Part shown: positions 1-64,000 of the stretch, one piece after another
Layout of the letters: the number at the start of each line of letters is the position of its first letter
Numbering within the stretch: position 1 is the stretch's first letter
Assembly (NCBI RefSeq): GCF_963675165.1
Contig: NC_087392.1
Location: 1,255,001-1,319,000 of the forward strand
Length of the DNA: 64,000 nt
Source: Halichondria panicea
Taxonomy: Eukaryota; Porifera; Demospongiae; Suberitida; Halichondriidae
Direction of reading: 5' to 3'
Notes under the pieces: generated by a model
What the model saw: only the letters and a program-made list of their open reading frames with translations
Told to the model about the DNA's origin: nothing
Database searches by the model: none
Made by a program: the position numbers and the translations under genes

Positions 1-155
1 GTGATCACTTGGTTGCTGACAAAAGTCCTCCCAGTGGAGCTCCAAGGCCGTTTGACTGTAATTTAGATACAACAGAAACAAAGAAAGCTGTGCAAGTTCA
101 ACAAACACCCTTCAAAGATGGAATTCGAGCAGTCCTTGAGTCATATCTCCCATAA
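1..155 (+). CDS. 3' end of a MAT2B-like gene (methionine adenosyltransferase regulatory subunit / RmlD-type reductase), partial
   Basis: The first bases are open in one frame to the TAA at 153-155. The frame encodes a tail containing GAPRPFDCNLD and QTPFKDGIRAVLESYLP. In MAT2B and related dTDP-4-dehydrorhamnose-reductase-like proteins the C-terminus has the same order: an APRP-x-(N/D)-x-x-LD stretch, then a TPF-x-x-GI-x-x-x-L helix. MAT2B is the non-catalytic NADP-binding subunit of S-adenosylmethionine synthetase II. Only about 51 residues are visible and the Rossmann domain lies upstream of the window, so the call rests on the tail alone. A bacterial-type RmlD homologue is the main alternative. 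Confidence 0.5.
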   Translation, partial: DHLVADKSPPSGAPRPFDCNLDTTETKKAVQVQQTPFKDGIRAVLESYLP

Positions 156-568
156 ACTGTTTTAGAACTTATAGACTTGCTAATTAGTGCTACTTGCTTT
201 GACATTATTGTTGTGCTAATTATAGACTAGCTAATTTGCTACTTGTATAATTATTGCTTTGATATTAGTATTGTGCTAATGCGCTATGCAGTGACAAGGT
301 TTACATTGTTTACAACACTTGATCTGGTCATAATGTGGGGGCGTACACTGCTTTTGAATACCACACTCATGTTCAACAGTCATGCATCACTGCTGAGTAT
401 TTACTATTACAGCATTCTTGCAAGTGGTTTGTGTATCACTGCAATGCGCTAGTTATTCTCTAGCTAATATCCTGTATGTACAGAAGTTTGACTGAGCAAG
501 CTAATTAACAATTCTACCACATCTGAGTCTATTAGATCTAGCTACTTGTATTTTATTAGAGCTGAATT
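156..568. other. intergenic, AT-rich
   Basis: About 410 bases between the MAT2B-like stop and the LMO7-like start. A 69-codon open frame here has no recognisable domain. The stretch presumably holds the 3' UTR of the upstream gene and the promoter and 5' UTR of the next. I see no clear regulatory motif. Confidence 0.5.
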
Positions 569-3500
569 ATGAGCCGACAGGCCCTATCTCCACCTCCAGT
601 ATTCAGTGATGCTGGTACACAAGACAATGCAGTTATTGTGAGAGAAGCACAGGAATGGATTGAGGTAGGTTGTTGTACTTCTAAGCTGTAGTAATACAAC
701 AATGTGGTTTACTTTGTGACCACAAGGCTCTTTGTGCAAAACAACTACACATTGTGTGTACATTATTTATTCTGTAGGAAGTGACTGGAAAGTCCTTCGG
801 AGACTCTTTCAAGGATTCACTCAAGGATGGAGTTCTGTTGTGCGAGTAAGTTGGCTCTAATGTTACACCTCTCAGTGTGTCTCAACTGTGTACACTTGCA
901 GGCTCATGAAGAAAATCAATCCAGGCAGCATTTCTAAAATCAACAAACTCAAATCTCCGATTGCACACTTGGTGAGTGCACATAGTAGCAAGGCTGTCTC
1001 TAGACAAAGCTTTCTAACACAATGACTGTGTGTGGTATATTAATGGGAGTGTCTCTGATTATTCCTTGTTTTGACTGCGTGTTACTTACCTCCTTAGGAC
1101 AACATTCAACAATTCTTGAACGCTTGTCAAGAATTGGGTATGAAGCAATCTCAAATGTTTGATGTAATGGACCTACAATCGTCTCAGATCACGCCCAAAA
1201 AAATTGGGTAATTCATACATTGGTCATGCTTTGTTTAGCGTCTCAATTGATATATTTTTGGTTGTTTACAGTGTAAAGAGAGATGATGCAGACAGGAAAA
1301 TTAGAAGTGTAAGTTATACCCTCGTGTATTGTAATTATTTACAGTTCAAATTAAGTCTTGTAAGTTTACCAGGATGGTATGCTATTTAGTTATATCCTCC
1401 TTTGAAATCCCCCTCTGTATACAATGTGTAGGTGTGTATGACTCTCTATTGGCTGGGCAGAACTGTAGCAGAGATGGAGGAATACAGGGGCCCCCAGTTG
1501 GACCGGAGTGCATTTTCAGCTATTATGCAAGTTGGACAGGTGAGGGAGTAAATCAAGTGTTATAACAACTGTGTCCAGCCCACTTGCATAGCTAAATAAC
1601 AATGCACTCACTTGGCCTTCTATGTACACTGTCACTCATGCTTGTGTACATGGAATGTAGTACTCGGATGACGAAGAGAGCAATGGAAGTCCAACTCCCG
1701 AGTCACCTGACCACTACCAAATTGAGTTGGACAACCACATCTCAAGTCCTGAGCTCCCATCAACCGGCCCAATTGAGAATGGAATGGGACTCACGTTTGA
1801 GCAAGAACAAACTGCTGACCAGTTGCTGGCTGACATACAGAGTGCTGTAGACGAAATGCTTCATGACTTCCAATCTGGATACATTCCCGAAGAGACACCA
1901 GAGGTAAGTATGACTGCACTGTATTATTGGATGGATATTATTGACGTTTAATTGCAGAAGGAATCTGGTAGTCGTGTGGGTATAAGTGTGCACATGATCA
2001 GCCGAAATGGAGGATTTGGTTTCCAGGTAATTGGAGGAGCTGATGCCAACTACCACCCTGAAGTAGAAGTAATACTACCAGGTAAGACAATTTCTTCTGT
2101 TACCTGAATACATAGATTATGGCTATTTTATTTGTAGGGAGTGCAGCAGAGGATGCTGGCATTAAAGCTGGGGACAAAATTGTCAGTGTAAACAAAGAAG
2201 ACATGACTCGCCTGACTCACTCTGAACTAGTGTCAGTCATTAAGAAGGTATGCATGTGTACATGCTACAGGAAATGTAGGCATAACTGATATGTGTCCAA
2301 CTGCATGTTATTCATTGTGTTGTGTATGTGTCCACCCCTCTTCACTGCAGGCTGGCTCAGAGGGGAGTATGCTGATTGGCCTGGTAAGAGAGGGACGTAC
2401 GACAATAACTGAGCATCAGAATCAACCCACAGACACTGTCCCAGGTACTATAGCACTCGCTACCCTGTGTGTGTTCAAACATTCTAATTTTCCTTACCGG
2501 TAGTAATCAGTGTACACATCTCTGTTTGTGCTCATCAGAGAGTCATAGCCTGCTTCCACCCATGACCCTTGGTTAATAGACCATAGCTCATTTGCACTCC
2601 CCTGCTATACTAAGCCACAGGTCGTGAATACCATCATCTCAATTGCCCAAAACACATATTAACCTTGTTTGAAGTGTCTCAACAGATTAGGTACTCCATA
2701 AACTTGTCACGCAAAAGTATGTGGAAATGCTTCCTCTTGGGTAATTTTTGAGATTTGGATCACTATCTGTGTGGTCTAGTGAAACAATGACACTCATGTA
2801 TTCACAGACTAAACAGTGAATGTCACTTGAGAATTTGATCAAAGTATTCAATACCCGTCCCTCCCACTGTATTGGGTTTAGGCATACAATTTCATAGTAC
2901 CACAGCTATGCAACACTGCCCCACCTACAGATATTGATGACCAGCAACTGGTAAACGAAGACCCACCCAATGACGATGATGACAGCGACAACGAAGCGTA
3001 CCCATTGGATATTGATCGCGAGGAAACATCACCTCTCAGAGCACCCCCGACCACATCATATGGCAGTCAACCTTTGCCTACTCTTATTGAGTACCAGGAA
3101 GAAGCAATGTTGGAGCAAATCACAGAGATGATAGAAAAGTCACCGCCCCCACTAGACTCACCCCCCACACATACACACTTCTCACCTGTTGCGATTACCC
3201 CTCCTCCCCCTGGCCCAGTATCTGATGATCGTGAGAGCATCGAAAGAGATCTTCAGGAAATAGTGCTCATGGAAATGGCCGCCACGACAGAACAGCAACG
3301 AGAACACCAAAATGAGGAGACCTCAGATAAAGAATATGATCAACAATATCTGAATATCGATGATGAAATTGAAGAGTTGCTCAGTTTCGGAAGAGATAGC
3401 AAATCTCCAGCTAACGACTTTGAATTGGACTTTGATCTTCCTCCTCCTCTCTCTGTGTCTCCACCTCCTCCTAAACCAACCACTAAGGCCCCAAAACGAC

Positions 3501-5290
3501 AAGTGAAGAAAGGTTCCCCTCCTCCCACTAAAGCAAAACCAAAGAGGCCAGCTTCGTTCGTACAAGCCACCACTTTACTTCCTCAAGACCCTGAGCCAGA
3601 AAGAGCTAGGAGTTCCACTCCCCGATTTACATCGCCACCCCCTCCAATCTCTCCACCTCCACATTCCCCATCTCCAGTTATTTCATATAAACCAATTGCT
3701 GAGGTAACTGTAGCCGCACAATACGTTTCAGAGCCTATACCTACAACTGTTGCAAGTCCCAGGGCAGATACACCACCCATCACTGCTGATACACCCTCCC
3801 CACTACTGTCTCATGTAATTGTTGATGAACAGCCGGCACACTCTCCACCTGTCACTATGAACACTCCCTCTCCACAACTGCCAGAAGTCAATGTACGACC
3901 AAGGCAACCTACGTCTGTTTTTACTGTAACGACTCCCTCCCCACAATTGTCTCCTTTACCTGTTGAAAGTTTCTCTCCGCAACCATCACAAGCTATACCT
4001 GTCATAATTGACACAGAACCATCACAAACTAATCCTATCATTGTTGACATGCCTTCCACTCAACTATCAGAAGTTGACGCCCCCTCCTCCACAAAATCGT
4101 CTGAAGCTAACAAAGTCAATACGTCAACCATACAAGCTATGCCTGCAACCCCAATCTCACAGCCTCTGCAGGTCAAGGAGCTCGGCCCGGTAACCCCTGA
4201 TGATGTGGAGATAGTGGGAAACGTCAAAATACATTGTGTACAGCGTACAAGGTGGACCCCAAAAGGCAGCTCAACTGAAATAGTGAATCCTCCAGAAGAT
4301 CAGAACAAGCAACGTTACCAGCAACATTTCACTCAACTGTGGGCCCAACCAGCTCCCAAACAGATGTCCCCATCAAAACAGACCATTACGCCCATTTCAA
4401 CACGACAAAATGGACATCCTGAGCCGAATCGAGGAAAATCAACAACCCCTAACTCTGGTACTCACTTGCGTACCTCTCCAAGAACATCCCATGACATGAA
4501 CAAGCGATACACGCAGCCAGCAAACATGGCTGGTTGGCAGCATTCTATTGGACGAAACAGAAGTCTATCCACTAGCAATAAGATGTTATCACCACAACAA
4601 CAACAACAACAACAACAGCAAATGCCCATCAAAAAACCCAACTGGAAAAGTCAAGAAGAGCTTCGGAATCATAGGGTTATGCCTCCCTCTAATGGATCGA
4701 CCGAGCAGCAGTGGACCAGGACCACACCAGTTCGTCAACAATCCATGCCCACTCAGCAGCAGCTCAAAACTCAGAGCCTACCTCGTGGGAATAACGACTG
4801 GCGAGTCAATCGTAGCAGTACATGGTCTCGTGGAGGGGGATCACGTTCCATCGATGGTCAGCAATCTGCCTTTGCCATCAAAGCGAAGAGTCCATACGAT
4901 CTATGCTCTCGATGCCACAAGCAGCTAGGAACTGAGACGATCATGTCAATTCCTAACCTCAAGGCCCACTATCATGCATCATGCTTTGTGTGTCGGGTGT
5001 GTAGAGCTCCCCTCGTGAGAAGCCCCCACAACACATCCGTTCTAATTAAAGGGATGCACCCACACTGCAAATACTGTGGCTCATCATCTGACCAAGGTAA
5101 CACATTGCTGACTAATTAGCCAATTTGTTAGTGCATGCATCGCAATTAGTGTGTTTGTTGGTAATCGTAGGTGTTGTAATTAGTTTCTTTACATGCCCAC
5201 GTATACTACCTACTTATATTATTCATGACTGTCTCATGATCTCAGTCTGTTTATTTTATTTTATTAGGTGTGCTTACCACGGAGTGCTAA
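569..5290 (+). CDS. LMO7/LIMCH1-like protein: CH domain, PDZ domain, proline-rich linker, C-terminal LIM domain
   Basis: Twelve coding exons fit GT-AG junctions: 569-664, 778-845, 902-971, 1098-1207, 1272-1308, 1432-1539, 1661-1903, 1958-2081, 2138-2247, 2351-2444, 2931-5096, 5268-5290, for 1082 residues. Residues ~20-125 form a calponin-homology domain (AQEWIE, FKDSLKDGVLLCE, MKKINPGSI, FLNACQELGM). Exons 8-10 encode a PDZ domain (GGFGFQVIGG, AEDAGIKAGDKIVSVN). A long Pro/Ser-rich linker with acidic blocks and a polyglutamine run follows. The C-terminus is one LIM zinc finger with CxxC, HxxC, two further Cys and a final CxxC, ending about ten residues after the last Cys. CH-PDZ-LIM order is diagnostic of LMO7-type actin and junction scaffolds; LIMCH1 lacks the PDZ. 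Residue-level similarity in the linker is not expected. The ATG at 569 was chosen because a typical N-terminus of the CH domain follows within one exon. Confidence 0.85.
4594..4620 (+). repeat. CAA trinucleotide run encoding polyglutamine
   Basis: Eight or nine CAA/CAG codons in a row inside the large LMO7-like exon encode a Gln tract just N-terminal of the LIM-proximal region. Such runs are prone to length variation. Confidence 0.85.
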
Positions 5291-5740
5291 ATCAAGATGA
5301 TGTTAGGATGACATTGAACCTTTTTACGTACATTTTTTATCTCAGAATAATATAGTTATTTACTTTTTTACTCATTTAGTTAGCGCAACACCTATTGTAC
5401 AGTCATAATTATGTATGTGGTTATAAAACATTTTCTTATACATCTGCTCATCTACACCAGACCTTATATGGGCATAATTATACAACAACTGAGGCCCTAT
5501 CAATATTAGCATTGTTTATAGATCACAAGATGATAAAATCATGAGGATCAGGTGAGTTTTAATAAGAATATCAGAAGGACTCAATAAAAGTACTGCATAG
5601 CATCAAACTTCTACACATTCAAGTTTGTTCACAAACTAGCAAATCAGATATCAAAGAAAAACTCTAAAAGTCAGTTTTAATTAAATAAAGTTTTGAATTC
5701 TAAAGTTGACACATAGTTCAATAGGTGTTTTGTAACACGT
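5291..5740. other. convergent 3' region of the LMO7-like gene and thymosin beta
   Basis: About 450 bases of AT-rich sequence between two convergent genes, expected to hold both 3' UTRs. I see no further coding exon on either strand. Confidence 0.5.
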
Positions 5741-6364
<624 letters not shown>

Positions 6365-7096
6365 TTAATGGTTAATGAGATCAAATTCCCTGTTCAATTT
6401 AAGTGTCACTTGTAGTGTGTTTGTATCGCAGACCCATTTTGCCTTGCTTGAATTACTGTCAACTTTATGGGGTAAATGCAGACCAAGACGCCTGCAATAG
6501 AATACAGGTCACTACAAAACATTACATAACAAATTCCTCATACCATTGGGGGGTTCGGCAATCCAGGTATGACTCGGTGATATCTAGATCAATGTCCTTT
6601 GCTTGTGTGGAGGGGAGTTTGATTCTAACCACCTGGTCTTCACAAGAAGCAGTGGTAGGATTCTTGATACCCATACCTAGGAACACATCCTCTGCACCCA
6701 CAGCTTGTCTGAACACCATCTCATACCTGAGTGAACACACAAATTATTTCACATTGCTATGATTAAAGACTTTGCTTACTCAGGTTCTGGCCGAGGGTCA
6801 TCGTAATCATGTTGCTGAGGAGAAACCACTTCTTCACTCCCCCAAATGTCCTTGCTCACAGTCTTTGCTTTGGCTACCCCGGCAGGAGTGGCACTGGACG
6901 TGGGTCCAATTGCCCCAGGGTTTATGTAGGGGCTGGGCCTTGTGTCTATCTCCTGTACGTATGCATAAAAGGGAGGCTGTACGTATGTACATACGTACAT
7001 GGTTTCTGCTGACACTGTACATACATCCTCACTGTCCCCATCCTCTTTTGGAGGCTTCAGCAGATTAGCCAATGCTCCCAGTGAACTTGAATCCAT
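6365..7096 (-). CDS. DNAAF6: DNAAF6 / PIH1D3, axonemal dynein assembly factor
   Basis: Three coding exons (6780-7096, 6544-6726, 6365-6491) give 208 residues; human DNAAF6 is about the same length. The N-terminus has the family start (LGALANLLKPP) and an acidic DIWGSEEV patch. The second exon encodes YEMVFRQAVGAEDVFLGMG and DIDLDITESYLDCRTPQ, the third GLHLPHKVD and a C-terminal REFDLIN. These are the PIH1D3 CS-like domain landmarks in order. The protein acts in the cytoplasm with HSP90 and R2TP-type complexes to pre-assemble dynein arms, which fits an animal with flagellated cells. It is head to head with ABCE1, 214 bp apart. Confidence 0.93.
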
Positions 7097-7310
7097 TCTT
7101 TAGTCTCTGCTTGGCTCAGTAGCTTCCTAGATCCTACATATAGCATGATTGTTTGAATAATGCCGCCCCTAAATAATGGGCGTGACCCGAAACGCCCATT
7201 ACATTTTGACCTTTGTATCTTCTTCTTCTTCTTTGCAGTATACCAAACCACGTGGCAGGGGTCAAAAGGTCAAAGAGAAAGGCTACTGAGCTTGAGGTAA
7301 TTATAAAGCC
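7097..7310. promoter_or_regulatory. bidirectional promoter region DNAAF6 / ABCE1
   Basis: Only 214 bases separate the two divergent start codons, so both promoters and 5' UTRs must lie here or overlap. A short pyrimidine run (cttcttcttcttcttt) occurs near 7220. No TATA box is evident. The inference of shared promoter comes from geometry only. Confidence 0.5.
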
Positions 7311-10605
<3,295 letters not shown>

Positions 10606-10987
10606 ACTGTGTTGTTATCTATAAGGACTAATGTTTTATATCACTGATCACGCTTGTTTATAGCCATTCTGTAAAATGTTTATTAATTATTGATACATAA
10701 ATTGTTATACATTCAATGAGCGCATGTCAGGAGTAAGCTAAGCGTACGGTATACATATATATATATATATATATAACTATTATGATGCTACAGAATTCAG
10801 TGACATGCCAAAACTTCCGTCGATGTTGTTTTGCTGGCAGGGAAATACCCGTAACTGGGTGCCCTGTCATTCTTTTGAATGTGTTTTTTACCTAAAATTA
10901 TTAGTAGCTAATCATGACCTTTATCTATATACTCTTGTTATGACACACACAGCACATACAAATATAAATGATAAGAGTTGCAACTAG
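10606..10987. other. convergent intergenic with short TA repeat
   Basis: About 380 bases between convergent ABCE1 and CNG-channel genes. A (TA)n run of about 24 bases lies at 10751-10776. A 60-codon open frame here lacks any domain and is taken as chance. Confidence 0.5.
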
Positions 10988-13203
10988 CTATGCTCTAGTT
11001 TTAGCCTCTTTCTCTAGTGCATAAACCCTCCGCTTCAGGGACATCTGAGATGTGTTGTACTCTCCCAATAGTCGTGTGAACCGAATCTGCAGCTGCTCTA
11101 TATTGTACTCCAGCTGTTCCATCTTGCTCTCATGTTTGTCATTGGGAGAAGACGAATCAGTTGGACTCATATCCTGATTGGTAGCTCCTTTCTCCAACGT
11201 TCCATCTTGTACGAGTTTTCGATTCCCCCACTCTTCCAAAAGAGTCTTTGTCTGAGGATACTCTTCAAGTGACTCTAGCAGGTCTAACTTCGAGAGGCAG
11301 AACAAATCCGAATAGCCGACCGAACGTACACTAGCTGTTCGTCTATTGCCATTTTCACTTAAATTCAGGATGCTGATCTCTCCGAAATATCCTCCACCTG
11401 TTAGTGTGGCGTACACTGTTGTGTTATCGTCTCCCACTACTTCCAGAAAGCCGTGTTTGATAATATACATCTCTTTCCCAACGTCACCCTTACGGCAGAC
11501 GTAGTCTCCAGGTGAGAACACTTGAGGCTTTAGTTTCAACACCAGCTCTTCCAGCAAACCAGCTTCAAACTCTTTAAATATCTTGACATGTCTGAGGGTC
11601 TCAAAGTGAACATGAATGGCTATCTCAGCTTGTAGTTTGCTGGGAAGGGATTGTAGAATTTTCTCCTCGTTAAGAGTTTGGTTATTTGTCCACTGATAAT
11701 CGAAACACTTAATAACACGATCTTGCAAGACCTGGCCCACTCGTCGATAACGCATGTACTGTTTCAAATTGTCCAGTTTTTCTTGAAACTCTGCTCGTCT
11801 CATGTTCATGTTAGTAATGATTCCGCCTACCATTCCAACAATCGTAGCAAATATTATCACACCAACTAGAAAATCGAAAATAACAAACACATACTCTGCA
11901 TCTCTAACAGGCCCAGGCAATTCTCCAATGGTAGTCAAAGTAAGCGTAGACCAATAGAGACTGAACAAGTACTGTCGAGAGAGATTAGCATACTCTGTGT
12001 TAATACCGTCCTTGTCCGTAAGGGCTGGATACACCCACGAATCTGAGCCCAATCCTAATCCTTCAGAAATGAGAAAATAGAAGCAGGCGTTCCAATGAAT
12101 AATTATAGAGATGAGGAGAATCAACTGGAACACTCGGAAAAGGTTTGGAAAATTTGTCCGGCTTTCCGTGCGACTGAGGAACTGAAGCAATCTGTGTATC
12201 CTCAACAGACGATTGATTCTGACCACAGTGTGTATTACTCCAATTTCAGGTACGAAATAGAGCAAGTCTGTTGGGAGGATCGATAAAATGTCCAGCACAA
12301 AGTATTTTGATTTGCTATAGCGGCTGAAAAGCAGGTTCAGATTAGTGACCATCAATCCCTGATCCAAGTAACCTGCAGAACGAAACACACATGAGATTGA
12401 AAGTTGGACTGTTTTTCATGATAAAGTGTAATAGCATTTATGATAATTCAACTTACTTGTAGTTCCCTGTACACCCATGTCCATTAAGTAGACGATGTCA
12501 GCACCATAGTCTAGGACCAACCACAAAGGGAAGAGAACATCGTTGAACTGATGATACGTCTCACGGACAATCGTCATGACGACGTCGTATATGACCGCCA
12601 GAGAGACTATACCCATCCATCTGAACAACCGACACAGTTTTAATTTTGATATTTATTAAAGCATAAAACTTACACGTGTAGGTAATTTCCAGTTGGATTC
12701 CACACAATACGTTGTAGGAGCTTCTTCTTATCAAGCAGGCGTCTGCGTCTAGTAGTCAGTGTATATGTGGAAGGAATACTTTGAATCGAGGCACTGTATA
12801 ACTCATCATTGACCGTGGACTTTTGAATCGAGGCACTGTATAACTCATCATTGACCGTGGACTTTTGAGGCACGGGACATTCTGCCATTTTAGTCCACTT
12901 TTTTACAAACTGAGTAGTTTTAACAAGTTTAAAGAATGCTTTAGACTCGGGTACGGGTATGGGTACTGGGCTCTTTGTGCTGGGACTGGGATCTGATTGC
13001 TGTTTGAAGTAGCGATTCATCTGTAGAGCAGGATCAGGATCAGACTGTTTTGTTAAGTAGCTATTCATCTGCAGGGCATCTTGGTTGATAAACACATCAT
13101 CATCAAGTTCATCATCATCATCATTAATATCTAGTTCATCATCTATGATCAGTTGTTCCACCATGCTCACTGACACTGGTGTATCGCAGCTGCCGGTAGA
13201 CAT
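10988..13203 (-). CDS. cyclic nucleotide-gated cation channel, CNGA-like
   Basis: Three coding exons (12674-13203, 12457-12620, 10988-12372) give 692 residues. A ~170-residue acidic cytoplasmic N-terminus is followed by S1 (WMGIVSLAVIYDVVMTIV), S2, S3 (FVLDILSILPTDLLYF), an S4 with spaced arginines (RINRLLRIHRLL), S5, a pore reading LTLTTIGELPGP, S6, C-linker and a cyclic-nucleotide-binding domain (PGDYVCRKGDVGKEMY, GGGYFGEISIL, RRTASVRS). The pore TIGE is the CNG type, not the GYG of HCN or EAG channels. A C-terminal heptad stretch matches the CLZ trimerisation helix of CNGA subunits. It would pass cations across the plasma or ciliary membrane in response to cGMP or cAMP. Subfamily (A versus B) is inferred from the pore Glu and the CLZ. 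Confidence 0.92.
12771..12868 (-). repeat. 42-bp tandem duplication in the CNG channel N-terminus
   Basis: Two essentially identical 42-base units lie side by side in exon 1, encoding KSTVNDELYSASIQ twice. A second, looser repeat (QMNSYLTKQSDPDP / QMNRYFKQQSDPSP) sits about 50 residues upstream. Both keep frame, so the N-terminal tail has grown by small tandem duplications. Confidence 0.9.
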
Positions 13204-13464
13204 TTAACTTGTTTTCTTGTCTCCTGGGTTCAACATATCACCTAAAAAACGTGCTAATTGCTTAAATGAATTGTCAACCTTATCTCTTCATGAGGTTGGG
13301 GAAGTCCACGTGGGTTGCAATAGTCCTAATTGAAGCCCATTTATTTTTAGTTCAAGGTCTATCCATATCCATGCAAATTGATGCCCATCATTGAGTTGAA
13401 GAGATTTCTAGATCTACATTGATACTGCACTGGCCTGATTGTTTCTCCGGATCAAGAGACTGTC
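13204..13464. promoter_or_regulatory. bidirectional upstream region CNG channel / SPCS3
   Basis: The divergent start codons are 261 bases apart. The gap must hold both promoters and 5' UTRs. No specific motif is called. Confidence 0.45.
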
Positions 13465-14270
13465 ATGAATACTGCTCTGTCTCGTGTGAATTCTGTATTT
13501 GCCTACAATCTGACCACTTTGGCAGCGCTGGCTGTTTTGGTCTTCCTCTCGACCAACTTCAAGGACAAAACTTTAGAGACCAAAATATCAGTCGCCTCAC
13601 CAAAAGTGTAAGTACTGTTACTATTTTGAATGGTATCAGTATCAAATGCTTTCTCACAGGAGGTTCGACATTGAACGAATGGCGTCTGGTCCGGAGAGGA
13701 AAGACTATGGCGTCGTTAAACTAGACATTGAAGCAATATCCACTCGTTTTAATATAGCAGCATTCTAATAATAGCATTATTGTGTGTATTCATCCCTTAA
13801 CTAGCCGTAAGATCTCACTGACTTGTTTGATTGGAACACTAAGGAGCTGTTTGTCATGGTGATAGCCTACTACGAAACCAGTAAAACAGTGAGTTAGTCA
13901 TGAATATTGTAGATTTATATAGCTCTGATCTAAGCGCTTTGGTCACTGTGTATTTGTGCGTAGGATATCAACCAGATTGTGCTGTGGGATAAGATCATTC
14001 AGAGAGGAGAGCCGGCCAAGATAACACTCAACCAGGCAAAACCAGAGTACCGGTTCTTTGATGATGGAAAAGGACTACTGTGAGTAAAGGCATGCCCCTG
14101 GACTCTGATCTGTTACTTGCGCAATTTTTATCTAATTTTGCAGGGGGAATGAGAATGTGACCCTGCAGCTGAGTTGGAATGTGATCCCCCATGTCGGACG
14201 ATTGCCATTAGTCTATTCCAATACCTATCAAATCAAATTTCCAACTAATTACATCTCTGGTGCAATGTGA
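13465..14270 (+). CDS. SPCS3: signal peptidase complex subunit 3 (SPC22/23)
   Basis: Five coding exons, 13465-13607, 13660-13735, 13811-13888, 13964-14079, 14144-14270, encode 179 residues; human SPCS3 has 180. The protein starts MNTALSRVNSVFAYNLT with one N-terminal membrane anchor, then a lumenal domain with DLTDLFDWNTKELF, QIVLWDKII, YRFFDDGKGLLGNENVTL and a C-terminal NTYQIKFP. These match the family throughout. It is the single-pass ER subunit required for signal peptide cleavage. The 179-residue length depends on removing an intron at 13736-13810 that has no GT-AG ends and looks U12-type. The alternative GT-AG junction would insert three residues and replace a conserved Asp. Confidence 0.93.
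13736..13810 (+). other. candidate U12-type (minor spliceosome) intron in SPCS3
   Basis: The intron starts ATATCC at 13736 and has TCCCTTAACT at 13793-13802, close to the U12 branch-site consensus, with its adenosine about 11 nt from the 3' junction. The junction that restores the conserved EADLTD spacing ends the intron in AA (13809-13810). The last intron base matches the last exon base, so the cut is ambiguous by one base. A GT-AG alternative starts at 13745 and ends at 13811, with a poor donor. Confidence 0.6.
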
Positions 14271-14396
14271 TTAAATCATTATTTTTTTGCTTTAGAAGAA
14301 TTCATACATTATATTACTTATTTTGGAAGAAAAGAAAACATCAAACCACACACACATACAATACGCATGCCATTAAAAACAAAATTGTGCTCTATG

Positions 14397-16618
14397 CTAT
14401 TGATTTGGTTCTGCTGTGTCCCTAGACTGATAGAATAGAATGTAGCCAGACTCGTTGGGGGCTGTTTTCTGAGACTCTGTCAGTCCAAAGAAACTTTCAA
14501 TACTGTGAGGCTCCATCTCCTAGAGGGTAAATACAATTTTAACGAGCCTCCAATACAGCAAATAATTATAGGTAAAGATGTTTGAGTGGTGATTTAACTA
14601 TGGTTTTGGTTGGGGAATATCAGCTGCCATAACTTGAATCCAATTTCAACGATTTTTTGGTTTTCTGAAAGCTTAGAAAGATATCTTTCAAATGGTATCA
14701 TCAGTTCATATTTGGTATTGGCCAATTTTCCCATACCATGGATAATAAATAGCCCATGGTCCAAGGCCGAAAAATGACAAATTATGGCCCTGACAAAATT
14801 TTGGATTTAAACACATCATTTGAAAGGTTTCTTTCTGAGCTTTCAGAAAATCATAAAATTTTTGTCATTGGATCAACGGTACTAAAGTTATGGCTGTTAA
14901 AATATGTTCAAACAACTCCCCTGTTTAATGGCCTCACGGAAGTATACAATGAAGAATTGACTTACCTCCACAATATCATCATCAAAGAGTAGCCAGTAGC
15001 CATGACTCTTGACAATCGTGATGTAATGCCCTCGGTTGGGTCCACTGAGGAAAAAGGAAAGTGAAGTTCAGTGCACGGGAAATTGTTAAGTCACCTTCCA
15101 CAGTGGACTACCACAGCTGTCAAGTCATACATTCTGTACGGGTTCTCAGCATCATCAGACTGTAGGGGGGGGGGTGGGGCGCAGAGTTGATGTAATAGGC
15201 AGACATTGCACAGATCATTACATAGATGAATGGATACAGATGAATGGATACAGCTATACGCAATACATTATCACATACTTGAAGTGACTTTGACTTTTGA
15301 CTAACACATAGCAGACACTTTAGAATACAGTATTGCCATTGACTAGCTGGAGGTAAGACACTCACTGTGTTGAAAAGCTTCAATTCCCAAGGAAAGGTCA
15401 CTCGATAAGACAGCTTGGTGAACCTCTGACTCTGCTCCATAAACTTGAATCTCTTGAGGTGAAGAGCCAGTATCTGGGGTAGCTTCTTCACTCTGAGTCT
15501 CTTGGTGGCCTCCTGCTTGCTGCAGCACTTCTCACAGTAATATTTGGACTCCATAGCCAGCATCTCAGATGAGGAGAAACCTCTACATGTGTGTGTGTGG
15601 GGGGGGGGTGTCACCTGAGTGTATACTGTACACATTAGGTGAAACGCAGTATGAGCTAAGCCTATAGACACATAACGTGTATATCATGCATTGACATACA
15701 CCATCACCTTCATTGTAATGAAGTGTATGTTAACAGTGTGAACACAACACAACTATAGAGTATAGATAGGTAGACTTACTTGAGACAGTGTGTGAGAGAG
15801 GTATTTTGCTCCACGTCAACTGAGAGGTCCAGAAAGTCCTCATCTTTGCTACGCACAGTCTCACAACTCAGACACTTGGTCTCGTTCGTCAGCGTGCCTT
15901 GAAACAACTCATGGATCCAAGTGCACCCTGTAGATTGCCCCGGGCCACTCGTCTTTAGATCAGCTACAAGAGTAGAGCAGTGATCTTATAACGTCTTTTT
16001 GCATACATAATTATGTCATATTTCTTACCATCCAACAGATCTCCTATGGTGTTGAGCAAATAGTTTAGGAATTCGTGGGCATCCTGCTGTTGCATGTTGT
16101 CGAAAGCAACTATATATAAGAGTAGGAAATCTAGTTTATGACATACGTTTAAGTACTAATAGCTTACTATTCTCTTTCTTTACTTTGCTGATAAATTTCT
16201 TGGGGTGGATAACTCCGAATCTGGAACGGGAGGTGGAGATTTGAACAAACAGCTCCGACAATACTGACAATAGTGTGTCCGGCATCTTGACTTCTTCCTC
16301 TGTATCAGGGGGCTTGTAACTGAGCACTTTGTTACGAAACGGTCTACAGAAGTAGAGACTCTGAATGACTGAGTTGGCATAGCATGTGTTGCCAAACTGT
16401 GAGGAAGGATGAGAGGACACAATTGATCGTATTGGGTTAGGGTGTATTTAGTATACTCACATTCGTCAGTCCCATGTACCGCTCCTCATCAGGTAAACTC
16501 TCTGCTGCATGTCTCAGTTGAGATTCATTGCCCCCCTACAAGAGCAAACACAGCCCATACTAAAATGTCAACCAACACTGAACCAGAAGGTAATAAGACA
16601 ACACTAGAATCTTACCAT
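14397..16618 (-). CDS. USP12/46-like: USP12/USP46-family ubiquitin hydrolase
   Basis: Nine coding exons: 16616-16618 (the ATG alone), 16461-16535, 16168-16396, 16029-16109, 15780-15963, 15366-15582, 15095-15159, 14966-15044, 14397-14519; 351 residues, against about 366-370 in human USP46/USP12. Catalytic motifs are the Cys box ([13 protein letters not shown]), [14 protein letters not shown], and the His box ([12 protein letters not shown]) followed by [10 protein letters not shown]. Zinc-coordinating Cys pairs are present (CLSC and CEKCCSKQ). The C-terminus [11 protein letters not shown] is intact. The N-terminus MGGNES fits an N-myristoylation signal, like MGANAS in human USP12. These enzymes act with WDR48/WDR20 to remove ubiquitin. 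The start codon sits alone at the end of its exon, so the upstream part is 5' UTR. Confidence 0.93.
14622..14897. repeat. imperfect inverted repeat (foldback/MITE-like) in the last USP12/46 intron
   Basis: The left arm (about 14622-14692, with gctgccataactt ... ttttctgaaagct ... cttt caaatg) is the imperfect reverse complement of the right arm (about 14817-14897). Both arms carry the same landmarks in mirrored order, around a ~125-bp AT-rich centre. It lies wholly inside the 446-bp intron 14520-14965. No coding content is seen. Confidence 0.7.
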
Positions 16619-16843
16619 TGTATTCAGTAATCTTGAGGCCTCTTTGATTCAGTAATACCTGTCTCTATAGTGACTGTACTGTACTGTGGCTAGTCTTCAG
16701 TAAATTTAATCATGTTAAGAAATGGAGATATTTCCTGACTCAGCCTTAATTGTCTAATTAATGCGCACCATAAACATGCCCCTCCCCTCTTTTGCAGCAT
16801 TAGCAACATGCAACGCGGTGTTGCTGCTGCCTAAGATTTTAGC
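16619..16843. promoter_or_regulatory. bidirectional upstream region USP12/46 / VWA3B-like
   Basis: Divergent start codons are 225 bases apart. A short repeat (actgtactgtactg) lies near 16672-16685. Shared-promoter status is inferred only from spacing. Confidence 0.45.
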
Positions 16844-19800
16844 ATGGAGGCCAAGCTGCAGGTGTCATCTGAAGACTGGTTGAAGGTTAGGTTAGACTAG
16901 GTGTAGCTGATCAATACAACAGTTTTGTTTTCAGGTTCATGGACTGGATGCAAATGCATTGACCCTTGACCAGCTCTTACCTACTGTTGGATTTCTACAA
17001 AGCAAAAGTAATTTTTATCACCTTATCCTCAAATGTATGTGAACACAATGCAGGTGAAGTAGGCTCCCTTGGCCATGCAGTCTCTTCTCAATACGGAGAT
17101 GGTGTGTTTGTTAGACAAGAGAACTTGTCAGGTCAAGTGTACAATGTAAGAGTCTCCCTATAAATGCAGCCTGCTTTCAATCGAGTGTGGTCGTTTATAC
17201 AGATATGTGGCACCAGTGGAGGGAAGTTGGCGTCCATTGAAGAGGAGTTGAAGGAGGCCATTTGCTTGCTGAAGGCTCGCTATGACTGGATGATCACTGG
17301 AAGGTGAGTGTGTTGGATAGATTTTGTAATTGTCTAATTTCATTGATCTCTCTTGCAGTCGATTGCAGTTCGGAGTTGTGAGTGGTAGACATGCTGTCAT
17401 GGTGATTGACTATTACGGAACTGAGCAAGCTAGATTGAGTTCACTCATTGAAGTTGCAGCCTCTGTGATTAAGGAGCAGTTCATTCACCTGGATCAATTC
17501 AATGTCATAAGGTACAATTATATACAGTCTACTATAATATTATACTAACTTGGACTTTTGCATCAGGAAAATACATATCCTCTCCATTTTACCTTACCCA
17601 TAGCTGTACATCTGGTGTGAGCTGCTGGAGGGAGGGGCTGGTTAGCGTGTCGGACAAGAGCTTAGAGGAGGTGCTGGCATGGCTGGAGCTTACTAAACCA
17701 CAAACACCTCCACTCACGTCCAACGTTCTGCAAGCTCTCTCCAAAGCACTGGAGCACACTGAGGTGAGTTGCTATTAATCTTCCTGTACTAGTAAGAAGT
17801 CATTGACTATCCAATGAATTCTCTCTCTTTATGCAGGCTGATAGTGTGCACCTGCTCAGCTATGGAGAGTCTAGCCTGAGGGCATTTGAGCAACTGTTAG
17901 AGAGGGTGAGACTACTGTGCAATTATTTTAGCCATTGAAATGTTACGTAACAATTATTGTTTATTATTTATTATTTATTATTTATTAGGTGAAACCTTCT
18001 TTAATTCCGGTTAATGTTTCTGTACTTAACTGTGAGAGAGAGGAAAAGTTGGAACAGTACAAATCTATTGCCATTGCCTCTAATGGAAAGTAAGTTTGTT
18101 TTTCAATTTCTGTGATTGTACAAGTACATGTTTTCTCTACTCAAAGGTGCCACTGTTACACTCGACCTCCATCACTGGTCGGCAACAATCCTCTACTGTC
18201 ATCATTCTCCAGCCTGGCATCATCAGGCTCATCAAAACGATCGGGAAGATCGGGAAGTGGGCGTAGTCAAACCAGCAGACCTTCCTCAGCCAATATATGT
18301 AAGCCCCCCCCCCAAGGAACTCGATCACGCTACTAACCATCCCCTCCTCATAGCCTCCTTTCCACAAAGTCTCACTGACGCAGACACACTGGCCATATGG
18401 AAAGAACTGGATTCTGCGAGAACCACACTTGCTCAGATACAAGCCCTTCGCATTGAGATGGGAGGAGCTACTTGCAATTGTAGTCCAGAGCCCCCCAAGC
18501 TCTCGGACACCAGCATAACCTCAGAGCAGTGGCTGGAGGTGTACGGCCTGAAGGCTAAGAAGTTAATGTTTGATCATCTTGTTCAATCATTAGCGTTTAA
18601 GCACTGCAATGGTATTGTTCAAATTCCCCTCCCTCCCAAGCACAAAAGGACTGGCAAGGTGGAGATGGTAAGTGCATTGACTGTGTGACGTTTGAATCGA
18701 TGCTTTAATGATACTGTATGCATGGTGTGTACTTGGCTGTTGCAGGTTTCACATACAAAGGTTGTACATGCTCAATACTGCAAGGAGTTTGTGCACATGA
18801 GGTAAATAATGATCAACACATTGCCATAATTGCTTTTTACACCGGTATATTTGTTTGAATGTGCAGATGGCCAGAAGGAGAGGTAATTCATGTCCAGCTG
18901 AGCAAGTATGCTCACCGGGTGTTTTGTGAGGGTGTAGAGGGAGTGGTGGGAGCATGCAGGAAGCGGCTATCCTGGCTCAAGAAAGGTAGCAGAGAGCTGT
19001 TTGGAACACTCCTGGAAACCAAGATTGTTATAGTCGTGGATACATCCGTTTCCATGGGAAAGAGACTGGACTTGCTTAAGGAGAAACTACAGGAACTGAT
19101 TCAAGTAAATCCCGTCCAAACCACATGCACACACACACACTGTACATGCACATGTATGGACACTAATGTACTGTACTTTATGTTCACCAATATAGCCTTT
19201 AAATTGTTTGGTTTCAGGAACAATTAAGCACTAAAGACCAGTTCACTGTGTTCCACTTCAACTCGAAGGTGTACCCATGGAGAGAGAACCTTGTGGCCTC
19301 TTCTCCCCAGACCTTGACTGCTGTCTCCCAGTGGGTGGATGGTCTAACTGCAGGAGGTAGCACAAACACTCAAGCAGCTCTAGTCAAAGCCATCACAGTG
19401 ACGGGAGCTGAGGCTGTGTACTTGATGACCGATGGCAGACCAGACACGTCCACTGATGTACTCCTCGCTAAAATACAGCAGCTGCCCAGGATCCCAGTAC
19501 ATACGATATCGTTTAACTGTGGCGACTCCAAGGCCAATCACTTCCTGGCCAAACTGGCTACTAACACTGGTGGAAGGTGAGGATTGCATACTAGCTATTA
19601 GCACTTAAGAGGTGGCTTTGATTGAGGTGTCAAGTTATTGTTTTTGTGTGAACTACTTCAAACTCTTCATAGATACCACTACTTGTCTGAAGATGTTCGT
19701 GACCCGGAAGGACCAAAGACTTATCAGGTACTGTACATAATCATGGATATAATTGTGTGGAATTCATGTGATGCTCACTTAGAGTGAGGATATAACTCGG

Positions 19801-22800
19801 CTGGAGGAAGAAATCAATAGTGGATTGGATCAGCTAGAACGAGCCAATCAACTTCTAGCCGAGTGTCAGGTGACCAACAAGCGGTGTGGAAAAAAGAAGA
19901 AACGAACTGCCAAGATTATCCAAAAAACTGTAGAGTCTGATACAGATAGTGGAGACAGTGCAATGGACAAATCACTGATGTCATCGAAAAAGTAAACCCT
20001 TCAAATATAAATTGTATCACAATAAAAAAAAATTATAAATTAATTGTATGTGTCTTTCACAGGTGGCTTACTAAAAACAGTCTCTCTGCTCTCAAGCTGA
20101 CACTCATGGATGCTCTAGGTCCCGCTTCCATTCCCCATACCACCAAACACGTTCCCATTCTACAAAAGGACATCCATTCGAAAGTATTCTCTCAACTGTT
20201 TCCCCTCGCTCACATTTCCAATGGCAATAGTATGACACTAATACATCCGAGTGGAGTGGATCTGATTGGCTACGAAAATCGACTAGACGAACAAACAGAG
20301 GTGTATTGGGCTCGTCTCTCTCGTCTCGCCTGGGCTGCTATCCCTACTGAGAACAGACCCTCTGTTCTACAAGAATGCGGGCTGGAGGAAGGACTAGTTC
20401 CATCGTATCGTGAGCATCAAGCAGTACTAAGGAGGGTTTTGAGCCAACTGAAATTGCCGCGCCTTCAATTCGACTTTGATTTGTTAGAGGGAGAGATACG
20501 ACAAGCTGAATCGTACAAGCAACACTCGCAGTTGCTCCGTGAAGAAGTGAAGAAATCACACAATGACACACGCTCTGTTTCATCGTTTGGAAGCCATGTA
20601 CCGTTGATGGAAAACCCACTATATTGTATATCGAACAACAAAGGACATTGCTCTAAGCCTAGCAAGAGTGCTAAAGTCATCATAAGGTCCAAATTTGATG
20701 GCTACTATTATCCCGGTACTGTAACGAATGAACAGAGTCATAAATCAATCAGAGTAGAATTAGCCGATAAACAAGAGATCTCTACTAACAGTTTGCTAGT
20801 GATACCTGTGGGAGGAGCTAGACCTTGCCCGGTGCTTCAGCGTGGCGATCATGCTCTAGTGAGAGTGAGAGCATCCATTAATGGGCATCACCCTGGACCA
20901 GATGGGCGATGTGACTACTACATTCCAGGCATTGTTCAAGTACCCCCTGAAAACGCTAGGAAAGGGCATGCTCTCCATTCTGTGCTCGTGTTTAATGGTC
21001 AGGTGGTTACTTGTGATAGGCGAGGGATTGTGAAGATTAGCGAGAAACGATATGCCGACACTTGCAAATACATTCGTGAGAAGATGAGAGAGGAATTGGA
21101 ATCAACACAGAGTGAGGAGACTCGGTCTGAAGCTTCATACACGTATTCTGGCATGAGCAGTACTCGTATGCCTACGCCACCTGAATCCGATCAAGGCTCA
21201 GAAATCAGTTCTACCCCTTCAACTGCTCGGATTTCCGTACGATCTAGAGCTTCAAGCATTGCCTCAAGTAAAAAGAGTGCCACGTCAAATGGACCAGATC
21301 TAACTGCACTATTAGAGAGTCAACGTGCTCAAGAGGAGCTCATTCAGCAGTACCGGAGAGAGCTGCTCTCGATGCAAGAGAAACAAACACAAATGGAAGA
21401 ACAGTTAGTGGCACAGCTGAGCAAAGGAGGTGAACAATTTCCAGAGGCTACCCAGCCTGCACACAGTGAACAAAATGTCGAAACACACTCAAAAGAACAA
21501 ACTGAATGTGAAAAGGAACCTTCAGCTGATTTAGATGATTTTCCTGATGAAGATACTTCTGAGAAAGTTGCAGTTATAACTCCTCCAACTAAAAAAACCT
21601 CAACTGTAAGTGAAAAGGAAACTTCAGCCGATTTAAATCTCAATGGACACAGTGATTTAGATGATTTTCCTGATGAAGACACTTCAGAGCAAGTTGCAGT
21701 TGTAATTCCTCCAGCTCAAGAAAGTATTGACAACGTACCATCTGCAGCTATTGGCGACCCTCACACCGCAGTGCTGCATGCTGAGACAGGAATGAACACG
21801 GATACGATGACTGAAGACATAGGTGTTGGAACCGGACCTATGACAGAATCTGTAGCTGTTGGAACGGAATGGAGTCATAGTGAAACGGAAATCAGCGATG
21901 AGCCAGCTGTTAGTGAAGAGTCAGACACAATTGACCATGTGGTTGAATCTCTTGTTGAATCTCCTAGTGAGGAATCGTTTGTGCAACACACTCCAATCTC
22001 AACACCTATCCCTACTCCTCCAATTAGTCGTGCCAACACTCCCAATCACACCCAACACTCCACACCAGCTCCCAGTGGGCACAATACACCCGAACGCTCC
22101 ACATCTCCCACACCCTCACCAGATTATGTCATCACTCCATCATACAGTCACATCTCCACACCCGAACACAAGGAACTCGAAACTTCCCCCAACCAAACTT
22201 CACCAATTCCATCTACTCCTCATATGACGGCTCTACACACATCCATTGAGACTGCCCCTCTAATTAATCAACAGGTGTTGGTTCGTTGGCCGGATGACGG
22301 TTGGTACTATCGCTGTACAGTAGTGGGCGTGGCAGGAGACGGACAGTGGGAGGTGGAGGATGCCAGCGGTGATACTGAAGCTATTCCATCATGTGATATC
22401 ATTACAGACTTGGTGGATTCACAACGACCCCTTGAGGTAAGTCTCTACCTATACATACACACTGCTAGTGCATCACACCCTCACATACACATATACATGC
22501 AGCTTGAAGATGCTGTTGCGTCCCTCCATCCTGACTACTCTTGCAGCTATGCCCCAGGCATAATAGCAGGCATATCCAATGATGGTCTGAGCTTCACTGT
22601 GGAGCTGTACGATGAGAGTCAGACCACCCTCCGTAGACACGAAGTCTACAGACTGGCCAAGAGCAAGCACGTCAGTGATGTGGAGTACATACGTAAAAAA
22701 GAGGCGGAGTGGGTGGGTACTGCTTGTGTGGTTAGGAATGACTCTGACGGTCTCTTCTATCCTGGTAAGAAAATTAATGTACTATTATTTTGTATTTTTT

Positions 22801-23382
22801 GTCATTAGTTAGTTTCTCCTTGTGTGTACAGGTAAGGTGGGGCGACAGATTCCTGGGTCAAGAAGGTATATTGTGCAGTGGGCAGACGACTCCTTCCAGG
22901 AACAAGAAGTGCTTCATATGTATGGGCCTCTGACTCGTAAACGACCCCTCAGGATTGGGGATCATGTGATTGCTCTAGCCGATCCAAGTAAGCAATTATA
23001 CGTACGTAACATACGTAGCAGCATCACTGCTCATTTTTCGTATCTGTCATGAACAGAGGTTGGTGCGTGTATGCCTGGAATGATAGCTGGAACCAAACAA
23101 GCAAAACTAATTGTGGAGTTTTGCGATGGACAACAGTAAGTCAAACTTACTTAATTAAACCGTATTTATCAATTTTCCACTCCCTGCATATATCTATATA
23201 GTGATGCTGTTGATCCTACCCACTGTTTCTGGGTGTCACTAGAGTACCATCGCCAGGCAGTGGAGTATATCTGTTCCCATGCCCCACCCCCTTCTAATGT
23301 GGGCGGAGCTGATGACGATACTGTCACCATAGATACAGATGATGTACTGAATGGAATAACAAGTGACTATTCGCTACAGTGA
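16844..23382 (+). CDS. VWA3B-like: VWA3B-like protein: von Willebrand factor A domain plus Tudor-like DUF4537 repeats
   Basis: Twenty coding exons give about 1741 residues: 16844-16885, 16935-17007, 17054-17145, 17203-17303, 17359-17511, 17604-17763, 17837-17905, 17989-18089, 18147-18298, 18354-18667, 18746-18801, 18867-19104, 19218-19576, 19673-19727, 19783-19991, 20063-22436, 22503-22764, 22832-22987, 23057-23135, 23202-23382. The VWA domain (exons 12-13) has a MIDAS DTSVSMG, an AGGSTNT threonine loop and LMTDGRPD. Upstream is a second, degenerate VWA-like region (VVSGRHAVMVIDYYG, TSGVSCWREGLV). The large exon 16 and later exons hold repeated SH3/Tudor-like segments (VLVRWPDDGWYYRCTVVG, ALVRVRA). 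A low-complexity S/T/P tract includes two copies of DLDDFPDEDTSE. Human VWA3B shares this plan but is shorter. The molecular role is unknown. Confidence 0.78.
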
Positions 23383-23480
23383 ACACTTTTTTGCTGATTA
23401 TACATGACATTAGTTAAAAAATTATTACAAGAATTCACACAGAGATCATATTAATTTGTTTTAGTTCAGTCATCTAATTG
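23383..23480. other. short convergent gap VWA3B-like / FBXO41-like
   Basis: About 100 bases of AT-rich DNA separate two convergent stop codons, so the 3' UTRs must be very short or overlap. Confidence 0.5.
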
Positions 23481-25482
23481 TTAATGTTCAAAAAGATGAA
23501 ATACATTTCTGCCTCTTGCTTGTTTCTCCAATTTCTGCATAATAAAAGAAAATTTTGTCATCCAAATACTTATTATTAATTAACATGCAACCTCACCTTG
23601 AGATTCCTAATTATTTGCTCGTAAGCGCTGATATTCTCTGGATTGTTTGCTTCTGCATGAGTGAAGTAGCTGTTCAATGTGACATGAAGGTCCAGTCTCT
23701 GTAGCTGCTTACAAGACCCCAGCAGGTGATTGAGAGCAATGTGTGTGGAGGGGGTGAAGTTCAGGACAAAGGATGTGAGGGAAGAGAAGCCGTTGTCCTG
23801 ACAGAGAAGCTCAGCAACTCTTTTATCGATGCCTTCTCCATGAATGATCTCGAGAAAACACAAACTGGGGCACCCATGAGCTAAAGCAAAAAACGCATTA
23901 ACAATCGAGGTTAGTAAAAAAAGTCTTACCTATTTCAGCTAGTCCCTCGGCAGAGAATGACTTTCCACCGACTGTGAGACTAACCAAGTTAGACCAACCA
24001 ACGGCAATCACTCGGAGGGCATTGTCGTTAAAGCACGCCTGATTGGGACTGCCAAGGACTGGAAGGAGGTGAAGATGTTGGAGGTGCTTGCAGCCATTCG
24101 TTAATGACCAAAGAGCTTCTGCACTCGGTGGAAATTCGTCACTAGAGTAGCTGAGGTACTTCAGGTTGGGGCAGTAGACACTCATCAGCCACAGTATCCT
24201 ACAGTACCGGTATGATATGAATGTATACACCATTGTTACTGTACTGTACCTGTCTGTAATCATAAGATTGCACTCAGTGAAGGAAGTTGAGACTATTCCT
24301 TTACTAGAGTTTATCAAGATGGCCTCTATTGCTTCTTCCAAGCTGCCTCTAGTACGATGGATGTAAGAGGATAAATTCTCATCTTGTTCAGTCATGGAAG
24401 GCATCAGACCTAATAGTAAAACCCTGTATAGCTAGCTATGCACTATAAAATCTCTTAGTAAACAACTGTAGGGATTACGTGTAAGCAATCACATGTACCT
24501 ACCATGTAGAGTTAGTTTCTCTGTGCCTGCACACATCTTTGAGAGTCTCAAAAGTACCTGTAGAAAACCTAATAATTGTGGTTTATGTGCAATACTTATA
24601 TAATACGAACCTGTGGATACAAAACAGTCTCGGCAAAGGTCACATGTTTCCATAGTTGCGGGTGCTTGATGATTGTATGCCATCTCTTGCAGACCCTTGA
24701 TACCGCACATAGCTCTTGCGTAGAGAGGTGGTGACACACCAGCAGTAACGCCTGGCTCATTCTGTCCTCTGAAATCAGTATGCATGTTTACAAGCAAACT
24801 ACTCATAGTGTAAATTGTGCCAATGTAACACAAAATAATGCATCCTTCACAAGCACATAATTATGCATTGATCTCTAACTGGCACAAATACTGTAAAACG
24901 ACAGTCATGTAATTAAACGTACCTTCTATTAGCTTGTCCCAGTACTGCTGGTCTGGCACACTAGATTGCTTCCTTGCTCTTGTTTTACTGGCGGTCTCCT
25001 CTTCACTATTCTCCGGGTGCAGTACTAAATGTGTGTCAGAGTTCCCGTTAGTGTGAACAGTCTGTGCTTGCTGACACTCCTCAATTAGCTGCTTATAGCA
25101 CTGGACCTCCTTCTCCAGTGAGACAATGTAGGAGGTAAGCTGATGCCACTGCTCCAGCAAAGCATCGTTGGAGATGATAGTTGTGTGCCGAGGTTTTGCC
25201 TCAATCGTGGTGGGTCTAGATATGGTTGATTCAGACCTAGGAAGAGATACACTGATGGTTAGAATTCTAGCTAGATAGGCTAATGAATTAGGCCCACCTC
25301 TCAGTTGGCAGCCAAGCTGAGGCACGCCCCCAACTGCTTGGAGATGGTTGGTTTTCAAGGCTGTGTTTGCATGTCTGCAGGATGCAGGCTAGCTCATTCG
25401 CTTTCTGCACAACAGAGCCCAGAGATACGCCGACCAGAGGTTGAGAATCACTTCCAAAGCTCTCACCGCTTTTGTTGTCCAT
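23481..25482 (-). CDS. F-box protein with leucine-rich-repeat-like C-terminus, FBXO41-like
   Basis: Eight coding exons (25298-25482, 24923-25236, 24611-24768, 24503-24557, 24250-24409, 23930-24198, 23597-23880, 23481-23534) encode 492 residues. A coiled-coil stretch (residues ~85-130) precedes an F-box encoded by exon 3, with LLVCHHLSTQELCAVSRVC and then KRWHTIIKHPQLWKHVTF. Then come irregular LRR-like segments: LMITDRILWLMSVYCPNLKYL, AEALWSLTNGCKHLQHL, LRVIAVGWSNLVSLTVGG, CKQLQRLDLHV. The alternation matches my memory of the FBXO41 C-terminal half, so I name it by resemblance. It would recruit substrates to an SCF ubiquitin ligase. An in-frame ATG at 25548 would add 22 residues but lies only 25 bases from the sirtuin start. 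Confidence 0.65.
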
Positions 25483-25572
25483 GTTGCTCTTACTCAATAA
25501 TGAGCCGAGGTCATGATCTCCGGTTCCATGGTGAGAGAAAAACACCACAAGATATACATTTGTAGATCTATA

Positions 25573-27400
25573 ATGGCATCAACAATTCGTGAAGAAGACG
25601 AGACTAAGGAGTTTTTTGACTCTCCAGAAGAGCTGAAGACTAAGGTCTCCCAGCTGGCTGACTGGATCAGGCAGAGCAAACACTTCATTGCATTCACTGT
25701 AAGCTAGACTCTCACCACTAGCTCTCGATCTTTGAAGTGGTCTAGTTAGTGTAACTGTTAAAGCTTAGGTAGTCTACACCAATTATTTTATGCAGGGTGC
25801 AGGCATCAGTACCTCAGCTGGAAGTAAGTTCACTGGCGGATCAGTATGGATAGTGTAACTCATGATTCATTCCACAGTTCCTGACTTCCGCAGTGGAATT
25901 CACACTAAATTAGGAACAGGTACAATCTAATCACACGAGTCGACTGTAATACTTCAATAAATTAAGCACTGAATTTTCCAGGTCCTGGCAAATGGGAACT
26001 CCGTGCCAAGGGTGTGGGGAGGGATGCAAAGAAACATAAGACAACTACAACTGTCAAAGCCATTCCTACTCCTACGCACATGTCGATTGTGCAGCTTGTG
26101 AGAGAGGGAATCCTGCATGCTGTTGTCAGTCAGAACTGTGATGGCCTGCACAGGAGAAGTGGACTGATCACCGATAGTAAGTGCATAAACTATTCTCTAT
26201 TGTATATTTGTGTGGTTAATTTCAGAGTTGTATGAGCTTCATGGTAACAGCAATGTCGAGAAATGCTGTAAGTGCAAGAAGGAGTACCTACGAGACTTCA
26301 GAGTAAGAACTGCTGTGGGTGCTAGAAAACATAAAACAGGTGATATGATCTAAAGAGCCCGTATATTGAATTACTATCGAGCATTTTACAGGTCGTAAAT
26401 GTGACAACCCTGCCTGCCGTGGCGACCTAAAGGACACCATAATCAACTTTGGAGAGAACCTTCCTGAAGGTTAGCCAATACTCATCATGCGTCTCATGAC
26501 ACTGTGCAACAAACTTTGTAAATTTTCCTCTCTTTAGTTACATTGGATTGTAGTTTTGAACATGCTAAAAGAGCTGACCTCTGCCTGGCCATGGGCTCCA
26601 GCCTCACTGTCACACCAGCGGCAGACATTCCAGAGGTAAATGGAATTCAATCAGTTCCGTTTATTTCAATCCATTTAATAGACAACAGGCAAGAAAAAAG
26701 GACTGGTGATAGTGAACCTACAGAGGACACCACTGGACCACCTAGCTGCCATGAGGATCAATGGGAAGTGTGATGATGTGATGAAACTGCTCATGAGCAA
26801 GCTGGGGCTGGATATACCCGAGTTTAGGCTCAAGAGGTGACTGAGCATTGTCAAAATGGCCTCATCCTAATCTTTTTGTTGCTGTAGGTGTGTGGTAATA
26901 AAAGCAAACCATAAACACGAGGTACGCTCCTAGTTGATTGAATCTGATATTAAATTTTAATACGATTTCAGGTGTGTGTGGAAGGGAGGGACCAAGAGGA
27001 CCACCCGTTCTCGTTTCTCAAGTCTGTCACATTCAGTGGAGCTGGCCCAGACATCAGATGTGATCAAGAGCCCTACACAGTGCTGACCAGAGCTGGTGCT
27101 GCCCTCCAGGTCAACATGGCCTTCCATTCTCACTATGGGGAGCCTCCTTTGATGTTGAAGTTTAACGTTGCAGGCAGTAAGTTAAAATAATACACACTAA
27201 AACGCATTCTTTTTTGTATCTTCAACTATTTCACACGCAGACATACACACACATTTTCAGATAAAACTGTAACTGCAGATCTCCAGTACAACCCATTTAC
27301 TGGTGTATGGTCAGTTTCAAGGTCGGATGACCCAAAGGATAAAACCTCTCCTGTTCCAATTCAAGACATTACTGACAAACTAACAACTGCTAGTATCTGA
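25573..27400 (+). CDS. SIRT7-like: SIRT7-like sirtuin with C-terminal extension, tandem copy 1
   Basis: Eleven coding exons (25573-25698, 25796-25823, 25878-25919, 25982-26176, 26226-26339, 26392-26469, 26538-26635, 26682-26836, 26888-26921, 26972-27176, 27261-27400) give 404 residues. The sirtuin fold is complete: FTGAGISTSAGIPDFRSG, SQNCDGLHRRSGL with the catalytic His in YELHGN, a Cys4 zinc site (CCKC ... CDNPAC), INFGENLPE, AMGSSLTVTP and IVNLQRTPLDHLA. GKCDDVMKLLMSKLGLDIP is the class IV SIRT7 signature. Residues ~290-404 form a domain I cannot place (VEGRDQEDHPFSFLKSV ... LQYNPFTGVWSVSRSD). It should act as an NAD+-dependent protein deacylase; SIRT7 of other animals is nucleolar. It is head to head with the F-box gene. 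Confidence 0.88.
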
Positions 27401-27580
27401 CTAATTAATTTTTGTTTACTGATTGTTGACTCATTGCTGAGTCAAGCTGCATGCTAAGAGGGGTGGGGCTGGTTAAGCTGAGCTGCTAAAAATAGCTGCT
27501 AGATCTACTGACGTATTCTCCCATGTGGGGGGCATATAAAAGTATTCATCTGCGGTAGAGTTCTCATATTAAACATCAAC
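27401..27580. other. spacer between sirtuin copies 1 and 2
   Basis: 180 bases. Resembles the DNA upstream of copy 3 (shared agctgcatgctaa and ggggtgg tracts near 27445 and 31082), so the copy 2 and 3 promoters are duplicates of one another. Confidence 0.6.
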
Positions 27581-30539
27581 ATGGCTTCAACGATTCGCAG
27601 TGAGGAGGACACTAAGGAGTTCTTTGACTCTCCAGAAGAGCTGGAGACTAAGGTCTCCCAGCTGGCTGACTGGATCAGGCAGAGCAAACACTTCATTGTG
27701 TTCACTGTAAGACAGCTAGCTTGCTGAGGTCTAGCTAGCTAGCTAGCTAGATTTCTTGGGTGGTGTAGTCATGTATTTTTATATACACGCAACTTTTTTC
27801 TTTCTTGCAGGGAGCAGGAATCAGTACTTCAGCTGGAAGTAAGTTATCGATCGATCTACATCTACCAATTCATATAATTATCTCTCTATTTCAGTTCCAG
27901 ATTTCCGTAGCGGAATAAATACTAAACTGGAAACAGGTACTAGCTATGGGATTATGCTGTTGCATTGATTGATGCCCTTGTGTTTCTCCATGCAGGACCG
28001 GGTGCATGGGAGCTACGAGCTAAAGGCATCGGACGGGACATTAGGAAGCACAAAACAACATCCGTCACCAAGGCAATCCCCACACCAACGCACATGTCGT
28101 TTGTGCAGCTCATGGAGAAGGGAATTCTGCATGCTGTAGTCAGTCAAAACTGTGATGGCCTGCACAGGAGAAGTGGATTACCAACCTCCAGTGAGTCTCA
28201 GTAAACACAGCAATTATCTAATAATTGGTCACCTCTTCCAACAGGGTTGTATGAGCTCCATGGAAACAGTAATGTTGAGAAATGCAACAAATGCAAGAGA
28301 GAATATCTGCGGGATTTTAGGACACGAACAGCCATGGCTGTATACGGCCACAAGACAGGTGAGCTATTCCCGTTAATCAGCTCTTCTAAATTATTGTATA
28401 TATTTATGCTGCAGGTCGCAAGTGTGACGACCCTGCCTGTCGTGGTGACCTTGAAGACACGATTATCAACTTTGGAGAGAGCCTTCCTGTAGGTACGAAT
28501 GTGGGAGCCTGACCAATATCAAGAGTACATAATAGAGAGAGAGTAGTATCGAACATAGACATACTGTGCATCAGATGTGTGTGGAGAGTAACGTGACTCC
28601 CTGTATCTGTCATGTGTGATGTAATCATCAAATACGTCACGCGTACTTAGTTGTTCACAGTGCAAATTCCCAAGCCCATGACAGATACAGGAAGTCACGT
28701 ACAGGAAGTCACGTAGATTACATCACACACACTTAGATAGGTCAGTGTGCAAGCCCATGACAGATACATGAAGTCACGTTACTCTTCGCACGATGCACAG
28801 AATGCCTATACGCTCGATACTGTTCTCTCTCTGTTATATACTTTTGCCAATATCAAGAGTTTATGATAGAGAGAGAGTATCGAACGTAGGCATACTGTGT
28901 ATCAGATGTATGCGGAGAGTAACGTGACTTCCTGTATCTGTCACAAGCTTGGAATTTGCACACTGACCAATCCAAGCGTGGGTGATGTAATCTATCAACC
29001 CTTCCAAGTGTGGGTGATGTAATCTACTTGACATCACCCACACTTGGATTGGTCAGTGTGCAAATTCCAAGCTTGTGACAGATACAGGAAGTCACGTTAC
29101 TCTCCGCATACATCTGATGTACAGTATGCCTACGTTCGATACTCTCTCTCTATCATAAACTCTTGCCAATATTGAATGCCTTTATAACACGTAATATTTT
29201 GTTTGCTACAGTTACTCTAGAGGATAGTTTTGACCACTCAGAGAAAGCCGACATCTGTTTGGCCATGGGCTCGAGCCTCACTGTCACACCAGCTGCTAAC
29301 ATCCCGGAGGTACAAGCACATTTTCTGTGTCCCTTTTCTGTCTGTGCTCTAGAGATTTCTGACTAGTAACTATCTACATCTGCACTCTTACACTCTATAG
29401 AATGTGGGCCAGAGGAATATACTGGTGATAGTGAACCTACAGAGGACACCACTGGACCACCGAGCTGCCATGAGGATCAATGGGAAGTGTGATGATGTGA
29501 TGAAACTGCTCATGAGCAAGCTGGGGCTGGATATACCCGAGTTTAGGCTCAAGAGGTGACTGATCATTGTCTACATATTAAAGAAAAGGGTATATTTTAG
29601 ACCTACATGTATGTCACCATTTATGGAGATACATAATGTGAATACATAGGACAGTGTGTACACATCTCTATTTGCATTTTCCCAATAATCACACAAAACA
29701 ATCACAATCACCACATGGGATAATTGTGTCGATCACCACATGGGATAATTGTGTCAATCACCACATGGGATAATTGTGTCAATCACCACATGGGATAATT
29801 GTGTCAATCACCACATGGGATAATTGTGTTGATTGCCATGCAAGCATGAATCTTCATTAAGATGTACTTTTTTTTGTACAGACGAATTGTAATGACAGCT
29901 GGGAAGAAAGGAGACAAGTATGAGGTATAGTGACGTACAGTGGTTTAGTGGGAAGTGATTGTGTCACTCTCTCCGCATGATTCCAGGTGTGTGTGGAAGG
30001 GAGGGACCAAGAGGACCACCCGTTCTCGTTTCTCAAGTCTGTCACATTCAGTGGAGCTGGCCCGGACATCAGATGTGATCAAGAGCCCTACACAGTGCTG
30101 ACCAGAGCTGGTGCTGCCCTCCAGGTCAACATAGCCTTCCATTCTCACTATGGGGAGCCTCCTTTGATGTTGAAGTTTGATATAACTGGAGGTGAGCATA
30201 CCACCATGATAATAGAGTTCGTTGGTCTAATCTTACCAGAGACAGGTTATATAGTTTCGATCTCCGTATTTATTGTACATTATGCGTTATACCTAAGCTT
30301 CAATGACTATACTATGATGTCTTAGATCCCACTTGAGTGGTTTATATACTTGATGTAGCATGTGTTACTAGCCAATCACTTGATATATATGATCTTGCAC
30401 AAACCTTGCAGACGGATCAGTGACAGTGGATCTCCAGTACAACCCCTTCACTGGGATGTGGGCAGTTTCAAGGTCTGACGAGGTCAAAGGTGAAGTCGAG
30501 GATGTCGCTGAAAACCTAGCCAGTGTCAAAATTCAGTAA
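27581..30539 (+). CDS. SIRT7-like: SIRT7-like sirtuin, tandem copy 2
   Basis: The same eleven-exon structure: 27581-27706, 27811-27838, 27895-27936, 27996-28190, 28245-28358, 28415-28492, 29212-29309, 29401-29555, 29882-29924, 29987-30191, 30412-30539; 403 residues. NAD-binding GAGISTSAG, QNCDGLH, catalytic His in YELHGN and the zinc Cys pairs (CNKC, CDDPAC) are all kept, as is the C-terminal extension. It is closer to copy 3 than to copy 1, including a longer exon 9 (RIVMTAGKKGDKYE) and an ending in KIQ. Intron 6 is enlarged by two palindromic elements and intron 8 by a 25-bp minisatellite. No inactivating change is seen. Confidence 0.88.
28512..29171. mobile_element. two adjacent long-palindrome (foldback/MITE) elements in intron 6 of sirtuin copy 2
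   Basis: Element 1 (about 28512-28854) and element 2 (28847-29171) both start ccaatatcaagag and are near-perfect palindromes. In element 2 the arms (28855-29010 and 29028-29165) mirror each other through gagagagagtatcgaacg, gagagtaacgtgacttcctg, cttggaatttgcacac and ccaatccaag. They share one ccaatat junction. The matching intron of sirtuin copy 3 (32150-32220) is short and lacks both, so they are insertions. There is no ORF, so they must be non-autonomous. Confidence 0.85.
29708..29832 (+). repeat. 25-bp minisatellite, five units
   Basis: Five head-to-tail units of (a)atcaccacatgggataattgtgtc with single-base variants lie in intron 8 of sirtuin copy 2. Absent from the same intron of copy 3. 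Confidence 0.92.
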
Positions 30540-31238
30540 TCAATTTGTTTGTCATGTAGTGTATTAGCTGTACATGTAGCTTTCTTAATCACTTTTGGAA
30601 AACTTTTTTACTTTAATACACATTATTTTTTCAAGTTGTCCAAGGTTGCATTTACAACAACAACATTATTCAAGGAAACTGAAAGTGAAGCAAACCCGAG
30701 TGTGTAGATCTAGTTTAATTATTGGAGATTGATGACAAATGTGATGGGTATACTGTTACTTTGATAGAGTTGAAAAATGCATTCATTATTGTTAGATTAC
30801 AGGTTGTGGGATTGGGGGACTGCATGTATGCACGTAGGTCTTCTGAATGGAGTCGCTACTCAAATGGCACTGACCATGAGCAGTGTTGCTTTAATTACAA
30901 TGGCTCACCTTTTCTAACCTATCTGGCTATCAGAATCTGCAAAATGTTTGCACAGCATAATTATATAAAGGAAGTGTGTACACAAAGTCACCTGCTAAGC
31001 CCATAGTCATACAGTAACATACACTCTAGTATTATGATATTGATTGTGACCAGGATTCATGCACTCTTGTTGTGACTCACAGCTGCATGCTAAAAAGGGG
31101 TGGAGCTGGTTGTGCAGACTGCAGAGTAGCCTCCTTCACAAGCCGAGGCTAAACTACTGCAGAGCTGCAGCAAGTTTATGTTTATATGTGAGAGAGATTT
31201 ACAGTTCCAAGAGACAGTTCTCATAGTAGGGCATCAAT
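30540..31238. other. spacer between sirtuin copies 2 and 3
   Basis: 30540-30745 matches 33260-33525 downstream of copy 3. 30751-31010 matches part of the CAP-Gly gene (see separate entry). 31030-31238 resembles the upstream region of copy 2. The spacer is therefore a duplicate with an internal deletion, not unique sequence. Confidence 0.7.
30751..31010 (-). pseudogene. duplicated fragment of the CAP-Gly gene carrying a decayed copy of its 20-nt microexon
   Basis: This stretch aligns with 34255-34520 (gttactttg-tagagttg, ttgtgggattgggggactgc, cttctgaatggagtc, caatggctcaccttttctaacct, atcagaatctgcaaaatg). At 34423-34442 that sequence contains a microexon of the minus-strand CAP-Gly gene; here the microexon is split by extra bases (about 30911-30936) and no neighbouring exon survives. 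It marks the breakpoint of the sirtuin duplication, which carried part of the neighbouring gene. Confidence 0.75.
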
Positions 31239-33259
31239 ATGGCTTCAACAATTCGCAGTGAGGAGGACACTAAGGAGTTCTTTGATTCTCCAGAAGAGCT
31301 GGAGACTAAGGTCTCCCAGCTGGCTGACTGGGTCAGGCAGAGCAAACACTTTATTGTATTCACTGTAAGTCAGTAAAACAGCTAGCTTGCTGAGGTCTAG
31401 CTAGCTAGATTTCTTTGGTGGTGGTTTGTACAAAGTCATGTATATACTTTATACATGCATATTTCTTGCAGGGAGCAGGAATCAGTACTTCAGCTGGAAG
31501 TAAGTTATCAATTATTGATCTACATCTACTAATCATCTCTCTATTTCAGTTCCAGATTTCCGTAGTGGAATAAATACTAAACTGGAAACAGGTACTAGCT
31601 ATGGGATTATGCTGTTGCATTGATTGATGCCCTTGTGTTTCTCCATGCAGGGCCAGGTGCATGGGAGCTACAAGCTGCAGGCATCGAATGGGATGTTAGG
31701 AAGCACAAAACAACATCCGTCGCCAAGGCAATCCCCACACCAACGCACATGTCGTTTGTGCAGCTCATGGAGAAGGGAATCCTGCATGCTGTTGTCAGTC
31801 AGAACTGTGATGGCCTGCACAGGAGAAGTGGATTACCAACCTCCAGTGAGTCTCAGTAAACACGGCAATTATTTTATTAATTAATTATTGGACACCTCTT
31901 CCAACAGGGTTGTATGAGCTCCATGGAAACAGTAATGTTGAGAAATGCAACATATGCGAGAGAGAATATCTGCGGGATTTTAGGACATCAACAGGCATGG
32001 GTGGTATGTTCGGCCACAAGACAGGTGAGCTATTCCCGTTAATCATCTCTTCTCAATTATTTATGCTGCAGGTCGTATGTGTGACGACCTTGCCTGTCGT
32101 GGTGACCTTGAAGACACGATTATCAACTTTGGAGAGAGCCTTCCTGTAGGTACAAATGTGGGAGCCTGTGACCATCATTTTTCAATATCGTAACATGTAT
32201 ATTTTGTTTGCTATATACAGTCACTATAAAGGATAGTTTTGACCACTCAAAGAAAGCTGACCTCTGCCTGGCCATGGGCTCGAGCCTCACTGTCACACCA
32301 GCTGCTCTCATCCCACAGGTATAAACACACTGGAAATTTCTGACTAGTAACTATCTACGTCTATAGAATGTGGGCAAGAAGAATTTGCTGGTGATAGTGA
32401 ACCTACAGAGGACACCAATAGACCACCTAGCTGCCCTGAGGATCAATGGGAAGTGTGATGATGTGATGAAACTGCTCATGAGCAAGCTGGGGCTGGATAT
32501 ACCCGAGTTTAGGCTCAAGAGGTGACTGCATGAGCATTGTTTACAGTGAAAGTGCTTGGACCTGCATGTATTATATGTATATGTCACCATTAATACATAG
32601 GTGCATGTGTACATGCATGTATATTCCCAATACAATCACAATCAATATACATGTATATCAACACGTTATAATTATTACAGGAGTGTGAATATGAACTTTT
32701 ATTTTAAGATGTACTTCTTTTGTACAGACGAATTGTAATGACAGCTGGGAAGAAAGGAGACAAGTATGAGGTATAGTGACGTACAGTGGTTTAGTGTGAA
32801 GTGATTGTGTCACTCTCTCCGCATGATTCCAGGTGTGTGTGGAAGGGAGGGACCAAGAGGACCACCCGTTCTCGTTTCTCAAGTCTGTAACATTCAGTGG
32901 AGCTGATCCGGACATCAGATGTGATCAAGAGCCCTACACAGTGCTGACCAGAGCTGGTGCTGCCCTCCAGGTCAACATAGCCTTCCATTCTCACTATGGG
33001 GAGCCTCCTTTGATGTTGAAGTTTGATATAACTGAAGGTGAGCATTGTGATTCCATCATGATAATAGTCGGTTCATTGGTCTATCTTTTGCTACTAGCCA
33101 ATCATTATTTGCACAAACCACCACCTTGCAGACGGATCAGTGACAGTGGATCTCCAGTACAACCCCTTCACTGGGATGTGGGCAGTTTCAAGGTCTGACG
33201 AGGTCAAAGGTGAAGTCAAAGATGTCGCAGAAAAACTAGCCAGTGCCAAAATTCAGTAA
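31239..33259 (+). CDS. SIRT7-like: SIRT7-like sirtuin, tandem copy 3
   Basis: Eleven exons: 31239-31364, 31472-31499, 31550-31591, 31651-31845, 31908-32024, 32072-32149, 32221-32318, 32367-32521, 32728-32770, 32833-33037, 33132-33259; 404 residues. All NAD-binding and catalytic motifs remain (GAGISTSAG, QNCDGLH, YELHGN, GSSLTVTP). The zinc site keeps four Cys but is surrounded by changes (CNIC, CDDLAC), and the substrate-side loop differs from copy 2 (RTSTGMGGMFGH). The C-terminal extension is almost identical to copy 2. Introns are short and lack the elements found in copy 2, so this copy shows the simpler state. Confidence 0.88.
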
Positions 33260-33605
33260 TCAAATATTTGTTTGTCATACAGTGTGGCTATTAGTGTACA
33301 TGTAGCTTTCTTAATAACTTTTGAACACTCTTATGTTATATATATTTGGCAACTGTGAATTAAAGTTGAAACAACAATTATTATTGACTTGTAGCCAAGG
33401 TTGGATATGATTTGAAAACATTTACAGCAACAACATTAAATTTACAAGAAACTGAACTGAAAGTGAAACATAACGAGTGTGTAGCTTAATTATTGGAGAT
33501 TGATGACAAGTGTGCTGTAACCTATGATAATGCAATGCATGTGTGAAATCGATCATTAGAGCCCAGCCCAGAATTTGTGACAACGATCAGTTCAACTTTC
33601 CCAGC
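33260..33605. other. convergent region sirtuin copy 3 / CAP-Gly gene
   Basis: AT-rich 3' flanks. 33260-33525 is duplicated at 30540-30745. Confidence 0.5.
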
Positions 33606-34830
33606 TCATCTGTGCCGTCTCAGCTCTGTGTGTGCGTGTGAAGGATAATAGTAACTGAGAGTGTACACACACAAATACAAGAGTAGCTAGCTAGCTATAT
33701 AAAAAATAATTATAGTGGGGTTGTATAATTTCAAAGTAATACCGTACAAACTCGATTATAAGCGTATCTTTATTTTAAGCGCATATGCTCAACTACAGGT
33801 TTTTGTACTCCTTTTCTAATTTTGTGAAGGACATTAGGTAGAATCGATTCAGCTATCTATGTGCTAGCTAGCAGCTTGTGTAGTGCATGCATGGTACGCT
33901 AATAAGCCATTTTTTACGGTATGCATTTAGTAGCTGTTTGGTAGTGCTAACAATAATTACGGTATGTCTAGATCAGCGATTGCTTTCGGGGGGGGGAAAT
34001 GTTTTCTTTTCTGAAAGCCGGTGTGTGTGTGTGTGTGTGTGTACGTGAAGCTCACAGCTAGTTACCTTCCACATGTGCTCTGTTGAGTGCCATTATCTCA
34101 CTTTGATGTCTCTCCACCAACTCCTTGAGAGCTCCTTTCTGTTGCCTTTCCATCTGTAATAACACAAAATGTATTCATTGAGGAAACCTCATAACATGTT
34201 TACCTCAAAACCACATCACCAAACAGTAGCAAATTGAAACTTTATACTAGGCCAGGGAATGCTGTTACTTTGCTAGAGTTGCAAAATGCATTCTCAATAT
34301 ACTGTAAATCAGATTACAGGTTGTGGGATTGGGGGACTGCATGTATACATGTAGGTCTTCTGAATGGAGTCACTATACTCATATGGCACCACGAGCAGTG
34401 TTGCTTAATTACAATGGCTCACCTTTTCTAACCTGTCAGAATCTGCAAAATGTGTGCACAGCATAAGGAAATGTGTTGCTATTAGTGTACACAAAGTCAC
34501 CTGCTAATAAGTGTATCCAAACAAGCCCATACATGCATACATAACAACTGAAAACCTAAAAGCATTATCATTTTAATACACACACAGTTCCATTATTGCA
34601 TGCAGGCACTTCCACTAGTCTAGCAATTAGCATAGCTGGCTAGCCATCTGACTATTGTTCTAGGAAGGGAAATATGACCTTAGTAACCAACTGCCTGTTG
34701 TGGGTTGGGCAGAGTATAGTTAGGTAATAATAATCCTGTTATAGCTCAGACAAGACAACCATGGCACCACTATACTCACATTCTTTTCTCAGAGTATCTA
34801 ATTGAGTTTTGTTTGCCTTTTTCTGCAAAG

Positions 34831-34877
<47 letters not shown>

Positions 34878-37158
34878 GGAATTAAATGCGTGGGCGGGTG
34901 TGTGTACATCAGCTGACTTAGGTAGACCCTGAAAACAACATCACCATAGCTACACCCCATAAACAAACATACTGTTTAGCCTGTGTTGTTCCCTGAGCAC
35001 TGCCAGTACACCAGCCACTGTCACACCCTCCAACTGTAGCAGTCAAAACAACATATGAGTAGGAAACCTCATCAAAAGACAAAGATAAGATTCAAAGCTA
35101 GGCATTGTTGTAGCAAGAATCAAAAACAGTTTATAGAGCCTATGGCACAATAATTATGGATAGAAAAAAATGCATGCAAGAGCTTGTAGATTGAAAGATG
35201 ACAATGAGTATACATGAAACCTACGACGATATTACTAATTTAAAACATAATTATGGGACATAGCTGTAGCTATATATAAGAAAATGTGCAACTCACTGAG
35301 TGCTTGGGGTCTAGTAGCTGAGTCACCACACTGTCTGTCTCCTCTGTCTCAGAATGGTGTGAGGCTGTGTGCTGTGTGAGGGGGTGGGCCAGAGTGGCAG
35401 AGCCTGAGGGCCGATTCTTGTAACACTTGTTTGGTGTGGCAACAACCTCGGGAAATGCCATAGTCGCCTGGTTGTAGCTGGGATTCTTTAGCTCACTCTT
35501 GATCAGCAGGACAGGAGCAGACTCGAGACCACTTGTGTCCACCTTCTTGTTTACCTAGAGTGAGAGCAAGGTCATTATTATTTTGATTAGCAAGAACACA
35601 TAAAACAGTGGTTTAATTGTACACACATGATGCAACATACTTCACATTTCATATCACACGGGCTGAAACACATAGTTACCATAATCCCTGCCTTCCCGTT
35701 GATTGGTGTGTTGGGGCCGTTAGGTGTAGGAGTCTCCACAAAAGCCGTCTCCCCGACAGCCGGTGTTTTGACAGGATCGTCTGATTGGCTAGTATTGCTC
35801 CCCGAGTCGTCATCAGGTGAGGAGCACCCATCAGGAGTATGTTCATCACGTGTGCCGGGTGTTGACGTCTGGGGATACTTGATCACAGGGGTGGGGTCTT
35901 TAGAGGGGGCAGGCTGCTCTGGTACATTGACATCTGAGCAGCTGTTGACTCTCACTTTGCGAGACAATTTATCCTTTTTTGTCGAAGTGCTTTTACCACT
36001 AAATCCTCGCAGATCTCTCTCTGAGCTGGATTTCTTAGAGGGCATCTTTGGTGTTGTATTACCTCCACTCGCCTTACTGATATTGTCTGTGCTTCTGGCC
36101 TTTACCATTCCTCCTGACTTGAATGGAGGAAGTTTCTTTGTCTCTCTCGGCTCCTCTCGACTTACTCCCTTCGTAGCAAACGCTTTGAGGGGCTGACGAC
36201 GGTTGTTCGATGATGATTGAGTGCTGGTTTTGCTGCTGCGTTTTTGTACTGGAGCCGAGAGTCTGTTCACAATCTGCTGCTGCAGGGAGAGAGTGTTCAG
36301 TCCCTTCTGTGTGGCTGTCAGGGAACCTGTTTTAATCTCCCTGTCAACTGACGTGCTTCTGCTGCTGGGGGAACTGTTGGGCCGACTGCGACGTCCAAAA
36401 TCCATTTCAACTTTGTTGATGGGGACAAAAACACCATAGTTTGCATCACAGGTGAAATAACGAATTCCTTTGTAAGTGCCGTTGTTCTTGCCACTGGCAT
36501 TGTTCAGTTCCACTCCACACCACGTTCCCGTCGAGAATTCCGTCTCTCCGATGAATCGAAGGGTCCCATATTTGCTTTTTTTATCGGCAGATGAATAGTA
36601 GAGCACTCTCTTGCCGACATCTCTGAGTGTGGGTTGAACGGATATGTCTTTGTGAGTCCCTGAGCACTCTGAGTCACTGGTATCCGGTGAGACCTCGTCA
36701 ATGTGGTGAGCGAGCTGTGCAATACAACACACAATCAATCTTGTCAATAAATGGATTTTTAATGGATTTCAGAGTAGCTTTATACTCCCACTAATGGCTC
36801 TACAGGGTGTTAATAGACTGCAAAGACTTTGCAGACATCTGATCCCAATTTGCAAGTCCAGCTACAGTCTAGTCCAACAGCACTAGATCTAAGCAAGAGT
36901 ATATACTCTTGATCTAAGGTTACTCTACTTTTGATTAATAGGGCATAGATAGTCTAGTAGAGTAAAAATTTGTGCTGTTTTTGTGCTATAAAATACACAG
37001 AAAAGGACACAAACAAAAACTTCCTACTTCCTACAGCCAGCAAAAATAATAAAATAATATTTGGATATAGGCCTAGCTATGGATTTAGATGCTGAAGCGT
37101 TATGATTCATAGTTACAAACATAGTCTACGTACTTACTGGTAGTGCAAGCTCAGTCAT
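33606..37158 (-). CDS. CAP-Gly domain microtubule-binding protein (CLIP-like) with C-terminal coiled coil
   Basis: Eight coding exons (37138-37158, 35680-36714, 35297-35554, 34973-35033, 34780-34830, 34423-34442, 34066-34153, 33606-33625) give 517 residues. One CAP-Gly domain lies at residues ~38-108: GKRVLYYSS, FIGETEFSTGTWCGVELN, GKNNGTYKGIRYF and YGVFVPINKV. The GKNNG loop that grips EEY/F tails is conserved. A long basic Ser/Pro-rich region follows, then a short coiled coil (VLAVLREQHRLNTLQKK ... LKELVERHQSEIMALNR) ending ELRRHR. It most resembles CLIP-family CAP-Gly domains but has only one and a short rod, so a direct CLIP-170 name is not justified. It would bind microtubule ends or lattice. 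The 20-nt exon was placed because it alone joins the flanking coiled-coil exons in frame. Confidence 0.82.
33626..34065. other. last intron of the CAP-Gly gene with a (TG)n run
   Basis: 440 bases. A (GT)11-type run lies at 34021-34042, and a (G)8 homopolymer near 33990. No exon is visible on either strand. Confidence 0.5.
34832..34870 (+). repeat. (TG)n microsatellite directly upstream of a CAP-Gly gene 3' splice site
   Basis: About 20 TG units abut the exon at 34780-34830. Read on the minus strand, the (CA)n run ends in CAG, which serves as the 3' splice site. Confidence 0.85.
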
Positions 37159-37321
37159 GGTACGATCTCTCCTTGTCTTGCTCTAGCTAGCTCTCTCTTC
37201 AATGCTTCAATCCAATAACTCCACTGCGGTTCAAATTGGCTTGTTGCGGAAATGTAGAATAAATTACCACAAGATCCACCCCCTTTTCTAGCGCTAGCCA
37301 CCTCCAAATGTCTCACCTCCA
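37159..37321. promoter_or_regulatory. bidirectional upstream region CAP-Gly gene / epimerase-GT8 copy A
   Basis: Only 163 bases separate divergent start codons. No TATA box or other motif is called; promoter function is inferred from spacing. Copies B and C of the epimerase-GT8 gene have quite different upstream DNA. Confidence 0.4.
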
Positions 37322-38169
37322 ATGGCTGCTGACTGGCCTCTCCTGACCTTTAAGCTGCTTCTCCTGCTATGTGTGCCTTCCTGTGTCCTAGTGTGCACTC
37401 TCCTGGGCTTGCATTCTACGCAGACTGGTAAGTTTGCCTGGGAAACCACAAGTGTGCCTGCATGCACACACATTGCAATGCAGTGTTGGTTATTGTTATA
37501 ATTTGCCACTGAGCTTCTTCATTCCATTCCCATACACACATAACACAATTGCAGACTTCGTTCGTCCCAAGGTTCACTGCACCCCTATCCCCACGCACAC
37601 ACTCATCACACAGCCCCACTCGCAGCGGGTAGTCCTAGTAACGGGCGCTGCCGGATTTATTGGCTACCATATCAGCCGAGCCCTGGTTGACAACTGGAAG
37701 GCCACTGTAGTCGGTCTAGACCTATTCACAGACTATTACGACCCTCAACTCAAGCATGACCGTGCAAACGAGCTAATCAAGATAGGGGTCACCATTTACC
37801 GGGACGATGTCTGCGACGCTCAACTTTTACTGCATCTGTTTGAGAGATACCAGTTCACAGACGTCATCCACCTTGCAGCTCAAGCAGGGGTCAGGCACTC
37901 ACTCAAGGACCCGGTCAGTTACGTGCACAACAATATCCAGTGCTTTCAAGTTCTACTGGACACCCTGAAGCAATTCAATGTAAGTCACTGATAATAATTA
38001 GTGAGTGTGTGTATTTGAATATACAACAATGTTATTAGTGAGGATCACGTACAAACTGAGATTCCCTGGAAGGAAGCTATATAGTTGACATAAACAGTAA
38101 TTCTAGACGGCTTCAAATGTTAATATACTGCACATAACTGCATGTACACTAATCACACACACACACACG

Positions 38170-38229
<60 letters not shown>

Positions 38230-41200
38230 AAACGTCTCTCGTGTATGCATCCTCCTCTAGTGTCTATGGTCGATCAGCCCCCCTCCCCTTCAGCACTCTC
38301 ACACCTCCAAATCCTCCATCAAGTATCTATGCTGCCTCAAAGCAGACAAATGAACTGTTCTCTAAAACCTATTGCTCTCAATACGGCATCCGATCAATCG
38401 GGCTACGTTTATTCACCGTGTACGGACCCTGGGGAAGACCAGACATGGCTGTGTACAAGTTTACCGACAGCATTATCAACAAAAGACCTATACCAATGTT
38501 TACAGCATCGCAAGCACTAGAGAGAGATTTCACATTTGTTAACGACACAGTGGGTGTGTTTCTGGCGGCCCTAGACCACGCCTCCCAGTGTTGTGGGGAG
38601 GTGTACAATGCTGGTCTCGGAGAGCCAAAGAGTCTGTCCACACTAGTGAGGCTGCTGGAGGAGGAGCTCAACTCAACAGCAGACACAGTGAGTGAAACTG
38701 AATGCTTCATTGCTATTGCTATTAATTGTTGGAATTGATTGCACAAACTTTTCAGGCCTGGCTAATTAATCTCACAAATGATGTGCATTTGCTAAATTAA
38801 CATTCTGTATCAGTGTTTACTTTGTGGGTACGCATTTTCACTCTTTCAATGTATGGCAGGATCCGTCTCCTTTGATGTCATGTGACTTGCATGTGACCTG
38901 GGCGGATATGGAGGAAACAAAGAGAGTCTTGGGGTACACACCTCGCGTCAAATTGAGGGACGGTCTTCGAGAATTCATAGCGTGGTACAAACACTATCAC
39001 TCTCGGAATAAAACCAGTGAAAGATTGAAGTGAGTGTTGTTTGCAGTGACAATCTCTGTAGATTGATCTGTATAGAAACACGAGTAGAAATTACCGTGTG
39101 TGTCCACTTACATGTACGTAATAGTTTTGTAATGTTAATGTATGGTGGTTGTTGATAATAAACTTGTAGGTGTACAGACTACTTAACAATTAATTATAGC
39201 GCTACTACCACTTCAACTCTTTAATGTGTGGGGTTGTGTTTGCAGGGAGTTGTATGGGGAAGGGGAAGTTATTGCTACAATGGCAAAGGGAAACCTGGAG
39301 CAAAGAAACAGAAAGTACAGTGACCGGATCAATGGCCTTAAACAGTGGTTAGAGAGCTGACAGTGCCTATGTCAACTCATGGAGATATTCCTCCAATGTT
39401 CAGGTATTATCAGTATGCAGAAGATCGTGGGATTCCATTACCTGTCCTTACAAAGAAGAGATTCATCTTCTACCCAGGTAAAGTATTTCACCCAGTGCTC
39501 TATTATCACATCATGCAATGTGCTATCATGCTTGTGTAGGTAAGGAGTCACCTGGACACACTGTGATCAAGGCCCCTAGTTACAGAGGCAACCTGAAGGT
39601 ATTCACTCAGTAATTATCCACTTAGCAATGACACTTGAGAACAATTGTTGCAGCTTTTGGAGGAGCGTTGCCTGGCTACAGAGCAGTGTATAGCATTCAC
39701 TAGTTCTGGGGAGTTTAAGAACCGACTGACTCCCATGAATAAGTGGGTGGCTACACCACAAGAGGATGGGATGTATGTGGCAGGTGAGTGAATATGGATG
39801 TGCGGGGGTGGTGTGTGGGTGTGGGGTGTTTATAGGTGTGGTGGGTGAAGTACAAATGGTAATTGCAACTACGTACGTGTACATAATTATATTGAAGACA
39901 GTTACCAGGCCTAGTTGGCTATCTAGCGTTATTTTAGAGACAACCCAGCCTATCAGGAAACTATGGTTGCACATGTTTTTAATTAAGGTGCAATTGTCTT
40001 TGCAATTAATTTCCTTATATAACCTTCAGGAATGTTGAGCAAGTCTAAGGGCCAGGTACTCAGTTGTAGTGTACATTGTAGATGCATTGAAATGTACCTG
40101 TACTTGCTTTTTTTTTACTGTGAATTATTGTGTTGCAGACATAGACTTGTGTGCATCCGACCTACACTTCTGTGGAAAGCACTCGGATTGTGTTTACACA
40201 GGTGAGTGTGGTTGTAGCTACTGGGGTGCTCATTAAACACTTGTCTGTTTGTGTAGGACCTGCCAACTACACTTGTGCATGTCACCATGGCTACCTGAAG
40301 CTGGGGCAAAACTGTGTGGAAAGGTATAAACATTTCTGTGAACTTATTAACTCAATTAGCTGTGTCTTCGATTGCAGGTATGTGCAAGGTGATGTTGGAG
40401 CCACAGAGGAGGAGTGGATCTTGTCAGACCAGTTTGACGGGTTTAACTGGGAGGAGGAGATTCGAGGGAGACCATTTGTATTCTTCCAAGGCCTGGACTC
40501 CCCTGGAGGTGACTACCTGGTTGTAGAGGGGCGAAGTCTGGAGGAATTGAGGGATGTGTGTCTCTCCACTCGACACTGTCTGGCCTTCAACACTAACGGC
40601 ATTCTCAAGGACTCTCTGCGGCCACCTAGTGTGTGGGGCAGGTGGGCAGGGCCTCAATACCCCCAACACGGACTCTATGTCTTAGGTGAGACTATAGCTA
40701 GCTAGGCAAATTCAGTGCATGGAACCATACATAGATAATAGAGCACAGAAATGTCTCTATTATCTATGATGGAACTTACAAAATAGTACACTAATCTCTC
40801 ACTTGCATGTACCGTTGCTATCCGCTTACACGAACACACACACACTCTCTCACGTACTTTTGTATACATTCTCATATTCCTACACAAACGTACATTGTTC
40901 GGAGACATTGTGAGAGATTGCTCACACACCATTCACTCTCTCCCTCTACACAGATATCGACTATTGTAGCTTGAATTTGGAGCAATGTCCCCCTCACTCG
41001 CTCTGCCTGAGGCACTCTCCTGGTAACTACAGCTGTACCTGCACACCTCCCTGGATCCCCACCCATGACCACAGCTGTACTATTGACCTCGTACACATTA
41101 TACTGTCAACTGATTCGGAACAACTCCCCGGACTGATCAGTGTCATCAACTCCACCTTAAACCATACCCAACACTCGGAGCAAATTGTATTTCATATCGT

Positions 41201-42453
41201 ATTCATTGGAGAGCGATTCGTGATTGAATCCTATCTGAGTTGCTATGGCTACAGCGACCACCCACAGATTGACATCACCATATTCAATGCTAGCCTGATA
41301 ACAGAGCCTATTAAGGTGTACTCAAAAATCAGCCACGTTGGACACCTAGCCAGTACCGGAAATTTTGCAAGGTTCTACTTTCATCTCCTCTTTCCGGAGC
41401 TGAGTCGTGCAGTGTACCTGGATGTGGACACGGTTGTGTTAGGGGACATGGCGGAGGTTTGGAGCACGCTACAGACAACAAACACACTCTTGGTGGCTGC
41501 TCCAAGGTTAGCATGATGTTGAGTTGTGTCAGTAGACTTCTTAAACTGTATCTCTAAACAGTGAAATTGTTCCCTTATTGTATTATGTTTTTAAAACTCT
41601 AAAATTGTTCTGTAGAATCTCACCGACATATGGAGATATGTTGTCTGTACATGTCAAGACATTGTTTAGGGAACGGTTGGTTATTTATGGTCTATTTTGA
41701 AAGCTACAATCAAATTATTATTGTTTCACAGATACCAGAGGGAATTCAGATCTGATGATGTTACTTTCAATGCTGGCGTATACGGAGTTAACCTTGACCT
41801 TTGGCGAGAGAATCGTATCCATGACGAAGTAGCGTATTGGATGAACCAGGTATAACAATAATAATTATGTTCATTTGTTATTTTTACCACAATGCCACGT
41901 ACGCCACCCATACACCCACACACATTGTCTAACACCCCCTCCCCCCCACTCACACACAGCAAGCTAAAGCTCCACTGTGGAAGTATGGAACACAGCCAAT
42001 CATGTTGCTAGTGGCTCACAGACAATGGGGACACCTGGACCCACACTGGAATGTTAATGGTGACTCTAGCTATTGCCATAGTATCATTATCAGTGAGTTA
42101 CTGCATGATCTCTGCAGGACTGGGCTGGAACACGAAGATGAGCAGACGCGATGTGGATGAGGCAAAACTACTTCATTGGAGTGGGAAAGGTTCATGAATT
42201 CATTTTTCTTTGCATGCAAATTACTCACTATGCAGCTAAGAGCTAATTACAGTTTAAATAGTGGCTAATTCTGATATGTTGTGTCCATGCAGGAAAACCA
42301 TGGCTACCCAATGGACTATACAAAGATTTGTGGCATGCACACAATCCTCCGTCGTGCAGTGGGCACGGTCAATGCATCACCATGGAGACAGGCATCTATA
42401 CGTGCCGTTGTGACAATGGCCATATAGGAGAACTTTGCAGCCAACAAAACTGA
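37322..42453 (+). CDS. fused UDP-glucuronate 4-epimerase / PAN-EGF / GT8 galacturonosyltransferase-like protein, copy A (intact)
   Basis: Sixteen exons (37322-37427, 37555-37979, 38229-38687, 38860-39029, 39246-39347, 39404-39477, 39540-39598, 39654-39783, 40139-40201, 40257-40323, 40378-40685, 40954-41506, 41732-41849, 41960-42059, 42118-42189, 42293-42453) total 2967 nt, 988 residues. A signal anchor (residues ~10-32, LLLLLCVPSCVLVCTLLG) precedes an SDR epimerase: TGAAGFIG, HLAAQAGVRHS, ASSSSVYG, YAASK, TVYGPWGRPDM. This is the GAE (UDP-GlcA 4-epimerase) pattern. Two PAN-like Cys modules (FIFYPG..SPG and FVFFQG..SPG) each precede an EGF (DIDLC, DIDYC). The GT8 domain has DxD in YLDVDTVV, FNAGVYGVNLDLW, LWKYGTQP and HWSGKGKPW, as in plant GAUT/GATL enzymes. 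A last EGF (CSGHGQC) ends the protein. Inferred role: Golgi-lumen synthesis and transfer of UDP-GalA. The fusion depends on a 56-nt intron (39348-39403) containing the epimerase-frame TGA. Confidence 0.85.
38154..38227 (+). repeat. (CA)n microsatellite at the 3' splice site of intron 2, copy A
   Basis: About 37 CA/CG units run directly into the CAG of the exon 3 acceptor. The same position is occupied by (CA)n in copies B and C. Confidence 0.95.
39348..39403 (+). other. 56-nt intron joining the epimerase and transferase halves, containing a decoy stop
   Basis: Starts gttaga after an AG/TG exon end and ends ccaatgttcag. Reading through gives a stop (TGA 39358-39360) four codons past the exon end. 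Splicing joins TG to G as a Trp codon and keeps frame into YYQYAEDR. Copies B (48367-48410) and C (62558-62601) have the same junction as a 44-nt intron with the same in-frame TGA, giving Arg instead of Trp. Confidence 0.8.
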
Positions 42454-42763
42454 CCAATTTATACTGTAGCTGTATTCACAAATTAAAACAAAATTTAATC
42501 ATCAATGAAAGCACCACATGTCTAGCGCCTGGTGAGATGCCTAAGCTACATAACATAAAGCTACTATTTAATAGCTTTTATACATTAATTATTGCTGCAT
42601 GCAGGCAGAATCACAGGTAGCCAGCCTCCTTCAATTCACAAGGCCTCAGTTTAGTGCTGCCTGGAATCGAAGCTAAATCGGAGACTCAAGGAGTGGGTAA
42701 TGATCGGCCTTGTTAAAAACGATCTATGCCAAAAGTTCAAGTCTTGCATGTAGTTGGGCGGAG

Positions 42764-42930
42764 TCCAACCAACGAAGATGAGCGCAGCGTTGGTTTTAGC
42801 CTCGATTCCAGGCCGCAAAGAGAAAGGTGGAATCGAGGCTACGTTGGTTGGATTCGGCTCGCACAGCCAGCCCCGGATGTTTTCTATTTGAATGCTAGGT
42901 CGATAACTCGGGGCTGGTGCGAGGCTAATT
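42764..42930. repeat. nested inverted repeats (foldback) after copy A; duplicate at about 51649-51815
   Basis: Three mirrored pairs: ccaaccaacg/cgttggttgg, agcctcgattcca/tggaatcgaggct, and agccagccccg/cggggctggt. The stems would fold into a branched hairpin. The agcctcga motif recurs in the hairpins inside copies B and C (48840, 63028), suggesting one repeat family. Confidence 0.75.
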
Positions 42931-43057
42931 CGTTTTTTTTTTTTTTTTTGAAGTTTTATATAAGCAACTAGCTATCAATGCATGTAAGCTATCAATGCAT
43001 GTATATATATATACATGTAAATAATTATTGTTATTGAGAGTTGCTGCTAGTTCAGCT

Positions 43058-43680
43058 TCAGTTCAGTGGCACTCGGCCCTCTTGGCATGCCAGGTCCATT
43101 GTGTCGATGGATGTTATTGGATGGTGAATGCTTGATCTTGCACCTCTTAGGCACATTGTAGCTGAGTGTAGTAGAGAATAACTCAGTTTGCATCTGATCC
43201 AATGGATTATCTTACTGTATGTCTTGTTTTGTTTCTGAGCTGTCATTGAGGCTATTCTTTTGTAGACTACATTTGCAATTGGGCCCATTCCTCCTGATGT
43301 TGAGAAGACAAGGGGGGAGAAGGATCCATGCTCCACTTCTCTTATACTCCACTTCTCTTATATGTTCATCGTATGCTCTTTTCTTCTCTAGTTCGTTCTT
43401 CTTGTAGCATTGACTGAGGGAGGTATGTCGATGACTCTGCGCGAAAGGGCTGAACACCCTTATGTCAAAAAATGCGCGGTTCCGATCTCTTCCCCAGAAA
43501 TTATCTGCTGCAATATCTAGGCGGGCTCCTTCCTCTCTGTTTGCCGTTCTAAGTCTGAGTTGTTCTCCTGAGAGAGGTTGGAGTGGTGGTTCAGTTCCAA
43601 CGTTGTGGCAAACCTCAGTGAGGAAACCCGCTGTAATGTCCCTCAGTTCGTTGGTTGCAAAATTGAGTTAAGCCTGTGGG
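43058..43680 (-). pseudogene. decayed retroelement-type ORF, C-terminal part; duplicate at 51944-52566
   Basis: Minus-strand translation gives PPLQPLSGE, ARLDIAADNFWG, RAFFDIRVFSPFAQS, then after a frame shift HGSFSPLVFSTSGGMGP, YKRIASM and LRGARSS. I recognise this block as a C-terminal region often found in retroelement-derived ORFs of corals and sponges; I cannot assign the class. A 16-base tandem duplication (ataagagaagtggagt, about 43339-43370) breaks the frame. The same lesion is in the second spacer copy. Confidence 0.6.
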
Positions 43681-44199
43681 TAAAAAATAAATGTGGATAA
43701 GTACAGTGGCTGTGACGTAACATAATGTGAGGACTACTTATTGATTTACACAATAGATTTACCATTGAAAGCACTATCCATTAATACACACTCAAGCAAC
43801 AAGTCCCTCGGATCGGATACACACAAGTCCCTCGGATTGTAAACACATTCAGGCCACATAGTTCTCGGATCAGATACCACGTACTTACTCTGTGACCAAT
43901 TTTTGGCAAATGTCACAACAATACTTCCTTCCAGAGAGAATGGCACTGAACGTCGAACAGACACACCAACACTTTGAAGATGGCTTCACTCAGAGAAACA
44001 AGAGGAGAAATCACCATCACAACACTTCTTTCAGAGAGAGGTGCACTGGTACATGGTCCTGTCAAGCTTCACATCAATCAAGAAAGGGAGTGTCTGGAAA
44101 GCAGATGGACTTGCTCTGGGACTTGCCATAGCCGGTCGGTACGGTACCCACATAAAACACCAGCGTACAGACTAGACTATGGTAGGGTGGTTATTAAAC

Positions 44200-44963
44200 C
44201 ATAGATTGAAAAGGAAGGGGATTGGAAACGACCAGGCCTCCCTGTGTAAATGGTTGAAACACTCCGCGTTATGATTTCGCGATCGCGATTATTTTTGTTT
44301 TGACCGTACTCTGGTTGTATTTCAACTGTTTCTAGCTCTCCTATCCACTAGCGATCACTCAGAGGCTGGGAGGTTACTCTAGAGAAGTAAGTTTACACCA
44401 CTGACAAGCTCTAACTTGTCTAAGTCCGCTGTCTTTACTCTGTTTTTAGTTTTTGTTGAGTATAGCTTGAATTACTCCATGTCAACTTTTCTCTTTCCCT
44501 GCTGCGAAGCCTAAACAGCAAAATACATTGCTTGACTTGGTTATTATGTATCTAAGTGCTATATAGAATGGTTTCATGCCATGGATAAGCTTTACTGTTC
44601 ATAAACGTTTGCAGTATAGTCCTTCAAACTGCTTTAGTATACTTTTAGACACACCACGGGCCTTGACCTCTCACGACTTCATAGTAAGGGCTATTCCTTC
44701 TTTTATAGCATGTATTTAGTGGTTGCGTTGCTTAGTCGACCTTTTAGAGCTATATTCTCTTTACTTTTTAGAATATTCAACATTAAAAGTGATCAATTTC
44801 ACCATTTCTATTTCTTTATGTACAGCACATTGTATGGCAGCCAAGACAGGTAATGAGCATGCTGACTATAAAATAATCCCTTTGTAGTTTTAGCCACGCC
44901 CTATAACGCGGAGTGTTTCACGCAAACATTTTCGTTTCCAATCCCCTTCCTTTTCAATCTATG
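44200..44963. mobile_element. 764-bp non-autonomous DNA transposon with ~32-bp TIRs; duplicate at 53086-53849
   Basis: The left end starts catagattgaaaaggaagg and the right end is its reverse complement (ccttccttttcaatctatg); mirrored inner segments gaaacactccgcgttat and ataacgcggagtgtttc extend the symmetry. A direct duplication attaaac flanks it (44193-44199 and 44964-44970). No transposase is encoded. The superfamily is not clear from a 7-bp duplication. Confidence 0.85.
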
Positions 44964-46094
44964 ATTAAACGAAGAGTGACATAATTATTTGCGCGAGTCC
45001 CCACTCGCAGAAAATGCTCATTAAAACACTTGCGAATACATAGAAAAGAATGGACGAGTGCATGATTAATTTCACAGGAATTGAAAACACAAACAAATCT
45101 ACCTGTCACCGGTAGGTATGCAGAATAGCTCACAGTTTAAAGACTAAATCGTTTTGCTTGCCTACTGCTAACTGCAGCAAGATCTGGTGCTCAGTAGGTA
45201 TATATATACAATCTCAGCCTATCTGAGTCTGAGATAGAAAGGGTGCTTGAGTACCATGAGCCCCCCTGGCTGCGCTCCTGCTGACTGGCCTCTCCCGACC
45301 TCCAAGCTGCTTATCCTGCTATGTGTGCCTTCCTGTGTCCTAGTGTGCACTCTCCTGGGCTTGCATTCTACACAGACTGGTAAGTTTGACTGGGAAACCA
45401 CAAGTGTGCCTGCATGCACACACATTGCAATGCAGTGTTGGTTATTGTTATAATTTGCCACTGAGCTTCTCCCATACACATGCATACGTAACAAGAATAT
45501 CCACTGCAGATTTCGTTCGTCCCAAGGTTTACTGCACCCCTATCCCCACGCACACACTCATCACACACCCCCACTCTCAGCGGGTTGTCCTAGTAACGGG
45601 CGCTGCCGGATTTATTGGCTACCACGTCAGCCGAGCCCTGGTTGACAACTGGAAGGCCACTGTAGTCGGTCTAGACCTATTCACAGACTATTACGACCCT
45701 CAACTCAAGCATGACCGTGCAAACGAGCTAATCAAGATAGGGGTCACTATTCACCGGGGCGATGTCTGCGATACTCAACTTTTACTGCATCTGTTTGAGA
45801 GATACCAGTTCACAGACGTCATCCACCTTGCAGCTCAAGCAGGGGTCAGACACTCACTCAAGGACCCGGTCAGTTACGTGCGCAACAATATCCAGTGCTT
45901 TCAAGTTCTACTGGACACCCTGAAGCAATTCAATGTAAGTCACTAGTGAGTGTGTGTATTTTGATATACCAACAGTCTTATTGGTACAAACTGAATTAGT
46001 ACAAACTGAGATTCCCTGGAATGAAGCAATAATAATTATAGTTGGCATAAACATGCAGTAATTCTATACTGATAACTGCATGACTGTACACTAA

Positions 46095-46096
<2 letters not shown>

Positions 46097-46181
<85 letters not shown>
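46097..46181 (+). repeat. (CA)n microsatellite at the 3' splice site of intron 2, copy B
   Basis: About 42 CA units ending in the exon 3 acceptor CAG. Confidence 0.95.
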
Positions 46182-46183
<2 letters not shown>

Positions 46184-46234
46184 AAACGTCTCTTGTGTAT
46201 GCATCCTCCTCTAGTGTCTATGGTCGATCAGCCC

Positions 46235-47331
46235 CAGGGGCGTAGGCAGGAATTTGAGGAAGGGGGGGCTGAGCTGTAGGGCGAAATTTTTCGGCGACCG
46301 GAAGCCACACCCCTTAATTAATGACTCATTTCCGGGAAGTGAATTCTATATCCTGCCAACAATCAAGGGCTATAGCTAGCTAGCTATAGTTTCAGTCTAC
46401 GTGATGACGCCTGGCAAATTCATCAACAATGTCTTCAACTGATACGTCGATGTCTCTGTGTACATGAAGTAGAGCCAGGGAGGACAAGCGATCGTTCCCC
46501 ATGGTAGATCTGAGAGGGTTTTTTTATCCTTTTAAGTCCACTGAAACTTCTCTCTACAGAACAGGAGGTGACAGGCAGAGTACATAGGCACCAACAGCAA
46601 AACTCTAACTTTTTGTTGTCGGTTTTTTCAGCTGAGGGAAATGCAATGTACAACACCACGTCTTGGTTTGACTGATCTACAGCATGGACTTGTTTTGCTA
46701 TTGGTTGGCTGCTTGACAAACTGTAGAAACAGGCCGTGTATAGTTATAGTTGTACTTATAATATAATTTTATGATGTTACAATGTTATTGTTCTTGTAAA
46801 AACAAATAACAATTAATATGCATGAAACATTGCTAATAATTATTATTTATAGTGCTAACTACATGTGCATGTACAATGTAATAATGATAATGTAGCTGAT
46901 GAGTTACTTTGCTGGCTCTTCATCAGTACTCAGGCTGGCAGTACTAGAGCTTGCCCTTGAGAAGTAGCGGTCCAGTTTCTGTGACATGTCGCTGCTTTCA
47001 ATCAACCTTCTCAATCAACCTCTGTGGTAGATTATTAATCATGCAGTTGCACAGTGCATTGCGCATGTGCAAGAAATAGCCACACCTTGCTTCAATTAAT
47101 AATACTATAGAGCTAGCTAGCTAGCCGTAGCTAGCTAGCTTAGTTGCACTAAAGAATCAAAATTACTAGTATAGTATAGCTAGCTCTTGGACATGCTGTT
47201 TGTCTGCCACTAATCTATACCAGTAATTCCCAGGCTGAAGACTCATCAGAGAAGGTGGGGCTCTTAGTGTAGTTTTTGCAGAGAAAGGGGGGGCTCCAGC
47301 CCCCAAAGCCCCCCCCCTCCCTACGCCCCTG
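46235..47331 (-). mobile_element. hAT-type DNA transposon, deleted non-autonomous copy, inside exon 3 of copy B
   Basis: The ends are CAGGGGCGTAG and CTACGCCCCTG, perfect 11-bp inverted repeats of hAT type. The flanks are AGCCC (46230-46234) and AGCCCCCC (47332-47339); the uninterrupted sequence in copies A and C is a single AGCCCCCC, so this is an insertion with a 5-8 bp target duplication blurred by the C run. On the minus strand a remnant reads LPVTSCSVERSFSGLKRIK, the hAT C-terminal dimerisation block, then breaks at a T/A run; LALLHVHRDIDV continues in another frame. The rest of the transposase is missing. Confidence 0.9.
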
Positions 47332-48839
47332 AGCCCCCCTCCCCTTCAGCACTCTCACACCTCCTAATCCTCCATCAAATATCTATGCTGCCTCAAAGCA
47401 GACAAACGAACTGTTTTCCAAAACCTACTGCTCTCAATACGGCATCCAATCAATTGGGCTACGATTTTTCACTGTGTACGGACCCTGGGGAAGACCAGAC
47501 ATGGCTGTGTACAAGTTTACTGACAGCATTATCAACAAAAGACCTATACCAATGTTTACAGCATCGCAAGCACTAGAGAGAGATTTCACATTTGTTGACG
47601 ACATAGTGGGTGTGATTCTGGCAGCCCTAGACCACGCCCCCCAGTGTTGTGGGGAGGTGTACAATGCTGGTCTCGGAGAGCCAGAGAGTCTGTCCACACT
47701 AGTGAGGCTGCTGGAGGAGGAGCTCAATTCAACAGCAGACACAGTGAGTGAAACTGATCAATTCATTGCTTAATTCATTGCACAAGCTTTTCATGCCTGC
47801 ATGGCTAATCACAATCTCGCAAATGTTGTCTCAGATTCTGTATCAGTGTTCACTTTGTGGCTACACTGTATTGCAGGATCCGTCTCCTTTGTTATCATGT
47901 GACATGCATATGACCTGGGCGGACATGGAGGAAACAAAGAGAGTCTTGGGGTACACACCTCGTGTCAAATTGAGGGACGGTCTTCGAGAATTCATAGCGT
48001 GGTACAAACACTATCACTCTCAGAATAAAACCAGTGAAAGATTGAAGTGAGTGTTGTTTTTGCAGTGACAATCTCTGTAGATTGATTTGTATAGAAACAG
48101 GAGTAGATTCTGGTTGAAATTATCGTGTGTGTGCATTTACTTGTACGTAATAGTTATGTAATTGTTAATGTTGATTGTTGATACTAACTTGTAGGTGTAC
48201 AGATTACGTGACAATTAGCGCTATTACCACTTCAACTCTTTAATGTGTGGGGTTGTGTTTGCAGGGAGTTGTATGGGGAAGGGGAAGTTATTGCTACGAT
48301 GGCAAAGGGAAACCTGGAGCAAAGAAACAGAGAGTACAATGACAGAATCAATGGTCTTAAACAAAGGTTAGAGAGCTGACAGTGTCTATAGATATTCCTC
48401 CAATGTTCAGGTATTATCAGTATGCGAAAGATCGTGACATTCCATTACCTGTCCTTACAAAGAAGAGATTCATCTTCTACCCAGGTAAAGTATTTCCACC
48501 CAGTGCTCTATTATCACATCATGCAATGTGCTATCATGCTTGTGTAGGTAAGGAGTCACCTGGACACACTGTGATCAAGGCCCCTAGTTACAGAGGCAAC
48601 CTGAAGGTATTCACTCAGTAATTATCAGTAATTATCCACTTGGCGATGGCATTTGAGAACAATGGTTGCAGCTTTTGGAGGAGCGTTGCCTGGCTACAGA
48701 GCAGTGTATAGCATTCACTAGTTCTGGGGAGTTTAAGAACAGACTGACTCCCATGAATAAGTGGGTGGCTACACCACAAGAGGATGGGATGTATGTGGCA
48801 GGTGAGTGAATGGGTGTTTGCACGCATTGTGTGGGTGTG

Positions 48840-48894
48840 TAGCCTCGAGACCAGGCCGTTCGTTGTCTGAAAGAACGGCCTGGTCTCGAGGCTA
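48840..48894. repeat. 22-bp perfect-stem hairpin in intron 8 of copy B
   Basis: tagcctcgagaccaggccg and its complement flank an 11-base loop. The same hairpin is in copy C (63028-63082) but absent from copy A at the same place (39784-39840). Confidence 0.92.
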
Positions 48895-51338
48895 TGTGGG
48901 GTGGGGGTGGAAAGGGTGTATAGGTGGGTGAAGCATAAGGGGAATTCTTGCAACTACGTATGTATACATAATTATGGGACAGCTGTAGACTGTACATTGT
49001 TGATGCTTTTTACGTCAATTATTGTGTTGCAGACATAGACTTGTGTGCATCCGACCTACACTTCTGTGGAAAGCACTCGGATTGTGTTTACACAGGTAAG
49101 TGCATGTAGTTGTAGCTACTGGGGTGCTCATTAAACACTTTGTATAGGACCTGCCAACTACACTTGTGCGTGTCACCATGGCTACCTGAAGCTGGGGCAA
49201 AACTGTGTGGAAAGGTATAAACATTACTGTGAACTTATTAACTCAACTAGCTGTGTCTTCGATCGCAGGTATGTGCAAGGTGATGTTGGAGCAACAGAGG
49301 AGGAGTGGATCTTGTCAGATCAGTTTGACGGGTTTAACTGGGAGGAGGAAGTTCGAGGGAGACCATTTGTGTTCTTCCAAGGCTTGGACTCCCCCGGAGG
49401 TGACTACCTGGTTGTAGAGGGGCGAAGTCTGGAGGAATTGAGGGATGTGTGTCTCTCCACTCGACACTGTCTGGCCTTCAACACTAACGGCATTCTCAAG
49501 GACTCTCTGCGGCCACCTAATGTGTGGGGCAGGTGGGCAGGGCCTCAATACCCCCAACACGGACTCTATGTCTTAGGTGAGACTAGCTAGGCAAATTCAG
49601 TGCATGGAACCATACATAGATAATAGAGCACAGAAATGTCTCTATTATCTATGATGGAACTTACAAAATAGTACACTAATCTCTCACTTGCATGTACCGT
49701 TGCTATCCGCTTACACGAACACACACACACTCTCTCACATACTTTTGTATACATTCTCATATTTCTACAAAAACGTACATTGTTCTGAGACATTGTGAGA
49801 GATTGCTCACACACCATTCACTCTCTCCCTCTACACAGATATCGACTATTGTAGCTTGAATTTGGAGCAATGTCCCCCTCACTCGCTCTGCCTGAGGCAC
49901 TCTCCTGGTAACTACAGCTGTACCTGCACACCTCCCTGGATCCCCACCCATGACCACAGCTGTACTATTGACCTCGTACACATTATACTGTCAACTGATT
50001 CGGAACAACTCCCCGGACTGATCAGTGTCATCAACTCCACCTTAAACCATACCCAACACTCGGAGCAAATTGTATTTCATATCGTATTCATTGGAGAGCG
50101 ATTCGTGATTGAATCCTATCTGAGTTGCTATGGCTACAGCGACCACCCACAGATTGACATCACCATATTCAATGCTAGCCTGATAACAGAGCCTATTAAG
50201 GTGTACTCAAAAATCAGCCACGTTGGACACCTAGCCAGTACCGGAAATTTTGCAAGGTTCTACTTTCATCTCCTCTTTCCGGAGCTGAGTCGTGCAGTGT
50301 ACCTGGATGTGGACACGGTTGTGTTAGGGGACATGGCGGAGGTTTGGAGCACGCTACAGACAACAAACACACTCTTGGTGGCTGCTCCAAGGTTAGCATG
50401 ATGTTGAGTTGTGTCAGTAGACTTCTTAAACTGTATCTCTAAACAGTGAAATTGTTCCCTTATTGTATTATGTTTTTAAAACTCTAAAATTGTTCTGTAG
50501 AATCTCACCGACATATGGAGATATGTTGTCTGTACATGTCAAGACATTGTTTAGGGAACGGTTGGTTATTTATGGTCTATTTTGAAAGCTACAATCAAAT
50601 TATTATTGTTTCACAGATACCAGAGGGAATTCAGATCTGATGATGTTACTTTCAATGCTGGCGTATACGGAGTTAACCTTGACCTTTGGCGAGAGAATCG
50701 TATCCATGACGAAGTAGCGTATTGGATGAACCAGGTATAACAATAATAATTATGTTCATTTGTTATTTTTACCACAATGCCACGTACGCCACCCATACAC
50801 CCACACACATTGTCTAACACCCCCTCCCCCCCACTCACACACAGCAAGCTAAAGCTCCACTGTGGAAGTATGGAACACAGCCAATCATGTTGCTAGTGGC
50901 TCACAGACAATGGGGACACCTGGACCCACACTGGAATGTTAATGGTGACTCTAGCTATTGCCATAGTATCATTATCAGTGAGTTACTGCATGATCTCTGC
51001 AGGACTGGGCTGGAACACGAAGATGAGCAGACGCGATGTGGATGAGGCAAAACTACTTCATTGGAGTGGGAAAGGTTCATGAATTCATTTTTCTTTGCAT
51101 GCAAATTACTCACTATGCAGCTAAGAGCTAATTACAGTTTAAATAGTGGCTAATTCTGATATGTTGTGTCCATGCAGGAAAACCATGGCTACCCAATGGA
51201 CTATACAAAGATTTGTGGCATGCACACAATCCTCCGTCGTGCAGTGGGCACGGTCAATGCATCACCATGGAGACAGGCATCTATACGTGCCGTTGTGACA
51301 ATGGCCATATAGGAGAACTTTGCAGCCAACAAAACTGA

Positions 51339-54141
51339 CCAATTTATACTGTAGCTGTATTCACAAATTAAAACAAAATTTAATCATCAATGAAAGCACC
51401 ACATGTCTAGCGCCTGGTGAGATGCCTAAGCTACATAACATAAAGCTACTATTTAATAGCTTTTATACATTAATTATTGCTGCATGCAGGCAGAATCACA
51501 GGTAGCCAGCCTCCTTCAATTCACAAGGCCTCAGTTTAGTGCTGCCTGGAATCGAAGCTAAATCGGAGACTCAAGGAGTGGGTAATGATCGGCCTTGTTA
51601 AAAACGATCTATGCCAAAAGTTCAAGTCTTGCATGTAGTTGGGCGGAGTCCAACCAACGAAGATGAGCGCAGCGTTGGTTTTAGCCTCGATTCCAGGCCG
51701 CAAAGAGAAAGGTGGAATCGAGGCTACGTTGGTTGGATTCGGCTCGCACAGCCAGCCCCGGATGTTTTCTATTTGAATGCTAGGTCGATAACTCGGGGCT
51801 GGTGCGAGGCTAATTCGTTTTTTTTTTTTTTTTTTGAAGTTTTATATAAGCAACTAGCTATCAATGCATGTAAGCTATCAATGCATGTATATATATATAC
51901 ATGTAAATAATTATTGTTATTGAGAGTTGCTGCTAGTTCAGCTTCAGTTCAGTGGCACTCGGCCCTCTTGGCATGCCAGGTCCATTGTGTCGATGGATGT
52001 TATTGGATGGTGAATGCTTGATCTTGCACCTCTTAGGCACATTGTAGCTGAGTGTAGTAGAGAATAACTCAGTTTGCATCTGATCCAATGGATTATCTTA
52101 CTGTATGTCTTGTTTTGTTTCTGAGCTGTCATTGAGGCTATTCTTTTGTAGACTACATTTGCAATTGGGCCCATTCCTCCTGATGTTGAGAAGACAAGGG
52201 GGGAGAAGGATCCATGCTCCACTTCTCTTATACTCCACTTCTCTTATATGTTCATCGTATGCTCTTTTCTTCTCTAGTTCGTTCTTCTTGTAGCATTGAC
52301 TGAGGGAGGTATGTCGATGACTCTGCGCGAAAGGGCTGAACACCCTTATGTCAAAAAATGCGCGGTTCCGATCTCTTCCCCAGAAATTATCTGCTGCAAT
52401 ATCTAGGCGGGCTCCTTCCTCTCTGTTTGCCGTTCTAAGTCTGAGTTGTTCTCCTGAGAGAGGTTGGAGTGGTGGTTCAGTTCCAACGTTGTGGCAAACT
52501 TCAGTGAGGAAACCCGCTGTAATGTCCCTCAGTTCGTTGGTTGCAAAATTGAGTTAAGCCTGTGGGTAAAAAATAAATGTGGATAAGTACAGTGGCTGTG
52601 ACGTAACATAATGTGAGGACTACTTATTGATTTACACAATAGATTTACCATTGAAAGCACTATCCATTAATACACACTCAAGCAACAAGTCCCTCGGATC
52701 GGATACACACAAGTCCCTCGGATTGTAAACACATTCAGGCCACATAGTTCTCGGATCAGATACCACGTACTTACTCTGTGACCAATTTTTGGCAAATGTC
52801 ACAACAATACTTCCTTCCAGAGAGAATGGCACTGAACGTCGAACAGACACACCAACACTTTGAAGATGGCTTCACTCAGAGAAACAAGAGGAGAAATCAC
52901 CATCACAACACTTCTTTCAGAGAGAGGTGCACTGGTACATGGTCCTGTCAAGCTTCACATCAATCAAGAAAGGGAGTGTCTGGAAAGCAGATGGACTTGC
53001 TCTGGGACTTGCCATAGCCGGTCGGTACGGTACCCACATAAAACACCAGCGTACAGACTAGACTATGGTAGGGTGGTTATTAAACCATAGATTGAAAAGG
53101 AAGGGGATTGGAAACGACCAGGCCTCCCTGTGTAAATGGTTGAAACACTCCGCGTTATGATTTCGCGATCGCGATTATTTTTGTTTTGACCGTACTCTGG
53201 TTGTATTTCAACTGTTTCTAGCTCTCCTATCCACTAGCGATCACTCAAAGGCTGGGAGGTTACTCTAGAGAAGTAAGTTTACACCACTGACAAGCTCTAA
53301 CTTGTCTAAGTCCGCTGTCTTTACTCTGTTTTTAGTTTTTGTTGAGTATAGCTTGAATTACTCCATGTCAACTTTTCTCTTTCCCTGCTGCGAAGCCTAA
53401 ACAGCAAAATACATTGCTTGACTTGGTTATTATGTATCTAAGTGCTATATAGAATGGTTTCATGCCATGGATAAGCTTTACTGTTCATAAACGTTTGCAG
53501 TATAGTCCTTCAAACTGCTTTAGTATACTTTTAGACACACCACGGGCCTTGACCTCTCACGACTTCATAGTAAGGGCTATTCCTTCTTTTATAGCATGTA
53601 TTTAGTGGTTGCGTTGCTTAGTCGACCTTTTAGAGCTATATTCTCTTTACTTTTTAGAATATTCAACATTAAAAGTGATCAATTTCACCATTTCTATTTC
53701 TTTATGTACAGCACATTGTATGGCAGCCAAGACAGGTAATGAGCATGCTGACTATAAAATAATCCCTTTGTAGTTTTAGCCACGCCCTATAACGCGGAGT
53801 GTTTCACGCAAACATTTTCGTTTCCAATCCCCTTCCTTTTCAATCTATGATTAAACGAAGAGTGACATAATTATTTGCGCGAGTCCCCACTCGCAGAAAA
53901 TGCTCATTAAAACACTTGCGAATACATAGAAAAGAATGGACGAGTGCATGATTAATTTCACAGGAATTGAAAACACAAACAAATCTACCTGTCACCGGTA
54001 GGTATGCAGAATAGCTCACAGTTTAAAGACTAAATCGTTTTGCTTGCCTACTGCTAACTGCAGCAAGATCTGGTGCTCAGTAGGTATATATATACAATCT
54101 CAGCCTATCTGAGTCTGAGATAGAAAGGGTGCTTGAGTACC
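51339..54141. other. spacer between copies B and C, duplicate of 42454-45255
   Basis: Same order and lesions as the A-B spacer at a constant offset of 8885-8886 bases; by eye only a handful of differences (one extra T in the poly-T run, c/t near 52496, g/a near 53248). Confidence 0.9.
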
Positions 54142-54980
54142 ATGAGCCCCCCTGGCTGCGCTCCTGCTGACTGGCCTCTCCCGACCTCCAAGCTGCTTAT
54201 CCTGCTATGTGTGCCTTCCTGTGTCCTAGTGTGCACTCTCCTGGGCTTGCATTCTACACAGACTGGTAAGTTTGACTGGGAAACCACAAGTGTGCCTGCA
54301 TGCACACACATTGCAATGCAGTGTTGGTTATTGTTATAATTTGCCACTGAGCTTCTCCCATACACATGCATACGTAACAAGAATATCCACTGCAGATTTC
54401 ATTCGTCCCAAGGTTTACTGCACCCCTATCCCCACGCACACACTCATCACACACCCCCACTCTCAGCGGGTTGTCCTTGTAACGGGCGCTGCCGGATTTA
54501 TTGGCTACCACGTCAGCCGAGCCCTGGTTGACAACTGGAAGGCCACTGTAGTCGGTCTAGACCTATTCACAGACTATTACGACCCTCAACTCAAGCATGA
54601 CCGTGCAAACGAGCTAATCAAGATAGGGGTCACTATTCACCGGGGCGATGTCTGCGATACTCAACTTTTACTGCATCTGTTTGAGAGATACCAGTTCACA
54701 GACGTCATCCACCTTGCAGCTCAAGCAGGGGTCAGACACTCACTCAAGGACCCGGTCAGTTACGTGCGCAACAATATCCAGTGCTTTCAAGTTTAACTGG
54801 ACACCCTGAAGCAATTCAATGTAAGTCACTAGTGAGTGTGTGTATTTTGATATACCAACAGTCTTATTGGTACAAACTGAATTAGTACAAACTGAGATTC
54901 CCTGGAATGAAGCAATAATAATTATAGTTGGCATAAACATGCAGTAATTCTATACTGATAACTGCATGACTGTACACTAA

Positions 54981-56695
<1,715 letters not shown>

Positions 56696-56896
56696 GTGCT
56701 CCTCGAGTACGGGGCTGAGTCTGTGGCGTTGGGTCTATGCCCTCTGGCATTGCGCCTTATGTGGCTGGGCCTCTCGTTTCGGGCTCAGTCGAGGAATCTG
56801 GTTTCGATATGAAGTCACTGCCCTTAGTTTATGTGGTCCACTTCTCACAACCCTAGGTTATTTAACTGAAATTTATTTAACTGAAAACCAATTAAT

Positions 56897-57568
56897 TTGA
56901 AGAGACTGAATGGCTACTTGAATATCGGCTATATACATACTGAATTTCAACACTTAAATGTTTTCACAGCCATGAATAAACAAGCTAAAGAATTCCTAAA
57001 AGCCAAATCGGCTCAGTATCAGAAACTTCGCTCAGCTGTCTCTATCCTAGAGGAAAACATTCAAAGGCAAAACCAACTGAAATTAGGAGCGATCCCGGAA
57101 GAATTCATACCGAAACCTAACTTAACCTGCGAAAACGACACTTTCCATCAACAATTTCTATCAGAATACTCCCACATCTTCACAAAATATCTAGAAGCAG
57201 TAATAACCAGCAACAACCAGAGTTTGGCCCAAACAAAGACGGCACTAGAATCTCTTGTGAATGACACAGAACGAGATTTACTTAAATTTGAAATACGTGA
57301 CACAGATATCCAAATACAATACAGAAAATTCCTAAAAGAAAACAAGATCCACGGACACGTCCCCACACCTGAGTTGCAAATCAGACTAAATAAAAAACAT
57401 CGGCCGCCAAGGCTTTCTCTCGGTGCGAAACGCAATACTCGCAGAAAACGGTGTAGAGAAATGTCTCAACACCCAATAGCCCAAAAAATTCCCAAAACAT
57501 CACAAACTCCTTTTTTATGGGAAGGCCCCCAACCGAAACACAACCCACCAGGTGCGTCCACAATCTGA
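56897..57568 (+). CDS. Penelope-like element ORF1 (N-terminal region)
   Basis: Encodes up to 223 residues; the true start may be the ATG near 56972 (MNKQAKEFLK). Helical, basic towards the end (LSLGAKRNTRRKRCREM), with no domain I can name. It overlaps the RT frame by 52 nt. A canonical in-frame slippery heptamer T-TTT-TTA (57511-57517) lies in the overlap, so the RT is probably reached by -1 frameshifting, though a simple one-base lesion is possible. Confidence 0.7.
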   Translation: MKRLNGYLNIGYIHTEFQHLNVFTAMNKQAKEFLKAKSAQYQKLRSAVSILEENIQRQNQLKLGAIPEEFIPKPNLTCENDTFHQQFLSEYSHIFTKYLEAVITSNNQSLAQTKTALESLVNDTERDLLKFEIRDTDIQIQYRKFLKENKIHGHVPTPELQIRLNKKHRPPRLSLGAKRNTRRKRCREMSQHPIAQKIPKTSQTPFLWEGPQPKHNPPGASTI

Positions 57569-59601
57569 GCTCACTCACCCTCACCACTGCCGAATCACAA
57601 TTACTAAATAAAGGCCTAAGCTTCGCACTCACCAAAAACTTATGTAGTACGGAACCCAAATTACAACTGTTACGAGAGTTTAACGAATACTCAAAGTCAC
57701 TTAGAAGAATATACACTAACTCTATATATTATCGCACGCCGAAACCAGTAAAAAGTGGTATACCCACAACGACAGAAAAAGTACATAGACCAATGCGATT
57801 CCTACCAACAACCACATACTCTTCTTTTAATGATACATACAATAGTGGATACAGAAATGTCGAACAATACATTTCCGTCACAAAAGATAATATCAATGAC
57901 CAGTTACACGAAATCTTCAAGCCCAAAACAAATGTCACACTCGCAGAATCTTTAGCACTACAAAAATTCAAAAAACAAAAAAATCGAGTCACCATTAAGC
58001 CAGCAGATAAGAACTTAGGCGTAGTTATAATGGACACCACAGACTACGTCCAACAATGCCTCCTAATCTTACTAGACGATAAGGTATATAAAAGAACCGC
58101 CGAGTATCCCACCACCAAAATCACCAACCAACTCCAAGAAGTTCTGTCAAAATACCATACCACACTCACTAGTACCGATAAGCGGCTAAAACGATTCGTT
58201 CTCCCCAATAAAGACATTTTCCAAATTCCACAATTTTACGGCATTCCGAAAATTCATAAACAATTCAAAAAACTGCCACCAGTCAGACCCATAGTTGCAA
58301 ACTGTAATTCTCCACTAACGCCAGCTAGTAAGCTCTTAGATCATGTGCTTCAACCCCTAGCTCAAACGTACGAAGATTACCTACAAAATTCCGCTTGTTT
58401 GTCACTAATTCTAGAAGACTTACAAATTCCCGACAATGCGCTATTAGTAGCAATTGACGTCGACTCATTGTATCCCTCCATTCCTCAAGAGGAATGTCTG
58501 CAGATAATATACACCGAAATGTTAAGTCATAGGTACACGTTGCTGCTAGACCCAAATCTAATCATCCAACTTCTACAAATATGCGTTAATCACAATTATT
58601 TCGAGTTTGGACCAGTTACATTCCAACAAATACAAGGTACAGCAATGGGAGCCCCGTTCTCACCCACCATCGCTAACATATTCATGTCGGTAATCATCAG
58701 AAGATTTTTAGAAAAACAACCAGCTAAACCTCTCCTGATTAAAAGATACATAGATGACATTTTTATAGTGTGGCAGCATGATGAAAACTCACTAATCAGC
58801 TTCCTATCCGAACTCAATATATCCCACCAAAAATTAAGTTACAAATACTCCTACTCATCTCAACAAGTCTCGTTTCTAGATATGACAATTTACAAAGGTC
58901 CCCACTTCCACAAATCTCGAAAACTAGACACAAAAACCTTCCAAAAACAACAAAATCTCTACCAGTACCTACATTATACATCAAACCATCCGAAACACAT
59001 CTTCAAATCCATCATTACCGGAGAATGTACCAGACTTGTGCGCACAAACACCACCATCCAGGAGTTTCAAACCATGACTCAGCTCCTTAGCATACGCCTT
59101 AAAAAACGAGACTATCCCCAAACCCTCATTGACAAAACCATCAATTCCGTGTCATATGAGAGAAGACCTCAGTTACTTCGGAAAATGAAAAAACCTCCTG
59201 CCAGAGTAAGACCACCCATTTTCAAGTGCCTCTCGCCTCCAAATTTCCAATTACTAAAAAGTGTCACACTACAGCACTACAAAGGCTTACTATTACCCAG
59301 TCCCAGAATAATCAATCTGAAACACCAAAATCTCGGTAAAGAACTCGTTAGGGCCAAAATCAGTTTAAACGAAGAACAAACGTTCAGAACTGAAATAACC
59401 TTTGATCAAGTCCACCAACACACAATTACAAGAAGCGTTCCCACTCTCACACAACACACTCGAATAAGTAAGTGTATGAAACCGAGCTGTGCAACATGTC
59501 AACACCTAGTATGTAATAGATTTTTCAGATCATCGAATCAGAAAAAACGTATCCAATCAGACACCAATTTTCCTGCAATTCAAGATATCTCATATATCTA
59601 A
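57517..59601 (+). CDS. Penelope-like element reverse transcriptase ORF
   Basis: 694 residues in the -1 frame relative to ORF1. Begins MGRPPTETQ with a typical PLE start NLSSLTLTTAESQLLNKGLSF, then finger motifs (YGIPKIHK, RPIVANCNSP), palm motif A AIDVDSLYPSIP, B QGTAMGAPFSP, C RYIDDIFIVW, and D/E SFLDMTIY. All catalytic Asp are present. A Cys pair (CMKPSCATC) lies near the end. The frame stops at 59601, but PLE similarity has already moved to the -1 frame by about 59540 (see next entry), so the last ~20 codons are probably out of frame. Confidence 0.88.
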   Translation: MGRPPTETQPTRCVHNLSSLTLTTAESQLLNKGLSFALTKNLCSTEPKLQLLREFNEYSKSLRRIYTNSIYYRTPKPVKSGIPTTTEKVHRPMRFLPTTTYSSFNDTYNSGYRNVEQYISVTKDNINDQLHEIFKPKTNVTLAESLALQKFKKQKNRVTIKPADKNLGVVIMDTTDYVQQCLLILLDDKVYKRTAEYPTTKITNQLQEVLSKYHTTLTSTDKRLKRFVLPNKDIFQIPQFYGIPKIHKQFKKLPPVRPIVANCNSPLTPASKLLDHVLQPLAQTYEDYLQNSACLSLILEDLQIPDNALLVAIDVDSLYPSIPQEECLQIIYTEMLSHRYTLLLDPNLIIQLLQICVNHNYFEFGPVTFQQIQGTAMGAPFSPTIANIFMSVIIRRFLEKQPAKPLLIKRYIDDIFIVWQHDENSLISFLSELNISHQKLSYKYSYSSQQVSFLDMTIYKGPHFHKSRKLDTKTFQKQQNLYQYLHYTSNHPKHIFKSIITGECTRLVRTNTTIQEFQTMTQLLSIRLKKRDYPQTLIDKTINSVSYERRPQLLRKMKKPPARVRPPIFKCLSPPNFQLLKSVTLQHYKGLLLPSPRIINLKHQNLGKELVRAKISLNEEQTFRTEITFDQVHQHTITRSVPTLTQHTRISKCMKPSCATCQHLVCNRFFRSSNQKKRIQSDTNFPAIQDISYI

Positions 59602-59867
59602 TTACATGCTCACATTGCAAGAAACAGTATGTGGGTTACACCACTCAAACGCTTCGAACTAGAATCAATCATCATCGTAGCAATATTTTCAACAAAGTAA
59701 GAACGTATATAAGCAACCACTTCAACTTTACCGATCACTCTGTCAGAAACCTGAAAGTACAGTGTATTGACGCAACAACGTCCTTCACAGAACTCCAAGC
59801 TTTAGAACACTACTGGATAGCTACACTTAGAACAATTATTCCACATGGACTAAATGTATTATCATAA
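59526..59867 (+). pseudogene. Penelope-like GIY-YIG endonuclease domain, in a shifted frame
   Basis: The frame carries EKTYPIRHQFSC, YLITCSHCKKQYVGYTTQT and LQALEHYWIATL, the Cys/His linker and GIY-YIG core of EN+ PLEs. It is -1 relative to the RT frame; the switch lies near a six-A run (59542-59547). A one-base loss there would explain it, so this copy is probably inactive for the endonuclease unless frameshifting occurs. Confidence 0.8.
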
Positions 59868-60000
59868 TGTATCCACGTGTTTTTAATTAAGTCACATGAC
59901 TTGCAGTAAATACACCTCGATCCATTTAAAAAGATAGCTGTGCAAAATCTAAAACAGATACTGAGATTGCGCATGCGCGTACCGTTCCCCATGTAGGGGA

Positions 60001-60055
60001 TTGGGACCTTTACCCACAAGGGTGGGGTCCCAATCCCCCACCCTTGTGGGTAAAG

Positions 60056-60056
<1 letters not shown>
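60001..60056. repeat. strong hairpin at the 3' end of the Penelope-like element
   Basis: tttacccacaagggtgggg pairs with ccccacccttgtgggtaaa, and an overlapping gggattgggacc/ggtcccaatccc pair gives an alternative fold. It directly precedes a CA tract and the second 1.1-kb repeat. Confidence 0.88.

Positions 60057-60057
<1 letters not shown>

Positions 60058-60131
<74 letters not shown>
60058..60131 (+). repeat. (CA)n microsatellite downstream of the Penelope-like element
   Basis: About 36 CA units between the 3' hairpin and the right 1.1-kb repeat. Confidence 0.95.
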
Positions 60132-60133
<2 letters not shown>

Positions 60134-60138
60134 CTATC

Positions 60139-61476
<1,338 letters not shown>

Positions 61477-63027
61477 AAACGTCTCTTGTGTATGCATCCT
61501 CCTCTAGTGTCTATGGTCGATCAGCCCCCCTCCCCTTCAGCACTCTCACACCTCCTAATCCTCCATCAAATATCTATGCTGCCTCAAAGCAGACAAACGA
61601 ACTGTTTTCCAAAACCTACTGCTCTCAATACGGCATCCAATCAATTGGGCTACGATTTTTCACTGTGTACGGACCCTGGGGAAGACCAGACATGGCTGTG
61701 TACAAGTTTACTGACAGCATTATCAACAAAAGACCTATACCAATGTTTACAGCATCGCAAGCACTAGAGAGAGATTTCACATTTGTTGACGACATAGTGG
61801 GTGTGATTCTGGCAGCCCTAGACCACGCCCCCCAGTGTTGTGGGGAGGTGTACAATGCTGGTCTCGGAGAGCCAGAGAGTCTGTCCACACTAGTGAGGCT
61901 GCTGGAGGAGGAGCTCAATTCAACAGCAGACACAGTGAGTGAAACTGATCAATTCATTGCTTAATTCATTGCACAAGCTTTTCATGCCTGCATGGCTAAT
62001 CACAATCTCGCAAATGTTGTCTCAGATTCTGTATCAGTGTTCACTTTGTGGCTACACTGTATTGCAGGATCCGTCTCCTTTGTTATCATGTGACATGCAT
62101 ATGACCTGGGCGGACATGGAGGAAACAAAGAGAGTCTTGGGGTACACACCTCGTGTCAAATTGAGGGACGGTCTTCGAGAATTCATAGCGTGGTACAAGC
62201 ACTATCACTCTCAGAATAAAACCAGTGAAAGATTGAAGTGAGTGTTGTTTTTGCAGTGACAATCTCTGTAGATTGATTTGTATAGAAACAGGAGTAGATT
62301 CTGGTTGAAATTATCGTGTGTGTGCATTTACTTGTACGTAATAGTTATGTAATTGTTAATGTTGATTGTTGATACTAACTTGTAGGTGTACAGATTACGT
62401 GACAATTAGCGCTATTACCACTTCAACTCTTTAATGTGTGGGGTTGTGTTTGCAGGGAGTTGTATGGGGAAGGGGAAGTTATTGCTACGATGGCAAAGGG
62501 AAGGCTGGAGCAAAGAATCAGAGAGTACAATGACAGAATCAATGGTCTTAAACAAAGGTTAGAGAGCTGACAGTGCCTATAGATATTCCTCCAATGTTCA
62601 GGTATTATCAGTATGCGAAAGATCGTGACATTCCATTACCTGTCCTTACAAAGAAGAGATTCATCTTCTACCCAGGTAAAGTATTTTCACCCAGTGCTCT
62701 ATTATCACATCATGCAATGTGCTATCATGCTTGTGTAGGTAAGGAGTCACCTGGACACACTGTGATCAAGGCCCCTAGTTACAGAGGCAACCTGAAGGTA
62801 TTCACTCAGTGTAATTATCCACTTGGCAATGGCATTTGAGAACAATCAAATGGTTGCAGCTTTTGGAGGAGCGTTGCCTGGCTACAGAGCAGTGTATAGC
62901 ATTCACTAGTTCTGGGGAGTTTAAGAACCGACTGACTCCCATGAATAAGTGGGTGGCTACACCACAAGAGGATGGGATGTATGTGGCAGGTGAGTGAATA
63001 GGTGTTTGCACGCATTGTGTGGGTGTG

Positions 63028-63082
63028 TAGCCTCGAGACCAGGCCGTTCGTTGTCTGAAAGAACGGCCTGGTCTCGAGGCTA
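63028..63082. repeat. 22-bp perfect-stem hairpin in intron 8 of copy C
   Basis: Identical in stem and loop to 48840-48894 in copy B; missing in copy A. Confidence 0.92.
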
Positions 63083-63779
63083 TGTGGGGTGGGGGTGGAA
63101 AGGGTGTTTATAGGTGGGTGAAGCATAAGGGGAATTCTTGCAACTACGTATGTGCACATAATTATGGGACAGCTGTAGACTGTACATTGTTGATGCTTTT
63201 TACGTCAATTATTGTGTTGCAGACATAGACTTGTGTGCATCCGACCTACACTTCTGTGGAAAGCACTCGGATTGTGTTTACACAGGTGAGTGTGATTGTA
63301 GCTACTGGGGTGCTCATTAAACACTTTGTATAGGACCTGCCAACTACACTTGTGCGTGTCACCATGGCTACCTGAAGCTGGGGCAAAACTGTGTGGAAAG
63401 GTATAAACATTTCTGTGAATTTATTAACTCAATTAGCTGTGTCTTCGATTGCAGGTATGTGCAAGGTGATGTTGGAGCCACAGAGGAGGAGTGGATCTTG
63501 TCAGACCAGTTTGACGGGTTTAACTGGGAGGAGGTGGTTCGAGGGAGACCATTTGTGTTCTTCCAAGGCCTGGACTCCCCCGGAGGTGACTACCTGGTTG
63601 TAGAGGGGCGAAGTCTGGAGGAATTGAGGGATGTGTGTCTCTCCACTCGACACTGTCTGGCCTTCAACACTAACGGCATTCTCAAGGACTCTCTGCGGCC
63701 ACCTAGTGTGTGGGGCAGGTGGGCAGGGCCTCAATACCCCCAACACGGACTCTATGTCTTAGGTGAGACTATATACACA

Positions 63780-63911
63780 TACCGTAATCGTTCTAATTAT
63801 AGAACCAGTAAAAAATAATTGAAACTATACGATTTTATATGGTAGTATATGGGAGTTATAAAAGAGGGCGTCCTAACCGAGGCTGGTTCTATAATTAGAA
63901 CACTTATGGTA
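63780..63911. mobile_element. 132-bp MITE with TA flanks (Tc1/mariner-like) in copy C intron 11
   Basis: Ends are imperfect ~29-bp inverted repeats; the inner 19 bases (gttctaattatagaaccag) pair perfectly with the right end. It is bounded by TA on each side (TACCGTAAT ... TTATGGTA). Copies A and B lack it, so it inserted after the duplication. Confidence 0.85.
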
Positions 63912-64000
63912 ATAAGTGTGTGTTGGTCATTCATTAGTGAGTGTATGGAACTTGCAAGATAGTACTCACTGCTGTGCACATAGCTACTGTTGCTATCTAC

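Follow-up and report, generated by a model that had tools for sequence, protein, structure and literature searches.

A UDP-glucuronate 4-epimerase candidate beside a GT8 transferase in Halichondria panicea: one signal-anchor exon that may serve two proteins

Can a single animal gene encode the enzyme that makes UDP-galacturonate together with a transferase that uses it, and if so, as one protein or as two? Galacturonate glycans are usually regarded as a plant trait, and are also bacterial. A review assigns galacturonic acid to plant walls and iduronic acid to the glycosaminoglycans of animals (PMC6994554), and a lectin of the sponge Halichondria panicea, HpL, recognises galacturonic acid, with polygalacturonic acid acting as an inhibitor (PMC4557014). 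No animal locus pairing a GAE-type epimerase (UDP-glucuronate 4-epimerase) with a GT8 transferase was found described among the matches listed from an open-access library.

The window analysed here is a 64,000-nucleotide stretch of the H. panicea genome, with an animal-genome context indicated by 10 Wnt matches. Encoded in order on one strand are a signal anchor, a GAE-type epimerase, two cysteine-containing modules with EGF domains, a GT8 domain and a last EGF-like stretch. The first copy of this arrangement has 15 exons with GT..AG borders, running from ATG 37322 to TGA 42453:

37322..37427, + strand: exon 1, signal anchor MAADWPLLTFKLLLLLCVPSCVLVCTLLGLHSTQT; donor CTG|gtaagt, phase 1; common to both predicted products
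37555..37979, + strand: epimerase exon 2, with TGAAGFIG and HLAAQAGVRHS
38229..38687, + strand: epimerase exon 3, with SSSSVYG, YAASK and TVYGPWGRPDM
38860..39029, + strand: epimerase exon 4; its inner donor 39016 makes a fused frame possible with 39385
39246..39360, + strand: last epimerase exon, encoding the C-terminus up to TGA 39358-39360; under constraint in the epimerase frame, with the stop in all three copies
39385..39477, + strand: putative alternative exon 5b, start of module 1; acceptor 39385 (score 6.4), phase 1
39540..39783, + strand: exons 6-7 (39540-39598, 39654-39783), rest of module 1
40139..40323, + strand: exons 8-9 (40139-40201, 40257-40323), EGF 1
40378..40685, + strand: exon 10, module 2
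40954..42189, + strand: exons 11-14 (40954-41506, 41732-41849, 41960-42059, 42118-42189), EGF 2 and GT8 (DVD, LLHWSGKG)
42293..42453, + strand: exon 15, KPW of GT8, last EGF-like stretch and stop

The locus comprises three tandem copies, an array that had not figured in the original prediction. Copies 2 and 3 have a broken epimerase part, whereas the 570-codon module/GT8 frame is open, with GT..AG exon borders, in all three:

45256..45379, + strand: copy 2 exon 1, in-frame ATG 45256, intact signal anchor
45510..48379, + strand: copy 2 epimerase part, broken (45510-45934, 46183-46235 / 47332-47743, 47877-48046, 48265-48379), same stop
46236..47331, + strand: insertion of 1096 bp within epimerase exon 3 of copy 2, with the 6-bp repeat AGCCCC on either side
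48392..51338, + strand: open module/EGF/GT8 part of copy 2, with acceptor 48392 (3.6); no differences from copy 1 in exons 11-15
54142..54265, + strand: copy 3 exon 1, in-frame ATG 54142, intact signal anchor
54396..54820, + strand: copy 3 epimerase exon 2, premature TAA 54794-54796
61476..62570, + strand: copy 3 epimerase exons 3-5a (61476-61934, 62068-62237, 62456-62570), same stop
62583..63762, + strand: module/EGF part of copy 3, with acceptor 62583 (3.0); the GT8 exons of this copy fall beyond the window, at window-numbered 64104-65658

The domain searches confirm an SDR epimerase and a GT8 domain side by side in an animal genome, as predicted. The epimerase part belongs to the SDR family (Pfam PF01370, E 1.4e-46) and carries the extended-SDR motifs TGxxGFIG and YxxxK. 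In an alignment to PDB entry 6zl6, which we take to be the Bacillus cereus UGAepi, residues T126, S127, S128, Y149, K153 and T178 correspond to S, S, S, Y, K and T. All six residues of 6zl6 stand at the positions given for the B. cereus epimerase in PMC7984243, where T126, S127, S128 and T178 are described as carboxylate contacts and decarboxylases as having Glu at the S128 position. The sponge protein has no Glu at the equivalent position, and the carboxylate contacts are retained. NCBIfam models matched below their cut-offs, the best being galE at 129 against 262 bits, and the relatives found on plasmids (1602 records) were all below 60% identity, the top one at 42.7%. If exon 1 is spliced to exon 2, the epimerase frame continues into its own last exon and ends at the TGA as a protein of 424 residues. 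Exon 1 also contains the hydrophobic segment expected of a signal anchor (best 19-residue hydropathy 2.67), in agreement with the earlier reading. A candidate secretory UDP-glucuronate 4-epimerase in an animal, beside a GT8 transferase, is thus supported.

The GT8 domain is matched over positions 1-250 of 253 (PF01501, E 4.5e-37, 128.4 bits against a cut-off of 24.3), and its translation carries the predicted DVD and HWSGKGKPW motifs, which conform to DxD and HxxGxxKPW. Matches to GT8 domains of solved structure are weak at 20-27 bits (WbbM, GT8 chain 5gvv and LgtC); judging by their names, these are presumably bacterial. Among prokaryote genomes, 78 pattern stretches yielded no confirmed GT8 relative; searches for relatives of the module/GT8 part in viral contigs, and of the modules in phages, found none. 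The modules had been called PAN-like with EGF. The EGF assignment holds, PF12947 scoring above cut-off in two stretches, and the modules do resemble each other (40-43% in a module-to-module comparison), but the PAN label is unproven, neither module matching any Pfam family up to E 10. The proposed last EGF is a partial case: the C-terminal stretch matches several EGF models, all below cut-off (best 22.9 against 24.3 bits).

How the two parts are joined is less simple. They had been taken as one 2967-nt fused frame, encoding a single polypeptide with substrate channelling. The epimerase frame, however, meets its stop (TGA 39358-39360) within the very exon in which the module part starts, and the module/GT8 part is read in another frame; a frame of exactly 2967 nt was not reproduced. 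Simple read-through from the epimerase was ruled out by the stop and the frame change, and by eye no canonical slippery heptamer for a programmed -1 frameshift was seen in the short overlap before the stop. Moreover, the tail of exon 5 evolves as epimerase-coding sequence: its dN/dS in the epimerase frame is 0.26 between copies 1 and 3 (1.20 and 1.06 in the other frames) and 0.12 between copies 1 and 2 (1.89 and 0.69). With tail and stop conserved in this way, a single channelling polypeptide is not favoured as the normal product.

Junctions were enumerated as GT/GC..AG pairs whose donor lies in exon 4 or 5 and whose intron measures 25 nt or longer. Pairing the consensus donor of exon 4 with the consensus acceptor of exon 5 gives no fused open frame; other junctions do, for example 39016-39385 (2871 nt, 956 aa), 39319-39385 (2958 nt, 985 aa) and 39029-39353 (2916 nt, 971 aa). 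Sites were scored with splice models trained on only 14 sites of the same gene model, two of which themselves score 0.1-0.2; leave-one-out scores ranged from 0.1 to 8.8 for the 14 used acceptors and from 2.9 to 11.2 for the 14 used donors. A true bifunctional enzyme, in which the regular copy 1 mRNA skips the epimerase stop and encodes one epimerase-GT8 protein, would best be made by joining donor 39016 (CCA|gtgaaa, 4.0, within the used-donor range) to acceptor 39385 (6.4), the best-scoring junction to leave the SDR domain complete. Copies 2 and 3 have the identical donor, and the junction, built from moderate sites, is kept with usable scores in all three copies; donor 38881 (6.0) is likewise in frame, at the cost of the end of the SDR domain. 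However, 39016 lies 13 nt before the stronger donor 39029 (7.4), with which it would compete, and its score is equalled or exceeded by 20 of 168 other exonic GTs. The other examples fare worse: acceptor 39353 scores -6.5, a value reached by 150 of 175 exonic AGs, and donor 39319, at 2.7, does not persist in copies 2 and 3 (-2.3). Both parts are intact in copy 1 and the GT8 part has no signal of its own, as a fusion would have it, yet such a protein would have to skip the conserved epimerase tail and stop, and copies 2 and 3 hold the GT8 frame open despite a broken epimerase frame. We consider the fused form unlikely, while allowing it an appreciable chance in copy 1.

The DNA fits two proteins sharing one anchor exon somewhat better than a single fused protein. 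Six AGs between 39346 and 39385 open into the module frame of copy 1, and 39385, 24 nt beyond the epimerase stop, scores highest; only 2 of 175 other exonic AGs score at least 6.4. Its equivalents are weaker in copy 2 (3.6, with 10 of 175 exonic AGs as high) and copy 3 (3.0, 17 of 175). The phase of acceptor 39385 is that of exon 1, whose donor CTG|gtaagt scores 9.4 in all three copies, and joining the two gives an open anchor-modules-GT8 product in each (609, 615 and 615 aa). The window does not contain the exact exon 1-39385 junction, and no retrocopies recording a spliced form were seen, 15 of 16 epimerase matches and all 31 module/GT8 matches lying inside the cluster.

The short distance from the epimerase stop to a good acceptor would also suit two independent neighbouring genes, the GT8 gene having its own promoter and an unrecognised first exon, or being a downstream cistron trans-spliced to a leader at 39385. 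The open GT8-side frame without an epimerase in copies 2 and 3 would fit this too. Against it, between 36300 and 39330 the exon 1 ATG is the sole one with a hydrophobic start and a phase-1 donor (three donors, CTG|gtaagt being the consensus one). Near its own start the module/GT8 part lacks a hydrophobic segment (best 19-mer 0.34 over the first 59 start positions), and an EGF-rich product without a signal would stay out of the secretory path. Leader RNAs, sought by an Rfam scan of 36000-64000 at gathering thresholds, gave no match. Separate genes appear improbable. A point against the shared-exon reading is that there is no AATAAA between the epimerase stop and 42800 (ATTAAA occurs twice, at the intronic position 40232 and at 42482), so that an epimerase mRNA whose frame ends at 39360 may carry the GT8 exons as 3' UTR, with a risk of decay.

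Substitution counts bear on whether the transferase side functions at all. The module/EGF part shows amino-acid constraint in three non-independent pairings of copies (p 0.0001, 0.031 and 0.0075; one-sided, uncorrected), whereas a comparison of GT8 exons 11-15 between copies 3 and 1 gives no clear sign of constraint (10.5 silent and 23.5 replacement changes, p 0.17). The epimerase counts cover 387 of 388 codons; copies 2 and 3 differ at only 6 of the 387, so their lesions are young. Of the six module/EGF codons that differ between these copies, five fall in exons 8-10, within a stretch common to copies 1 and 2, and these differences may therefore predate the lesions. The survival of the module/GT8 frame in these two copies thus makes a weak case for the shared-exon reading, as does the argument that the transferase remained constrained once the epimerase had broken. 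It is conceivable that only the copy 1 epimerase matters, or that the array is decaying and its GT8 side has little or no function, as the lesions and the lack of clear constraint on the GT8 exons of copy 3 might suggest. The module/EGF constraint, together with splice borders and a 570-codon frame intact in all three copies, speaks against this, and we regard it as distinctly improbable.

We return to the shared anchor exon, and tentatively prefer, at not quite an even chance, a single transcription unit encoding two type II Golgi (secretory) proteins by alternative splicing. Splicing of exon 1 to exon 2 would give the 424-residue epimerase ending at TGA 39358-39360; splicing to acceptor 39385, skipping the epimerase, would give a 609-residue anchor-module-EGF-module-EGF-GT8-EGF transferase. 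The epimerase would convert lumenal UDP-GlcA to UDP-GalA. GT8 transferases are retaining enzymes that form alpha linkages, and this one, which would be kept in the same compartment by the same anchor, might transfer GalA to an extracellular glycan, the two steps being coupled by gene and compartment and not by one polypeptide. After duplication of the locus, copies 2 and 3, having lost the epimerase, would make the transferase only. It is doubtful, though conceivable, that the switch (possibly with some fused enzyme from copy 1) provides the animal with its own galacturonate-containing, pectin-like extracellular glycan. If the scheme is true, an unusual pair of pathway steps shares one anchor exon; if the two are merely co-located, they are still a useful candidate pair. 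A secretory UDP-GlcA 4-epimerase tied by locus to a GT8 transferase in an animal would offer a genetic entry point to acidic glycans whose composition is unknown, among them those bound by the sponge lectin.

The sponge epimerase candidate belongs to the same extended SDR family as UDP-glucuronate 4-epimerases and keeps their catalytic Y/K and carboxylate-contact S/S/S/T residues, but differs from those known in its animal host, a C-terminal tail of ~37 residues, several introns and a locus shared with GT8. It is identical at 132 of 314 aligned residues to chain 5u4q, presumably from Klebsiella, which was deposited as a dTDP-glucose 4,6-dehydratase. Plant GAEs have an N-terminal anchor, and the anchor found here is like theirs. 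The nearly full-length PF01501 match, DVD and HWSGKGKPW place the transferase in the GT8 family, which includes plant GAUT/GATL. HWSGKGKPW resembles GATL; the EGF and cysteine-module extensions set the sponge protein apart. LARGE (GT8+GT49) of the same genome likewise has a GT8 domain in an animal enzyme, but shares only 18% identity (E 0.048), has GT49 and lacks an EGF match. As in known loci and proteins where a sugar-nucleotide enzyme is coupled with a transferase, the supply of a donor would here be linked to its use.

The original prediction read this locus as one fused protein. Its parts were all recovered in the gene model of copy 1, the first of three tandem copies, which runs from a signal anchor through an extended SDR (PF01370), modules alternating with EGF and a GT8 domain (PF01501) to a final EGF-like stretch that falls short of the Pfam cut-offs. 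The host genome (131 Mb searched, 39 contigs) contains ten matches to a Wnt sequence (best E 5.3e-54; control search, 0 of 14 genomes) and is therefore that of an animal. The gene model and its neighbours are:

37322-42453, plus strand: copy 1, ATG 37322 to TGA 42453, 15 exons with GT..AG borders
10988-12415, minus strand: cyclic-nucleotide-gated channel frame (Ion_trans, cNMP_binding, CLZ)
5948-8543 of L040, the stretch just beyond the window, downstream of copy 3: BTB-BACK-Kelch gene, followed by Kelch-like frames recognised by eye

Read from exon 4 into exon 5, the epimerase frame terminates at TGA 39358-39360, and the module/GT8 frame in exon 5 of copy 1 is a different one. The pairing of epimerase and GT8 stands as real and unusual; the claim of one protein was overstated. 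The exon 5 tail evolves as epimerase-coding sequence, with the stop codon common to all three copies. Between copies 1 and 3 there are 5 silent and 6 replacement changes in 37 codons, with dN/dS of 0.26 in the epimerase frame against 1.20 and 1.06 in the remaining frames; between copies 1 and 2 the values are 0.12 against 1.89 and 0.69. On this evidence the epimerase is very probably able to end at this TGA.

The models behind the splice-site scores were built from 14 sites within this gene, of which some score near zero; the scores thus order the candidate sites without proving that they are used. A single epimerase-GT8 protein would require a junction other than the direct exon 4 to exon 5 reading. 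Acceptor 39353 is poor (-6.5, equalled or exceeded by 150 of 175 exonic AGs) and donor 39319 is a weak site (2.7) that copies 2 and 3 have lost. The best-scoring fused junction with the SDR domain whole, 39016-39385, gives a 956-residue product; its donor (4.0) falls inside the used-donor range of 2.9-11.2 and is identical in copies 2 and 3, but lies 13 nt upstream of a stronger donor, 39029 (7.4), and 20 of the 168 other exonic GTs reach its score. Fusion is therefore possible, though rather improbable and not the simplest reading.

Acceptor 39385 is the best after the epimerase stop (6.4; 2 of 175 other exonic AGs score as high). Its homologues, 48392 in copy 2 (3.6) and 62583 in copy 3 (3.0), are matched by 10 and 17 of 175 exonic AGs. 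All three are in phase with the exon 1 donor, CTG|gtaagt, which scores 9.4 in each copy; the joined sequence reads ...HSTQTDIPPMFRYY... and is then open to the end, giving products of 609, 615 and 615 residues in copies 1, 2 and 3. The anchor of exon 1 would thus be spliced past the epimerase to 39385 to give an anchor-module-GT8 protein, with the epimerase made separately and ending at 39360. Two predicted Golgi enzymes with a common anchor exon are, tentatively, the likeliest form of the locus. That epimerase and GT8 are separate genes seems unlikely; no signal of its own was found in the module/GT8 part, and in a scan of 36300-39330 for a hydrophobic start followed by a phase-1 donor the sole ATG to pass was that of exon 1.

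The module region begins with two similar units:

39396-39783 and 40379-40684, plus strand: cysteine-containing modules, pattern ..SPG...C.....C.AF...G

No Pfam model matches either module, and their six genome matches all lie inside this cluster; the module is possibly an undescribed domain.

The array holds three epimerase and three GT8 copies. Two blocks of about 6.1 kb, 40112-46181 and 49007-55067, are 99.3% identical, and copy 2 exons 11-15 are identical to those of copy 1, at a distance of 8,885 bases. The earlier exons of copy 2 resemble copy 3, and despite the block identity its exon 10 differs from that of copy 1 at 8 bases. This mosaic suggests recent unequal exchange, with assembly duplication a less likely source of the blocks. 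Two features lie in the epimerase parts of copies 2 and 3:

46236-47331: 1,096-bp insertion that splits copy 2 epimerase exon 3, flanked by a 6-bp repeat
57457-59601: reverse-transcriptase frame (PF00078) in copy 3 epimerase intron 2

By eye, the ends of the copy 2 insertion look inverted and one of its minus-strand frames resembles a hAT fragment; that frame matched no Pfam model at E 0.001. Copy 3 carries a TAA in epimerase exon 2, and its intron 2 is expanded to 6,655 bp. In this intron, around positions 54970-61480, there is also a CA microsatellite some 600 bases long, and the frame following the reverse transcriptase (59520-59867) looks by eye like the GIY-YIG end of a Penelope-like element.

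Silent and replacement counts between copies (p one-sided, uncorrected; pairings not independent) indicate coding sequence under constraint in both the epimerase and the modules. For the epimerase they are 25.5 and 22.5 for copies 1 and 2 (p 4e-6), 28 and 28 for 1 and 3 (p 1e-5) and 2.5 and 5.5 for 2 and 3 (p 0.59); for module/EGF exons 5b-10 they are 9.5 and 4.5 (p 0.0001), 4.5 and 4.5 (p 0.031) and 5 and 2 (p 0.0075), respectively. In copies 2 and 3 the modules outlived the epimerase, which fits splicing from the shared anchor, but the epimerase lesions are young, which weakens this argument; five of the six variable module codons may be older than the lesions. GT8 exons 11-15 of copy 3 against copy 1 (10.5 silent, 23.5 replacement, p 0.17) show no clear constraint for copy 3. 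Decay of the GT8 side is nevertheless doubtful, since the module/GT8 frame, counted from ATGTTC, stays open over 570 codons in all three copies. We rank shared-anchor enzymes first, then fusion, separate genes and GT8-side decay.

The GT8 family assignment is firm, with only weak relatives among solved structures. The LARGE-type protein of the same genome (L001, C10:3302439-3306146) is far from the cluster GT8 (18% identity, E 0.048); it combines GT8 and GT49 in one long, apparently intronless open frame. UDP-GalA is a plausible donor for the GT8, given the shared locus. Among the matches listed in searches of mainly open-access literature, no description of an animal GAE-GT8 locus was found. 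Recognition of galacturonic and polygalacturonic acid is reported for the H. panicea lectin HpL (PMC4557014), hexuronic acids of non-vertebrates are treated in PMC6994554, and UDP-GalA genes are predicted in diatoms (PMC4584364).

The sole epimerase match outside the cluster is a frame on contig C9 (28% identity, GALE-like by eye). Against PDB 5u4q, 132 of 314 aligned residues are identical. The second structure match is 6zl6, which we take to be the B. cereus UDP-GlcA 4-epimerase. In the B. cereus enzyme the substrate carboxylate is contacted by Thr126, Ser127, Ser128 and Thr178, and in decarboxylases Glu replaces Ser128 (PMC7984243). These residues are present in 6zl6 at the published numbers. 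Conversion of UDP-GlcA to UDP-GalA is the likely reaction of the sponge epimerase, which has Ser, Ser, Ser and Thr at the aligned positions and retains Tyr149, Lys153 and Arg185 of 6zl6.
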